Below, piece by piece: positions 1 to 49,101 of a stretch of 49,101 nucleotides of DNA. Both the position numbers and the translations under genes were made by a program. The stretch is from Natrinema pallidum DSM 3751 (GTDB lineage: Archaea > Halobacteriota > Halobacteria > Halobacteriales > Natrialbaceae): positions 1-49,101 of the forward strand of contig NZ_AOII01000099.1 of assembly GCF_000337615.1 (NCBI RefSeq). The letters are read 5' to 3'. Numbering within the stretch: position 1 is the first letter of the stretch; every line of letters starts with the position of its first letter. The notes below the pieces were generated by a model. The model was not told the origin of the DNA. It saw only the letters and a list, made by a program, of their open reading frames with translations, and did no database searches.

Positions 1-18
1 GATGTGTATAAGAGACAG
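1..18 (+). other. Tn5 mosaic-end adapter remnant
   Basis: The first 18 bases match the Tn5 transposase mosaic end used in tagmentation libraries, lacking only its first base. The reverse complement of the same sequence closes the window. This is library-derived, not biological. Confidence 0.95.
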
Positions 19-129
19 ATCTGGTACTATAGCAGTAGTATCTGTTTGGTTATGTGTCACCGATCCGGTGGTTTCCGCAGTGTGTCTCCCTACGTATGTG
101 TCTTGAAACTGGTAGCTCGGGCCTACTCC

Positions 130-540
130 CCACTCCCTTACCTGTCCGGTTTCCGATCGCTTCCTCGAGTGGTGGACCTCCGGCCCACCACTCGACTCCG
201 CTCTCTCCCCTCCTATCCCCGCTATCCCCTCGCTGTCCCGTGGTTTCCCTCACCTACTCCCTCCCCCCTCGGCCCGCTCGGGAGCCCTCCGCGCTCCCTC
301 TCGAGCCTCACTCTCTGCCCATTCCTCTCCCATCTCTGTCATCCCTCGCGCCCCCTCTGTACCCCTCGAGCCCCCAACCCCGATCCCCATCAGCTCACCA
401 TCTTCGCTCTGCCGCCTCTCTGCTCTCTCCCACTCAACCCACCGCTCAGCCCCTCTCCCGCCCGTCTCCTACCGCTCCCCGACTCGACCACACAGCCCTC
501 GAGTCCCCTCCGCTACCCGATCCCTATACACCCTATGCCG
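130..540. repeat. Pyrimidine-rich low-complexity tract, no gene
   Basis: The plus strand is almost entirely C and T here, in irregular CCCCTC/CTCTCC-like units. Open frames in it translate to Pro/Ser/Arg/Leu-rich sequence with none of the acidic bias of the real genes, so I see no gene between the adapter and 611. Such strand asymmetry can mark a replication origin, a triplex-forming tract or a transcription barrier. If the molecule is circular it adjoins the AT-rich, gene-free right end. Confidence 0.7.
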
Positions 541-610
541 CTTTACGAAAATTGGAAATTTCGATGAACGCTACTTCCCTATCTCCGGCCTCGAGACTGT
601 AGAAATCAGG

Positions 611-805
611 CTATCGCCAAATACCGTATCGGCGCTGATCGTAGACCGCGATCGACGCGAGCATCCCCAACGACCCCACCAGCAGCCACAGCAGCACGCT
701 CAGTGTCTCGCCGAGCAGTGCTCTGGTCTGGAGACCGGTCGCAAGCGCCAGCCCACAGACCGCCACGAACGGCAGCACAGCGATTGCGTAGTCAGAGCCA
801 GCCAC
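611..805 (-). CDS. Small two-helix membrane protein
   Basis: A 64-residue protein with two hydrophobic segments, about residues 7-24 and 33-54, ending in a basic Arg-rich tail; a membrane protein of unknown function. The GTG start is the in-frame one giving a compact protein, and it lies 24 bases after the stop of the upstream zinc-ribbon gene. It is the last gene of a minus-strand run that includes the acetyltransferase. The gene is short and the start uncertain, so confidence is moderate. Confidence 0.5.
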   Translation of the reverse strand: MAGSDYAIAVLPFVAVCGLALATGLQTRALLGETLSVLLWLLVGSLGMLASIAVYDQRRYGIWR

Positions 806-829
806 AGGAACCCCTCGTTTTCGTCGGAA

Positions 830-982
830 TCATCCCTCCGAATCCTCCGGTGCAGTAAGGTCCGAAACCGGTTCCTCGAAGATGAACTTCGATTTGAATC
901 TGTGGCCGCGAATACAAACGCGAGTGCCGTCCTCCCACCCGAGTCGAACGAGGCCGCCACAGACGGGACACTGTTCGCTCAT
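830..982 (-). CDS. 50-residue zinc-ribbon-like protein
   Basis: A short protein with CPVCGG at residues 5-10 and a second Cys/His pair (C23, H27) that could complete a zinc site. Its ATG overlaps the end of the acetyltransferase gene (979), the coupling seen all over this element. Haloarchaeal mobile elements commonly carry such single-zinc-finger proteins; whether this one binds DNA, RNA or protein cannot be told. Confidence 0.6.
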   Translation of the reverse strand: MSEQCPVCGGLVRLGWEDGTRVCIRGHRFKSKFIFEEPVSDLTAPEDSEG

Positions 983-1674
983 CGGCTCAGTCCCACCGTA
1001 GCCGCTAAATCGTCGATCGGCAGGTCACGAGCCCACAACACGGCTTCGCACTCGCAGGTCGCATCGTCGCTGGGCCACACGCCACAGTCCGGACAGGCGT
1101 CTCGAGACTCCGCGTAATGATCCGGGAAGCGCTGGATCGGAACGAAGTCGTAGCGGTCAAACAGCGGGCGACTCGTGCGTCCCTCGCGTCGTTCCCAGCC
1201 CCACGCGACGACCATGTCCGCGCCCTGGGCCTGTGCCCACTCGAGGCGCTTGCGAAAGAGGGCGCGACCGATGCCAAGACCCCGCCATGCCGGATCAACG
1301 AGACCGAACCACAGCATCGCGTTCAGGTCGCCAGCCAACGCCGCCCGCTCGAATCGGCCCTCCGGGAGTTGCTCGACCATTGTGTCGTGATCGAGCAGTT
1401 CGACGAGACCGCCACCAATGTCGACCGAGGTTCCGTCGGGTCGCTCCTGGGTCGCAATCACGCCGAGGGCCGGTCGGGCCGGGTCGTCCTCGTCGTCCCA
1501 CCCGGCAATCTGATACGGCCCGTAGGGGAGGTGATTTGACTCGTACTCGACGCCGAAGTAGTGATGCCAGCGCCGGACGAGGTAGAACGCATCCTCGCGG
1601 CCGTCGGCCTCGCGAACGTGCCAGATCGTCGGGTTCGGTCGGGTCGTCGCGCTCGAGGTGTTCGGTGCGATCAT
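979..1674 (-). CDS. GNAT-family N-acetyltransferase with C-terminal Cys cluster
   Basis: A 231-residue protein. Residues about 120-180 carry the GNAT acetyl-CoA-binding motif A (RGLGIGRAL at 131-139) after a beta strand, then a helix and the downstream strand with RYDF. The C-terminus adds CPDCG and a CEC pair, a likely zinc ribbon. The substrate is unknown; GNAT enzymes on haloarchaeal viruses and plasmids are widespread and could acetylate proteins or small molecules. The ATG at 1674 overlaps the stop of the 25-codon gene upstream, which supports this start. Confidence 0.75.
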   Translation of the reverse strand: MIAPNTSSATTRPNPTIWHVREADGREDAFYLVRRWHHYFGVEYESNHLPYGPYQIAGWDDEDDPARPALGVIATQERPDGTSVDIGGGLVELLDHDTMVEQLPEGRFERAALAGDLNAMLWFGLVDPAWRGLGIGRALFRKRLEWAQAQGADMVVAWGWERREGRTSRPLFDRYDFVPIQRFPDHYAESRDACPDCGVWPSDDATCECEAVLWARDLPIDDLAATVGLSR

Positions 1675-1748
1675 CGGTCCTCTGGGTCCTCGATGTACTC
1701 GAGCGGGTTATCCAGTTCGTGCGGCTCTACGGGCTGTATGCCTCGCAT
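1671..1748 (-). CDS. 25-residue acidic peptide, operon leader gene
   Basis: A 25-codon acidic ORF starting MRGIQPVEP whose stop overlaps the ATG of the acetyltransferase. A TTTAAA box 27 bases upstream of its ATG fits a leaderless haloarchaeal transcript, so this is probably the first cistron of the operon. The function is unknown; it may simply couple translation into the next gene. Confidence 0.5.
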   Translation of the reverse strand: MRGIQPVEPHELDNPLEYIEDPEDR

Positions 1749-1774
1749 ATGCGAACAGTCCCGAAGAAAAGCCA

Positions 1775-1780
1775 TTTAAA
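1775..1780 (-). promoter_or_regulatory. TATA box for the acetyltransferase operon
   Basis: TTTAAA read on the minus strand lies 27 bases before the ATG at 1748, the spacing expected for a leaderless archaeal mRNA. Confidence 0.55.
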
Positions 1781-1824
1781 CTGCGTCGACAGGCAGGGGT
1801 AGAGAGAAAGAGAGACGCCGCCGA

Positions 1825-2745
1825 TTACTCGACATCCACCTTGCTGACTCGGCGACCATCGATCGTCAGATGGGCTTCGCCGTCGCCCTGCTCGAGGCCA
1901 TACTCAGGCGTCCCACCACGATACTCACCGCCGACTTGTTCGGCGACCGCGGGACCGGCTGCTGAGGATCCATAGACACCGGCCACATCACCCGACTCGT
2001 CGCGGACCACGTTGACCGGCGTCGAACTGTCGTTTGCGACATCCGGCTCGTTCGCAGGAGTAACGGTTTCGCTGACCGCTTGGATCTGCGCTCGTTTGTA
2101 AGCGGACTCGCTCGGCGCGCCGATCTCTCGCGAAGCCTCGCGGGCCACCTCGTCGACGCGGTCGCTCGAGTCGGCCAGCCCGCTCCCAGCGCTCATGTCC
2201 CGTGTGGTCGATTCGACATCCTCGCGGAACACGGGCTCGGAGGATCGGCGCAGATCAGTATCAGGCGATTGAACGACGTCTTCGACGGTGACAATGTCGT
2301 CGGCGAGATCTTGGGGGTCGGCCCCGCGGATCTCTTTGTCCATGCCCGAGACCATGGCTTCGGCGTCCGCTCGCGTCAGGGGCCGGTCGCGCTCGATCGC
2401 GGCCTCGAAGTCCTCGGTCGTCGCAACACGGTCCGACACCGAATTCAGCACATCCGATTGCCGATCGCCCATTCCAAACTCATCGACGGCCGACGTAATC
2501 GCATTGAGCTCACCCGCCGTCGGGAGTTCGCCCGAGGCTTCGATCGCCTGAATGATGCGTTCCTCGGTGACGATCGAGTTCGAAATGCTTTGAGCGTGCT
2601 CCCGCGTCACTCGCCCATCGCTCACCGACCGAAGGTCGTTCAGGACCTCCTCAACAGTTGTCGAGTCATCGCTGACTTGCGAGTCGACGATCCGTCTGAC
2701 AGCATCTGGATGGTCCGTGATATCGGTTTTCCCGGATTGGCTCAT
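1825..2745 (-). CDS. Acidic helical protein of unknown function
   Basis: A 306-residue, very acidic protein with no family I recognise. The first 190 residues show repeated short amphipathic helices with recurring VSD/ITSAVD-type segments, suggesting a degenerate helical repeat. The last 60 residues switch to a Gly-rich part (VYGSSAAGP, GGEYRGGTPEYG) that looks like a separate small beta domain. No signal peptide or membrane segment. It overlaps the primase-polymerase gene by four bases (ATGA), so the two are co-translated; a replication accessory role is possible but inferred from position only. Confidence 0.6.
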   Translation of the reverse strand: MSQSGKTDITDHPDAVRRIVDSQVSDDSTTVEEVLNDLRSVSDGRVTREHAQSISNSIVTEERIIQAIEASGELPTAGELNAITSAVDEFGMGDRQSDVLNSVSDRVATTEDFEAAIERDRPLTRADAEAMVSGMDKEIRGADPQDLADDIVTVEDVVQSPDTDLRRSSEPVFREDVESTTRDMSAGSGLADSSDRVDEVAREASREIGAPSESAYKRAQIQAVSETVTPANEPDVANDSSTPVNVVRDESGDVAGVYGSSAAGPAVAEQVGGEYRGGTPEYGLEQGDGEAHLTIDGRRVSKVDVE

Positions 2746-4007
2746 TCACATCCACCCCGATGGATGTACCGCGTTTCACCCGCGAACGGGATCTTTTTTG
2801 CCTCGGATTCTTTGATTGCCTCCCCACAGCCATTACAGCGCACGTGATCCTCCGGGAGGTCGTCTTTGACCGAGATTTCGTCGCCCGCCGTATCGTCTAC
2901 GGGTTCATCGACATCGGCCAGATCCTGGTCGATGAGATCGATGATTGTCTCGGCGTCGACGGTCGCGATCGTGGTGTCGTTCACGATCCGATACGTCCCG
3001 CGTTCGGGGTCGCAGCACAGTTCACAGCCGCCGGGTTCGCCGGCCGTGTGATCGCCCGTATCACAGCCGTACTCGGACAGTTGTGAACCGGGACCGACGA
3101 CGTAGCGAGTACCGACCCAGAGGTCGCCCCAACTCAGTGCTTGGGTCCCCCACGCGCCGCCGAGTCGGTCGGCGATCTTCTCTTTGTTCTCACAGTAGAG
3201 GTAGATGTGACGCTGGGAGTCGTCGCCGTGGGGACTCGTCACTTCGAACGTGTCCGGGATTTCGATTTCGTCCTCGGGGAACTCGTCGGGATAATCGAGG
3301 TCCAACGCAAGCAGCCCCTCGTTGCGCTCTGCGAACTCGACGCCGTAGTTCCCTTTCAGTTCGGAGACGGGAACCGGCTCTCGGGGACTATCGTACGGGT
3401 TTTTCTTCCCGAATCTGAGGCGGATGAAGATGTCGTTTGGGTCGCGTCCGATCTCCTCGAATCGGTCGATCAGCCGCTGAATCTCCGGCGGTGGCCCCGC
3501 TCCGTAGCCCCACTCGCGACTCGGGTCGATTCCGGGCTCTCGTTTCATCCGTCCCATATCTTGACCGTCGTCGCCTCGGTCCGTGATCTCGCGCTCGAGT
3601 AGGAGCTGGGGATCGACGTCGTCGGTAGCAGAAACCAGCAGTGGGCTGGCATCCGCCGCCGAGCCCCGGTTGAGATTCGTCGTCGAGCGGGCGAGCAGTT
3701 GGGTCAGCACGTCCGCGACGCCGGATTCGTGAGGCACTGCGAGTCCGTTGCCCGTCAGTTTCAACGAGTCGGCCTCGAAGTCCGCGACGACCGTCCGCAG
3801 ATCGAAGACTGGAATGTCCATATCCGGGCCGTCATCGATCTGGTCCCACGTCGTGCTCCGAGCCACGACCGCGTAGATCGTCTCGCCCTCCCGACGCGTG
3901 ACTGCGAGGCCGTGGATCTGGTCGTCCTCGTGGATCAGTTCCTCGAGTCGCTCCCGGACAGCGATCCTTTCGGCGGCGCGATCGCCGCCGTCGGCGGCTC
4001 GAGCCAT
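2742..4007 (-). CDS. Primase-polymerase-like replication protein
   Basis: A 421-residue protein whose central part fits the archaeo-eukaryotic primase (PrimPol, bifunctional DNA primase/polymerase N-terminal) fold: a metal-binding DLD at 236-238, SPH and HIY at 258-269, WGD at 293-295 and a YVVGPGS strand at 302-308. A Cys-rich insertion follows (about 315-332), and a C-terminal zinc ribbon has CNGC near 395. The N-terminal 150 residues are a separate unknown domain. In haloarchaeal plasmids and viruses this domain primes or copies DNA, so it is the likeliest replication enzyme here. No helicase domain is fused. Its start overlaps the TAA of the RHH gene (TAATG). Confidence 0.7.
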   Translation of the reverse strand: MARAADGGDRAAERIAVRERLEELIHEDDQIHGLAVTRREGETIYAVVARSTTWDQIDDGPDMDIPVFDLRTVVADFEADSLKLTGNGLAVPHESGVADVLTQLLARSTTNLNRGSAADASPLLVSATDDVDPQLLLEREITDRGDDGQDMGRMKREPGIDPSREWGYGAGPPPEIQRLIDRFEEIGRDPNDIFIRLRFGKKNPYDSPREPVPVSELKGNYGVEFAERNEGLLALDLDYPDEFPEDEIEIPDTFEVTSPHGDDSQRHIYLYCENKEKIADRLGGAWGTQALSWGDLWVGTRYVVGPGSQLSEYGCDTGDHTAGEPGGCELCCDPERGTYRIVNDTTIATVDAETIIDLIDQDLADVDEPVDDTAGDEISVKDDLPEDHVRCNGCGEAIKESEAKKIPFAGETRYIHRGGCE

Positions 4008-4165
4008 TAGTCGGCCCCCGAGTTGGATCCGGGGGCGTCGACTGTCGTCTCCGTCTGTTCTTCGATCAGGTCCCGGACGACGTCGTCGTAGGTGTCCCCG
4101 CGGCTTTTCAGGTCGTGCAGTGCGTCCGCCGTCTCCTCGTACAGTTCGATCGTCGTCTTTCCCAT
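4007..4165 (-). CDS. Ribbon-helix-helix / VapB-like small DNA-binding protein
   Basis: A 52-residue protein beginning MGKTTIELYEETADAL, then two short helices: the ribbon-helix-helix pattern of haloarchaeal VapB-like antitoxins and plasmid copy-control repressors. An upstream in-frame ATG at 4189 exists, but an AT-rich box about 27 bases before 4165 favours the shorter, leaderless form. No toxin gene follows; the next gene is the primase-polymerase, so control of replication is the more natural guess. Confidence 0.65.
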   Translation of the reverse strand: MGKTTIELYEETADALHDLKSRGDTYDDVVRDLIEEQTETTVDAPGSNSGAD

Positions 4166-4188
4166 TCTGGTTCTTACTATAGTAGCCA

Positions 4189-4199
4189 TAGTCTTATGC
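4189..4199 (-). promoter_or_regulatory. Putative TATA box of the replication operon
   Basis: Minus-strand GCATAAGACT lies about 27-33 bases before the ATG at 4165, the normal place for a haloarchaeal TATA box of a leaderless mRNA covering the RHH, primase-polymerase and 1825-2745 genes. Confidence 0.45.
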
Positions 4200-4291
4200 G
4201 TTTGGGTGGTTCGTATGGATGTGACTCGAGGCGGCGCTGTTGCTGGTCGGTAGGAAAACGGAAGAACGTGCAGAGGGCCGGCGTCAGCGAG

Positions 4292-4519
4292 TTAGTCGCC
4301 GCCAGCGACGAGCGGGCGTTTGTCGGGTTCCTTCGGCGGGATCGTCGCCGAAAGCTCGCCCGATTCGGTCAGCGTGACGATCACGCTCTCGCCAGCGAGT
4401 TCCTCTTTCGAGTAGCCGAGTGCTTTGACCCCATCTACCGGAATGGAGACATGAATTGAGTTCCCGTGAATGGAGAGATCTCGAATCCCACCAGCGAGAA
4501 CTTCATCGGAGGCTGACAT
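4292..4519 (-). CDS. AbrB/SpoVT-like regulator
   Basis: A 75-residue protein with alternating beta strands (IRDLSIHGNSIHVSIP, then ESVIVTL and LSATIPP) typical of a swapped-hairpin AbrB/MazE-type DNA-binding fold. The ATG at 4519 is chosen because a strong AT-rich box lies about 25 bases before it; the frame extends upstream without coding character. It is divergent from the structural operon and so is well placed to regulate it and itself. Confidence 0.6.
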   Translation of the reverse strand: MSASDEVLAGGIRDLSIHGNSIHVSIPVDGVKALGYSKEELAGESVIVTLTESGELSATIPPKEPDKRPLVAGGD

Positions 4520-4535
4520 TGTTCTCACTACGAAA

Positions 4536-4549
4536 TTTATCCATATAAA
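4536..4549 (-). promoter_or_regulatory. TATA box of the AbrB-like gene
   Basis: The minus strand reads TTTATATGGATAAATTT about 25 bases before the ATG at 4519, a good TATA-type box for a leaderless transcript. Confidence 0.55.
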
Positions 4550-4554
4550 TCCTA

Positions 4555-4594
4555 GGAATGTACGTACAGCGTTGGAACAACGTGGGTACATTCC
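4555..4594. promoter_or_regulatory. Long inverted repeat, putative operator
   Basis: GGAATGTAC (4555-4563) and its exact reverse complement GTACATTCC (4586-4594) flank 22 bases that contain a smaller palindrome, CGTT-ggaac-AACG (4570-4582). It lies between the AbrB-like gene and the structural operon, so it is a natural site for the divergent regulator. Confidence 0.55.
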
Positions 4595-4630
4595 GGGCTG
4601 TAATGTTCTCTACGCACGAGCCACATATCT

Positions 4631-4650
4631 AGCGTAGTTGATGCTACGCT
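4631..4650. promoter_or_regulatory. Second inverted repeat before the structural operon
   Basis: AGCGTAG and CTACGCT form a perfect 7-base stem around TTGATG, 34 bases before the first structural ATG. A further CTCGC/GCGAG pair follows at once. These could be operator half-sites or a folded 5' leader. Confidence 0.5.
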
Positions 4651-4683
4651 CGCCCCAGTGAGCGAGGTCACTGATATACATCA

Positions 4684-5076
4684 ATGAAAAAGAAAATGCT
4701 GCTTTCCGTCCTGCTGGCAGTCTTCGCTGTCGGCATGGCGGTGTCAGTCGGTATTGTCGTCGCCGAGTTGGATCTCGGCAACGGAAACGTGTATGACATC
4801 GCCGAGTTCGCGATTCCGATTGCGTTCCTGACATTGGCTGCCGGGATTTTGATCGCTGGCCGCAGTCCGGACTCAATTCGGAATTGGGAACTCGTTCTCG
4901 TCGCCGTCCCGATGCTCGTGCTCGGGGGGCTGTTCCTCGAGGTCGAGTTCATGGTTCGGCTCATCGAGGACGAACATCCCTGGACCGGGCTGATCGCACT
5001 CGGGACTGGGTTCTTCGCGTACTGGATGATGGCCTTCGGTGGCCCACGCAGTACCAGTGGGGGAGGCGGATCGTAG
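4684..5076 (+). CDS. VP3-like integral membrane protein
   Basis: A 130-residue protein with four hydrophobic segments: about 5-27 (after MKKKM), 38-58, 67-86 and 100-118, with a Gly/Ser-rich tail. Size, helix number and position just before the spike cluster match the internal membrane protein VP3 of pleolipoviruses, which lines the inside of the virion membrane. It is the first gene of the structural operon, behind the inverted repeats at 4555-4650. Function by context, not by a recognised sequence motif. Confidence 0.65.
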   Translation: MKKKMLLSVLLAVFAVGMAVSVGIVVAELDLGNGNVYDIAEFAIPIAFLTLAAGILIAGRSPDSIRNWELVLVAVPMLVLGGLFLEVEFMVRLIEDEHPWTGLIALGTGFFAYWMMAFGGPRSTSGGGGS

Positions 5077-5427
5077 ATGATCGACCGTCGCGACATCGTC
5101 ATTATCGCGGGCGGGACGCTGTTCGTCAGTGTCATGGCGCTCTACGGCATGATCGACTTCGAACTCGCAGGCTACTCGACTACCGATGTCGGGTTCATTA
5201 CGGCTTCGGTGTCGTGGATTATCGGCTACGTCTACTGCGAGGGCGATACGTGGGATGAGGCGGGCTACCTGTCGAAAATCGTCATGGGACTCTCGTGGAT
5301 CCTCCTCCTTGGTATGGAGTTCACGACTCAGGTCCCCAACCTAATCGATGCGTTGCCGCTCGGTGCCTGGATTCCCGTCCTGATCCACATGTTCAGCTAC
5401 TACAGAACCGGCGTCTACGAGGGATAA
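5077..5427 (+). CDS. Second four-helix membrane protein (VP3-like or accessory)
   Basis: A 116-residue protein with about four hydrophobic segments (7-26, 38-54, 65-84, 93-108). Its ATG follows the stop of the previous gene directly. The tandem arrangement of two small polytopic proteins suggests that both go into the virion or vesicle membrane. I see no conserved motif that separates the roles of the two. Confidence 0.6.
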   Translation: MIDRRDIVIIAGGTLFVSVMALYGMIDFELAGYSTTDVGFITASVSWIIGYVYCEGDTWDEAGYLSKIVMGLSWILLLGMEFTTQVPNLIDALPLGAWIPVLIHMFSYYRTGVYEG

Positions 5428-5431
5428 AACA

Positions 5432-6274
5432 ATGAAATTCATCAACATCAACAGCGGTACGATTCGGAGCGGCATCGTGGCGACACTAACTCTCATGCTC
5501 GCGGTGAGCATGATCGCAGGCGGCGCAGCGGCACAGATCGATCGGTCGAACGGCTATGTCGCGAACGACACGACCGTCGATGCGGACGGTCCGACGACTG
5601 TCGACGTCGATCTGACGGCAGCAACCGATACCTCGCTGGATACGGACCCGCTCGAAGTGACGACCTACGTGGTCGACGGTGACGGCAATGTAGTCGACAA
5701 CCAGACGGCGTCGCTCAATTCGGAGGGAACGGCGACCCACTCCTACGACGTTGATCGTGGCAGCTACGATGTGGAAGTCGTGACCGCGAATCAAACGCGG
5801 GCCGATTCAATGCTGTCCTCGAGTTCGTTTACGACGACCGAGGATCGAAACAGTGCGGCCGAGGTCACTAACAAAACCGTCGAAGTGACGGGAAGTACTG
5901 AGCTCATCTACTCGGATCTCTCGGTCGACTCGAACGCCTCGAGCAATGCCTCGATTACGGTCGACCTGCTCGACGGGAACGACTCGACGGTCGCCTTCGA
6001 TACGGTCAGCGTCGCGCCCAACGAGAGTGGGTCCGTCGAGTTCGACGTGACTGAGGACGAGCTGAACCTCAGCGAGGGGAACTACACCGTCGAAGTCTAC
6101 ACGACTGATTCGACGACCGCAGACTACGTGACCGCCGATATCGGCACCGAAAGCGAATCGATCCTCGCCCCGATCACGTCCGGATCGACTGCTGGCATCC
6201 CCAACTGGGGGATCGCCGCTGGGGCAATCGTGCTCATCGGCGGAGGTGTCGTCTACATGCGCCGGAGGGACTGA
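5432..6274 (+). CDS. Secreted, C-terminally anchored beta-rich surface protein
   Basis: A 280-residue protein with an N-terminal signal peptide (hydrophobic run about residues 13-34 ending GGAAA). A beta-rich, Asn/Thr/Asp-rich ectodomain of two similar halves follows, each with a threonine-rich strand pattern and several N-glycosylation sequons. The C-terminal anchor is near 256-275, followed by RRRD. The architecture suits a surface decoration or second spike. It sits 4 bases after the membrane protein gene and 2 bases before the main spike gene. Confidence 0.65.
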   Translation: MKFININSGTIRSGIVATLTLMLAVSMIAGGAAAQIDRSNGYVANDTTVDADGPTTVDVDLTAATDTSLDTDPLEVTTYVVDGDGNVVDNQTASLNSEGTATHSYDVDRGSYDVEVVTANQTRADSMLSSSSFTTTEDRNSAAEVTNKTVEVTGSTELIYSDLSVDSNASSNASITVDLLDGNDSTVAFDTVSVAPNESGSVEFDVTEDELNLSEGNYTVEVYTTDSTTADYVTADIGTESESILAPITSGSTAGIPNWGIAAGAIVLIGGGVVYMRRRD

Positions 6275-6276
6275 GC

Positions 6277-8919
6277 ATGTCGGCACGAAGTGGCCCCGAT
6301 AGCGCAGATAGCCCCCACCCCGATTCGAGTGACCACGACCCGGAGCCCGGCTGTTCGCTCTCTCGGCGACAGGCCATGCAGGCGATGGGTGCGGCGCTCG
6401 CGGTCGGTGCGGGGGCGACCGCCTCGAGCGGATCCGCGACGGCCCAAGATAGTGCGGCTGAGGGAGTCCTCTATGGCGTGGCGAGTCCCGCACTCGGGGC
6501 CGCGGCACTCGCGAAGGGGGTCGCAGATTGGGAGGATGATCTGAATACTGACGTTTCTGCAGACGAGACAATCATTCACTCGCAGTCGGTTTCCGAAAAA
6601 GAGAGCTACGACGCTCATGACGTTGTTTTCGGAAACTACCTCAAGGATATGAACACCGTCGCCTCGCTCGAGGCGCGGAATGCGATTGCGAATGCGTGGC
6701 AAGATAACCTCAATTCTTCCGAGGCGTATCAGGCCGCGCTCGAGGCAGTCCGATCCTACTACGCGCAACGTGAAAAGAACCACTGGGAAGTGGTCAACAA
6801 GGCGCTCGTACAGCATTCGCACTCGACGAATACGATCCTCGCGGCGGACGGAATTACCGACGACTTCCTGTCGTTCTTCGTCGATAATAGCTCGAATACG
6901 GCGACGGACCTCGAGAAAGCGATCATCACTCCCGACCGCGTCGAGACGACGATCACGCTCCATAACGGCGACGAGCATACCATGGAGTCGCCGGAGTTCC
7001 ACATCCAGACAACCGACGGAACGAACGAGTTCAAGGGTCCGCTCGGCGAGTTCCTCGATTCCTGGGATTCCAGCAACGAGCAATTCACTGTCCAGTGTGA
7101 CGATACGTCGAACACATGGACGACGAACCTCCGGGCAACAGTTCAGAGCGTCGGTGATCCGACCGACGGCGGACTCGCGTCTCGGACGGTCTTCGACGCA
7201 ACCGACGTGATGGCGATCGTCGACGAGATCACGTCCCAGAGCGACCGAGTGACTGGTAACTACTCCGAGTCGTTCGTCAGCGATCTCTACGCGGAGTTGG
7301 ACGCTGGCAACATCGAGCCGTCGGATATCCGCGGTGCGGAGGGTCAGGTCCGGTTCATGGCCGGGACCGACGACATCTCGAGCGATGCGTATCGAATCTC
7401 GATGCTCCAGACGCTCGACATGGAGCAGGCGGACTTGAGTAAAACTGCGTCGATGACGGTCACTTACGACGGGTTCTCGGCCGCCGAAAATGTCCAAAAT
7501 CAGGCAGAAAATAGAAAACAAACGTACTCGGAACAGGTTTCCGATACGTATCGGGGAATGCTGTTCGCTCGCGACATCCCCGACAGTGGCCTCGAAACGG
7601 GACTGTCGTATGCTGTCGGCAGGCTCCCGCGCTTGCTGTTCGTTGGGAATACCAGCCCGTCAGTAACCGCGATAGACGCGGTCACTCACGAAGAAGTCTG
7701 GTCCGCACCCGGATTTTCTGGAAACATCAAAGAGCGGTACCTTGCCGTCTCTCCAGACAGAACACGGGTTGCGGTTACTGATAACTCGTCGGTCGCGCTG
7801 CTCGATGCCGCATCCGGCCAAGAACTCTGGACCACGTCACTCTCGGCTTACGCTGTCGAAATCTATCAGGATGACAGTAACTCGTTCGTGCTCGCAACTG
7901 ATGACACGAACTGTGTTTGCTTCGACCTCGAGACGGGCGAGCAACAGTGGTCGCTCGGTCTGTCGTCCGACACCGCCCGAGGTGTCGATCCGGCTCCCTC
8001 GAAGGGAGTCGCCTTCGTTCAGTACGGGAACACGAACGTCGCTCAAATCGACGTTTCTGATGGCTCGTTCGTCACAGACGACTCTGGGGATGTCGTCCAG
8101 TGGACTGCCGCTAACAACCCTCGCGCTATCGCGTATAACGCCAAGAACGACGTGCTCGCCTTGTCGTGCCAGTCCACGGCGTTGCAGGTCTTAGATGCGA
8201 GCGACGGGTCGGAAGTGTTCAACCAGTCGCACAGCGGGAATGCCGACACTGCTGAGACGTGGGGCGACTACGCGGCATTCGGAGCCGACGGGTCCGCAAC
8301 TGTTGTCGATCTCTCCTCGATGGAAGAACTCTGGTCCGTGGACACGGGGAACAACCCGAGATTCGATCCGTCTCAAAATCTCGTTTGGGTTGGTGACATG
8401 GATACAGACACGGTTTTCGGCTACGATCTCGATTCCGGAACTGAACAAACCTCGTTCAGCCACGTATCGGCACTTGCGCTCGAGCGGCCACAGGTTGAGG
8501 ATCCGATGGTCCGCCATGCGGTTATGTACGACGCCGAGGATGGGGAAGAAATCCCGTTCTACAGCGGAACATTCACGATCGACTCGATGACGGACTCGGA
8601 GGGTAACGAGGTCGAGACGACCGGCGAGGACTGGGGCGAGCCGCAGTACGACAGCTACGACTCGAGCGAGTTCGTCAAGCAGATGGAGGACACAGAAGAC
8701 TATCAGATCAACGAGGCGTGGGCCGACGACGACAGTTCAATCGGGATTCCCGGCGTCGGCGGCGATGGCGGGGATTTCATCGATTGGGTCATGAATCAGC
8801 TCGGTCTCGATATCGGTCTCGGACCGCTCAGCCGACTCGGAGATAAAATCGCCGGGATTCCGGTCTGGATCCTCGGACTCGGTGGGGCTGCCGTCCTCGC
8901 AACCGGAGGTGACGACTAA
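6277..8919 (+). CDS. Pleolipovirus-type spike protein with inserted beta-propeller
   Basis: An 880-residue surface protein. SRRQAM at residues 29-34 followed by a hydrophobic stretch is a twin-arginine (Tat) signal. Residues about 60-450 resemble haloarchaeal envelope proteins of the pleolipovirus VP4 type: an alpha-helical start with a conserved AWQ/ALEAVRSYYAQREKN-like segment, then a beta part with VTYDGF. Residues about 452-738 contain seven repeats of a VFG-DLETGEQQW-like pattern, a seven-bladed PQQ/WD-type propeller. After it the spike pattern resumes (VMYDAEDGEEIP, then TFTIDSMTD, about 750-772), followed by a Gly-rich linker and a C-terminal membrane anchor (about 861-878). Usual VP4 proteins are about 500-550 residues, so the propeller accounts for the extra length. 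Role: receptor binding and membrane fusion by analogy. Confidence 0.75.
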   Translation: MSARSGPDSADSPHPDSSDHDPEPGCSLSRRQAMQAMGAALAVGAGATASSGSATAQDSAAEGVLYGVASPALGAAALAKGVADWEDDLNTDVSADETIIHSQSVSEKESYDAHDVVFGNYLKDMNTVASLEARNAIANAWQDNLNSSEAYQAALEAVRSYYAQREKNHWEVVNKALVQHSHSTNTILAADGITDDFLSFFVDNSSNTATDLEKAIITPDRVETTITLHNGDEHTMESPEFHIQTTDGTNEFKGPLGEFLDSWDSSNEQFTVQCDDTSNTWTTNLRATVQSVGDPTDGGLASRTVFDATDVMAIVDEITSQSDRVTGNYSESFVSDLYAELDAGNIEPSDIRGAEGQVRFMAGTDDISSDAYRISMLQTLDMEQADLSKTASMTVTYDGFSAAENVQNQAENRKQTYSEQVSDTYRGMLFARDIPDSGLETGLSYAVGRLPRLLFVGNTSPSVTAIDAVTHEEVWSAPGFSGNIKERYLAVSPDRTRVAVTDNSSVALLDAASGQELWTTSLSAYAVEIYQDDSNSFVLATDDTNCVCFDLETGEQQWSLGLSSDTARGVDPAPSKGVAFVQYGNTNVAQIDVSDGSFVTDDSGDVVQWTAANNPRAIAYNAKNDVLALSCQSTALQVLDASDGSEVFNQSHSGNADTAETWGDYAAFGADGSATVVDLSSMEELWSVDTGNNPRFDPSQNLVWVGDMDTDTVFGYDLDSGTEQTSFSHVSALALERPQVEDPMVRHAVMYDAEDGEEIPFYSGTFTIDSMTDSEGNEVETTGEDWGEPQYDSYDSSEFVKQMEDTEDYQINEAWADDDSSIGIPGVGGDGGDFIDWVMNQLGLDIGLGPLSRLGDKIAGIPVWILGLGGAAVLATGGDD

Positions 8920-9026
8920 TGTGGTGGGTCTTGGCGCAGTACCTGCCCTTCGGCTACGCAGGCCGGTTCCTGCTGTGGCTCGTCGTCCTCTACGGCGGCT
9001 ATATCATCGCTGCGGGGGCGATATAG
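8919..9026 (+). CDS. 35-residue membrane miniprotein
   Basis: The ORF begins MWWVLAQYLPFGYAG and holds one strong membrane segment (about 17-35). Its ATG overlaps the last base of the spike stop codon (TAATG), and the next gene follows its TAG directly. Pleolipovirus structural modules have a short membrane protein gene at this place (ORF6-like), which supports it in spite of its size. Confidence 0.65.
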   Translation: MWWVLAQYLPFGYAGRFLLWLVVLYGGYIIAAGAI

Positions 9027-9641
9027 ATGGACTCGAAACGAGTCCTCGTCGTCGGTCTCGTCCTCATCCTCGCCATTTCCGGGGCCCTTGTTACGGGGGT
9101 AACAGCATCTGTGGCTCAGGATGGCGATCGCGGGGCTGAGACTGACTCGGCGACCACGGACGGCTCCAAGAGCGACGGGAACGAAACCCAGTCCGTCGCG
9201 ATGGAACTCGATCCGAATACGCGGATTCTCGATTACCGATACTATTCGGAGAATGAAACACTCGAGGTTGATATCGAAAACCGCGGCGACACGCGCGAGC
9301 GGGTGATTCTTGTCGAGCGGACCGAAGCCGGATCGGAGTCGTTTGTATTCGAGCAGCGGACGATCCGCGGCGGCGAGACATCGACGATCGTGCTCGAGGG
9401 AGTGAAAGATCGCGGCGGCGACGATGCCGTGCTCGTGGCGTCCGAAACTGGGCTGGAGAATCAGGACGCCGAGTGGATCCCGACCGGCGAAGCGTGGTGG
9501 CCGTGGGCGGGTGAAATGGCGACGTGGGCGTTCGCCCGGATCGCCGGACTCGGTGGCGCGATTGGCGCGACATCCTTCGGCGTGTTCTACGGCTGGCACG
9601 AATACGCAGATAGCAGTAACAAAAGCGAGGATGCGCTATGA
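9027..9641 (+). CDS. Secreted membrane-anchored protein (pleolipovirus ORF7-like)
   Basis: A 204-residue protein with an N-terminal signal peptide (hydrophobic residues about 6-29), an acidic linker, a single beta-sandwich-like domain (about 55-135, strands such as LEVDIENRGDTRERVIL) and a C-terminal membrane segment near 168-190. It overlaps the next gene by four bases. Position between the tiny membrane gene and the ATPase region fits the conserved ORF7 of pleolipoviruses. Role in virion or vesicle assembly is inferred. Confidence 0.6.
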   Translation: MDSKRVLVVGLVLILAISGALVTGVTASVAQDGDRGAETDSATTDGSKSDGNETQSVAMELDPNTRILDYRYYSENETLEVDIENRGDTRERVILVERTEAGSESFVFEQRTIRGGETSTIVLEGVKDRGGDDAVLVASETGLENQDAEWIPTGEAWWPWAGEMATWAFARIAGLGGAIGATSFGVFYGWHEYADSSNKSEDAL

Positions 9642-10525
9642 TCCGAGATTTTGACCCGTCAGAAACCGGACCGATCGATCTGGCCGACCAGACCATCGAT
9701 GCCGTGCGGCAGCGACCGGTGTGGCAGCCGATTCTGGCGTTCGCACTCGCAGCCGGGATCTGGTTTTATTTCGATCTCTCGGTGCCGGTCGAACTGTGGA
9801 TCCTACTGTTCTCGGCGATCGGTGGCGTCGCCGTCGCAGCATTCCCGATCAAGAAGGTCATCGACTGGCTTCGGACCGACGACGACGAGATCCTCGAAGC
9901 AGTCGACCCGCGAGACGGCCAGAAGCAGATCAAGGCCCTCTCGCCGGATCGGTTCGCGAATCTCGTCGTGATCGACCAATCCGGTCGCGTGCGCGACACG
10001 GACTACCTCTACGACGAGTCGATCAACGGCCGGCAGACCTACGAGTGTGATTACTACCTCGAGGAATCGAACATCGCCGTTGCAAGTTGGATGGCCGGTG
10101 CTTCGAACAGCGACCTCCGGCGGCACAAACGCGGCGTCGACGCGATCAAGCGCCGACTGTCGATAGAGGCCGAACGCTCGCTCGACGAGCTGATCGAAGC
10201 GCCCGAAGCGATCCGGCAACAGGGATCGGCGGCGGTCAACCGAATCGTCCAGATTGCAGAGGGCGAACGCTCGCCCGGTGACGAGGGGTCGGTTGCAGAG
10301 ACGATGACCGATATCGTCGAGAACGAGCAGGATAACGTCGACTCGATTCTCGAGGACCGGACAATCGGCGATCTCGAAGACGAGATCAAGCAGTTGCGAG
10401 ACTCGACCTCGATCGAGGTCGACGACGTCCGCGATGAGGAGAGTAGCGGAAGTAGCGGCGAAGCGGCCGATGTGGATCCGATGAGTCGAACGATCGATAA
10501 ACACACGGAGGACTCCGATGAGTAA
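9638..10525 (+). CDS. Membrane-anchored coiled-coil protein of the assembly module
   Basis: A 295-residue protein. Two adjacent hydrophobic segments (about 30-48 and 51-70) form a hairpin anchor. A mixed alpha/beta domain follows (about 75-170), then long acidic helices (about 170-265) and a Ser/Asp-rich tail. Topology puts most of it in the cytoplasm. It overlaps both neighbours, the ORF7-like protein before and the ATPase after (8 bases), so a direct partnership with the ATPase at the membrane is a reasonable inference. Confidence 0.6.
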   Translation: MIRDFDPSETGPIDLADQTIDAVRQRPVWQPILAFALAAGIWFYFDLSVPVELWILLFSAIGGVAVAAFPIKKVIDWLRTDDDEILEAVDPRDGQKQIKALSPDRFANLVVIDQSGRVRDTDYLYDESINGRQTYECDYYLEESNIAVASWMAGASNSDLRRHKRGVDAIKRRLSIEAERSLDELIEAPEAIRQQGSAAVNRIVQIAEGERSPGDEGSVAETMTDIVENEQDNVDSILEDRTIGDLEDEIKQLRDSTSIEVDDVRDEESSGSSGEAADVDPMSRTIDKHTEDSDE

Positions 10526-11726
10526 AAGCCAGCAACCCGACGAGACACAGCACGATTTGCGCGGCCCGATGCGCGAGTTGCGGGAATACGCTCGCGACGA
10601 GTTAGACGTCCCGCACTCGGACGTGAAACGCGTCGCCGGGCTCGTTGAGGACGAGGAAGTCCTTGATTTCCTCATGTTCGCCGAGGCCGTCTACGAGCCG
10701 ATCGGCGATATGCCACTGGATTTCTGGGATACGGAGTTGGCCCAGGAAATTCTCAGCAATCAGGCAACGCGCACGGCTGCGAAAGCGGTCAAGAACGGCG
10801 ACCAAGCGACGACGGCCTACCTGACCGGGATTCCCAGCTACGATAGCGATATCTCCGGGATGAAGGCGATCAACACGTTGTGCGACTGGTTGCTCCACTC
10901 CGAGCAGTGTAAGGTGATCTACGCAGCGGCACTTATGGGCAGCGGCAAGACTGATTTTTCGCTGCTATTACTAGAGGTAATAGAAGATCACTATCGACGT
11001 GTCCAGAAAACGGCCGATGTTGATGTGCCGACGCCAGAGTTCGCGACGAACTTCTACGCCGAACCACCGGACCACGTCGATGCAGAAGTTCACGAGTTCC
11101 ACAACTACGAGCGATTCCTCGAGTGGGCCGAAAAGGGCTCGAGCGATGATGAGCGGTGGTTCATATTCGACGAGGCATCGACGGAACTGACTGCTCAATC
11201 GGGCGCGAACGCACAAGACGTCGCCGAAGTGTTCGCCCCATTTGTCAAGAAGATGAGAAAGATGGGGATCAACATGATCGTGATCGGCCACGATCGTGGC
11301 GACGTTCATCCGGCGATTCGATCGCTTGCATCCTTTATCGACAAAACCGGCTTGAAGACGGCTGAGATTTACGAGGGAATCAAGCAGCGCAAACCCTACG
11401 GTCACACGCTCAGCATCTCGGGCATTCCAGAGACAGGTTGGAATTTCAAGACCGACGACGTCGCCGAGTGGGAATGGGGCGACGCGCTCGAGGACGAAAC
11501 GAGCGAGGACGACCTCGCCGATCGCGATGATCTGGTTTCTCAGGACGAGTGGCGCGAGTGGCGCAACCAGACGATCGCCGCGACGTACCACGGCACCGAT
11601 CTCTCGCAGAACGATGTCGCCAGCGCCTTCGGTGTTGCACAGTCGCTCGTCTCGACAATCGTCAACGAGTACGAGGATATGTCGGTCCAACCGGCACCGA
11701 AGACGCCAGAAGCATCTGCTGACTAA
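10518..11726 (+). CDS. VP8-like P-loop ATPase with C-terminal HTH
   Basis: A 402-residue cytoplasmic protein. Walker A is ALMGSGKT (about residues 137-144) and Walker B is WFIFDEAS (about 214-221), followed by an Arg/Gly-rich sensor region (VIGHDRGD). The C-terminus has a helix-turn-helix (about 355-388, LSQNDVASAFGVAQSLVSTI) before a short tail. Pleolipoviruses keep a VP8/ORF8-type putative NTPase at the end of the structural cluster, and this gene has the same position. It could drive genome packaging or vesicle budding. The fused HTH suggests it also touches DNA. Confidence 0.7.
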   Translation: MSKSQQPDETQHDLRGPMRELREYARDELDVPHSDVKRVAGLVEDEEVLDFLMFAEAVYEPIGDMPLDFWDTELAQEILSNQATRTAAKAVKNGDQATTAYLTGIPSYDSDISGMKAINTLCDWLLHSEQCKVIYAAALMGSGKTDFSLLLLEVIEDHYRRVQKTADVDVPTPEFATNFYAEPPDHVDAEVHEFHNYERFLEWAEKGSSDDERWFIFDEASTELTAQSGANAQDVAEVFAPFVKKMRKMGINMIVIGHDRGDVHPAIRSLASFIDKTGLKTAEIYEGIKQRKPYGHTLSISGIPETGWNFKTDDVAEWEWGDALEDETSEDDLADRDDLVSQDEWREWRNQTIAATYHGTDLSQNDVASAFGVAQSLVSTIVNEYEDMSVQPAPKTPEASAD

Positions 11727-11727
11727 C

Positions 11728-12966
11728 ATGATAGAGCAAAACCCACAATCGCAAGACGACGGCGCGATCACCGACTATCAATCATCAGGGGAGGCCGGCC
11801 AACGCGTACGAGCGCGCGAGCGCGCGAACGACGACGATTCGGCAGAGGCCACCACACCGGACGAGACATACCGGAATCGTGAATGGCTCCACGCCGAATA
11901 TGTCGGTAATGAGCGGCCGATAACAGAAATTGCGTCGCAACTTGACGTATCGCCATCGACGATTCAGAACTGGTTAGATCGCCACGATATCGAGACTCGA
12001 GATCAATCCGTTTCCCGATCGGACGGTGATATCGAGAAGCTGCAAAATGAATCGTGGCTCGAGACCCAGTACGTTGAGCGCGAGTCATCAATCTGCGAGA
12101 TCGGGGCCGAACTCAACGTGTCGGCATCGACTGTCTCTAACTGGTTAGATCGGCACGGGATCGAGATGCGAACGCAATCCGAGTCGCAAACGGACGGTGA
12201 TATCTCGTTGCTCCAAGACAGGTCATGGCTTCAGGAACACTACATCGAACAGCAACTGTCGGCACCAGAAGTGGCAGACAAGGCTGGCGTCTCAAAGTCA
12301 GCAGTCTATACTTGGTTGGACCAGCACGGGATCGAAACCCGATCAATGTCCGAAGCAAAGGCCGACGGAGACACGGAGCCGCTCCAAGACCCCGAATGGC
12401 TTCGTGAGCAGTATCACGATGGGGAGCAATCGACGTACGATATCGCAGCGGAGTGTGGTGTGACCCGGCCGACGGTCTGTAACTGGATGCGCCGCCACGG
12501 GATCCAGTTTCGGGACCAAACCGACGGCGACGTCGAGCAGTTACTCGACGGGGAGTGGCTCCGCGAGCAGTACTGCGAACAGGACCGCCCGACGACGGCG
12601 ATCGCCGATGAGTTGGGCCTCGATCACCGGACCGTCCGGAAGTACATGGACAAGCATGGGATCGACCGGAAGTACCGGGGAAAGCACCACCACATGTGGA
12701 AGGGTGGCGGTGTCGAGTACTACGGCCCGTCGTGGCCCCAGCAGCGAGCGAAGACACTCCGACGTGACGACTTCGAGTGTCAGAACTGTGGTATCGGTCG
12801 CGACGACCACTACGAGAAGTTCGACCTCGATCTGAACGTGCACCACGTTCAGCCGTTCCGGACCTTCGATTCCGCAGCGATAGCAAACCAGTTGGACAAC
12901 CTCGTGACGCTGTGTCATAGTTGCCATCTCAAAATCGAGCGCACTAACGAGGTGTCTGAACAGTGA
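11728..12966 (+). CDS. HNH endonuclease with five tandem HTH repeats
   Basis: A 412-residue protein. Five related units begin with a W-L-x3-Y motif at about residues 51, 108, 165, 223 and 276 (REWLHAEY, ESWLETQY, RSWLQEHY, PEWLREQY, GEWLREQY), each followed by a helix-turn-helix ending in WLDRHGIETR-like sequence. The C-terminal 70 residues are an HNH domain: CQNC, HHVQPF and NLVTLCHSCH. Such proteins cut specific DNA, as homing-type or self-mobility nucleases. The frame stays open upstream of 11728 but there overlaps the ATPase; the ATG at 11728 follows the ATPase stop by one base. The next gene starts GTGA inside its stop. Confidence 0.75.
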   Translation: MIEQNPQSQDDGAITDYQSSGEAGQRVRARERANDDDSAEATTPDETYRNREWLHAEYVGNERPITEIASQLDVSPSTIQNWLDRHDIETRDQSVSRSDGDIEKLQNESWLETQYVERESSICEIGAELNVSASTVSNWLDRHGIEMRTQSESQTDGDISLLQDRSWLQEHYIEQQLSAPEVADKAGVSKSAVYTWLDQHGIETRSMSEAKADGDTEPLQDPEWLREQYHDGEQSTYDIAAECGVTRPTVCNWMRRHGIQFRDQTDGDVEQLLDGEWLREQYCEQDRPTTAIADELGLDHRTVRKYMDKHGIDRKYRGKHHHMWKGGGVEYYGPSWPQQRAKTLRRDDFECQNCGIGRDDHYEKFDLDLNVHHVQPFRTFDSAAIANQLDNLVTLCHSCHLKIERTNEVSEQ

Positions 12967-13445
12967 CCGACCGGCTCGAGGGACTCGTGACCCAAGTTAT
13001 CGAGCCCGACGAACGTGGTCGGTTTGCGATTCCTGCTGAAATCCGCGATGGAGTCGCGGACGATGAGGACCTGATCGTCGTCGCAACCGACCCCGATCCC
13101 GCGTGGGCGCGGCGGATATACGACATCCCGATTTTCGGATCGATTATTCAGGCGGTCGTTGGAATCCCGCGGTCGGCCCTCACGTTGGTTCCCGGCATCG
13201 GCCGAGACGACGTTGCGACGGCTGAGGGCGTGGCCGCAGCCCACGGAACGCTTACCGAAGGTGAGTGGGTCACGCTCGAGGTGCGGGACGCGGTCGTCTC
13301 GGAAACCACGGCCCGTGGCGATGTACTCGAGCGGGAGGTGCATCTCCGGGATATCCTCACCGTGTGCGAGCGCTCCGAGACGCGGCCGGCGGACACCGAG
13401 TCGGGAGAGGTTGCGACCGTCGTTGATCGGGGGCGATCGACATGA
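12963..13445 (+). CDS. Unknown acidic protein with hydrophobic middle
   Basis: A 160-residue protein starting with GTG overlapping the HNH stop. The N-terminus has a short beta segment (GRFAIPAEIRD) that recalls AbrB-like proteins, then a hydrophobic amphipathic stretch (about 47-72: IPIFGSIIQAVVGIP), then an alpha/beta part with TLEVRDAVV. It may be a membrane-associated protein. I do not recognise the family. It overlaps the following gene by four bases, so it belongs to the same operon. Confidence 0.55.
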   Translation: MTDRLEGLVTQVIEPDERGRFAIPAEIRDGVADDEDLIVVATDPDPAWARRIYDIPIFGSIIQAVVGIPRSALTLVPGIGRDDVATAEGVAAAHGTLTEGEWVTLEVRDAVVSETTARGDVLEREVHLRDILTVCERSETRPADTESGEVATVVDRGRST

Positions 13446-14197
13446 GTGTCGATGTCGACGCGAGCGACGACGACCTACTCGGCCAGCCCGTCGACGAGGC
13501 GTTCATCGAACGGATGCGCGAGCGGCTGCTATCGAGTGCCCGCAGCGTCAAGACCGACGGCGACGACCTCGTAAATCTCGCCGAGCAGTTCCAGGCCGAG
13601 GCCGACGTGTTGGCCGACGCCTACGACGGCGTCGACGGTGACGAGCTCGAAGCCGAGATTCTCGAGACGTTCGACGAGGCGATCGTGTTACAACATGAGA
13701 CGGCCAAAGACATCGACGACCGACCGCTCGCCGAGCGAGTCCAAGACCGTGTCGATGCGGTCATCGATCGCGTGCTCGGCAGGACCGTCGGCGAGACCAA
13801 TGACGCCGGCGAGGGTGACGACCGGGGAGCGGTCGGAGATCCGTTCGGTGGGGAAGCGACCGAGGCCGGATCGGAAACCATCGGAAGCCCATTCGCAGGC
13901 GAGGGTGACACGCACCCGGCCGCAGACCCTAACGCAGAGGACGTCGTCGGCCGCTCCGATGAGGACCGGATCGCGACCGAAATCCGAGCGTTGCGAGATC
14001 AGCGAATCGCCGCGCTGGCCGACCAAACCGACATGACCTATCGAGAGATCGGCGAGTCGTTCGACGTGACCGCGGCGACCGTCGCGCGGGCCGTTGAACA
14101 GTACGGCGAGGCCGTCAATGAAACGGAGGCGGAGACGGAAACGGATATCGCTGGTGCGCTTCCCGAGCAGGCCACCGACGGGGAGGGGAGGCCGTGA
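13442..14197 (+). CDS. Acidic protein with C-terminal helix-turn-helix
   Basis: A 251-residue protein. The first 110 residues are acidic helices; then comes a low-complexity Gly/Glu/Asp linker. Residues about 178-222 form a HTH (MTYREIGESFDVTAATVARAV) preceded by a long helix, like the C-terminal HTH of the ATPase in the same operon. It is probably a DNA-binding protein acting with the assembly genes; the target is unknown. The start overlaps the previous stop (ATGA). Confidence 0.55.
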   Translation: MSVDVDASDDDLLGQPVDEAFIERMRERLLSSARSVKTDGDDLVNLAEQFQAEADVLADAYDGVDGDELEAEILETFDEAIVLQHETAKDIDDRPLAERVQDRVDAVIDRVLGRTVGETNDAGEGDDRGAVGDPFGGEATEAGSETIGSPFAGEGDTHPAADPNAEDVVGRSDEDRIATEIRALRDQRIAALADQTDMTYREIGESFDVTAATVARAVEQYGEAVNETEAETETDIAGALPEQATDGEGRP

Positions 14198-14373
14198 TCG
14201 ATACCCTCCGTGAGATCGGCGTCGGCGTTCTCACCGCCGTCCTCGAGCAGGCCGTCGAGATACTCGGGAGGGGGTGCTTCCGCTGGCCGTCGAGACGGTC
14301 GGGGTGGTCGTGTGAGCTATTCGGTCGACCGCGAACCGCGTTCGGTCGCGTGGCAGCGGGCGATCGAGGATGA
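14194..14373 (+). CDS. 59-residue small protein
   Basis: GTG start overlapping the preceding stop. The first 24 residues form an amphipathic helix (IGVGVLTAVLEQAVEIL); the rest is Arg-rich and less like a haloarchaeal protein. Its stop overlaps the ATG of the next gene. The couplings on both sides are the main support; the amino-acid composition is the main reason for doubt. Confidence 0.4.
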   Translation: MIDTLREIGVGVLTAVLEQAVEILGRGCFRWPSRRSGWSCELFGRPRTAFGRVAAGDRG

Positions 14374-14528
14374 TCGACGAGGTAATCGAGGCGTCGATCG
14401 GCTTTGCGTTCGGGGCGCTGGCCGTCGCGGTCGTCGTATCCATGACCGGGTGGACGACTATTCAAGCCGGGCTTGGGCTGGCCGTCGGGCCGATCGTTCT
14501 GGCGGGTGTCTTCGAAGCTATTCGCTGA
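14370..14528 (+). CDS. 52-residue two-helix membrane protein
   Basis: A small protein with two hydrophobic helices (about 8-24 and 30-48) separated by GWTT, ending FEAIR. It is the last gene of the structural operon. Unknown function; holin-like or virion-membrane roles are both conceivable, with no motif to choose between them. Confidence 0.55.
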   Translation: MIDEVIEASIGFAFGALAVAVVVSMTGWTTIQAGLGLAVGPIVLAGVFEAIR

Positions 14529-14561
14529 GTTTTCGGTCGGATAAAACGTGTGTTCGGGCGG

Positions 14562-14867
14562 CTATTCCGTTCGATCGATCACGCTCGCACTCGAGAGAAT
14601 CAACTGCGAGTGGCCCGCGGCGTCGACGGTGCCGGCAACGCGACCCCGTGCTAACAGACACGAGCGTTTAGTCTCGGAGTGGATCGAACCACGAGCACAC
14701 GACAGACAGCGCGTGGTCGCTGGGTCTATCTCGGTGCCGGCGATCGTCACCAGGACTTCGACGCGATGATTCGGTCGCAGGCACGCCCCGCAGCAATCGC
14801 AGTGGGCGATTTGGCCGACGCCGATCGGGAGCCCCGACAGCAAGGCCGCCTCGAGTGAGAGGGTCAT
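14562..14867 (-). CDS. Zinc-ribbon protein
   Basis: A 101-residue protein with CDCCGAC (about 23-29) and a distal CLSCARG (about 54-60), a four-Cys zinc site in a compact beta protein. The start at 14867 is set by a good Shine-Dalgarno (GGAGGT, 6 bases upstream), one of few clear ones here; the frame runs further upstream without coding character. It converges with the structural operon. Related-looking proteins occur in many haloarchaeal mobile elements; the function is not known. Confidence 0.65.
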   Translation of the reverse strand: MTLSLEAALLSGLPIGVGQIAHCDCCGACLRPNHRVEVLVTIAGTEIDPATTRCLSCARGSIHSETKRSCLLARGRVAGTVDAAGHSQLILSSASVIDRTE

Positions 14868-14992
14868 CGGTTGACCTCCGGAACGCACGTCGCTTTCGCG
14901 CGCTCGATTTCGAGGCGTTCCCGTTCGATGCGTTCGGGCGGCCACTTCTCGAGATTGTGGTCGCGTCGCTGTGGGGGTTCAATTTGGTGCAT
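14864..14992 (-). CDS. 42-residue charged helical protein
   Basis: An ORF starting MHQIEPPQRRDHN, with a long charged helix (ERIERERLEIERAK) and its stop overlapping the next ATG. The Shine-Dalgarno of the downstream gene lies inside it, a translational coupling arrangement. Unknown function. Confidence 0.55.
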   Translation of the reverse strand: MHQIEPPQRRDHNLEKWPPERIERERLEIERAKATCVPEVNR

Positions 14993-15004
14993 CTGTGAGC
15001 CCTC

Positions 15005-15520
15005 CTATCGGTCCCCACCGATTCGTGGCTCACTCGGCCGGACGGCGATCGACGCGCGGAAATTTAGCGGTTCCCCGTCGTAGACGGCCGCCGGAATCAC
15101 GGCGACGTTGGGTTCGGGGGAGAGTGCGTCGTACTCGACGCGGCCCCAGTTGTGTACTCCGATGTCCCCCTCAACGTCGGAGGTCGTCGTCTCGAGCGCG
15201 CCGGCATCGGTTTCGACCACGGCCGCGTCGTAGGTGCGTTCGACGGCCTCGGTCGTCCCCGGCTTGCGGTAGGCGACGTGCAGGCGGTGGCGTTCGCGGT
15301 GGCCGCCGACGGCGCGGGGATCGCGCTCGAGGACGTATTCGTAACAGACTTTCGCGGCGTAGAAGCGGTCGCGGTCCTCGAGATCGTGTTCGTCCCGGCC
15401 GAGTCGCAGCCAATCGGCCGGGACGGCGTGGAACGATCGGTCGTGTCGGAGTGGGTTGTCGTCGGTTCGATTGTCGTCGGTAGCCTTTTTACGGGCTGGC
15501 GATTTGCTTTGCATGTTCAC
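15005..15520 (-). CDS. Unknown alpha/beta protein
   Basis: A 171-residue protein with a basic N-terminus (SPARKKATDD), then a helix-rich region (DEHDLEDRDRFYAAKVCYEYV) and several beta strands. A second ATG two codons in could be the start. No signal peptide or recognisable motif. It is the first gene of the minus-strand trio ending at 14562, with 12 bases to the next ORF. Confidence 0.55.
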   Translation of the reverse strand: MNMQSKSPARKKATDDNRTDDNPLRHDRSFHAVPADWLRLGRDEHDLEDRDRFYAAKVCYEYVLERDPRAVGGHRERHRLHVAYRKPGTTEAVERTYDAAVVETDAGALETTTSDVEGDIGVHNWGRVEYDALSPEPNVAVIPAAVYDGEPLNFRASIAVRPSEPRIGGDR

Positions 15521-15809
15521 TCAATCTCCGGGTGGACTCGAGGTCCGCTGCTAGGAACAGCGGGCCGGGATTCTTCCCGACGATAACCCCCGAGTCCTAG
15601 GTGTAGCTCTAGGCAGCGATCCCCATAAGTGTACCGGAACGCTCTGTTTTCTTACTATATCGAATAGTGGGTACGGGTGGCGGTTTCTCGAGAGAACTAC
15701 CAGATTTCGTATATAGTTTCGCAGTGCGGATACCGGCCCCTCGAGTACCGGCGGCTGACAGCCGAGAGCTAGTCGCAGAACAAATCGATAGCGGCCCGTG
15801 GCCCCTCGG

Positions 15810-16604
15810 TCACGCCGTCTCGACACGCCCGAACCCCAGCGCACGCGCCGCATCGGCCGAAATCACGATGTCGCGCTCCCGCAGCGCAACCCCACCGCCG
15901 GCTACGTCGTCGCACAACGCCGCGAGTGACTCGAGATACGTCCGGTTGCGATCTTCCCGCACCGTGAGCGTGGCCTTGCCCTGGTGGGCGACCGCGCGGT
16001 TCGCCAGATAGGCACCGACGAACTGCGTGCGGACCGCGTCGGGCGCGCGCTCGAGATAGGTCGGCAGCGCGAGTCGTTGGCCGGCCTTCGGGCCGGCCGG
16101 TGCCCCCAGCACGGCCAGCACGCGCCCCAGTACGGTGCCGTCGTCGGTCGGTCGGGCCTCGTCGGCCCGTCCGTCACGATCCGTGACGAGCTGGTACTCG
16201 ACGCCCGCGCGCTCGAGGGCGTCGGTGACGTGGCTGTCCTCCGCGAGGGCGAAACTCGGCTGGTAGTGCTGTTCGGTGATCGAGCCGCCCGAGAACACGT
16301 TCGCGACGAGTGTGTTCAACGCGCGGAACTCCGGGTCGTCGTACTCGGCTCCGAGCCACCCATACGAGCGTGCTGTGTCGATCGCGTTCACGGCGTCGGG
16401 TGCCGCGCCGTCGAGCCATGGGCGGACTCTGCCGCGGGGTAACTCCAGGGCCGACGCGATCGCACTCGAGCCCTTGTCCGGGTGCCGCGAGTGATAGGCC
16501 AGCACGCGCCGGTAGTCCTGCACCGCGTCGTAGGCGTCGGCGTAGCTGGGTGGATCGTAGGTGCGCGCGAGGTCGCGCTCGGTCACGAGGTCGGCGTCGG
16601 GCAT
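15810..16604 (-). CDS. HTH DNA-binding protein, homing-endonuclease-like
   Basis: A 264-residue protein from the ATG at 16604 (another ATG lies 11 codons upstream). Residues about 30-70 form a HTH (SSAIASALELPRGRVRPWLDG), the start of a family frequent in haloarchaeal genomes. The middle and C-terminal parts (VLGRVLAVLGAPAGPKAGQ, then FVGAYLANRAV) recall LAGLIDADG-type folds, but no intact LAGLIDADG motif is visible. It is probably a sequence-specific DNA-binding protein; nuclease activity is unproven. Confidence 0.55.
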   Translation of the reverse strand: MPDADLVTERDLARTYDPPSYADAYDAVQDYRRVLAYHSRHPDKGSSAIASALELPRGRVRPWLDGAAPDAVNAIDTARSYGWLGAEYDDPEFRALNTLVANVFSGGSITEQHYQPSFALAEDSHVTDALERAGVEYQLVTDRDGRADEARPTDDGTVLGRVLAVLGAPAGPKAGQRLALPTYLERAPDAVRTQFVGAYLANRAVAHQGKATLTVREDRNRTYLESLAALCDDVAGGGVALRERDIVISADAARALGFGRVETA

Positions 16605-16918
16605 GGCACAACGGTTTCCCTGTGGTTTCAAATTCATATCGATTCAACACAGTGTCGGCAAAATCGCCCGCCGGCAGTGCTTCAAGAGGGTGTTGGAACC
16701 CGGATAGCACCCGCTGATTATCAGAACTGAAACCCCACGAATCCAGACTATCAGGTACCTATATATGTCCCCAGTTACCTGTCGGTGATAAGCATCGGAC
16801 GACGGCGGCGAGAAAGCGGGGACGACGGGTGTGTTCTGACTCCCCTACCTGCATGCCTCGCTTTGGAGAGGCCAGCAATAAGCTTTCTCACCGTTCAGGG
16901 CCGGTGCGTGATCGAAAC
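16605..16918. promoter_or_regulatory. Divergent intergenic region with TATA-flanking inverted repeat
   Basis: These 314 bases between the HTH gene and the pilin have no gene. CAGGTA (16752-16757) and TACCTG (16776-16781) are inverted around a TATATAT core, the form of an operator over a promoter. A second AT-rich box (AATAAGC, about 16877) lies nearer to the pilin start. Confidence 0.45.
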
Positions 16919-17368
16919 ATGGACGGAAAAGCAATCCGCAACAAGTTGATCGGATCGGAGGACCAGCGCGCCGTATCCCCAGTTATCGGGGTCATACTGA
17001 TGGTTGCAATAACTGTCATCTTGGCGGCAGTTATTGCCGCTTTCGTGATGGATCTCGGTAGTAGTGTTGAGTCCAACGTGCAAGCAGGTGTCGATGTGAG
17101 TTCAACAAGCTCGAACAGTGGTACGGGTGGCACCATCACCGTGACGTGGGTGAGTGAAGGTAGTGCTGGATCAATTGAAGTTGAAGCAAAGGGAGATAGT
17201 TCCACAACCAAGACGCTCAGTGACGTGGGTGGCTCAAAAACAATCAGCGAGGACGCGATTGTCTCAGACGCTACAGTCGATAATGATGTTCAGCTTATCG
17301 TCACGGCTGTGAGTGAAGATGGAGAAACCTCGACGGTCATCTCCAACAAGAACGACATAACGCTGTGA
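16919..17368 (+). CDS. Archaeal type IV pilin (PilA-like)
   Basis: A 149-residue protein with the type IV pilin N-terminus: a charged leader ending DQRA, then [19 protein letters not shown], the highly conserved hydrophobic assembly helix processed by the PibD peptidase. The rest is a Ser/Thr/Gly-rich beta domain. In haloarchaea such pilins build adhesion pili, and their hydrophobic part can also modulate archaella. Its codon use (AGT, ACA, GTT) is less GC-rich than its neighbours, which suggests recent capture from a host. An in-frame ATG farther upstream is not supported by the leader pattern. Confidence 0.85.
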
Positions 17369-17417
17369 GCAGCTGTCAGGAATAGACTTTTTGCCGTTTC
17401 TCGTCTTATCTCGCGTA

Positions 17418-17774
17418 ATGAGTTATGCTAACGCAGGCCGCCGACTTACGGCTATCCGCCGACCTTCGCTCGAGCCCGCCTGCTGGCTGTTCGCGATCGC
17501 CCTCTTTGGCGTCGGCGATCTCGTCACGACCATCTATTTCATCGTCGAAGCCGGCGCGGTCGAAACCCATCCCATCGGCGCGGTGGCGATCGACCAGTTC
17601 GGGCTGTGGGTGCTGGTCCCGTGGAAGGCGGCCGCGCTGGGGCTGTTCTATGGCTTCTATCGGGTCGTCCCGCGGCCGTATGCGCTTGGCGTCCCGATCG
17701 GGCTGGCGTTGCTCGGTGCGTTTACCAGTACGTGGAACACACTGATTTCGACGGTTGGCATCCCGGCAGTCTGA
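17418..17774 (+). CDS. Small membrane protein, paralogue of 24361-24699
   Basis: A 118-residue protein with about four hydrophobic segments and the pattern PACWLFAIALFGVGDLVTT, G-x5-THPIG, then WKAAAL. The 24361-24699 protein shows the same order (SACWLLVAAAIAVDLITT, LIESNP, LKAGA), so the two are paralogues. They resemble the DUF5658-type small membrane proteins common in haloarchaea. Function unknown. It follows the pilin by 49 bases. Confidence 0.65.
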   Translation: MSYANAGRRLTAIRRPSLEPACWLFAIALFGVGDLVTTIYFIVEAGAVETHPIGAVAIDQFGLWVLVPWKAAALGLFYGFYRVVPRPYALGVPIGLALLGAFTSTWNTLISTVGIPAV

Positions 17775-18149
17775 CTACTCCCCGTCGGGAATCTCCACCC
17801 GCACGTCGATCGACAGCTCCCCGCCGTCGTCGGTCTCGCGAAATTCGAGCGCCGCACCGGTTTCCCCACAGACGAAACACACGTCGCCCTCTCCTTCGAC
17901 GCGCCCGCGAAACGCGCCCGAACTCGCGGCGACGAACTGCTCGAATGTCTCGAGCAAGCCTTCGGGTGTCAACCCGCGCTCGCGTTGTGTGGCGATTTCC
18001 CACAGGCCGGCCTTGATGATGTCTTGCTCGGTTTCGGGCGCGGGAAACTGGGCGGCCACCCAGTCCATCTGGCGCGGGTCGCGAGTGAACGTAATCTGGC
18101 GCTCGCGTGAGACGCGGTCGTCCGCCGGGGCGTCCTCGAAGCTCGTCAT
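17775..18149 (-). CDS. Unknown acidic protein with CxxC
   Basis: A 124-residue protein. The N-terminal 70 residues are helical (ending LLETFEQFVAAS); the C-terminus is beta-rich and holds CFVCGETG, half of a zinc site. It abuts the membrane protein gene tail-to-tail (17774/17775). The family is not recognised. Confidence 0.5.
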   Translation of the reverse strand: MTSFEDAPADDRVSRERQITFTRDPRQMDWVAAQFPAPETEQDIIKAGLWEIATQRERGLTPEGLLETFEQFVAASSGAFRGRVEGEGDVCFVCGETGAALEFRETDDGGELSIDVRVEIPDGE

Positions 18150-18272
18150 ACCCAGCAACAGGGCCGCCAGCGCCGACTACCTTTCGTTCAGGATGGAAAA
18201 TATTAATCGATATTTCCGGCCAGCGAACCCACACGGGCCATTTTTGAGGGCGTCCTGTGTTATCTCAAGCCG

Positions 18273-18560
18273 ATGTGCGACGAGAACCGCGTCACGGAAA
18301 CGGTACAGGAGCTAGTCAGTGGGGCCTGTCAAACGGGGGCGCGGGTACGGTATCGAAGCTTGCGGCTGCGGCGACTCGAGTGGCCCGGCAGCGACCGCTG
18401 GCGCGTCGAGCGCGCCGACGGCCAGTATGTCGATACGATCTCCATCGATGGGTTTCGCTCCGCGAGCGAGTTAGAGTGTTGGCTGGATCGGGCCCACGAG
18501 GGCGGCCCGACCGCGGGGCGGTGTCTCGAGTGTCCGCGTCGCTCACTCCCAGGAGACTGA
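18273..18560 (+). CDS. Small unknown protein with Cys-rich ends
   Basis: A 95-residue protein with a helix (VTETVQELVSGA), two or three beta strands (WRVERADGQYVDTISIDG), a helix with ELECWLDRA and a C-terminal CLEC. A compact DNA- or protein-binding fold is likely. It overlaps the 3' end of the winged-helix gene on the opposite strand by 18 bases. Confidence 0.5.
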   Translation: MCDENRVTETVQELVSGACQTGARVRYRSLRLRRLEWPGSDRWRVERADGQYVDTISIDGFRSASELECWLDRAHEGGPTAGRCLECPRRSLPGD

Positions 18561-18857
18561 ATACTCGGTCGCCGACTGGATGCGCTCGCGTTGGTCCGGC
18601 AGGAGATAGCAGTCGGCGACCGGTTCGATCAATTCGAGGCCGTCTTGGGTGAGCGTCACCGGGCCGGTCTCGGACCCGACGCGCTTGAGGAGGTTCCACT
18701 CCTCGATGAGTGTGGTGATGCGAGTCGACGTGTAATCGGCGTTGCGGGCGATCGAATCGGCGATATGGGGCGTCGGGCCTTGGCCGTTGGCATAGCAATA
18801 ATAGAGGATCAACAGGTCCGCGGGGCGAAGGTCTTCGGGCGAGACAGCCGGGGCCAC
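18543..18857 (-). CDS. Winged-helix repressor-like protein (PhiH1 type)
   Basis: A 104-residue protein with the fold order of haloarchaeal PhiH1-repressor-like regulators: LRPADLLILYYCYANGQG, a HTH (THIADSIARNADYTSTRI), a recognition helix (LIEEWNLLKRV) and a wing (GPVTLTQDGLELI). PhiH1-type proteins repress lytic or conjugative functions of haloarchaeal elements. The GTG start is supported by a TATA-like GATATAGG upstream. A second regulator of the same kind lies at 19089. Confidence 0.65.
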   Translation of the reverse strand: MAPAVSPEDLRPADLLILYYCYANGQGPTPHIADSIARNADYTSTRITTLIEEWNLLKRVGSETGPVTLTQDGLELIEPVADCYLLPDQRERIQSATEYSVSWE

Positions 18858-19088
18858 ACTACTGGGGTCGTTGCGACCGACCTATATCAATCTGTTAATT
18901 TGAGTTGTAGGGAGCCCCTAAGTAATACTGAGGTTTTATATGGCCCTCGTGAGATGTAGCTGCTAGGAAAGGTGTGGTGCGGTTGCACAACAGGGGGTGG
19001 CGGCTCGGGGGAGTCGCTATGATTGGAGGGCACTATCGCAACCCGTCGCAGGGTTGTCCGGCTGCGGGAGGACAGATTTGGGGCGTCG

Positions 19089-19400
19089 TTAGGCGTCGGT
19101 TTCGGCGTCCGCGTCGGGCTCTTGGAGATCGGCCGGCTCGAGTTCACCAGCCAGAAACGCTCGCCCGCGGTCGGTTATTCGGTAGCCCGGTTCGTCGTCG
19201 TGGCGTTCGACGAGATCGTGTTCTTCGAGTTTCCGGCACCGCTGCCCAAGCCAATTCCGGGTGTTCGGGAGGTTTAGCGAGAGGCTCTTGGGTGTATGCC
19301 ATCCGTCGTATTTGGCCAACTCCTGTAGGAGTGGGTAGTCGGATGGCTTCATCCAGTCCACCTCCCGGTACATGTCCTCGGAATTTGGGCGGTTGCTCAT
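19089..19400 (-). CDS. Winged-helix repressor-like protein (PhiH1 type)
   Basis: A 103-residue protein: YPLLQELAKYDGWHTPKSL, a HTH (LNLPNTRNWLGQRCRKLEEHDLVERH) and a wing GYRITDRGRAFLAGEL, the characteristic PhiH1-repressor-like ending. The ATG at 19400 gives the usual length. The two regulators of this type face the same way and lie 231 bases apart, so one may act on the other. An inverted repeat lies upstream at 19435-19454. Confidence 0.7.
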   Translation of the reverse strand: MSNRPNSEDMYREVDWMKPSDYPLLQELAKYDGWHTPKSLSLNLPNTRNWLGQRCRKLEEHDLVERHDDEPGYRITDRGRAFLAGELEPADLQEPDADAETDA

Positions 19401-19434
19401 AACACCCCATGGTTCCTCTGGATAGAAATGTGTT

Positions 19435-19454
19435 CGCACTACAGGCGAAGTGCG
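19435..19454. promoter_or_regulatory. Inverted repeat upstream of the repressor-like gene
   Basis: CGCACT-acaggcga-AGTGCG, 35-54 bases before the ATG at 19400, could be the autoregulatory operator of that winged-helix protein. Confidence 0.35.
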
Positions 19455-19657
19455 TTCGGGTGACAAAGACTAAGTACGGGCGGCATAATGGAATGGAGTG
19501 TCAACAGATGCGACTCAATGGGCGACTAACTCGTGCGGGAAAATCCTCGGACGAGCGTGTCTTAGGCACACTCGCCCGTCTGTTGACCTTCGACCGCGTT
19601 CGGTATTCGAGTGCGCGCGACCAAAGGCGTACTCCCGACGACGCGGATGATCCGACC

Positions 19658-19950
19658 ATGGCAACGACACAAACCCACGCACGAACCCTCGAGCGCGACG
19701 GCGACGAGATCGTCGTCACGCAGGTCGCGCCGCAGGTCTATCACTGCGTGCGCGACGGCGTCCGGCACGTCATCGAAGTGAGCTGGCGCGTCGGCGAGCA
19801 ACGCTTGTCGACGGCCAGCGACCCGACAGCGTGCCCCAGTGGCTCGAGGGCGTCTTGGCCGGGGCGATCGGTCTCGATGGGGTGACGGTCGCGTGGCGAG
19901 CGGACGGATCGGTTCCCGACGGCGAGGCCTGCTGCCACAGGCTAGCCGCC
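19658..19950 (-). other. Antisense of the frameshifted locus, no gene
   Basis: Minus-strand frames here are Arg-rich shadows and carry no acidic coding signal. The plus-strand entry for the same region describes a probable broken gene. Confidence 0.3.
19658..19950 (+). pseudogene. Probable frameshifted haloarchaeal protein
   Basis: The frame starting at 19658 reads a normal haloarchaeal protein (THARTLERDGDEIVVTQVAP, then RHVIEVSWRVGEQ) to about 19800, after which it becomes Ser/Arg-rich. A second frame, one base back, continues with sensible sequence (TLVDGQRPDSVPQWLEGVLA, then DGVTVAWRADG). The two halves read as one protein of about 95 residues interrupted by a frameshift near 19798-19803. 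Either the gene is broken or the base call there is wrong. The second frame stays open to 20268, but its tail lacks coding character. Confidence 0.5.
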
Positions 19951-20094
19951 GTCGGCGCACTACCCGCAACCACACACGAGATTCCAATGCAATCACAGAC
20001 CAATCCCACACCGACGCCGGATAGTCCGCCTAGTTTTAAGGCGAGTCGGCGACAACAGAGCCGATATGCACGGCTAATCAACCGTGAGGTCGAA

Positions 20095-20110
20095 GGGGGC
20101 CGATCCCCCC
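20095..20110 (+). other. GC hairpin
   Basis: GGGGG and CCCCC around CCGAT make a strong small hairpin in the gap before the 20265 gene. No T-run follows, so a terminator role is not obvious. Confidence 0.35.
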
Positions 20111-20241
20111 AAGGAACAGGACCTTACAAGTACACCTGTTTCTTGGCGGGATTCGGCCTTATAGCTTTCCCCTCGGCTACTGGCGAGACTCGTCAGTGCC
20201 GTTACCAGAGGACGCCCTTCGCGCCTTTCAGGACTAGTCGT

Positions 20242-20262
20242 GCGACCAACAGAGGTGGTCGC
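20242..20262 (+). promoter_or_regulatory. Hairpin overlapping the ribosome binding site
   Basis: GCGACCA (20242-20248) pairs with TGGTCGC (20256-20262) three bases before the ATG at 20265. The Shine-Dalgarno GAGGTG lies in the loop and 3' arm, so folding would hide it. This looks like translational control of the RHH-type protein. Confidence 0.5.
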
Positions 20263-20264
20263 GC

Positions 20265-21443
20265 ATGAGCCAACGAGACACCAAACTCAGTATCCACGTT
20301 ACGGACATCGAGAAGAAACAGATCGAGGCGCTCGCGGAGATATACGACTGTTCGCAAGCAGCGGCCGGTCGGATGCTTTTCACGAACGCCTACAACGACA
20401 TTTTCGGCGAGATCCATCCCGAAGCCCTCGAGCGCCACGACGTTGATGTGGACGCACTCGTGCGCGGGGAGATCGGCCCCGACGAGGTCGACGACGAACT
20501 CAAGATGGACGCCGACGAGGCACCGAAGGTCCCCGCCGCGGATGGAGGTATGTCGGTCTCGGTCTCGCCCTCAAGTCACTCCGCGACCGAGACCCCACAC
20601 GGGCTCGCGAAGGCTGGCCCGCAACTGTCGTGGGACGAGCTTCGAGAGGCCGTCAAGTCCCATTGGAGCGACGAGTTTACGATCCATCCCGACCGCGTCG
20701 GGACGGACGTGCTGAAAAGCAGTCGCGAAATGTCGGCGAAGATCCTTGCTGCCGTGTTACGCAGCGAGGAGGACGTGATTGTCGACCGGCTTATCGAGGA
20801 TCGGATCGAGGACTACCTCGGCCACCAGATCGATCGGCCCGACGACGAATACGACGAGGCGCTCCAATGGAAAATCAGCCGGTACAAACCGCTGATTGTC
20901 GACCACTTAGAAGCCCACCCCGGCACCCGGACAGACCTGCATTTCGCGTCGCCGGAGGCCGCCGAACGTGGCCTGCCGAGTTTCGTTACGAACACCCTCG
21001 AGTCCCTCCAAGAGAGCCAGCACGTCTTAGCGATCGACGAGTGGGCCGACGAAAAGGACCTTCGAAAAGGGCAGATCCAGGGCAAAGAGATCGAACTATG
21101 GCTCGAGGCGCTTGCGGATTTCAGACACGACCTCTTGGACCTCAAGCGCGTGTACAAGGACCCGGCGTTCATCCAGGCGCTCATAGACAGCGACATCGAC
21201 TACCCCGAAGACAGTTACCAAGATCCGGTCAAATGGCTCAAGGCCGAGTGTGAATCGTGGCGCGACCAGTACGCCGACGTGGAACCACTGGCCCGCTACG
21301 CGGCCGTCCACACTGTCGGTGAGACAGACGGTGCCCTCCTCGAGTCGGAGATCGACGGACCGGCCGAGGCGGTGAGCCGATTCGACGGCGGCGAGAAACC
21401 CAGAGCCCAACAGTTCGCGGCGATCCGCGACGCGGTCGTCTAA
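20265..21443 (+). CDS. RHH-type protein, possible replication or copy-control factor
   Basis: A 392-residue acidic protein. The N-terminal 50 residues (TKLSIHVTDIEKKQIEALAE, then CSQAAAGRML) look like a ribbon-helix-helix DNA-binding domain. A linker follows to about 115, then a largely helical domain to the end with many conserved-looking aromatic positions (KWLKAECESWRDQYAD). I do not recognise the C-terminal domain. Its 3' neighbour is an 845-base gene-free region with repeats, so an initiator or copy-control role is plausible. Its ribosome binding site sits in a hairpin. Confidence 0.55.
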   Translation: MSQRDTKLSIHVTDIEKKQIEALAEIYDCSQAAAGRMLFTNAYNDIFGEIHPEALERHDVDVDALVRGEIGPDEVDDELKMDADEAPKVPAADGGMSVSVSPSSHSATETPHGLAKAGPQLSWDELREAVKSHWSDEFTIHPDRVGTDVLKSSREMSAKILAAVLRSEEDVIVDRLIEDRIEDYLGHQIDRPDDEYDEALQWKISRYKPLIVDHLEAHPGTRTDLHFASPEAAERGLPSFVTNTLESLQESQHVLAIDEWADEKDLRKGQIQGKEIELWLEALADFRHDLLDLKRVYKDPAFIQALIDSDIDYPEDSYQDPVKWLKAECESWRDQYADVEPLARYAAVHTVGETDGALLESEIDGPAEAVSRFDGGEKPRAQQFAAIRDAVV

Positions 21444-21506
21444 CTGACAGATGGGGATGCGTGGTCGCCCGCCGATAGCCGTCGGTCTATCCTGCGAAAA
21501 GATTCT

Positions 21507-21523
21507 CCGATAGTTGCGCACCT
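21507..21523 (+). repeat. 17-base direct repeat, left copy
   Basis: CCGATAGTTGCGCACCT occurs here and again at 22249-22265, bounding most of the gene-free region. It could be an iteron pair or the scar of an insertion. Confidence 0.6.
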
Positions 21524-22033
21524 TTCGAGGAATTTTTTGGGTCGTGACTGTCCCCCGAGCGGTGGGTGTGCCGTCGAAGTGACCACGATCGTCACGGCGA
21601 CGAGCTGTCCGAACCGTGAACGGCCGACGATCGGGACTGCGGCGAGTAACTGGGTGTCGAGTACTCGGCGAGTGTATCACAATCCAGAGAGATGGGCAAA
21701 ACTTTGTCCCGCTCAGAATGCGATCCGGCAAAGATTGTCACGAGTTTTCTTTTCCGAGTTATGAGAAAAGCCGCCCCGGGTGGCGGTTTCAGGTTGATAC
21801 GAATCGAGAGTGACGCAAGAGCAACTAAAATTTTTTTCTTGGACCGATCGTCTCCGAGAGTGTGGGCGGGGATAGAGACTACCGTAACCGACCAGAGAGA
21901 GTTTGTGGCGCGCGAATACCGGAGATACGGAAAACAGCAAGGAGAGTGGCGGAAGAAGCCGGCTGCGGCTACGTTCCACTTCACCTTGCCTCAAAGGATC
22001 TACTGCGGTCTAGTAGGATACTACAGGTTAAAA

Positions 22034-22073
22034 GAGTTTCGGTAGAAACTCAATATGGTAGTAGATACCATAT
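22034..22073. promoter_or_regulatory. Hairpin plus adjacent palindrome
   Basis: A 7-base stem with a 4-base loop (22034-22051) is followed after one base by a perfect 8-base inverted repeat with a 5-base spacer (22053-22073) in AT-rich DNA, a typical operator or initiator-binding arrangement. Confidence 0.5.
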
Positions 22074-22248
22074 CTTTAGTTTCGGAGGGGTTCGTGGCGA
22101 GTCTGTCTTGGGCGATCCCACTGCGGAATCTACTCTCGCCGGCCGTCTCGAGGGCTGTCCGCTCTATCCTTCCCTTTGCCGCACTCTTGTCGTTCTCTCA
22201 CCCCTCCCCACACTCTCGGAGCGGATTTACCCAAGAAAAAAATTTACC

Positions 22249-22265
22249 CCGATAGTTGCGCACCT
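22249..22265 (+). repeat. 17-base direct repeat, right copy
   Basis: Exact second copy of the repeat at 21507-21523, 742 bases downstream. It lies 24 bases before the 3' end of the winged-helix gene. Confidence 0.6.
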
Positions 22266-22288
22266 GTATCGAGAATCAGAGAGGTTCG

Positions 22289-22525
22289 TTACCCGTCGTC
22301 GATGTACCACACCTTCGCTTTCCCGCTGACCTTCTTGTGGCCGACTTCGCCTTGCTCCTCGAGCTTGCCCAACCGCGCAAGCACGGTCTTTCGATAGCAT
22401 CCGACCGCGTCGGCGATCTCCCCAGTTGATGCAACCGGACACTCTCGGATCGCCTTGAGAAAGTCGTCGTCGGTGTATTCCTGGTTGAACTGCTTGGTCT
22501 CGTCGTCGCGAGTCCGATCACTCAT
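22289..22525 (-). CDS. Winged-helix transcription regulator
   Basis: A 78-residue protein starting MSDRTRDD; residues about 20-75 are a winged HTH (FLKAIRECPVASTGEIADAV, a recognition helix with KTVLARLGKLEEQG and a wing ending KVWYIDD). The frame continues upstream, but this ATG gives the family-typical length. It is divergent from the accessory operon that begins at 22578, with only 52 bases between, so it probably regulates that operon. Confidence 0.65.
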   Translation of the reverse strand: MSDRTRDDETKQFNQEYTDDDFLKAIRECPVASTGEIADAVGCYRKTVLARLGKLEEQGEVGHKKVSGKAKVWYIDDG

Positions 22526-22577
22526 TACGCGTACCCACGCACGCAACCACCAAAAAGCCACTCCACGCGGTCGGAGT

Positions 22578-22715
22578 ATGGCAAGGATTAAGTCACTCCA
22601 ACTGAATGTAATAGCTAACGAAGGATCGCGCTACGCGGCGAGTTTCAGCGAGGAATCGTCGCAAAAGCAGTGTGCTGCCACACACTGCAACCGCGGTGCT
22701 TCGTGCGACGACTAA
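22578..22715 (+). CDS. 45-residue protein with C-terminal cysteines
   Basis: A short ORF (MARIKSLQLNVI) with four Cys in its last 15 residues (CAATHC, CDD), a possible metal site. It starts 52 bases from the divergent winged-helix gene. A short gene with a plausible start; function unknown. Confidence 0.4.
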   Translation: MARIKSLQLNVIANEGSRYAASFSEESSQKQCAATHCNRGASCDD

Positions 22716-22737
22716 TCACAGACCAATCCCACGAAGC

Positions 22738-22923
22738 ATGAGCACGTTACAGAGAGACCGACTTAAATCTAGTCGGACCGAAACGCAGTCGGAGAATCGT
22801 TCACAGACCACGCATCAGCCACGCGACCGGCACGCGTCCGACGGCATCACACTCGCAGCCGCTCCAGCCTACGATCGCGCGTACGACCAGCTACTCACGC
22901 TCGAGGAGGCGGTCCGCCAATGA
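22738..22923 (+). CDS. 61-residue small protein
   Basis: Polar N-terminal half and a helical C-terminus (AYDRAYDQLLTLEEAVRQ). Its stop overlaps the next ATG (ATGA), which is the main support for the gene. Function unknown. Confidence 0.5.
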   Translation: MSTLQRDRLKSSRTETQSENRSQTTHQPRDRHASDGITLAAAPAYDRAYDQLLTLEEAVRQ

Positions 22924-23627
22924 CGGTCAACGCCTACAACGCCTCGAGCGACCGCTACGAGTGCGACGACGACATTCTCGCTTCCGCGCCCGAGAACCCG
23001 GTCCGATTCCTCGCGACCCACAACGACGATTTCGTCTGGCAGGGCATGATCGACGGGATCGACGACCTCGATCGGCTCGAAGCCTACCGGCAGGCAGAGA
23101 AGCGCCACATCGACGGCCGCTACGACAAGACGAAGGTCCACAAGTACATCGACGCTCGCGAGCGCGAGCTGACCGACGGGCAGACACCCGACGCCACGGC
23201 CGACCCCGTCCCGGCAACGGATGGCGGCAAGACCGTCACGGAATCGGCCACGCGCGAGGAAATCGTGACTCACGAAGACGACCACGATGAGCCACACCCG
23301 GTTTTCAACATCCCACACACGCCCGTTCGCGTCCCGGTGAAACGAGACGACGCGGACGACGCCGACACTCTCCACCCCGACGTGAAAGGACTCGACGCTG
23401 GCGAGGTCCTGGTCCTCGAGCGCGTCGAGCCAACGGAATACATCTTCCCGGCGACCACGCAGGCCGACGCGCCGTACCTCCTTCGGACCGAGACCGACGA
23501 GACGGTCGAGCAACTCACGTTCGACCGTGTTCTCGCGCGACTCGAGGGAAGCCCCGATCCGTCGCCACTTACAGCAACCGACGTGCGACCACCTGCGAAC
23601 GCGGCAACGAACGGGGGTGGCGAGTAA
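22920..23627 (+). CDS. Unknown acidic protein
   Basis: A 235-residue protein. Residues 1-85 are a helical domain rich in Asp, Tyr and His (DDIDDLDRLEAYRQAEKRHI); then a linker and a beta-rich part (about 125-215, strands VRVPVKRDD, EVLVLERVEPTEY). It may be two domains. Family not recognised. Second gene of the 22738-30104 run. Confidence 0.55.
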   Translation: MTVNAYNASSDRYECDDDILASAPENPVRFLATHNDDFVWQGMIDGIDDLDRLEAYRQAEKRHIDGRYDKTKVHKYIDARERELTDGQTPDATADPVPATDGGKTVTESATREEIVTHEDDHDEPHPVFNIPHTPVRVPVKRDDADDADTLHPDVKGLDAGEVLVLERVEPTEYIFPATTQADAPYLLRTETDETVEQLTFDRVLARLEGSPDPSPLTATDVRPPANAATNGGGE

Positions 23628-23628
23628 G

Positions 23629-24360
23629 ATGGATCGCCACCCGAATCACTACAACACGCAGAAAGTCTCCGACGCCGAACTCCGCGAGCGCGTCAGGGAG
23701 TGCTACGCAAACGGCGACACGCTCGCGGCCGGCGGCGTCACAGCCGAAGTGGTCGCCGCCGACCTCCCGATCGTCCCCGAGACCGCGAAGGGCCGTCTCC
23801 GCGATCTCGCCGACGAGGGCGACCTCGAGCGTGATTGGGGATTCGAGGACGACGGCCAGCAACGACTCGGCTACCGACCGGCGACCGCTGAGGAAAAACG
23901 GCTCGTGACCGACGGCGGTCGCGACGTTCGATCCTCGGACGATACTGACCGCTATCTCGTCACCGTAGACAGTGAGACGCACGAGGGAGAGTGGCTCCGG
24001 ATGGTTTCCTGTCCGATTCCTCACTGCGATGCAGTCCAGGGTGAGGATTACGGACGGTTCTCGAGCCATCTGGCCGCCGAGCACGACCCCGAAGATGTCG
24101 GGCTGTCGTCTGACGGACGCCGCGTCGCTACCGATGGCGGCGTCGATCAGTCCTCGAGCGGTACTGAGCGTTCATGTCCATCGTGTGGGTGGGAAGTTCC
24201 TGAGTCACAGTCTCAACTGCTGGACCCAACACACGGTCGTGTGTGGACTTGCGAAGATGACTCGTGTCGTGTTCGGAGATTCGTTGACCGATCACAAGAG
24301 ACGGATACTGAACGCGAGGATCACGACGAATCGGGGCGAAACAATGGGGGTGACGCGTAG
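23629..24360 (+). CDS. Protein with winged-helix domain and zinc fingers
   Basis: A 243-residue protein. The N-terminal 85 residues look like a winged-helix domain (ELRERVRECYANGDTLAA, then VPETAKGRLRDLADEGDLER). A C2H2-like finger follows (CPIPHC, then HLAAEH, about 125-150) and a C-terminal zinc ribbon (CPSCGW, then CEDDSC). It starts one base after the stop of the previous gene (TAAG-ATG). It is probably a transcription regulator or DNA-interacting protein. Confidence 0.55.
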   Translation: MDRHPNHYNTQKVSDAELRERVRECYANGDTLAAGGVTAEVVAADLPIVPETAKGRLRDLADEGDLERDWGFEDDGQQRLGYRPATAEEKRLVTDGGRDVRSSDDTDRYLVTVDSETHEGEWLRMVSCPIPHCDAVQGEDYGRFSSHLAAEHDPEDVGLSSDGRRVATDGGVDQSSSGTERSCPSCGWEVPESQSQLLDPTHGRVWTCEDDSCRVRRFVDRSQETDTEREDHDESGRNNGGDA

Positions 24361-24699
24361 ATGTCGACCCGAACCGTCACCATTGAGATTCCGATCCCGC
24401 GACTCACGCCCGAGTCCGCCTGTTGGCTCCTCGTCGCAGCGGCGATCGCGGTGGACCTCATCACGACCCAGATCGGCTTGCAGGCTGGCCTCATCGAGAG
24501 CAACCCTGTCGCACGCGACGCCCTCGAGTACGGCGTCGCCGGAGCACTCGCGCTGAAAGCCGGCGCGATCGGCGTCGGGGTGGCCTGCCGCCCGCTGCTC
24601 GCACACCCCTACCGACCGCTCATCCCGCTCGGGCTGGCACTGCCGTGGCTCGCCGCCGGAGCCTGGAACTGGGTGGCGATTACGGGGGTGCTCGCCTAA
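24361..24699 (+). CDS. Small membrane protein, paralogue of 17418-17774
   Basis: A 112-residue protein with four hydrophobic segments and the pattern SACWLLVAAAIAVDLITT, LIESNP, LKAGA, shared in order and spacing with the 17418-17774 protein. It resembles DUF5658-type haloarchaeal membrane proteins. The ATG follows the TAG of the zinc-finger gene directly, and its stop overlaps the next ATG (TAATG). Confidence 0.65.
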   Translation: MSTRTVTIEIPIPRLTPESACWLLVAAAIAVDLITTQIGLQAGLIESNPVARDALEYGVAGALALKAGAIGVGVACRPLLAHPYRPLIPLGLALPWLAAGAWNWVAITGVLA

Positions 24700-24995
24700 T
24701 GTCGTCTGACGACAGCCACGCGAGTCGCGTCGCCGCCCAACTCGCCGAAGCCGAGGACGCGGACCTCGAGACACCTACGGAGGATGATCGAACCCGCTCG
24801 GAGCGTCCTCAGTGGACGCCGACCGGCACCGAGTCCGCGAGCGCACCGACCTGCCAGAACTGCGGCGCACAGGTCACGCCCCGCTTCGCCCGTGTGTTCG
24901 GGGACAACGACGACATCGCTCACGCCTGCCCCGACTGTACCGACAACCGACGACTGGCGCGTGACGCCGCCCAAGCAGGGGGTGGACTGCGATGA
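24699..24995 (+). CDS. Zinc-ribbon protein (DUF7563-like)
   Basis: A 98-residue protein: an acidic, disordered first half, then a zinc ribbon with CQNCGAQVTPRFARVFGD and CPDC. This ribbon with RFARVFGD between the Cys pairs is a haloarchaeal family I associate with DUF7563. The stop overlaps the ATG of the methyltransferase, which suggests that they work together. Confidence 0.6.
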   Translation: MSSDDSHASRVAAQLAEAEDADLETPTEDDRTRSERPQWTPTGTESASAPTCQNCGAQVTPRFARVFGDNDDIAHACPDCTDNRRLARDAAQAGGGLR

Positions 24996-26746
24996 CCGAC
25001 ACGTTCGTCGCGGTCGACCTGTTCGCGGGCGCTGGCGGACTCTCGACGGGACTCGTCAAGGCGATCATCGACACGCACGCGGAGACGATCGCCCGCGAAA
25101 CCGGACTCACACCCACCGAGATCACGATGAGTCACACCCGCGTTCACTGGTGGCTCGAGCAACACGTCGAACTCCATGCGGTCAACCACTGGGAACCGGC
25201 GATTGCCACGCACGAACAGAACCATCCGTGGGCCGAGCACTACCACGCGAAGATCGAAGAACTGCACCCGCCGGACGTCGTCGCACCGGGCGAGGTCGAC
25301 CTCCTGGTCGGCGGCCCCTCCTGTACTCACCACAGCAAAGCACGCGGCGGCAAGCCCGTCAACGAACAGAAACGCGCGAGCGGCTGGCACGTGCTTCACT
25401 GGGTTGAACACCTCCAGCCCGACCACATCATGCTCGAGAACGTCCCCGAGTTTCGCGACTGGGGGCCGATCGAGGACGGGCAGTCGACCAACGACGGCTC
25501 GATCTTCCAGCGCTGGATCGGGATGCTCGAGGCACTCGGCTACTCGGTCCTGTTCGACGACGAAGACGACGACTACGGAACAGTCCTGAACGCTGCCGAC
25601 TACGGCGAGGCCCAGTCCCGAAAGCGCCTGTTCATCGTCGCGTCGCAGGATCACCGCCCGACCGCGCCTGATCCGACTCACGACGATGCCGATCCCGACA
25701 AGCCCGATCGCCGAACGGCGGCCGACATCATCGACTGGTCGGATCTCGGCGACTCGCTGTGGACGCGAGACCTCGAGAACCCGCGCGTGCAACCACTCGC
25801 GAAGAACACGATGGCCCGGATCGCTGAGGGCATCCGGCGGCACTGTGGTGACCGACTCGAGCCGCTGGCCGACGCCCTCGCCGAGATCGGCAAGGACGAA
25901 CTCCGCGACCTCCGTGAGACGATCGTCCCCGTCGAGTACGCGGCCACCGTCGCCGACGCCGTGGACACGCCGTTCCTGGTCCGAATCCCGAACGGCCGGA
26001 CGACGCTCACGACGCCGGAGACGTTCTGCCTTCGCCAACAGTCCGGCGGCGTTCCGCCGTCGACCGACACGCCGCTCCCGACCGTCGCGACGAAAGGTGC
26101 GATTTCGGTGGCCGCCGCCGAGCCGACGCCACTGATCCAACCGCGAAACGGCTCGCGTGGGGACCTGCATTCGAACGCGTTGTACGAACCCGACGCGCGG
26201 CCGCTGCACACGGTCACGGCGTCGAACCACGACGGCCACCTTGTGACGCCGTACCTCTGTCCGATGTACAGCGCGTCAAACTCACAGCGCCCGCGAACAC
26301 GAACGATCGGGAGACCTCTGCCGACGGTAACAGCACAGAAATCGGCACCCGCCTGCCTTGCGACGCCGTTCCTGACGAAGTACTACAAGAACTCGGACGT
26401 GACCGATATCGACGCGCCACTCCCGACGGTCACGAAGAAACTCCGCTTCGGACTCTGCGTGCCGGAGGTGTTCCCGTTCGGACTCGACGTGCGCTACCGG
26501 ATGCTCGAGCCCGACGAACTCAAGCAAGCGCAGGGGTTCCCCGAAGGCTACGACCTCGCGGGTGAGACGAAAACGGACGTCACTGAGCAGATCGGCAACG
26601 CAGTCCCGGTCAATCTCGCACGGGCGCTGTGCCGGCATCTCCTGGTCGACGAGACGCCGAGCCTATCGACGTTCGGCGGCGGGATCACGGCCGATCCCGA
26701 CGCTGAGGTCCCGGAGTACTCGGAGGTGATCGAGAGCGATGATTGA
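24992..26746 (+). CDS. C5 cytosine-specific DNA methyltransferase
   Basis: A 584-residue enzyme that puts a methyl group on cytosine C5 using S-adenosylmethionine. Motif I is DLFAGAGGLSTGL (about residues 9-21); the catalytic motif IV reads GGPSCTHHS (about 105) rather than the usual PPCQ-F-S, with the nucleophile Cys present; ENVPEF is motif VI (about 150); EAQSRKRLF is motif VIII; QGFPEGY and QIGNAVP make motifs IX-X. A long variable region at about 270-480 is the target-recognition part. No restriction enzyme gene is adjacent, so protection of the element from host restriction is the likely role. Confidence 0.85.
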   Translation: MTDTFVAVDLFAGAGGLSTGLVKAIIDTHAETIARETGLTPTEITMSHTRVHWWLEQHVELHAVNHWEPAIATHEQNHPWAEHYHAKIEELHPPDVVAPGEVDLLVGGPSCTHHSKARGGKPVNEQKRASGWHVLHWVEHLQPDHIMLENVPEFRDWGPIEDGQSTNDGSIFQRWIGMLEALGYSVLFDDEDDDYGTVLNAADYGEAQSRKRLFIVASQDHRPTAPDPTHDDADPDKPDRRTAADIIDWSDLGDSLWTRDLENPRVQPLAKNTMARIAEGIRRHCGDRLEPLADALAEIGKDELRDLRETIVPVEYAATVADAVDTPFLVRIPNGRTTLTTPETFCLRQQSGGVPPSTDTPLPTVATKGAISVAAAEPTPLIQPRNGSRGDLHSNALYEPDARPLHTVTASNHDGHLVTPYLCPMYSASNSQRPRTRTIGRPLPTVTAQKSAPACLATPFLTKYYKNSDVTDIDAPLPTVTKKLRFGLCVPEVFPFGLDVRYRMLEPDELKQAQGFPEGYDLAGETKTDVTEQIGNAVPVNLARALCRHLLVDETPSLSTFGGGITADPDAEVPEYSEVIESDD

Positions 26747-27068
26747 TGTCTCGCCCGACGAGTTCCCCGGCCGCGGCGACCTCCCCGACGCGCTGGCGTT
26801 CGTGAAACCAAATCGCGCCCGTGCATACATCGCCCTCGAGCGTGCCGACGGCCCGGTGACCGCCACGGAACTCAAGGACGCACTCGGCTGTTCGAACGCG
26901 ACGGCCTATCGGTGTCTGAACGACCTGCAAGAGATCGACCTCGTCTGTGAGTCGATCCGCCTCGGCGGGGAGTACAGCCCAAAAACGGCCTACACGACGG
27001 TTGCAGACGCGCCGTCGTGGGACCGCGCCCGCGCCGACGGCCCTACTCCGGCAGAATCGGACCGATGA
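26739..27068 (+). CDS. Winged-helix/HTH protein
   Basis: A 109-residue protein with a winged HTH (ARAYIALERADGPVTATELK, then ALGCSNATAYRCLNDLQEIDL) and a Gly/Tyr-rich wing. Overlaps the methyltransferase by 8 bases, so it may regulate that operon. It is distinct from the PhiH1-type regulators elsewhere. Confidence 0.6.
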   Translation: MIDVSPDEFPGRGDLPDALAFVKPNRARAYIALERADGPVTATELKDALGCSNATAYRCLNDLQEIDLVCESIRLGGEYSPKTAYTTVADAPSWDRARADGPTPAESDR

Positions 27069-27631
27069 CCACCCAGTACACGACTCGACCCATGGCGACA
27101 CGCAACCCAACCCCGACCGACAGTACCGACGACCAACTGACGCTTTCGGCTTACGATCACACCGCTGCGTTCCCAGCACAAGACACCGACACCGAGGGCT
27201 GCCGACCCGACAAACTCGACGCCGACGACGATGTCGACACGCGACTCGTGAAACTCACCGGCGACGATGGGTGGACCGACGACGAACTCGCGACGTTCTA
27301 CGAGCGGGGCTACTTCCCACTCGAGATCGCGACCGACCTCGGCCTCGAGCGCTCGGAGGTGGCCGATCGATTGCGACGGGCGGGCCACCTGCAACCGCAT
27401 GACGACTACCGAACGCTCGCTGAACTCTACGACGAGCGGGGCTACTCGACCACCGAAATCGCGGAGACGGCCTGCGACGGGCAGGTCAGTTCGGAGACGG
27501 TCGCCGAGCGACTGCACCGCTTTGGACTGCACCAGGAGTCGGCCCAAGACAAACTCGCGGCGATGGACCCCGACGAGTTGGATCTTACAACCGATGCTGA
27601 CGACCGCGAGGAGCGGAGGGTTCGGGCATGA
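27065..27631 (+). CDS. Protein with two HTH-like repeats
   Basis: A 188-residue protein with two related units, each a conserved (E/L)-x-YERGYFPLEIATDLG or YDERGYSTTEIAET type HTH, at about 75-115 and 120-160. The repeat design recalls the five-HTH HNH protein but has no nuclease domain. ATGA overlap with the gene before. Probable DNA-binding protein. Confidence 0.55.
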   Translation: MTTQYTTRPMATRNPTPTDSTDDQLTLSAYDHTAAFPAQDTDTEGCRPDKLDADDDVDTRLVKLTGDDGWTDDELATFYERGYFPLEIATDLGLERSEVADRLRRAGHLQPHDDYRTLAELYDERGYSTTEIAETACDGQVSSETVAERLHRFGLHQESAQDKLAAMDPDELDLTTDADDREERRVRA

Positions 27632-27723
27632 TCGAAGCCGACGACGCGGACGTTGAGCGAGCGATTCGACAACTCGAAACCGACGAACAGCGCCGCGAGG
27701 AATCCGAGAGGTTCTACCAATGA
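27628..27723 (+). CDS. 31-residue charged peptide
   Basis: A short ORF (MIEADDADVERAIRQLE) forming one charged helix, with overlaps at both ends (ATGA at each side). The couplings argue for translation; no function can be assigned. Confidence 0.45.
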   Translation: MIEADDADVERAIRQLETDEQRREESERFYQ

Positions 27724-28223
27724 GTACGCACACCGACACCCCAACCGACGTACCGCTACTCCATGAGGGAATGCACCACTGCGAGGATTGCGGCCAGACT
27801 GTCCTCATGCCCTCGAGCCGGCGCTACGAAGGTCTCGAGTGCGATGACGCAGTTTACTGTCCGCGCTGTGCCCGCGACCATATAGCAGCCGACGAGTGGA
27901 ACCTTCGCTGGGGCCGCGAGATCGCCCTGTTAGACGAGATTCGCGAGGACCGCTCGCTCGCACTCAAGTACGTCTTGCCGGGCTGTCCGGCCCACTACAT
28001 CGTTCACGACGAGGACCACGTCTACAACCAGTGGTTTCGCTGCGAGGACGACGAACAGCGGTACACGACGATGGGCGAGACGTATATCGTCTCGGCGATG
28101 AAACGCGCGGTTTTCAGCGCATACGCCGACGACCCGCCGAAGACGGTCCGAATCGTGAACGCACCGATCAACGCCGACCACCCGGAGACGAACGCGGTCC
28201 CAATGAGCTACGAGCAAGCATGA
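27720..28223 (+). CDS. Zinc-binding unknown protein
   Basis: A 167-residue protein. CEDCGQ (about 21-26) and CPRCARDH (about 47-54) form a zinc ribbon. A conserved-looking mixed domain with WGREIALLDEIRED and several Tyr/Trp follows. Unknown family. ATGA overlaps on both sides. Confidence 0.55.
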   Translation: MSTHTDTPTDVPLLHEGMHHCEDCGQTVLMPSSRRYEGLECDDAVYCPRCARDHIAADEWNLRWGREIALLDEIREDRSLALKYVLPGCPAHYIVHDEDHVYNQWFRCEDDEQRYTTMGETYIVSAMKRAVFSAYADDPPKTVRIVNAPINADHPETNAVPMSYEQA

Positions 28224-28834
28224 CCACCGAAACCGACACCGACGACCTCGAGTACGCCGAACGCTGTACCGCTGACCTGCTCTGGCGAGCGTCGAAAGCG
28301 AACACCCACCTTGCCGGAATCGAATCGAACGCCGCCCCGGTCGCATCGCTACAATCGGCCCATTCGGATCTCTGCCAGACTCTTGCGAACACGAACCGGG
28401 CGATCGCCCAAGTCGAACAGGCGATCACCGCTCGTCGCGACGGCCACGGGCGGGCAATGCCCCGCGAGATTACGAGCGAACACGCCGACCGCTTCGACGA
28501 GATTTACGACGGTCCGGTGTACTACCTGGCGATCCAACTACTCGAGAAGAATCGCCACGAGTACCTGTACGCGACGCCGGATACGTACGGCGCGGAACAG
28601 ATCGAACGCCACGGGCTGACCGAGAACCAGCGCAAGTGGCTCCGCGAGTTACAGGATGCATGGCAGGCACACGACGAGGTGTACGACCCGCGGACGATCG
28701 ACGACGACCGACTCTCGAATCACCTTCGGACAGTCGTCTCGGAGTCGCGCAACGAGAACTGGGGAAACGTCCGGGCGAATCTCGAATCGGCGCTCGAGGC
28801 CGTCGACGAACTCGCGGAGGACGATTCGGAATGA
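28220..28834 (+). CDS. Helical protein of unknown function
   Basis: A 204-residue, almost all-alpha protein with heptad-like patterns (TLANTNRAIAQVEQAI, about 55-70) and an acidic C-terminal coil (ALEAVDELAEDD). No motif recognised. Its ATG overlaps the stop before; a longer frame upstream is only a shadow. Confidence 0.5.
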   Translation: MTTETDTDDLEYAERCTADLLWRASKANTHLAGIESNAAPVASLQSAHSDLCQTLANTNRAIAQVEQAITARRDGHGRAMPREITSEHADRFDEIYDGPVYYLAIQLLEKNRHEYLYATPDTYGAEQIERHGLTENQRKWLRELQDAWQAHDEVYDPRTIDDDRLSNHLRTVVSESRNENWGNVRANLESALEAVDELAEDDSE

Positions 28835-29046
28835 GTGACCACCGTCACGCAACGGACCGAAAGCGCGTCACTGTCGTTGCGGGCTGTCCGAACGGCTGCC
28901 AGCAGTACGAACTCGAGACGGAAGGCAAGGCCGAGTCGGTCGAATCGCTCATCGAGGACGTGACCGACAGTTTCGGCGAGTGTACCAAATGCGGCGCGTC
29001 GATGGGCGTGCTCCGCGACGAGGAACCCAGCGAGGTCTTGGAATGA
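28831..29046 (+). CDS. Zinc-ribbon miniprotein
   Basis: A 71-residue protein with CPNGC (19-23) and CTKCG (51-55), a two-pair zinc site around a helix. Overlaps both neighbours. It is one of about ten such small zinc proteins on this element. Confidence 0.55.
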   Translation: MSDHRHATDRKRVTVVAGCPNGCQQYELETEGKAESVESLIEDVTDSFGECTKCGASMGVLRDEEPSEVLE

Positions 29047-29264
29047 CCGAAACCGAATCCGATCCCTTCGACTACGTGGACCGCTCGGATCTCGAGACGC
29101 CGCACGCCACCCAGCCCCGACCCACGCTCGAGGCCGTCCGCGTCGAACACGACGACCGCCCGGACGAACTCGGCGTCACGCCGGTTGACATGGCCCCGGG
29201 CGTACTGACCGAATGGATCACGATCGACGAGGCGGACGTGTGCGACCTCGCGGAGTGGAGATAA
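29043..29264 (+). CDS. Small acidic protein
   Basis: A 73-residue acidic protein ending ADVCDLAEWR, with no motif I recognise. ATGA overlap with the zinc miniprotein. The next gene begins 4 bases after its stop. Confidence 0.45.
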   Translation: MTETESDPFDYVDRSDLETPHATQPRPTLEAVRVEHDDRPDELGVTPVDMAPGVLTEWITIDEADVCDLAEWR

Positions 29265-29267
29265 CAC

Positions 29268-30104
29268 ATGACTACGAAATCACTTGAACACGAAACGAAG
29301 ATCGTTTGGGAGATCGACCCGACTGAGGTAGAATACGTCCGTGAACACTGGTTTCAAACCGGAACGCGGACCCGACCGATCCCAATGCAGCGGGACGACT
29401 ACACGCGGTGTGGCTACGCCGTACTCGAGGCCGACGCGCCGAAAGCTCACTCCCCACACGTATTCAATCGGCGCGGATTCTACCTCAAAGACAGCGACCG
29501 CCACTTGAGCGACGATGTGGACGTGTTCCAATATCAGTCGCCGGCCGAGGGCGTCGATCCGCTTACCGTTCGGCCCGGACAGCGGGGCGAAAAGACCTCG
29601 CGAACGGACGACGACCGCGAGAACGCGCCACCAAGGGATACGCTCGAGGCCGAGAACATCGTTCTCAATCTGGATGGGAACGACCCGGTTCCCGAATCGG
29701 GCCGCGAGCATGAAATCCCGTTCGTAACGACACAACACGAACGATTCGACGCATACGAACAGTTCAACGACCAAATGAAACCGGCACTATTGGTTCGCCA
29801 GATTCGACTCCGAACGTGGTCTTACATCGAGATCCAAATGCCGTATGGCGAAAGCGCAGCCTCGGAACACGACCACCTGCGGCTAACGGAGGCGGCGATC
29901 GAGGAAGCAAACCGCGTGATTGATAGCTACGAAGACAAATCTCGCGACTCTGGTTTCGGTTACATGGGCGCTCCGAGCGTCTCTGACTCAGACTACATTT
30001 CACTCCCCCATATGCGGCCGAAGGCTGCGATGGATCTAGCGAGCGAATTGTATCCGATCGTCATGGACGATTCAAACCTCGAGTTCCATAAAGAAAACCT
30101 CTGA
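29268..30104 (+). CDS. Unknown protein closing the accessory operon
   Basis: A 278-residue alpha/beta protein. It has repeated aromatic segments (VEYVREHWFQTG, LRTWSYIEIQMPYG) and a C-terminal helix (AAMDLASELYPIV). No signal or membrane segment. The codon use looks more AT-rich than that of the genes before it, which may mean a different origin. Family not recognised. Confidence 0.55.
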   Translation: MTTKSLEHETKIVWEIDPTEVEYVREHWFQTGTRTRPIPMQRDDYTRCGYAVLEADAPKAHSPHVFNRRGFYLKDSDRHLSDDVDVFQYQSPAEGVDPLTVRPGQRGEKTSRTDDDRENAPPRDTLEAENIVLNLDGNDPVPESGREHEIPFVTTQHERFDAYEQFNDQMKPALLVRQIRLRTWSYIEIQMPYGESAASEHDHLRLTEAAIEEANRVIDSYEDKSRDSGFGYMGAPSVSDSDYISLPHMRPKAAMDLASELYPIVMDDSNLEFHKENL

Positions 30105-30126
30105 TAGCGGACCGGCGCTCTTTCTC

Positions 30127-30744
30127 CTACCCGCGTACCACCCGGCCGATCCCCAGGACGGGCACCACAACGCCGCCTAACCAGTAGGGCACTTCGGGCG
30201 ACGGCAGCGTGTGGTCGATCCAGTGGCGTGCCCGCTGAATCGGCCCGGGCGAATTTGAGATCCCGACCGTGACCTGTCCGTCGGCGTTCGTATACGTCCG
30301 AATCACCTTCTTGCTGTCCGACGACGACGCGCCACCGCGCTCGAGGACTTCGCCGTAGCGACTCGAGCCGTCGGTCGGCATGGCCTCGCCGTTTCGCCAG
30401 ACAAGTCCCTGCTCCCCAGAGAGAGCCGTTTCGGTATGGGCCGCGATACCGATATTCGACTGCACCGCGGTTTCCGACGCGCCTCTGACCACCTCGAGAG
30501 ACAGGTCCGAATCCGCACTTGCCAGCACGGCGTCGGGCATCACATGAATCTCGGGCGGTGTGGCATCCCCACCGACGACGACAGTGAGATCCACGCTCCC
30601 GCCACCACTGTCGACCCGCGCCGACCCGACGCCAGAGGCGACCACGTACTCGCCGGCCGGACCACTCGCGGCCCGCAGCGTCGGCGGATCGGAGCGTGCG
30701 ACGGGTTCGGCCCGCAGGCGTTCCGAGAGGACATACGTCTTCAA
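30127..30744 (-). CDS. C-terminal part of a surface protein, probably truncated
   Basis: A 205-residue protein with beta-rich sequence (VDLTVVVGGDATPPEIHV) and a C-terminal hydrophobic anchor (VPYWLGGVVVPVLGIGRVV), the layout of an exported, anchored protein, yet with no signal peptide. Its first codons (MKTYVLSERLRAEP) overlap the 3' end of the HNH fragment in a second frame. The likely history is a fusion of an HNH gene start with the end of another gene. Whether it is expressed is uncertain. Confidence 0.45.
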   Translation of the reverse strand: MKTYVLSERLRAEPVARSDPPTLRAASGPAGEYVVASGVGSARVDSGGGSVDLTVVVGGDATPPEIHVMPDAVLASADSDLSLEVVRGASETAVQSNIGIAAHTETALSGEQGLVWRNGEAMPTDGSSRYGEVLERGGASSSDSKKVIRTYTNADGQVTVGISNSPGPIQRARHWIDHTLPSPEVPYWLGGVVVPVLGIGRVVRG

Positions 30745-30868
30745 ACTCGTCCCTTGGCGTTATATGATGTACGTCTGTACCGTCTCCACAGCCACACCGC
30801 TGGCACGTATGGTCGTCGCGATCCAATACCGCTTGCCGTGTCTTCTCGTACTCTGTGCCTCTATTCAT
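30735..30868 (-). pseudogene. HNH endonuclease N-terminal fragment
   Basis: From the ATG at 30868 the frame reads MNRGTEYEKTRQAVL, CQRCGCGDGTD, VHHITPRDEFED: the CxxC and HH-I part of an HNH nuclease. The asparagine-CxxC half that should follow is missing; after about residue 44 the frame turns into Arg/Gly-rich nonsense overlapping the 30744 ORF. The gene is cut at this junction. Its start overlaps the stop of the coiled-coil gene (30861). Confidence 0.6.
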
Positions 30869-31130
30869 CGGTTTCCTCAAGCCTTTCCCGCAGTTCGGAA
30901 AACTCGCGCTCGAGGCGATCTACCCGTTCGTCGTATTCTTCCTCCACGAACGCTTCGCGGAGCGTTTCATACAATTCTGGCCGGTTCTCTCGGAGTATCC
31001 GGGCGTCTTCCCGCAGCCGATCTTCTTTAGAGCGAATCCGTGAGAGGTGCGTCGATTCCGTCCCCGAATTCATTTCATCTACGCCACGCACCGCATCCCG
31101 CTCACCGTCGGTCAACAATGCCCTCGTCAT
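30861..31130 (-). CDS. Small coiled-coil protein
   Basis: An 89-residue charged helical protein starting MTRALLTDGERDAV, with THLSRIRSKEDRLREDARIL and a long coil to the end. Proteins with this start and coil are common in haloarchaeal genomes and often lie directly before an HNH gene, as here with the fragment. The start at 31130 is favoured over 31160 because a TATA-like GTATATG lies 27 bases before it. Confidence 0.65.
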   Translation of the reverse strand: MTRALLTDGERDAVRGVDEMNSGTESTHLSRIRSKEDRLREDARILRENRPELYETLREAFVEEEYDERVDRLEREFSELRERLEETDE

Positions 31131-31153
31131 TCGTCCCGGAGCAGTGTCTTGGC

Positions 31154-31161
31154 TCAACATA
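31154..31161 (-). promoter_or_regulatory. TATA box of the coiled-coil gene
   Basis: CGTATATG on the minus strand ends about 25-30 bases before the ATG at 31130; this fits a leaderless mRNA and decides the start. Confidence 0.5.
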
Positions 31162-31234
31162 TACGGTGTGGTTTACAGCATCCAGTGATAAAAGAATACC
31201 GTTAGAATAACTGTATCCCTTTAACCACAACAAA

Positions 31235-31243
31235 TATGTTTAT
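31235..31243 (+). promoter_or_regulatory. TATA box of the 31266 operon
   Basis: ATGTTTATC lies about 27 bases before the ATG at 31266, again the leaderless arrangement. An in-frame ATG at 31236 lies inside it and is not used. Confidence 0.5.
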
Positions 31244-31265
31244 CCAGTCCGTAACTGTGAGTGTA

Positions 31266-31694
31266 ATGTCGGCTGCTAATTCCGAGCGACTGACGGACGG
31301 AACGACGGTCGAACTGTCGTCGGTCATGCGCGTGACCGAGGGCGGTGAGATCCAGACCAAACGCTCTCCCGAATGGGTTTCAATCACCGATACGGGCCAC
31401 GACCGACTCCATGCCGAACTTGCGGCCGAGGTCGGCGCGTCGATCGACGACCGCGACACGCTCGCGACTGTCATCGATGCCGAGTACGACGGACTGGTCA
31501 AGTTCGACGCGACCGTGTCCGAGACTTCGGTCGACGTGACCGTGACCGGCGGGAAAGAGGGTCGATACGTCGGCTACTGCCCGTCGTGTGGCGAAGTCGA
31601 ATCCGAGGGCGGCTTTACGACCGACGAACACGGCGCGCCGCGGTGTAACGGACACGAATGTCTCCGAACTCTCGAAAAGGTCGTGGAGGTGTAA
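31266..31694 (+). CDS. Unknown protein with C-terminal zinc ribbon
   Basis: A 142-residue protein. The N-terminal 90 residues are a beta-rich domain. The C-terminal 50 residues form a zinc ribbon (CPSCGEVESEGGFTTDEHGAP then C-NGHEC). First gene of a four-gene operon that ends at 32948. Function unknown. Confidence 0.55.
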   Translation: MSAANSERLTDGTTVELSSVMRVTEGGEIQTKRSPEWVSITDTGHDRLHAELAAEVGASIDDRDTLATVIDAEYDGLVKFDATVSETSVDVTVTGGKEGRYVGYCPSCGEVESEGGFTTDEHGAPRCNGHECLRTLEKVVEV

Positions 31695-31696
31695 CT

Positions 31697-32158
31697 ATGC
31701 AGGACAGCGAAACTCAAGACAAATTCAAAACGGTCGAACGGGACCTCGAAATGGGCGAAATGACGGTTACGATGGCCTTCGGCGGCGTCTGTCACCGGTG
31801 TGGTGATGAGACGCTCGAGGCTGCCAATCACGAGGAATTCGGACGGATGCGGTGTTCGTCTTGCGGGTTGGTCATTGGGCCAACGGTCCGACCGACAGTC
31901 GGGGAGGACGGGGAACCCGCAACCGAGGATGAAGAATGGCCGTATGAGCGGCTCGAATTCGAACTTAATGACGCGCCCGCTACGGTCGGCGTCCGAGCGC
32001 GTGGCGACTGTTCCTGCGGTGGCACTCTCCGCAGTAATACTGAAGACGCCCAGTTCGGCCGCGACCCACTAACGTGTTCATCGTGTCACGGTACGGTCGG
32101 GTGGGCTGTACAGTACAATATCGTCAAGGACCCTGCAAGCGAGGCCGATTCGGAATGA
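31697..32158 (+). CDS. Double zinc-ribbon protein
   Basis: A 153-residue protein with two zinc ribbons: CHRCGDE/CSSCGL (about 32-60) and CSCGG/CSSCHG (about 104-135), after a beta-rich start. The two halves probably arose by duplication. It begins 2 bases after the preceding stop and overlaps the next gene (ATGA). Confidence 0.55.
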   Translation: MQDSETQDKFKTVERDLEMGEMTVTMAFGGVCHRCGDETLEAANHEEFGRMRCSSCGLVIGPTVRPTVGEDGEPATEDEEWPYERLEFELNDAPATVGVRARGDCSCGGTLRSNTEDAQFGRDPLTCSSCHGTVGWAVQYNIVKDPASEADSE

Positions 32159-32553
32159 CGGACTCCGACAGCCCCGAGTGGTTGCCCGACGAGTACGATC
32201 CCGACGGCAACCTCCGCGAGCGGCTGCCGATCATGGCTGAGATCGACCGGCTGCGCGGTGCCGAACTTCATGCGGCCGACGACCGCGGACTCACCAAAAT
32301 ACTCGGCACGCCGTTCGATCTCGAAGAAAACCCGACCGGGACACTGACGCTGCACGTCGGCGGTTCACAGTACAATTGGGACTACGAGGTCGTCGTCCCC
32401 AGTAGCGACACGCCGCCGTTCGTCCGCTCCGTCGATATGGAGCAAGATATCGAGGACTACGAACGGGCGAAGAAAACCGAACTCGAGAACGTCGACGTTC
32501 GGATCTACGACGTTGACCACGACCGACTCGAGGCAACGGAGGCATCTGCGTAA
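32155..32553 (+). CDS. Unknown protein
   Basis: A 132-residue protein: helical N-terminus (ERLPIMAEIDRLRGAE), then a beta part (LTLHVGGSQYNWDYEVVVP) and an acidic helix. It ends TAATG, overlapping the next start. No family recognised. Confidence 0.5.
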   Translation: MTDSDSPEWLPDEYDPDGNLRERLPIMAEIDRLRGAELHAADDRGLTKILGTPFDLEENPTGTLTLHVGGSQYNWDYEVVVPSSDTPPFVRSVDMEQDIEDYERAKKTELENVDVRIYDVDHDRLEATEASA

Positions 32554-32948
32554 TGTCCGAAAGCATCGACGGCGCGACACTCGGCAACGCCCTCGAGACG
32601 CTATTCGACGTGGTCGACGGCGACGGGGAGATCGACCGCGCCGAGTACGACCGCGCCATGGAACCCGGCCTGACCGACGCCCAACGCGAAGTCGCCGCCG
32701 AGTACGCGGGCACGGGCCGGATCGAAGTCGAGAGCAGCACGGTCCCGAATCTCGCGGAGAAACTCGCGGCGGGCAAAAAGCTCCCGTGGACGTTCACGAT
32801 CGACGGCGTGCGATTCGTCAAGAAGACGAGTATGGGGTCGGGCTCGAGCGTCGCCGATAGCGAATGGCGGTGGGTCGACGGCGACTACGGATTCACGTTC
32901 TACCGCCACACCGACGGGACAGACGAGGTGTCGATTCGTGAGACGTGA
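32553..32948 (+). CDS. Unknown acidic protein
   Basis: A 131-residue protein: acidic helices with an EF-hand-like DVVDGDGEIDRAEYD (about 20-34), a basic middle (KLAAGKKLPW) and a beta C-terminus ending in a WRWVDGDYGFTFYRH strand. The calcium-loop resemblance is short and may be chance in an acidic proteome. Confidence 0.5.
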   Translation: MSESIDGATLGNALETLFDVVDGDGEIDRAEYDRAMEPGLTDAQREVAAEYAGTGRIEVESSTVPNLAEKLAAGKKLPWTFTIDGVRFVKKTSMGSGSSVADSEWRWVDGDYGFTFYRHTDGTDEVSIRET

Positions 32949-33432
32949 GCTGTCCGACTCGATCGACTGCGTGCTGTGTGACGCGACACACACGACTATT
33001 CCGACCTCATATATCAATATCAGGCCAGCGAGTGCATGTGACGCGTGGTTTGAGAATCAAATCGCGGATGGTCTGGCGGCGGGCGGTAGGTGGGTGGGTC
33101 GTGCCCGCCGCCTGGATCATCGCAGGGTGTCGGTAGGTAGTCAGGCGCGTGTCGCGTGGGTCACACGACACTGTCTTGTTCGGGCCAGTGATTATCAACT
33201 TCTACCCGATTCCCAGCCGTTTAGAATGGTACCGAAGGCCGCCACAATACCTATTTCACGACAGTCGAAAGCAACTCATGACCGTCGTGTCTGCCGGCCT
33301 GTCGGGCCAATCATGTTGTCCCCGACCGAAGCCGTCACGGCGACGGTCGCCTTTGGCCCGTGATAGCGACCTGTATCTGCTTATTACCGAATTCAAAACG
33401 ATCTTACTCAGAAATAATACGATTTATACGTC
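32949..33432. terminator. Convergent gap with strong inverted repeat
   Basis: 484 bases without a gene, between the ends of the 31266 operon and the par operon. GGCGGCGGGC (33075-33084) and GCCCGCCGCC (33103-33112) form a perfect 10-base stem with an 18-base G/T-rich loop. The position between two operon ends suggests a bidirectional terminator or an RNA-stabilising structure; it could also be a protein-binding site. Confidence 0.45.
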
Positions 33433-33822
33433 TCAATAGTCCAATCCCTCAAGCATTTCTTGTACGTCGTGTGCGTCCGCACTGTCCAAACCGTCCAAAC
33501 CGTACTCGACTAACAGCGGGTAGAAGTGACGATTCTTCTCGAGGTCTTCGCCGAACTCCCGTTCGTACTCGGCACTAAGCATCTTGTAGCGGTACCGGAG
33601 TTCATCACGCTGGTCTTCGGGGAGATAGAAGTACGTCCCGACCTGCTCGTCTTTCACGCGCTCGGTGTTTGTCTCGTCGTTCTCGTCCGGTTCGTCCGTC
33701 TCGCTTGGTTTGTCTGTCTGTTCTGGTTTGTCCGTCTCGGACGGTTTGGACGCTTGGGACTGTGCCTTTTCGCGCGACTGATTGCGCTTTTCACTCAGCC
33801 GGGCGGCGCGATCGTCGCTCAT
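33433..33822 (-). CDS. ParA partner protein (SojC-like/ParB-like)
   Basis: A 129-residue protein: a basic, disordered start with repeated Pro/Lys/Thr/Asp units, then a helical domain from about 60 (TYFYLPEDQRDELRYRY) to the end. Its ATG overlaps the ParA stop. Haloarchaeal plasmids commonly place a small acidic ParB-like gene here, so it is the likely centromere-binding or adaptor partner. Its coding sequence contains three copies of the GTTTGGAC motif also found in the ParA promoter. Confidence 0.65.
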   Translation of the reverse strand: MSDDRAARLSEKRNQSREKAQSQASKPSETDKPEQTDKPSETDEPDENDETNTERVKDEQVGTYFYLPEDQRDELRYRYKMLSAEYEREFGEDLEKNRHFYPLLVEYGLDGLDSADAHDVQEMLEGLDY

Positions 33823-34619
33823 GCGCGCACCTCCGTATCGGCGTATCCGAATCGCTCGTCTAACCCGGCGGCGATCGACAGGAACACGTCACACATGTCG
33901 TTCTCGTCGTTGTACTCGAGCAACGACACGCCCGCCTCGAGCGCATACTGAATGTCGGCCCGCTCGCGCACTTCCCAAACTGGCACGTCGTCGAACGCTT
34001 CGGCGATCCACTCCACCATGTGTTGGGCCTGATTTTTGCGGACATCGATCCGGTTGGTGACGACGCCGACCTCGTCGATCTCGATCTCATAATCTAACTC
34101 GAGTTGGTGGACGTGATCGAACAGCAGCTCGAAGGCGCGCTTACTCGTCGATTCGGCCAGCGCTGGAATGAGGATGTTCTGGGTCGCGTACAGTGCGTTG
34201 TCGGTGAGGTTCCCGAGGTTCGGTGGACAGTCAACGATCACGTAGTCGTAGTCGTCGGCGACGTACTCGAGGAGCAAGTCGAGTTGTTCCCCGCCGCGCC
34301 GGGAAAGCGTCAACTCGGGCTCGGCGGCAGTCATGTCGATGTTCGACGGAATCACGTCCATCTCGTCATGCTCGCGCACGATCTCGGTGACGCGCTCGCG
34401 TTCCTCGGGCTTGGTGAGACAGTCGAACAGATTTGGCGACTCATCGTCGTAGGCCTCGGGCATCCCCAGGTCCTCGGTGGCGTTACCCTGTGGATCGATA
34501 TCGACAAAGAGCACGTCTCGACCGCGCTGATTCAATGCCCCCGCGACGTTGATCGCGACCGTCGACTTCCCGACGCCGCCCTTCTGATTCGTGACTGCTA
34601 TCTTGGCCGGTTGTGCCAT
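33819..34619 (-). CDS. parA: ParA/Soj-family partition ATPase
   Basis: A 266-residue ATPase with the deviant Walker A of ParA (NQKGGVGKSTVAIN, about residues 11-24), then DIDPQGNATEDLG (Walker A' region) and IVDCPPNLG (Walker B). It lacks an N-terminal DNA-binding extension, so another factor should regulate it. It segregates low-copy plasmids by moving on nucleoid DNA. The start is 57 bases from the next operon, in a promoter flanked by the GTTTGGAC repeat. Confidence 0.85.
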   Translation of the reverse strand: MAQPAKIAVTNQKGGVGKSTVAINVAGALNQRGRDVLFVDIDPQGNATEDLGMPEAYDDESPNLFDCLTKPEERERVTEIVREHDEMDVIPSNIDMTAAEPELTLSRRGGEQLDLLLEYVADDYDYVIVDCPPNLGNLTDNALYATQNILIPALAESTSKRAFELLFDHVHQLELDYEIEIDEVGVVTNRIDVRKNQAQHMVEWIAEAFDDVPVWEVRERADIQYALEAGVSLLEYNDENDMCDVFLSIAAGLDERFGYADTEVRA

Positions 34620-34627
34620 ACAAACTC

Positions 34628-34670
34628 GTTTGGACGGCAGTGATATAAACGATATGCTGACTGTCCAAAC
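34628..34670. promoter_or_regulatory. par promoter with flanking inverted repeat
   Basis: GTTTGGAC (34628-34635) and GTCCAAAC (34663-34670) are exact inverted repeats around a GTTTATATC TATA-like box. Three more copies of the motif lie at 33484-33491, 33493-33500 and 33744-33751, all inside the partner gene. Autoregulation and/or the partition site (centromere) are the likely roles. Confidence 0.6.
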
Positions 34671-34676
34671 AAAGAA

Positions 34677-35654
34677 TCAGTACTCGCCGCTGAGGTTTCG
34701 CTGGCCGCCCTCGCGTTGTGCCCGTTCATCTCGTGCTTCGGCGACGTTCTCCGGAGTGTAGGTCTTGCACCCGCCGTACCCGGCTTTCCGATCGGCACAC
34801 CGATCACAGACCCGCCGCCGACCGTCCCGTCGCTCGAGGTCGACATGCAGGAACGTCTCGGCCGGTGCGACCGCGCCACACTCCCGACAGTGGGTCCACT
34901 CGTCACGGCCGACGACGCCGAGTCCGAGGATATCCCATGGCTCGAGATCGGGTTCGTACCAGTCAAGCACTCGCGATCGCGCGTACCAGAACGCCCAGTA
35001 CTCGAAGCCGGCGACAGACTCGAAATCGTGTTTGTGGGCATCCTTCCGCGAGCGGGCCATATCATACAAATGCTCGCGGGTCTTCCCGTCGTTGTGGTCG
35101 TTTTCCGGGTTGCACTCTGGCGGGACGTCGGTGATAATCCCTTCCCGCGGATGCAACTGATTCGCCAGCACGCGCACGTCTTCAATTTGCTCCTGAAAGT
35201 CAGTGAGCACGTCGTGACGGCGGTCATGGTTTTCGATCACGGCCTCGAGACAGTGGACTCGTGCGAGGTCGTGGTCGGCGATCGCCGCCCGAATCTCCTC
35301 CGGGTGGGGCATCGAAAACTCGACGACTGACTCGACACCGGAGTACATCATGTGCTCGTCGCAGTAGGCGCGTTCGGCGTCGGACAGCTCGCGCTCGGTG
35401 AGCGGCACCTCAGCATAGATTCCGTTCGCCCCGTGGATCTGCCACTCGGAACCGTCGCCGTAGCGGGCGGCGCTGGCGATTCGGACTCGCTCGGGACCAC
35501 CCTTCGCGGGGACACACGTCACGAACAGGCCCGGATACTCGCGCTCGAGGATGCTGGCCGATCGATAGTCGTACAGGTCCGAGAGGTTGCGCGTGACGAC
35601 GCGGACGCCGCCTGCGATGTCTTCAACGCGGCGGATTGGTTTCGGGTCGGTCAT
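34677..35654 (-). CDS. Unknown protein with C-terminal zinc fingers
   Basis: A 325-residue protein, the largest and last of the 13-gene minus operon. Residues 1-110 are beta-rich (VEDIAGGVRVVTRNL), the middle is helical, and the C-terminus has CRECGAVAP and CDRCADRK (about 262-292), a zinc ribbon. No catalytic motif recognised. ATGA overlap with the previous gene. Confidence 0.55.
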   Translation of the reverse strand: MTDPKPIRRVEDIAGGVRVVTRNLSDLYDYRSASILEREYPGLFVTCVPAKGGPERVRIASAARYGDGSEWQIHGANGIYAEVPLTERELSDAERAYCDEHMMYSGVESVVEFSMPHPEEIRAAIADHDLARVHCLEAVIENHDRRHDVLTDFQEQIEDVRVLANQLHPREGIITDVPPECNPENDHNDGKTREHLYDMARSRKDAHKHDFESVAGFEYWAFWYARSRVLDWYEPDLEPWDILGLGVVGRDEWTHCRECGAVAPAETFLHVDLERRDGRRRVCDRCADRKAGYGGCKTYTPENVAEARDERAQREGGQRNLSGEY

Positions 35655-35989
35655 TCCGAGTCAACACCCCGTCCAAGAACAAGCGCACTGGGCGTCTCGC
35701 CACAGAGCGGACAGGACAGCACGCCGTCACCGGGCCGGGAGACGCCGCGTACGGGTTCGTCACAGTCGGGACAGTGGTAGTTCGCGCCGGTATCGGCGGG
35801 CCGGCAGCGCACGTCGAACGTCAGCCGATCGGCTGGTGAGCCGAGTGCACCGACCGCGACGGCGAACTTCTGGTGGAACGCAAGCAGGGACAGCGCCAAC
35901 TCGGTGTCGCCGTAACCTCGATAGGGTCCGACCTTCTCGGCCAGCGTCGGGCGCTCGAGATCGTCGAGTGGGCCCGATCGGTCACTCAC
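35651..35989 (-). CDS. Unknown protein with zinc ribbon
   Basis: A 112-residue protein from the GTG at 35989, which overlaps the end of the gene before it; the longer upstream frame lacks coding character. It has a helical middle (GDTELALSLLAFHQKFAV) and a C-terminal zinc ribbon (CPDCDEP and CPLCGET). Function unknown. Confidence 0.55.
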   Translation of the reverse strand: MSDRSGPLDDLERPTLAEKVGPYRGYGDTELALSLLAFHQKFAVAVGALGSPADRLTFDVRCRPADTGANYHCPDCDEPVRGVSRPGDGVLSCPLCGETPSALVLGRGVDSE

Positions 35990-36581
35990 TGTCGCCCACC
36001 CGGATTTCTTCGATCGCATCCCGAATCTCGTCGACCAAGTCCTCGGCACGGGCTTGAGCGTCGCTCCCCTCTGGGAACTGTTCGGCCGCGGCTTCGGCAC
36101 GCTCGAGTGCCTCTTTCAGTGAACTCACGCCCCACATCTCCCCGCCACTCGTCGCTTCGACGCGGGGCTTGTGGTACTTCTCCCACCGATTCTCGCCACC
36201 CTCGTCGATTAACCGTGACCCCGAATCCAGCGCGTCGGGGCCGTCGACCGGCAGGGCGGCCGCAATCTGCTCGCGAACGGGGCCGGGTGCGTCCCGCCAA
36301 TCCAGGTCGGTCACGTCCCGCCAGTAGTTCCCCTTCCAGCGGTGTTTGACGACGAATAGGATGTACGGATCGCCGGTCTCGTCGTCGTACCGAATCGTCG
36401 CCGAGTACTTTTCCCGACCGTAGCCGCCCGTTTCGCCGGGATCGATCGTATAAATCACGTCAATCGTGTGGCTGACGACCGACGTCCGCTCAAGGGCGTC
36501 CGGTTCGGTCTCTCCGTCGGAGTCGTCCCACTCGTGGTCTTCGAGTTGGTCGCCGTACTTGGTGTTGGATCGGTCGGTCAT
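35982..36581 (-). CDS. Unknown acidic protein with C-terminal coil
   Basis: A 199-residue protein: an acidic start, a beta domain (about 35-100, TIDVIYTIDPGETGGYG and SATIRYDD) and a C-terminal helical coil (LKEALERAEAAAEQF). No family recognised. Overlaps on both sides. Confidence 0.5.
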   Translation of the reverse strand: MTDRSNTKYGDQLEDHEWDDSDGETEPDALERTSVVSHTIDVIYTIDPGETGGYGREKYSATIRYDDETGDPYILFVVKHRWKGNYWRDVTDLDWRDAPGPVREQIAAALPVDGPDALDSGSRLIDEGGENRWEKYHKPRVEATSGGEMWGVSSLKEALERAEAAAEQFPEGSDAQARAEDLVDEIRDAIEEIRVGDSE

Positions 36582-36760
36582 GCCGAATCACGCTCGAAAC
36601 CACTGATAATCGTATACTCGTGGCCGAACACGTCGTGTAGAAACGCGACCGTATTCGGGTTGTACGTCAGTTGGGGCCGCCCGTGCTTGTCGTAGTACTT
36701 CCAGAGATAGCCCTTGCGGGAGGCTTCGGATTCGACAAAATAGTCCTCGAATTCAGGCAT
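36578..36760 (-). CDS. Small unknown protein
   Basis: A 60-residue protein starting MPEFEDYFVESEAS, alpha/beta with several aromatic residues. The ATG at 36760 overlaps the previous stop; the longer frame is unlikely. Confidence 0.5.
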   Translation of the reverse strand: MPEFEDYFVESEASRKGYLWKYYDKHGRPQLTYNPNTVAFLHDVFGHEYTIISGFERDSA

Positions 36761-37151
36761 CGAAATCACCGTCCGCGGGCCGATCGACCCACAGCATGAT
36801 CCGGCCCCAAATCTCGGTCTGAAACGGCTCGTAGGCATCCTCGCGCCAGTAGTTCAACCCGCGCTCGATCGGATCGTCCCAGTCTTCGGGGTCGTGATAC
36901 GAGTCGTTCGTGTGGACGTACAGATCGGCCGGCCGATCGGGGTTGGGCACATCGAACGCATAGGTTCCGTGGTGGTCGATCGATTCCGAGAGCATCACGC
37001 GCTCGTCGTCGGCGACCTCCCATACTTTCCCGAACTCGGTCTCGGCGACGGGCACCTCGTAGATGTCTGGGTCGCGCTCGAGAAGGTAGTCGTAGCTGTC
37101 GCGACGATCGCCTTGCCAGACGTGGACCGTGATGGTATCACTCACCGTCAT
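36753..37151 (-). CDS. Unknown acidic aromatic-rich protein
   Basis: A 132-residue beta-rich protein (TITVHVWQGDRRDSYDYLL) with many Tyr and Trp and a C-terminal WGRIMLWVDRPADGD. The ATG at 37151 is near the end of the RHH gene, with which it overlaps by 14 bases. No family recognised. Confidence 0.5.
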   Translation of the reverse strand: MTVSDTITVHVWQGDRRDSYDYLLERDPDIYEVPVAETEFGKVWEVADDERVMLSESIDHHGTYAFDVPNPDRPADLYVHTNDSYHDPEDWDDPIERGLNYWREDAYEPFQTEIWGRIMLWVDRPADGDFDA

Positions 37152-37356
37152 CACCCCGCGTTTCCGCTGTATTCTCGCTCGTGACGAGCTGCCCGATAGC
37201 CGCCCGGATCGCCGCGCTCCGATTCGGGAACGCGCCGGCATCGACGAGGGCGTCAAGCGCTTCGAGTCGTGATTTACTCGCTCGGAAGCTTACCCGTTCC
37301 ATCGGCTCGCCAGTCCGTTCGCGATCGCGGTGGGTCGTCGTGTGTTGGGTGGACAT
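37138..37356 (-). CDS. Ribbon-helix-helix (CopG-like) protein
   Basis: A 72-residue protein: ERVSFRASKSRLEALDALVDAG then SAAIRAAIGQLV, the classic strand-helix-helix of CopG/Arc-type repressors. It lies in the middle of the small-gene operon, so it may autoregulate that operon. The start follows the upstream stop with no gap. Confidence 0.65.
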   Translation of the reverse strand: MSTQHTTTHRDRERTGEPMERVSFRASKSRLEALDALVDAGAFPNRSAAIRAAIGQLVTSENTAETRGDDGE

Positions 37357-37608
37357 CTACACAGCACCTCCCGGCGTGACCGAGACCGTCTCGGCGGCCC
37401 GCTTTCGACACCACCAACAGACGAAGTAGCCCTTGCGTCCGAGGTCCCGATACTCGGTTTTCGGGCGGCTACACTCCCCGCAGGGCTCGAGTAGCGTATG
37501 ATATTTGACGTTGTTTGCGACGTAGCGATGGCCGTCGTCGGTGTAGACATACTCCGAACCAACACACTCGTAGCACTCACACGGCCCGTTGGGAACGATA
37601 TCCAGCAT
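37357..37608 (-). CDS. Zinc-binding small protein
   Basis: An 83-residue protein with CECYEC (10-15), CGEC (about 43-46) and CWWC (about 64-67), enough Cys for two zinc ions. Function unknown; one of several such proteins in the operon. Confidence 0.55.
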   Translation of the reverse strand: MLDIVPNGPCECYECVGSEYVYTDDGHRYVANNVKYHTLLEPCGECSRPKTEYRDLGRKGYFVCWWCRKRAAETVSVTPGGAV

Positions 37609-37610
37609 CG

Positions 37611-37727
37611 TTAGTCGTCACCTCCGAACACGCGATCGACGGATGCGTGCCGATCGTCACACCAGCGCGTGAGACACCGGTCACCGATTTTCTCGAGGCC
37701 ACAGGTCGGACAGGTCTCACCGGGCAT
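37611..37727 (-). CDS. 38-residue zinc-knuckle peptide
   Basis: A short ORF with MPGETCPTCGLEKIGD, C-LTRWCDDRH. The CPTCG/C-C-H pattern could hold one zinc ion. It overlaps the end of the next upstream gene (37717) and lies 2 bases from the following one, so it is translated with its neighbours. Confidence 0.5.
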   Translation of the reverse strand: MPGETCPTCGLEKIGDRCLTRWCDDRHASVDRVFGGDD

Positions 37728-37953
37728 CGGTGGCACCTCCGGTCATATCGAACTCGACTGTCGCGGTTTGGCCCCACTCCTCGCCCGTCGAGTCACACCG
37801 AAAGGCGTGCGAGCGCACGACGCGTTCGGCGATCTCCCGGTTCTCTGTCGGCGAGAGGCCGTCGCCGGCCTCAAGTGAGCGTTCGTACTCCCAGTCACAG
37901 TCCTCGCAGTGGGCGGTCATCGTCGCGTCGGGGCCAAGGACGGGACTACCCAT
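37717..37953 (-). CDS. Small zinc-binding protein
   Basis: A 78-residue protein from the ATG at 37953, which overlaps the previous stop by 8 bases. It has HCEDCDWEYERSLEAG and a later H-x-C, a C2HC-like arrangement (CDWEYER and HAFRCD). Function unknown. Confidence 0.5.
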   Translation of the reverse strand: MGSPVLGPDATMTAHCEDCDWEYERSLEAGDGLSPTENREIAERVVRSHAFRCDSTGEEWGQTATVEFDMTGGATDAR

Positions 37954-38281
37954 TACTGCCCTCCGTCTCGAGTGAACGATCGTCATCTTCGAACACCTCG
38001 GGATAGAACGCCGGATTCCACCGTTTCATCGGGTGCTCGTTGACGTGATGATCTTCGATTAGTGCCTGTGCCACCTCGTCGCCGCAGTGGACACATTCAA
38101 CCGACGGAACGCCCTCGAAGTAGACCGTTGGGTCTTCTCCGTCTATATCTCCTAGGTAGTATCCATAGTGCCCTTCGCCCGACACGTCCCCTTCGCATGT
38201 CGCTCCGATGAGTCGAACTCTGACCGGGGTTCCGTCGGGGAGGTAGACAATCGGCGCGCGGTCAGTATCGTTGCTACTCAT
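37946..38281 (-). CDS. Unknown protein with single zinc finger
   Basis: A 111-residue protein with a beta start (VYLPDGTPVRVRLIG), then CVHCGDEVAQALIEDHHVNEH, a C2H2-type finger (about 65-85). The ATG at 38281 is chosen because it overlaps the upstream stop by 8 bases, as the other members do. Confidence 0.5.
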   Translation of the reverse strand: MSSNDTDRAPIVYLPDGTPVRVRLIGATCEGDVSGEGHYGYYLGDIDGEDPTVYFEGVPSVECVHCGDEVAQALIEDHHVNEHPMKRWNPAFYPEVFEDDDRSLETEGSNG

Positions 38282-38681
38282 CGTCACCCCCGTCGATGTA
38301 CCGCTCGAGACCTGCCCGTCGAAGGACGTCGTCGGGCACGTCCGCTGGCGACGAGTACGCGAGCGAACTGTGGATCGCGCTCCTGTAGTTACTCAGCCGG
38401 TAGCTGTTCTCGAGACACTTCCCACAGGGCTCGAGGTCGTACTTCAACACGGCCTCGGCAGGATTCTCGGCATCGACATGGGACCACAGCGACCCGGCGG
38501 GCAACCGCTGGCCGCATTTCGGGTGATATTCGTAGTCGTACTCGCCGTGGTCGCACGCAGCGCGTTCGTGGACGGTCCCCGACGACGAGGACACGAATCG
38601 ACAGTCGCCGGCCTCGTAGATCGTGTCGCCGTTCGGGGCAGGTTTGGTTCGGCGCTCCGGCCGGTCGATCTCGCTACTCAT
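38274..38681 (-). CDS. Unknown protein with Cys pair
   Basis: A 135-residue protein with KCGQRLP and PCGKCLENS (about 55 and 87-95), several single Cys and a helical C-terminus (VLRRAGLERYID). It may bind a metal. The start overlaps the previous stop. Confidence 0.5.
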   Translation of the reverse strand: MSSEIDRPERRTKPAPNGDTIYEAGDCRFVSSSSGTVHERAACDHGEYDYEYHPKCGQRLPAGSLWSHVDAENPAEAVLKYDLEPCGKCLENSYRLSNYRSAIHSSLAYSSPADVPDDVLRRAGLERYIDGGDDE

Positions 38682-38895
38682 CGGTCTCACCTCGCGTACA
38701 GAGGTCCGTCACCCACTCGCGAAGGTCTTCGGCCAACTGTTCGTCGTCGGTTTCCTCGGCGTACCGAATCAGGGCCTCGCGGGCGGCCGAATCCGATTCG
38801 GGCTCGAGGACGAAACACGATTCGACGGGGTCGCCGTCCTTGCGGACCTCGTATTTCTCATAGAGGCTGCCGTCGGGGTCCGTCTCGGCGCTCAT
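38674..38895 (-). CDS. Small acidic helical protein
   Basis: A 73-residue protein: a beta hairpin (YEVRKDGDPVESCFVLEP) followed by helices (REALIRYAEETDDEQLAEDL, REWVTDLC). This order is one I have seen in haloarchaeal virus and plasmid genomes, without known function. ATGA overlap with the first operon gene. Confidence 0.5.
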   Translation of the reverse strand: MSAETDPDGSLYEKYEVRKDGDPVESCFVLEPESDSAAREALIRYAEETDDEQLAEDLREWVTDLCTRGETDE

Positions 38896-39182
38896 TCGCC
38901 CGCCCCCCGGAGCATCGCAAGGTGTTGCTCCCCAACCCTCGCCACGTCGCCGGCCCGCGCGATCGTCTCGGCGGCCTCGGTCCGCGAGACGAGTTCCGGC
39001 GCGTAGCCGTGGAAACAGTGGTACTTGCGGACGATACCGTTTCGCACGTCGTAGAACCACACCCACCCGGTCGCCGGGTCCCGGCATTTCAGGACCTCGT
39101 CCTCTGCGAGTTGTGCCAGCGGGTCATCCCGCGGGGGCTGTTCGACACCGCTCGATTCCGTCGGTCGGTGGTCAACACTCAT
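38892..39182 (-). CDS. First gene of the small-protein operon, unknown
   Basis: A 96-residue protein. Middle strand GWVFYDVRNGIVRKYH and a helical C-terminus (AETIARAGDVARVGEQHLAML). No family recognised. The 190-base gap upstream, with an AT-rich stretch at about 39233-39265, should hold the promoter of the 13-gene operon. Confidence 0.5.
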   Translation of the reverse strand: MSVDHRPTESSGVEQPPRDDPLAQLAEDEVLKCRDPATGWVWFYDVRNGIVRKYHCFHGYAPELVSRTEAAETIARAGDVARVGEQHLAMLRGAGE

Positions 39183-39373
39183 ACTCGTATCCTGTGATTC
39201 CGGCGTGCTCGTGTATGCGAGCCGCCCGAATCCTATTTCAATTATTTGTGTAATTTACGGATAAGTGTTATCCAGACAGACGCGGGTCTCGACTGGTCGA
39301 GCCCACCGAAATCAACGGAATCGATGGTTGCGAGAGCCTCACCCCTCGAGCCCTGCAATCGGCCCCAAGGGAT

Positions 39374-39778
39374 ATGCCCGCCGACAGTGACGACCATCAT
39401 GGCCGGTTGACAGTCCGGCCGGAAGACAGGGCAGGCGGCTTTTCCCGGGCCGTTGGCTTTCACGCCGATGGAACTACGCCCCTCGAGTCCCGACTGTCGG
39501 ATATGTCCCAGTCCCGAACCGCACGCTTTCGTGGTCGCCCCCCACCCGATCGCGACGCCGAGTGGGAGGTCTCGACAGTCGCCCGGCGGGGAACGAATCA
39601 CGACGGGAGCGCTGTCTGTGCGGTCACCGGCACGACTGTGGCACTGTCGGACGCCCACTATCTGGTGACGTTGCGCAAGCCCGCGCTGGGGGTCTTGAAC
39701 GACTACGAGTTCGACGAGTTGATCGTCGCCGACGGCGCGCTCGAGGAACTGGACGTGTGGCTCGTGCCGGAAGAATAG
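39374..39778 (+). CDS. Unknown protein
   Basis: A 134-residue protein; a disordered basic N-terminal half, then a beta domain (VCAVTGTTVALSDAHYLVTL) and an acidic helix (DYEFDELIVADGALEELDV). An internal ATG at residue 44 is an alternative start. The only plus-strand gene between 33 kb and 47 kb. Not recognised. Confidence 0.5.
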   Translation: MPADSDDHHGRLTVRPEDRAGGFSRAVGFHADGTTPLESRLSDMSQSRTARFRGRPPPDRDAEWEVSTVARRGTNHDGSAVCAVTGTTVALSDAHYLVTLRKPALGVLNDYEFDELIVADGALEELDVWLVPEE

Positions 39779-39789
39779 TCGGTGGCCGC

Positions 39790-40065
39790 TCAGCAACTCG
39801 GCTGCTGGAGCAGGTTGTCCCTGCTCGTGTCGTTGGCCTCTGTGCGAACGTACTTCGTCCCGTTTCGTTCGGCTGCCTCGAGGTAGGTTTTCGAGCCGTT
39901 CTCTTTCACGTAGAACTCGGTTCCGCTGTTGATCTTGTCGTGGATCTCAGCGGGCGTCTTCTGGGTCGTTGATCCGAGTACTTCGTAGCCGATCGTCTCG
40001 ATACAGCGGCAGTCGTCGTAGTCTGAACCGCTATCGGTCGTAACGCAGGTGACTTGCAGTGCCAC
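39790..40065 (-). CDS. DUF3892-like protein
   Basis: A 91-residue protein: CIETIGYEVLGSTTQKTPAE, then KINSGTEFYVKENGSKTYLE and a KYVRTEAND strand, matching the order of strands in the DUF3892 family of small proteins, found in bacteria and archaea but of unknown function. It starts with GTG, with an AT-rich box (about 40087-40100) some 28 bases before, so a leaderless single-gene unit. Confidence 0.55.
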   Translation of the reverse strand: MALQVTCVTTDSGSDYDDCRCIETIGYEVLGSTTQKTPAEIHDKINSGTEFYVKENGSKTYLEAAERNGTKYVRTEANDTSRDNLLQQPSC

Positions 40066-40130
40066 ATGTCGCTACAGGAACGTATCACAAATAAGGGTTC
40101 CCGTACCGCGGTGAAAGTAAAACGGACCGA

Positions 40131-40445
40131 TCAGTCTTCGAGCGTCTGTGCTAACGCTTCGGCCAGCATCTCGAATTGCCCCTCACCGTTTGGGATGCGG
40201 AACCCGTCGCCGCGTTGGTAGTTCCAGACGAACACCCAGCCACCGAACCCGTAGAGATCGACGCGGAATACGCGCCACGCGTGTGTCTCCGCGAGGACAG
40301 TCATGTACGTCGACCGGAGCACGTCGGGATGGGGCACGTCCTCTCGATCGTCGAACGAGGGATGATCCGAGAAAACGTCGCGGGCGGTCTCGTGATCGGT
40401 CGGAAGCGGGTGCATCTCGAGGGGCTGGATCGACGACTCACTCAT
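40131..40445 (-). CDS. Unknown aromatic-rich protein
   Basis: A 104-residue protein with HAWRVFRVDLYGFGGWVFVW (about 53-72), a pair of strands, and a C-terminal helix (EMLAEALAQTLED). Last gene of the operon driven by leader copy A. It overlaps the previous gene by 8 bases. Confidence 0.5.
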   Translation of the reverse strand: MSESSIQPLEMHPLPTDHETARDVFSDHPSFDDREDVPHPDVLRSTYMTVLAETHAWRVFRVDLYGFGGWVFVWNYQRGDGFRIPNGEGQFEMLAEALAQTLED

Positions 40446-40710
40446 TGGTCTCACTCCGGTCCGGCCAGTGGTGTGTGGATTCTTCCGGATCGTACCGCTC
40501 CTGTCCGTGGAAGGTACCGTCCGGTGCGCCTTCGACGAACCACTGTTCGAACTCACGCGCACAGTCGGGACACAGGTCGTGCGTCCCGAAGAACTCGGTG
40601 TAGATGTGGATTCCGCCTTCTGGATCGAAGAACATCCAACTACTCGCGCTCGGGAGCTCCCAATCTTGTTTCGCCCCACACCGGTCGCAGATATGCCGTT
40701 CCTGTTTCAT
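40438..40710 (-). CDS. Zinc-binding small protein
   Basis: A 90-residue protein with CDRCGAKQDW (8-17) and CPDCAREFEQWF (about 47-58), a two-pair zinc site, and a C-terminal acidic segment. Function unknown. Confidence 0.55.
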   Translation of the reverse strand: MKQERHICDRCGAKQDWELPSASSWMFFDPEGGIHIYTEFFGTHDLCPDCAREFEQWFVEGAPDGTFHGQERYDPEESTHHWPDRSETNE

Positions 40711-41033
40711 CGTCTGACCTCCGGGCCGCGAGTCCCGTCCGTAACGCCGGCCAGATACTGCGCGAGCGGGAGTGGTCCCTCGGAGACGTCCGGGACGCAA
40801 CCGTCGTGGTAGAACGATCCGAAGGCTGCCCCCATCATCTCGCCGTCGCCGATCTCGTCGTCACATTTCTGGCAGACGATCACGACCTCGTCGGGCAACT
40901 CGCCGCGGCCGTACTCGAGGTCGGGGAGATCGGCCAGCGTCTCGAGGACCGCGACGTCTCGGATCCCACTCTCCTGTAGGTGGACAGCGGTGGTATCGAC
41001 TTGCTCCTGGGCGAGATCGACGGTCGGGCTCAT
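40707..41033 (-). CDS. Unknown protein with Cys pair
   Basis: A 108-residue protein with a helical N-terminus (VHLQESGIRDVAVLETLADL) and CQKCDDEIGDGEMM (about 54-67) plus a later HDGC, forming a probable zinc site. ATGA overlap with its neighbours. Confidence 0.5.
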   Translation of the reverse strand: MSPTVDLAQEQVDTTAVHLQESGIRDVAVLETLADLPDLEYGRGELPDEVVIVCQKCDDEIGDGEMMGAAFGSFYHDGCVPDVSEGPLPLAQYLAGVTDGTRGPEVRR

Positions 41034-41299
41034 TCGGAATCACCATCTCCGAAGACCACGTCCGCGGGTTTGAAATGGAGATCGGCCACGTTCGACCCGG
41101 CGCTCCCATCGAAGGGGACCACCCCATACCGGACGGCCGTCTCGAAAATCGGCTCGAGATCGGCGACGAGATCCGACTCGTCACCGACGACCGAGACCGC
41201 GACCTCTGACTCGTAGTTCGTGGCGTCGACGTTCTCGAGACTGTTCGCTTCGGCAGCGAACCCCTCGAGTCGGTCGGCGGGTGTGCGTGGGTCGGTCAT
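41030..41299 (-). CDS. Small acidic unknown protein
   Basis: An 89-residue acidic protein with a strand-helix-strand pattern (SEVAVSVVGDES, DLEPIFETAVRYGVVPF). No family recognised. Overlaps before and after. Confidence 0.5.
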   Translation of the reverse strand: MTDPRTPADRLEGFAAEANSLENVDATNYESEVAVSVVGDESDLVADLEPIFETAVRYGVVPFDGSAGSNVADLHFKPADVVFGDGDSE

Positions 41300-41733
41300 T
41301 CGGAATCACGCTCCGGAGTCGTAATCTGCATCTCCTGATAGACGACCGGCGTCACGGCGATCAGCGCCCGGTCCTCGTTGGGGTCATTACACACCCACAG
41401 ATCAAGTTCGACGCCGTCGGCGGCATCGCTCCGATCGATATCCAAGTGCTCGAGGCCGGCCGGTGGAATCGCGACGGACTTGACCGAACGCGAGCCAAAC
41501 TCGTTGATCGCGCGGGCCAGCTCGTGCCTTCGACCATCGGGCCGATTGTCGACGACTTCGCCGGTGAGCCCCTTTGGCGAGTCGCGGTGGAAGACAATCC
41601 CGTTCCCACCGGCGTTGCCCGATTGATCGACCGCGTCTTGCACGGGGATCACGATCGAACCGTTCTGATCTCTCGTCGTCACTGTGCCTACGTTCCGGTA
41701 CGTCGGTTTCGGTTTCGTCATTAGCTCTGGCAT
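41296..41733 (-). CDS. AbrB-like N-terminus, unknown protein
   Basis: A 145-residue protein. TVTTRDQNGSIVIPVQDAVDQ (split motif: TTRDQNGS, VIPVQDA) near the start resembles an AbrB/SpoVT strand-loop, followed by a Gly/Asn-rich region and a beta C-terminus. The start at 41733 is set by the conserved leader: in the other copies the ATG follows GGTGCTTCC by one base, as here; another ATG lies four codons in. First gene of the operon under leader copy A. Confidence 0.55.
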   Translation of the reverse strand: MPELMTKPKPTYRNVGTVTTRDQNGSIVIPVQDAVDQSGNAGGNGIVFHRDSPKGLTGEVVDNRPDGRRHELARAINEFGSRSVKSVAIPPAGLEHLDIDRSDAADGVELDLWVCNDPNEDRALIAVTPVVYQEMQITTPERDSE

Positions 41734-41790
41734 TGGAAGCACCGGGAGCATTCTCCCGTACGAATACTTTGTATTGGTATACTACTTAGA
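41734..41790 (-). promoter_or_regulatory. Conserved promoter-leader element, copy A
   Basis: Read on the minus strand: an AT-rich box, the palindrome AATAC-aaa-GTATT (41763-41775), the hairpin GGGAG/CTCCC (41744-41757) and GGTGCTTCC (41735-41743) one base before the ATG. See the findings for the other copies. Confidence 0.75.
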
Positions 41791-41813
41791 ACTGTCGACG
41801 ACAGACGGCGTGG

Positions 41814-42497
41814 CTACGCCGACCACTCGGTGATGGCAGCCTGTTCGCTACCGGCCTCGCCGGGCTCTGGATCGGGCGAGTGTGTTTCCTCGGTCGCCTC
41901 CTCGAGTTTCTCGAGGTAGTGCCAGTACCCGTTCTGGAAAATCGTAGTCGTATCGCAGCTATCGAACCCGGTTCGGTAGGCCCATACGAGCCCGTCCGCG
42001 CCGCCGGGATTCCCGACGTGAGCCCGGAGGTCACGTTCGCGAGCCTCGGCCACGATTTGCTCGCCGTGCGCCCGTTTCCACCGTTTCGGACCACCGACGA
42101 AGACGCCTTGACAGCCTTCGATCGCGTCGAACTGTTCTGCGAGCGGCCGGCCGGGCTGGAGCACCCAGTAGCGGGCAAGTTCACCGGACCGCAGCGGGAG
42201 CGGCCGGTCGTACAGCCACTCCCGGTGGCGGTCGATCGTTGCCTCGGCGTCGCCGTACACGTCCGGTAAGACGATGAAATCCGGTACCGTCGGCATTTCG
42301 AGCAAGGACTGTTCGACCGTCTCGAGCCACTTCTCGGCGTCGAAGGAATCGGTGTATGCGCCGTTGTCGACGAAGTACGGGCCGTCGTGGGGCGTCATCT
42401 TCTGTGGGGTCCATCCGAACCCGTGCGTGTGCGATGGGGCGTGCTCGCGGGCCTTCCGGAGGTTATCAGGAGACGCGCCGGTGTAGTAGAGCCTCAC
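41814..42497 (-). CDS. dpdA: DpdA-like transglycosylase (TGT-family paralogue)
   Basis: A 227-residue protein from the GTG at 42497. Short TIM-barrel motifs in order: FVDNGAYTDSF (43-52, the counterpart of the TGT DSGGFQ loop), PDFIVLPDVYGDAEAT (72-87), VFVGGPKRWKRAHG (132-145), HVGNPGG (160-166) and GFDSCDTT (177-184). These identify the phage/archaeal-virus DpdA group, which exchanges guanine in DNA for a 7-deazaguanine base. The C-terminal Cys/His zinc site of true tRNA-guanine transglycosylases is absent. Last gene of the operon under leader copy B; GTGA overlap with the gene before. Confidence 0.65.
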   Translation of the reverse strand: MRLYYTGASPDNLRKAREHAPSHTHGFGWTPQKMTPHDGPYFVDNGAYTDSFDAEKWLETVEQSLLEMPTVPDFIVLPDVYGDAEATIDRHREWLYDRPLPLRSGELARYWVLQPGRPLAEQFDAIEGCQGVFVGGPKRWKRAHGEQIVAEARERDLRAHVGNPGGADGLVWAYRTGFDSCDTTTIFQNGYWHYLEKLEEATEETHSPDPEPGEAGSEQAAITEWSA

Positions 42498-42742
42498 GGC
42501 GATGCACCTCCCGCAGCGGCGAAGTCCTCGAGCGAGCGCTGGCCCGTTGCAACCGTCTCGTCGTACTGTCGTTCGATTGCCTGCCAGAACACAGCCCACC
42601 AATCTGGGCCGTCGCCGTCGTATGCGAGTTCGTCCGGCGCGTAGTATTCGAAGCCACAGGCATCGGCGAGCGCCATGCGGATGATCTCCCGTTCCCGATC
42701 GGCGTCGCGAAGTCGACCGGCCGGCCCACAGTAGACCGTCAC
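42494..42742 (-). CDS. Unknown small protein between DpdA and PP-loop genes
   Basis: An 82-residue helical protein (EREIIRMALADACGFEYYAP, then DWWAVFWQAIERQYDETVATG) with a Trp-rich middle. It starts with GTG overlapping the PP-loop stop and ends in the DpdA start, so all three are translationally coupled. It may be a subunit of the same pathway. Function unknown. Confidence 0.55.
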   Translation of the reverse strand: MTVYCGPAGRLRDADREREIIRMALADACGFEYYAPDELAYDGDGPDWWAVFWQAIERQYDETVATGQRSLEDFAAAGGASP

Positions 42743-44025
42743 CGTTGTTCACCTCCATCGGCCCGTGCCGGCTCGAGCGCCCGATCTTCGACGAGGTCCT
42801 GGTGGCCCTCGTAGCCGAGCCGATCGGCGACCTCGTCGAGCGCATCGTACGCACGCCGGAGGACGTCGAGCGGGTGTTCGTCACTGTTGTCGGGGATCGC
42901 CTGCGTCAAGTCGAACGCGTCTCGGAATGCCGTTTCCGAGTCGGGAACCTCCGATTCATCCAGTCCCAACGCGGCTTCGGTGAGAGTCTGATAGGCGTCG
43001 CCGGATCCGAGCCCGGGCGCTGCGGGTTCGCACGACTGACAGAGCGTCATCTCTCGGTTGCCGAGGCGCTGGTCTAATTCCCGCTCGGTCGTCGAGCCGT
43101 GGCCCCAGAGGACGAAGTCCTCGTAGGATTCCTTCTTCATGTTCCCGTTGCGGGCCGAGTCGATCACACGAGCCTCGAGCGACTGGATGTACGCCCACAT
43201 GTACGGCCACTCGTCGTGGATCACGTCGAGTTCCAACCAGCGGTCGGCGTAGGCCCCACAGAGACAGTCGCCGCTGTGAGAGAGTTCGTCGACGACTTCC
43301 GAGCGCGGGATGCCCTGGTCGTCGATGTAGTCCCGTACGTCCGCGGGTGTCCACGCAGCTAGCGGCGAGGCGTACAGATGGCCGTCCTTGACCTCGAGCC
43401 CGTCGGCGTTGACCTTCTCGAATCGGGCCTCGCTTTCCTCTCGAGTCGCGCCGGAGATCAACAGCGTCGTGCCGTCGAACTGGGAGAGGAGCGTCTGTAA
43501 CGGCTTGTCCTTGTTGTTGACCCACTCCCACTTGCGCGCCGTTTCGTTCGCGCCGGGAAATCCGTAGGTTTCGATTCGGGTCGCGTACTCGTCCTCGTCG
43601 CGGCGGACGTCTGCCACGTGCAACTCGAGTCCGAGATCGTCGGCGAACGTCTCGACGTAGTCGGTCGTCTCTCGCAGCCCGATCGACGTATCGATGTGGA
43701 TGATCCCATCGAGAGCGAACGGCGCGTTGTGGTAGGTGTAGTAGGCCGCGGCGACCGAGTCGTAGCCGCCGCTGACCAACGCGAAGGCCTGGTCCCAGTC
43801 CCGAGACTGGGCGTCATGGAGGATCTCGTCTGGGTCGTTTGTCTCGGGCGTCTCCTCCTCGAGCGAACCCCACGATTCGGATTCACCGTCGGTCCGATCG
43901 CCGAGGCCCGGTTCCGACGGGCCAGTGCCAGGGTTCGGCGTCGCCGGTTCGGTGTCTCCGGAGTCGGCACACGGCGCGGTGCGACCGCACGGGCAGCGGA
44001 AGCAATCGGATGGATCGCAGGTCAT
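42739..44025 (-). CDS. PAPS-reductase-like PP-loop enzyme
   Basis: A 428-residue protein from the ATG at 44025, which overlaps the previous stop. The N-terminus is Cys-rich (C3, C8, C11, C13, C19), then a linker. The PP-loop SGGYDS is at about 85-90, with SGATREES (about 191-198), WTPADV and SGDCLCG (about 251-257), the arrangement of the PAPS-reductase/adenine-nucleotide alpha hydrolase superfamily. Such enzymes activate by AMP transfer, as in sulfate reduction, DndC and nucleoside modification. Next to a DpdA-like gene a base-modification role is likely. It does not look like QueC, which has a shorter, different C-terminus. Confidence 0.65.
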   Translation of the reverse strand: MTCDPSDCFRCPCGRTAPCADSGDTEPATPNPGTGPSEPGLGDRTDGESESWGSLEEETPETNDPDEILHDAQSRDWDQAFALVSGGYDSVAAAYYTYHNAPFALDGIIHIDTSIGLRETTDYVETFADDLGLELHVADVRRDEDEYATRIETYGFPGANETARKWEWVNNKDKPLQTLLSQFDGTTLLISGATREESEARFEKVNADGLEVKDGHLYASPLAAWTPADVRDYIDDQGIPRSEVVDELSHSGDCLCGAYADRWLELDVIHDEWPYMWAYIQSLEARVIDSARNGNMKKESYEDFVLWGHGSTTERELDQRLGNREMTLCQSCEPAAPGLGSGDAYQTLTEAALGLDESEVPDSETAFRDAFDLTQAIPDNSDEHPLDVLRRAYDALDEVADRLGYEGHQDLVEDRALEPARADGGEQR

Positions 44026-44744
44026 GCCGACCACCTCTCGAGGGCTGCCTGTCCACTCGCGTCGGTGTCGATCTCCTTATCGGCGTACTCACGTGCCCAC
44101 CGTCGCGCCATCGTAACCGCAACCTCGAGCCCGCATTCGCTAGGCGTTTCGACGACAGGCGTGATATCGGGATGCTTCGATCCCGGTCCGTGAGCCTCGG
44201 TCCACGGCGCGAGCGCGACGGTCGCGTTCCCGCTGCCGCGCCACTCGTGGACGTACAGGTACGGTGCGTTCGCGTGGGATAGCCCCTCGGGCCCGTCGGA
44301 CCCACGGACGTCGATATCGACGCCGTCGTCGGCCCCCTCACGGCGGTAATAGACGATCGCCTCTCGGTTCTCGTGATAGTACGTCTCGAGCGTGTAGCCG
44401 ACCGGCGCGTCGAACACTGCCTCGCACACTTCGGGGTGAGCCCACGCCGCCGGATCGGTCTCGCCCATCCAGCCACGGGCCGCGTCGATCCCCTCGAGTA
44501 GCACACCGTCTCGGCGGTCGCGATCGTAGTCGATCCGCTCGAGTTCCTCGTAACTCGCGAAGCCGTCGACGCGATCGTCGGTGACGCGAACCGAGATGCT
44601 GCCAATGTTGTCGTAGACGCCGACCGAACACTCGTGTTCGTCCGACCGCCAGACGTGACCGTTCGACGAGTCGTCGGCGTCGTACTGCCAGCCGTCGATC
44701 GACAGGGACAGCTCGTAGTCGGCGGGAAGCGCTGGTTTCGGCAT
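44022..44744 (-). CDS. Unknown protein of the DpdA operon
   Basis: A 240-residue alpha/beta protein; beta-rich start (YELSLSIDGWQYDADD), middle WMGETDPAAWAHPEV, late strand HANAPYLYVHEWRGSG and a C-terminal helix. No catalytic motif recognised. Overlaps the PP-loop gene by four bases. Confidence 0.5.
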   Translation of the reverse strand: MPKPALPADYELSLSIDGWQYDADDSSNGHVWRSDEHECSVGVYDNIGSISVRVTDDRVDGFASYEELERIDYDRDRRDGVLLEGIDAARGWMGETDPAAWAHPEVCEAVFDAPVGYTLETYYHENREAIVYYRREGADDGVDIDVRGSDGPEGLSHANAPYLYVHEWRGSGNATVALAPWTEAHGPGSKHPDITPVVETPSECGLEVAVTMARRWAREYADKEIDTDASGQAALERWSA

Positions 44745-44747
44745 GGG

Positions 44748-45257
44748 CTATCCCTCCGAGACCACGCGGCCGATGTCGTCCGCGCTCGAGACATTTTCGG
44801 GCCAGTTGAGTTCGTCGTTGCACCAGGACATCCCGCGACCGACGCCGGTCACGAACCCGGACGTCTGCCACGGTGTGAGGACGTCGGCCGGCAGACGCTC
44901 GAAATGAGGCTCGAGCGCGCCGACGTAGGTCTCGCTCCCGATGAGCACGACCGCGTCGAAGTCCCCATCCGCGAGTACGTCCCGGAGGTCGCAGGCCACT
45001 TCCCGCGCCCACGCTTTCACCTGCAGGTCGTCCATGGCGTCGAGTGTGCGGTCGTAGTAGGCGAGTTCCGTGTCGTGTCGCACCAGTCCGTACTCGGCGC
45101 TCATGATGTAGTAGCCGTCCGAGTGCCGCCCGTAGCGATCCTTACAGGTGTGAACCGGACTCGAGTAGAGTTCGCGAGCGGGGACCGTTTCGCCGGCCGA
45201 GAGGTCCTGCTTACTCGCGCCACAGGAGACGACGGTACACACGCGGGGCCGGTTCAT
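44748..45257 (-). CDS. YaaA/DUF6884-like protein
   Basis: A 169-residue protein with the signature of this family in order: SCGASKQDL (11-19), ARELYSSP (27-34), YIMSAEYGLVRHD (50-62) and YYDRTL (67-72). The family is found in phage and mobile-element genomes and resembles the YaaA/DUF6884 group, some members of which are linked to 7-deazapurine genes; the biochemical role is unsettled. Its place in one operon with a DpdA-like enzyme supports that link. ATGA overlap with the gene before. Confidence 0.6.
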   Translation of the reverse strand: MNRPRVCTVVSCGASKQDLSAGETVPARELYSSPVHTCKDRYGRHSDGYYIMSAEYGLVRHDTELAYYDRTLDAMDDLQVKAWAREVACDLRDVLADGDFDAVVLIGSETYVGALEPHFERLPADVLTPWQTSGFVTGVGRGMSWCNDELNWPENVSSADDIGRVVSEG

Positions 45258-45742
45258 CGTTCACCTCGAGCACGGACGGCGTCTTTCCGCGGTGCATCGG
45301 CGTAGCCGGCGACGTGCTCACAACACCACTCACGGGCGGCCTCGAGTGAGTCGAAGGCGTCGCTGTCGCGGCACGATCCGATCCGACTCACCGAGTCGAC
45401 GTGCTCGCCGGCGTGGAACTGCCGAAGCGTCTCAATGTAGGCGTAGTGGCGAATCACGACGTACTTGCCGTCGATCGCCTCGCCGGGCCGGTGGGGGTGG
45501 ACCTGAACGCTCGAGAGGACACGGTCGTCCGCGTCGTCGAAGTCGGCGAACGTGATCTCACCGGGAAGGCTGTAGCATTCGCGGCCGTCTCGCGGATCGT
45601 ACCAGATCGTTTCCGATTCGTCATGTCCGGCGTATCGGGTGTGCGCTCGGTGGGTGTGCGTCTCGAGCGTGACGCCGATTTCCGGCGCGTCGGTGCCGGT
45701 CAGGTCGGACGTCGTCTCGAGGGTGGACTGGTCGGCGTTCAT
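45254..45742 (-). CDS. Unknown protein
   Basis: A 162-residue protein, beta-rich in the first half (EIGVTLETHTHRAHTRYAGHD, split) with a WYDPRDGRECYSLPG segment, then helices (FDSLEAAREWCCEHVAGYAD). His-rich; a metal site is possible. Not recognised. Confidence 0.5.
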   Translation of the reverse strand: MNADQSTLETTSDLTGTDAPEIGVTLETHTHRAHTRYAGHDESETIWYDPRDGRECYSLPGEITFADFDDADDRVLSSVQVHPHRPGEAIDGKYVVIRHYAYIETLRQFHAGEHVDSVSRIGSCRDSDAFDSLEAAREWCCEHVAGYADAPRKDAVRARGER

Positions 45743-46041
45743 CGGCTGTCCTCCGTGGGCCGCCAGCGTGGGCGCTCGCGAAGCTTCACCGTCGACTTGA
45801 CGACCGTCGCGCCGAAGTCAGGGGCTCGCGGGTGGTCGTTGCCGTGGGTGACGGTCAGCGTCACGATGCCGCCCGAGACGTCGTCGACGAGCGCGGTAAA
45901 GCGCGGGTGGTCGTCCCACAGGGCGTCACTGTGGGGATCGGCCACGGCGTCGGGGTCGGCCCGCGCTTCGTTGCACCGCCACGTCTGTCCGCGTTCAATC
46001 TCGAGCGCGTCGACGTCGTCGGTCTCGGGTTGGACCGTCAT
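45739..46041 (-). CDS. Unknown small beta protein
   Basis: A 100-residue protein; strands IERGQTWRC, FTALVDDVSGGIVTLTV and ATVVKSTVKLRERPRW suggest a small beta barrel (SH3/OB-like). The ATG at 46041 overlaps the previous stop. Function unknown. Confidence 0.5.
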   Translation of the reverse strand: MTVQPETDDVDALEIERGQTWRCNEARADPDAVADPHSDALWDDHPRFTALVDDVSGGIVTLTVTHGNDHPRAPDFGATVVKSTVKLRERPRWRPTEDSR

Positions 46042-46208
46042 CGTCCCACCCATCCGTCGGTACAGCGGTGTGCGCCACCGCGTCGGTGTAGCGTCCCGCA
46101 CTCGGCACACTCGGCGATTTCGGAGTCTGGGGTGCCCATTTCGTCCCGCCCGTCGGGCGTGTCCATGAGTTGCGTTACGTCGATCGCTGTTCTGCTTGAG
46201 TCCTGCAT
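46038..46208 (-). CDS. 56-residue zinc-finger protein, first gene of the DpdA operon
   Basis: A small protein with CAECGTLHRRGGAHRC (about 34-49), a CCHC-type single zinc finger, after an acidic start with MDTPDGRDEMG. Its ATG comes one base after the GGTGCTTCC of leader copy B, which fixes the start although the frame is open farther upstream. Confidence 0.6.
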   Translation of the reverse strand: MQDSSRTAIDVTQLMDTPDGRDEMGTPDSEIAECAECGTLHRRGGAHRCTDGWVGR

Positions 46209-46275
46209 TGGAAGCACCGGGAGAGTAGTTCTCTCCCTATACACATACAATGTATTTGTATGCTATTAAGTCTAT
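46209..46275 (-). promoter_or_regulatory. Conserved promoter-leader element, copy B
   Basis: Minus strand: AT-rich box ACTTAATAGC, palindrome AATAC-att-GTATG (46244-46256, one mismatch), hairpin GGGAGAG-aacta-CTCTCCC (46219-46237, the longest stem of the set) and GGTGCTTCC (46210-46218) one base before the ATG. Confidence 0.75.
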
Positions 46276-46334
46276 TGGAGACTAACCGATAGCGCTCTCG
46301 AGCGACGCGAAAAACAGAAAATCAGCGGTCGGGG

Positions 46335-47015
46335 TCAGTCGCCGAACTGCAGCGTCTCGTTATCGCAGAGGAAACAGCCACAGCGGTCGAACGGCACCTC
46401 GTCCTCGCTCGAGGCGATGCCGTGGTCCCGGACCGCGTCGCGGACCTGCTGCGCTTTCGCGACGATCGCCCCGAAGCGCTCGGGGTCGAACTCGAATAGC
46501 CCGTCTTCGGGCCACGTCCGAACTTCGAGGTCGCCCTTGTTCACGTAGACGACTTGTCCGTACTCCGCGCCGGTCGCGGCCATGTAGACGTGCATCTGAT
46601 CGAGGTGCCGGTCTTTCGGCGGGTCGAAGCGATACCACCCGTTCCGGCTCTTGACGTCGTAGACGGCGTTTGCGGCCGGATCGTAGCAGTCAGTGTGACC
46701 GACGAATCGCACGCCGTCGCGCTCGAGTTCGACCGCTTTCTCAAATTCGGCGTCGACGTGGCCGCCAACGTGGTCCTCGATGAACTCGTGAATCAGCGTG
46801 CCGGTCTGGAATGTTCCGAGAATGTCGGTGTGGTCCTTGAGTCCGAGTTTGCCGAGGTACGCCTGCCGCTTGCACGCGGCGATCTGCGACGGGTGCATGG
46901 TTTCGGCGTCGTGCTCGACGTGACTCTCGTCGTCGTTCGCTCGCTCGAGCGCGAGCTGTAGTTCGCTCTCGAAGTCGATCGCCTCGGGTTCGGTCGCTTG
47001 CTTTGCGTCGCTCAT
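46335..47015 (-). CDS. Cas4-like PD-(D/E)XK nuclease
   Basis: A 226-residue protein with RecB/Cas4 nuclease motifs: HPSQIAACKRQAYL (41-54, with Cys48), GTLIHEFIEDH (72-82, His76), GHTDCYDP (107-113, Asp109), YDVKS (119-123, the D-x-K motif), LDQMHVYM (138-145) and a C-terminal CGCFLC (212-217). One N-terminal and three C-terminal Cys are the 4Fe-4S ligands of Cas4. No other cas gene or array is present; haloarchaeal viruses carry such stand-alone forms. It may process DNA in replication or act against CRISPR. Confidence 0.75.
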   Translation of the reverse strand: MSDAKQATEPEAIDFESELQLALERANDDESHVEHDAETMHPSQIAACKRQAYLGKLGLKDHTDILGTFQTGTLIHEFIEDHVGGHVDAEFEKAVELERDGVRFVGHTDCYDPAANAVYDVKSRNGWYRFDPPKDRHLDQMHVYMAATGAEYGQVVYVNKGDLEVRTWPEDGLFEFDPERFGAIVAKAQQVRDAVRDHGIASSEDEVPFDRCGCFLCDNETLQFGD

Positions 47016-47224
47016 GCGTCACCACATCCGGCACAGATCCAGAGGTCGGAGTCGGTCTCGGCCTCGTCCCACTCGGAGTATCGAATGATCGCCTCCGGCG
47101 GCCCGTCGTAGCCGCAACCGCACGATATGGTCTCGTGGTCGGGTTCGTCGAGATAGCCGTGCTCCTCTGCTGCCTCCGCGTACTTGCGGACGCTTCCGTC
47201 GATGTTGCTAAAGTTGATAGTCAT
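47012..47224 (-). CDS. Zinc-ribbon miniprotein
   Basis: A 70-residue protein with CGCGYDGPPEA (about 35-45) and a C-terminal CAGCGDA, a two-pair zinc ribbon, preceded by a helix (VRKYAEAAEEHGY). The start overlaps the leader peptide stop (ATGA), and its stop overlaps the nuclease ATG, so the two are co-translated. Confidence 0.6.
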   Translation of the reverse strand: MTINFSNIDGSVRKYAEAAEEHGYLDEPDHETISCGCGYDGPPEAIIRYSEWDEAETDSDLWICAGCGDA

Positions 47225-47271
47225 GCTTTCTGAACCTTGATATCGATCGTCTTGTCTGTTGTCTCTGTCAT
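47221..47271 (-). CDS. 16-residue leader peptide
   Basis: MTETTDKTIDIKVQKA starts one base after the GGTGCTTCC of leader copy C, exactly where real start codons stand in the other copies, and its TGA overlaps the ATG of the zinc-ribbon gene. It is probably translated; its function may be translational coupling or sensing, not the peptide itself. Confidence 0.55.
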   Translation of the reverse strand: MTETTDKTIDIKVQKA

Positions 47272-47330
47272 CGGAAGCACCGGGCGTTTGCCCGTACCAA
47301 TACAGTGTATTTGTAGGGTTGTAAAACTAT
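47272..47330 (-). promoter_or_regulatory. Conserved promoter-leader element, copy C
   Basis: Minus strand: TTTTACAACC box, palindrome AATAC-act-GTATT (47299-47311), hairpin GGGC-aaac-GCCC (47282-47293) and GGTGCTTCC (47273-47281) one base before the leader peptide ATG. Confidence 0.75.
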
Positions 47331-47561
47331 CGATCACTACGGCGTTGCCACTCTGGGGCTGTCGAAATGGCGACGCCGAAAGTAACTCCCGGTGCTTCCA
47401 TACAACGGTGTGCCGGCGTCGCCAGACGAGCGTTCTGGAGCGAGGGTGAAAACCCTGCCGACAGCTACCGATCCCTCACGACCGATTCTCGAGCCGAGAG
47501 CCGGGCCTCTACCGCTCGGCGGAAATCCGGAAATCGGATGCCGTACTGCGGGTTCCAGTAG
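47331..47561 (+). ncRNA. Candidate structured RNA or degenerate leader region
   Basis: The 231 bases between leader copies C and E have no convincing gene. They hold an incomplete leader copy (CTCCC then GGTGCTTCC at 47386-47399, without the palindrome and without an ATG after it) and several hairpins: CCAGA/TCTGG (47422-47438), GGGT-GAAA-ACCC with a GNRA loop (47444-47455), and GCCGAG/CTCGGC (47493-47520). This may be a small RNA or a decayed gene with its leader. Confidence 0.3.
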
Positions 47562-47622
47562 TTTTATTATACTACAAATACACTGTATTGGTACGGGGGG
47601 ACGAACCCTCCCGGTGCTTCCA
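47562..47622 (+). promoter_or_regulatory. Conserved promoter-leader element, copy E
   Basis: Plus strand: TTTTATTATA (47562-47571), palindrome AATAC-act-GTATT (47577-47589), hairpin GGGGGG/CCTCCC with one G-U pair (47595-47612) and GGTGCTTCC (47613-47621) one base before the ATG at 47623. The TATA-to-hairpin distance puts the predicted transcript start just before the hairpin. Confidence 0.75.
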
Positions 47623-47937
47623 ATGAGTTTCAGCAAACCGTCGAATCTGGATCCGGTCGAGTACAACGAGCAAATCGAGAAGCTAACGGCCCTGAAATCG
47701 GCTTTAGCGTCTACGCGCTGTGTGGAATCGTTCGACGTGAACCTCTCGAAGAACGGCCGCATTCGCGGGCGTGTGTCGCTGCGACACTCGGAGACGTTCC
47801 ACGAGTTCAACGACCTGCTGCTCGATCACCCGGTCCGAGTGATTAGCCTGACGAGCGAGGACCGCGTTGAGGACGCGCCGGACGGCGGCAAGCGCCAAGC
47901 CGTCGAAATCCGCGTGGTCATCCTCGAGACGCAATAG
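47623..47937 (+). CDS. Unknown protein under leader copy E
   Basis: A 104-residue protein: a helical start (VEYNEQIEKLTALKSAL), a beta part (RIRGRVSLRHSETFHEFN) and strand VEIRVVILETQ at the end, like a small alpha/beta domain. It faces away from the Cas4-like operon. The start is fixed by the leader; the longer frame from 47392 has no coding character. Being in the regulon makes it a candidate partner of the DpdA or nuclease genes. Confidence 0.55.
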   Translation: MSFSKPSNLDPVEYNEQIEKLTALKSALASTRCVESFDVNLSKNGRIRGRVSLRHSETFHEFNDLLLDHPVRVISLTSEDRVEDAPDGGKRQAVEIRVVILETQ

Positions 47938-48002
47938 GACGAACGGCCGTCCCACGGCCGCCTCGAGTGGTCTAACCAGCGTTCGATTCGCTGGCGAGGC
48001 GT

Positions 48003-48062
48003 ATGGCTAACTCAATCAGCCAGCTCATCGAGATCGCCACTCTCGAGGAGGGGTCCCGATGA
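48003..48062 (+). CDS. 19-residue peptide
   Basis: MANSISQLIEIATLEEG with its stop overlapping the next ATG, and GAGGAGGGG in its 3' part as a possible Shine-Dalgarno for that gene. It may be only a coupling ORF. Confidence 0.35.
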   Translation: MANSISQLIEIATLEEGSR

Positions 48063-48202
48063 GCGATTTCTGCGTTCAGTGCGGCGACGCTGAGAGCACC
48101 ACAGACGCCGGTGAGTACGTCGAAGTATCGGACGAGGCGTTGGGCATCTACACGGACGTCTGGGTGTGTGACGGCTGTCTCCCGGAGGACTCGGACCGAT
48201 GA
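48059..48202 (+). CDS. 47-residue zinc-ribbon peptide
   Basis: CVQCGDA (5-11) and CDGCLPED (about 37-44) make one zinc ribbon. A GAGGAGGGG stretch upstream is a good ribosome binding site. Overlaps the next gene by four bases. Confidence 0.55.
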   Translation: MSDFCVQCGDAESTTDAGEYVEVSDEALGIYTDVWVCDGCLPEDSDR

Positions 48203-48333
48203 GTAGCACCGAGCAGTACGTCGATCTGTGCGCGGAGTGTGCGGCGTTGATCGATCCGGAGAGCCACCTGTACAATCCGCAGACGAGCGAGTGTTTCTGT
48301 TCGCCCGACTGCTGGGCTGAACGAGTCCTGTAG
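48199..48333 (+). CDS. 44-residue zinc-finger peptide
   Basis: CAECAALID (11-19), then CFCSPDCWAERVL at the end: Cys pattern of a treble-clef-type finger (TRASH/MYM-like C-x-CSP-x-CW). Last gene of the window; it ends with TAG at 48331. Confidence 0.55.
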   Translation: MSSTEQYVDLCAECAALIDPESHLYNPQTSECFCSPDCWAERVL

Positions 48334-49085
48334 CGGAAACGCCGGAGAGCGGCGTCACGCGGCCACTGACGCAGGAATAGCTTTTCGAGACACTCCCTGA
48401 TTTCTGTATAGCAGCATATGGTTATAGCGACGGTTGAGCAGAGCGCTGCGAACGACCTCGGTGACGGCGATCGCGACGTCGCTGGGAAACCAAATTTTTC
48501 GCGAAACGCTCAACACACAGTACAGCGCCTGACGCTACGGTTCTCGCCAAGTCGAAGCGGAGAGCCGAGAGCACTTGGTGCTCGAGGCGCGGAGCGCTGC
48601 GGCGATCGGGACGAGCTGGCGGCGACCAGGAAGCGCTGAGTAACGGAACCGATCGGCCTAACTCCTCTGTCGCACTGACACAACAAGACGTCTGAGCACG
48701 GAGAGAGGCTCGAGAGCGAGCGCGGTGTGCTCGCGATCGGGCCGAGCGACAGATAAAGCGGGATCGAAAACCGCACGATAGCGTGGGGGTAGAGCCGGCG
48801 CTACGGCCGGCAGAAATATTTACTCGGACTCGAGTACGGCGACCGAATTAGACTCGAGATAGCAGACAGATTGTGGACACATAATCGATGAGTCATTTCA
48901 CGGATCTACCAGCCAACGAACACATATCGAAATAGACAATTCATCGAACTACCAGAAATATTAGACTATCAGAAACCAAACACATAATTTGAGCCACATT
49001 ATATGTTTTCGGAGAAAAACGGCTTGTAATTAACCCGACTTAGTTTCATGCGGTGCGGTGGTTGTGTTTTCTGCCGGTTGCTATG
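48334..49085. other. Gene-free right end, AT-rich terminus
   Basis: 750 bases without a convincing gene; the one ORF above 70 codons (48418-48639) has Arg/Ala-rich, non-acidic composition. Up to about 48800 the sequence is GC-rich with short imperfect repeats; from about 48840 to the end it is distinctly AT-rich with several TATA-like strings and repeated CTCGAG spacers. If the molecule is circular, this joins the pyrimidine tract at 130-540 and makes a gene-free region of about 1.3 kb. Confidence 0.5.
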
Positions 49086-49101
49086 CTGTCTCTTATACAC
49101 A
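49086..49101 (-). other. Tn5 mosaic-end adapter remnant
   Basis: The last 16 bases are the reverse complement of the mosaic end found at 1-18, three bases short of full length. This is a tagmentation artefact. Confidence 0.95.

Follow-up and report, generated by a model that had tools for sequence, protein, structure and literature searches.

We propose that a trans-acting antisense small RNA (sRNA) blocks initiation on four operons that share an operator, and thus forms a post-transcriptional regulon, in contig NZ_AOII01000099.1 of Natrinema pallidum DSM 3751 (49,101 nt; this whole stretch is the window); we give this reading a probability of about three in four. The element would be a plasmid or plasmid-provirus carrying the regulon. 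Its four promoters would share a palindromic operator between a TATA-like box and the transcript start, and each mRNA would open with a hairpin that leads straight into a short single-stranded tag and then the start codon. A stem-loop RNA of about 65 nt (named E), transcribed from its own putative promoter on the minus strand, would have a loop fully complementary, over 14-16 bp, to the tag and the 3′ arm of the leader hairpin. Because E carries the exact complement of the tag, one sRNA probably silences all four operons. Because the pairing occupies the ~14 nt directly ahead of the start codon, initiation on the four mRNAs is most likely blocked; duplex-triggered decay may occur in addition. 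Architecture, conservation, covariation, complementarity and code specificity were computed; we infer that the cell produces the sRNA and that the sRNA represses its targets by blocking initiation. Most H. volcanii transcripts have no leader, and 5′-UTRs in this species do not rely on the Shine-Dalgarno mechanism (PMC3986360). The 3′ end of 16S rRNA, sought for anti-Shine-Dalgarno pairing with the tag, was not found in the draft genome.

As shown in Table 1, the four leaders (A-D) are all present in the window at the places and on the strands given in a preliminary description of this DNA, with their palindromes and with GGTGCTTCC before ATG. The common layout is a TATA-like box, the palindromic operator, a 5′-terminal hairpin, the tag and ATG. 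The single-stranded tag between hairpin and start codon has a total length of 10-12 nt, and the gap from tag to ATG is always 0-2 nt. GGTGCTTCC is followed by A or G and then ATG in 4/4 leaders. When GGTGCTTCC alone was counted with one mismatch allowed, 13 matches were found in the window against 10.4 expected, which is within chance. The longer pattern CCCGGTGCTTCC (tag plus hairpin arm) occurs five times in the 3.9-Mb genome, every time in this contig, and the reversed control pattern does not occur. Four of these copies precede ATG and the fifth lies inside E. CCCGGTGCTTCC-N-ATG was found four times in this genome and not in 124 other genomes of the family. The fifth copy, which has no adjacent start codon, was absent from the preliminary description.

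Table 1. Features of the four leaders, their target operons and the predicted sRNA gene E in the window.
Feature	Positions	Strand	Basis or remark
Leader A	about 41731-41790	-	
Leader A, palindromic operator	41763-41775	-	palindrome search
Leader A, hairpin GGGAG-AATG-CTCCC	41744-41757	-	predicted fold
Leader A, tag GGTGCTTCC	41735-41743	-	
Target gene A, 145 aa	41296-41733	-	homologue in 4 relatives, 29-35% identity
Leader B	about 46206-46272	-	
Leader B, palindromic operator	46244-46256	-	one mismatch
Leader B, hairpin GGGAGAG-AACTA-CTCTCCC	46219-46237	-	predicted fold, covariation
Leader B, tag GGTGCTTCC	46210-46218	-	
Operon B	42739-46208	-	extent inferred from gene overlap and direction alone
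Operon B, first ORF, 56 aa	46038-46208	-	begins at copy B; ATGA overlap with next gene
Operon B, later genes: small proteins			
Operon B, later genes: DUF6884 protein	44748-45257	-	
Operon B, later genes: PAPS-reductase-like protein	42739-44034	-	
Leader C	about 47269-47328	-	
Leader C, palindromic operator	47299-47311	-	
Leader C, hairpin GGGC-AAAC-GCCC	47282-47293	-	predicted fold
Leader C, tag GGTGCTTCC	47273-47281	-	
Leader C, 16-aa leader peptide MTETTDKTIDIKVQKA	47221-47271	-	ATGA overlap with next gene
Operon C	46335-47224	-	
Operon C, 70-aa CxxC protein	47012-47224	-	
Operon C, PD-(D/E)XK Cas4-like nuclease	46335-47015	-	
E, predicted trans-acting antisense sRNA, ~65-nt stem-loop	47363-47427	-	between divergent leaders C and D
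E, base stem	47414-47423 with 47369-47378	-	10-bp inverted repeat
E, target-pairing loop	47386-47400	-	complementary to all four leaders; place of the fifth tag copy
E, TATA-like box, T-run	47449-47452	-	begins 29 nt upstream of stem
Leader D	about 47560-47625	+	
Leader D, palindromic operator AATACACTGTATT	47577-47589	+	
Leader D, hairpin GGGGGG-ACGAAC-CCTCCC	47595-47612	+	predicted fold
Leader D, tag GGTGCTTCC	47613-47621	+	predicted sRNA target together with preceding CTCCC
Target gene D, 104-aa protein of unknown function	47623-47937	+	orthologues in 4 relatives, 60-68% identity

Four related Natrialbaceae plasmids (Halopiger xanaduensis pHALXA03, Natrinema pallidum pNPA70, N. gari contig_5 and N. 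ejinorense contig00003) each carry exactly four leaders and one E, in synteny, ahead of orthologous genes. Their leaders have the layout seen in the window, in different letters: their palindrome is CGTAAC-N3-GTTACG and their tag is CGGTGTTCCCC. In the window, the palindrome was found 4 times against 0.31 expected, and 0/100 shuffles reached 4. In 20/20 leaders of the five plasmids, an operator-like palindrome separates the TATA-like box from the predicted start, which agrees with the earlier proposal that the four operons are one regulon. Because the distance from TATA-like box to hairpin is 31-33 nt in 20/20 leaders, the transcript start is predicted just 5′ of the hairpin, as had been anticipated. 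This spacing is fixed although the stem length varies. Over the 20 leaders, 98.4% of the cells of the hairpin are paired and 15 cells have changed on both sides; 0/500 shuffles were as high. The structure of the mRNA leader is therefore backed by compensatory change. The stems are as listed in the preliminary description, which held that they differ in bases and keep pairing; within the window they differ mostly in length, and covariation appears only when the relatives are added.

These observations could also be read in another way: a single transcription factor recognises the palindrome, and translation is switched by the leader hairpin itself, with no small RNA involved. The palindrome at every leader, the strong covariation of the hairpin and its location at the predicted 5′ end all fit this idea. 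We nevertheless consider it unlikely, because the hairpin spares the tag and the start codon but for one or two bases, and because the fifth tag copy in a conserved stem-loop, the coordinated change of letters and the solitary copies described below are left unexplained. An alternative structure hiding the start region was not found in the predicted folds, in which the tag and ATG are mostly open and the leader hairpin covers at most one or two bases of them. Thus, of the earlier claim that the hairpin controls translation, the hairpin itself stands, being kept by compensatory change, and its role as the controller is unsupported as stated. Located between hairpin and ATG, the single-stranded tag is likely the conserved target; the likely controller is the antisense RNA encoded between C and D.

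The promoters of C and D are near-identical (90% over 39 nt). Therefore, duplication has happened. The palindrome is surely a DNA site. Both points would suit repeats that act purely as DNA (as operators or recombination sites, without any function in RNA) or that are simply a duplicated promoter cassette. Such an explanation seems very improbable to us, given the compensatory changes in otherwise diverged stems, the fixed distance between hairpin and TATA-like box despite variable stem length, the constant position of the tag 0-2 nt from ATG, and the presence of the tag in E without the palindrome.

E is kept in 5/5 plasmids, with two compensatory pairs in its base stem. It is encoded away from its predicted targets, outside all four leaders, and its complementarity to them comprises 14-16 contiguous pairs ending beside the start codon. 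A T-rich box lies 28-31 nt upstream of the stem in 8/8 sRNAs (five cognate and three orphan) and is absent from the sense strand. For the five cognate sRNAs, the box scored within the top 0.05-0.9% of positions on its own strand and within 1.4-6% on the other strand; among them, the window sRNA has the lowest-ranking box (top 0.9%). A short T stretch, ATTTC or TTTTG, directly follows the sRNA stem. Model R2, for which the window is one of the input sequences, found E in its own genome at an E-value of 2.5e-10. Rfam covariance models gave no match up to E 1 over positions 41000-49101, and none up to E 0.5 for one code-2 locus and two orphan loci.

E folds on the sense strand too, and the tag letters are identical in E and in the leaders. 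Both points would suit a rival reading, in which a protein, perhaps the product of target gene D or A, binds the single-stranded GGUG..UCC tag in the mRNA leaders and E is a sense-strand decoy RNA that titrates this protein. Gene D adjoins E in 5/5 plasmids, and the AlphaFold model of protein D, which is weak (pLDDT 68), is faintly ferredoxin-like and of S6 type: its best PDB match, a permuted ribosomal S6 at E 8e-3, is a lead only. We judge the decoy improbable, because the promoter-like box and the T stretch are confined to the antisense strand and because solitary sRNAs occur without gene D or leaders. Moreover, the apical stem of E has U.G at three places on the antisense strand where the sense strand would have C.A mismatches, although these three strand-deciding pairs vary on one side only.

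The antisense reading is further supported by the two codes. Code 1 is CGGTGCTTCC and code 2 is CGGTGTTCCCC; several positions differ, at all five sites together. Within a plasmid, the E loop and all leaders share one code, and the loop has changed in step with the leaders. Because the five cognate plasmids are related, these sites are not independent, and code 1 with leaders is represented by one plasmid only. When the cost of unfolding both partners was included, interaction energies for 8 test leaders were -7.0 to -10.9 kcal/mol for cognate pairs and +1.9 to +6.4 kcal/mol for non-cognate pairs between plasmids. A matrix of hybrid-only energies for all 20 leaders agreed with these values. 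The matched letters of tag and loop could alternatively be caused by a sequence-specific RNA-binding protein whose specificity drifted. Since the proposed sRNA would work in trans, an incoming element bearing the same tag should also be silenced, and one bearing the other tag should be left alone.

The sRNA was also found without any leaders in five other genomes (G049, which is Natribaculum breve, and G057, G058, G062 and G076). These orphan sRNAs possess their own box and T stretch, occur in two genomic settings and represent both codes; within the orphan subfamily, members of the two codes retain the stem but differ in the loop (88% identity over 66 nt). The solitary loci have neither gene D nor any leader, and none of the four leader-bearing genomes searched has a solitary sRNA. 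Further R2 hits (G063, G307, G341, G293, G248, G099, G016 and G017) resemble coding sequence and were rejected. Therefore, R2 E-values near 1e-4 are not decisive, and the orphan calls rest on loop, stem, box and T stretch rather than on the E-value alone. As a tentative idea, solitary sRNA genes may be stolen immunity, with which plasmid-free genomes silence early operons of an incoming plasmid or virus of the same code. If so, a change of plasmid code (operator plus tag) would let a plasmid escape from an immunity group or found one, and an arms race would be written in the 10-12-nt RNA tag.

Among known systems, the c4 antisense RNA of phages P1 and P7 has loops complementary to the region around the ribosome-binding site, regulates an antirepressor gene at the level of translation and determines (hetero)immunity among related elements (PMC12197685). 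E is likewise an element-encoded structured RNA, with a loop complementary to an initiation region. However, c4 targets the ant mRNA, whereas E has four predicted target operons on both sides of its gene, the tag it would target recurs as a cassette that brings a 5′ hairpin and an operator of its own, its host is archaeal, and there is no known sequence relation. No target operon was recognised as an antirepressor, the kind of mRNA that c4 controls from the same transcript region. PMC6210493 cites the phiH halovirus antisense RNA (Stolt and Zillig 1993) as the earliest one reported from haloarchaea. Like E, it belongs to a haloarchaeal mobile element, and it acts on element transcripts, as E would. 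The phiH RNA is reportedly cis-encoded and aimed at the leader of one transcript, whereas E is predicted to be trans-acting and short with several targets. Trans-acting archaeal sRNAs are known from Methanosarcina mazei (sRNA154, sRNA41 and sRNA162; PMC5867862, PMC3510493). They are intergenic like E and, as is predicted for E, mask ribosome-binding regions of several mRNAs; in contrast to E, they are chromosomal with metabolic targets, and lack a duplicated target cassette, a coordinated code change and a link to mobile elements. The plasmid copy-number antisense RNAs, ColE1 RNA I and R1 CopA, are transcribed opposite their target. They share with the predicted RNA E a small plasmid-borne stem-loop, loop-initiated pairing, a mismatched stem bulge and an expected incompatibility. 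Unlike them, E overlaps 0/4 leaders, no target overlaps the E gene, and none of the first genes recognised is a replication gene.

Defined targets are known for very few small RNAs of archaea, and in the papers searched we found none described as acting in trans on an entire regulon of a plasmid or virus from an archaeon. If the proposal is true, haloarchaeal elements possess a two-layer lock (operator and antisense RNA), a short RNA code is a basis of superinfection immunity or incompatibility, and an orthogonal translational switch is at hand for haloarchaea, where structured 5′ leaders are unusual. Pairing and specificity are directly testable, since the sequences already provide the predicted sRNA with its four targets, the letters of recognition and two versions that are orthogonal.

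A viral scan with CCCGGTGCTTCCNATG gave 37 single matches, all due to chance by context and without hairpin or palindrome; searching viruses for the code-2 loop, the orphan stem, the nuclease and protein D gave nothing usable, and phage records contained no DNA match and no D homologue. GACACTGGAC and TTCCGCTGTT, obtained by an upstream-repeat search of other plasmids, are origin repeats beside Orc1/Cdc6 genes and not leaders. More distant nuclease homologues (G329 and others) had no such repeat in the stretches examined, and no leader was seen in Natronorubrum aibiense and Natribaculum breve at the loci where operon A's second gene has a homologue.

Concerning the target genes, the Cas4-like label of the preliminary description was confirmed, and its DpdA label was not, there being no Pfam match for that ORF. 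The protein of target gene A had no family match, and its AlphaFold model (pLDDT 45) was too poor for use; by eye only, it resembles AbrB-like proteins. Leaders B and C are alike in that each opens a short ORF sharing ATGA with the following gene. The N. gari equivalent of the leader C peptide is 15 aa long, with the shared ending EVQKA/KVQKA.

The four promoter-leader copies claimed by the preliminary description (A to D, each a palindromic operator, hairpin, tag and ATG) were present as stated. The palindrome was significant within the window, unlike the short tag by itself, which had no significance there. In a search of 125 family genomes, CCCGGTGCTTCC-N-ATG was restricted to the four leader sites. 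A sequence-only model recovered leaders A-D with E values of 1e-17 to 1e-20, scores that are descriptive because those four copies built the model, and gave a weak partial fifth match (Table).

Using the Cas4-like nuclease and the 104-aa operon D protein as starting points, we reached four related elements: pHALXA03 (Halopiger xanaduensis), pNPA70 (Natrinema pallidum), N. gari contig_5 and N. ejinorense contig00003. Each possesses four leaders, laid out as in the window and standing before orthologous genes, with different letters (code 2; those of the window are code 1). Their palindrome is CGTARC-N3-GYTACG, and their tag, CGGTGTTCCCC, stands 0-2 nt before ATG. With two mismatches allowed, this palindrome was found at the leaders and elsewhere only at three poorer sites. 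The nuclease gene of N. gari contig_5 contains one N and an exact duplication of ~100 bp, probably an assembly fault. At two other loci, GACACTGGAC or TTCCGCTGTT repeats adjoin Orc1/Cdc6 genes and are probably origin recognition boxes.

Among nine distinct 19-nt leader hairpins, 98.4% of cells were paired, 5 of 7 pairs were changed on both sides, and the covariation score was reached by none of 500 shuffles. The distance from TATA to hairpin was 31-33 nt in all 20 leaders, while stem length varied from 4 to 8 bp. Because this spacing is constant despite variable stems, the hairpin should lie at the predicted 5' end of the transcript, in agreement with its earlier placement there. In predicted folds, the tag and start codon are largely unpaired; the hairpin may hold the tag in single-stranded form and close to the 5' end, shield the end of the mRNA, or preclude starts of the leaderless type. 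A structured leader is unusual here because H. volcanii transcripts are reportedly mostly leaderless and do not use Shine-Dalgarno pairing at 5'-UTRs (PMC3986360).

Between divergent leaders C and D, all five elements possess a stem-loop (E, the fifth copy); its base stem is 10 bp long, and its loop contains the tag, in letters that match the code of the same plasmid. Two base-stem pairs were changed on both sides. At three positions of the apical stem, the minus strand (window coordinates) forms C-G or U.G closing pairs, where the opposite strand would have C.A. On the strand of the U.G pairs, the stem is preceded, at a distance of 28-31 nt, by a T-rich box in 8/8 sRNAs; in the five cognate sRNAs this box ranks among the best 0.05-0.9% of positions (other strand, 1.4-6%). 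ATTTC, ATTCT, TTTGG or TTTTG directly follows the stem. By this anatomy (stem-loop, upstream T-rich box, T stretch), E is a predicted small stand-alone RNA gene, whose product would be antisense to the leaders.

In the leaders, 14-16 nt are complementary to the sRNA loop; they take in the hairpin's 3' arm as well as the tag and reach the start codon. With the opening cost of both partners counted, energies were -7.0 to -10.9 kcal/mol for cognate pairs and +1.9 to +6.4 kcal/mol for cross-code pairs between plasmids; these values come from a simplified calculation of our own that covered eight test leaders and applied no salt correction. Most likely, the sRNA would block initiation on four operons, the promoters of which also have an operator in common. 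We infer a repressor. To the eye, protein A, encoded first in one of the regulated operons, resembles AbrB-like proteins; no library searched supported this identity.

Rfam gave no family match (41000-49101 up to E 1; one code-2 and two orphan loci up to E 0.5). The closest working analogue, the c4 RNA of phages P1 and P7, binds in the region of a ribosome-binding site and sets heteroimmunity (PMC12197685). In archaea, trans-acting sRNAs masking ribosome-binding sites are found in Methanosarcina (PMC5867862), and phiH was the source of the first haloarchaeal antisense RNA (PMC6210493). The open-access literature searched contained no such antisense-RNA regulon on an archaeal plasmid, which does not itself prove novelty.

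A search with R2, a covariance model of the sRNA, returned the known members and five sRNAs in genomes (G076, G049, G057, G058 and G062) where pattern searches found no leaders. All except G076 share one locus type, in which the sRNA is flanked by two gene pairs, winged-helix plus toxin-like (a weak match, E 0.023) or PIN-like; these pairs look like toxin-antitoxin modules. The G076 sRNA adjoins a tyrosine recombinase. Predicted pairing of solitary sRNAs follows the code: the G076 sRNA fits code-2 leaders, whereas that of G049 (Natribaculum breve plasmid CP095392) fits code-1 leaders and has cross-code energies of -3.2 to +4.4. The orphan stem is conserved and the loop is of either code, as a recognition loop selected to match its target would show. 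That the solitary sRNAs are captured immunity is a tentative and rather doubtful idea.

The window comprises all of C99, a 49-kb contig in the draft assembly of a 3.9-Mb Natrialbaceae genome. Because ParA, a DNA cytosine methyltransferase and a module like pleolipovirus structural genes are encoded on it, we regard C99 as a plasmid or, as the module may indicate, a plasmid-provirus. The 880-aa protein of this module matches phrog_2231 (E 1.8e-65) and has VP13 of Saline Natrinema sp. J7-1 virus 2 as a relative. In operon B, a PAPS-reductase-like protein matches SspD weakly, and a DUF6884 protein matches PADLOC PDC-M57A (E 5.7e-20) and, weakly, DpdC; together they hint at a module for DNA modification or defence.

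Table. Locations of features in the window and at loci of other genomes (L-numbers).
Feature	Location	Content
Pleolipovirus-like structural module	window 6277-12966	880-aa Tat-signal protein, then phrog_5952 and phrog_1979 homologues
61-nt inverted repeat, 80% complementary	window 268-328 and 48686-48746	close to both contig ends
Operon B, PAPS-reductase-like and DUF6884 proteins	window 42739-45257	
Predicted sRNA E	window 47363-47427 (-)	
Weak partial fifth match	window 47382-47400	
Solitary code-1 sRNA between two gene pairs	L125 8858-11324; L126 747-2673	DUF7342 winged helix + TumE-like; DUF7437 winged helix + PIN-like
Duplication in nuclease gene, N. gari contig_5	L067 1503-1680	
Repeats adjoining Orc1/Cdc6 genes	L065 18468-18650; L064 11898-12252
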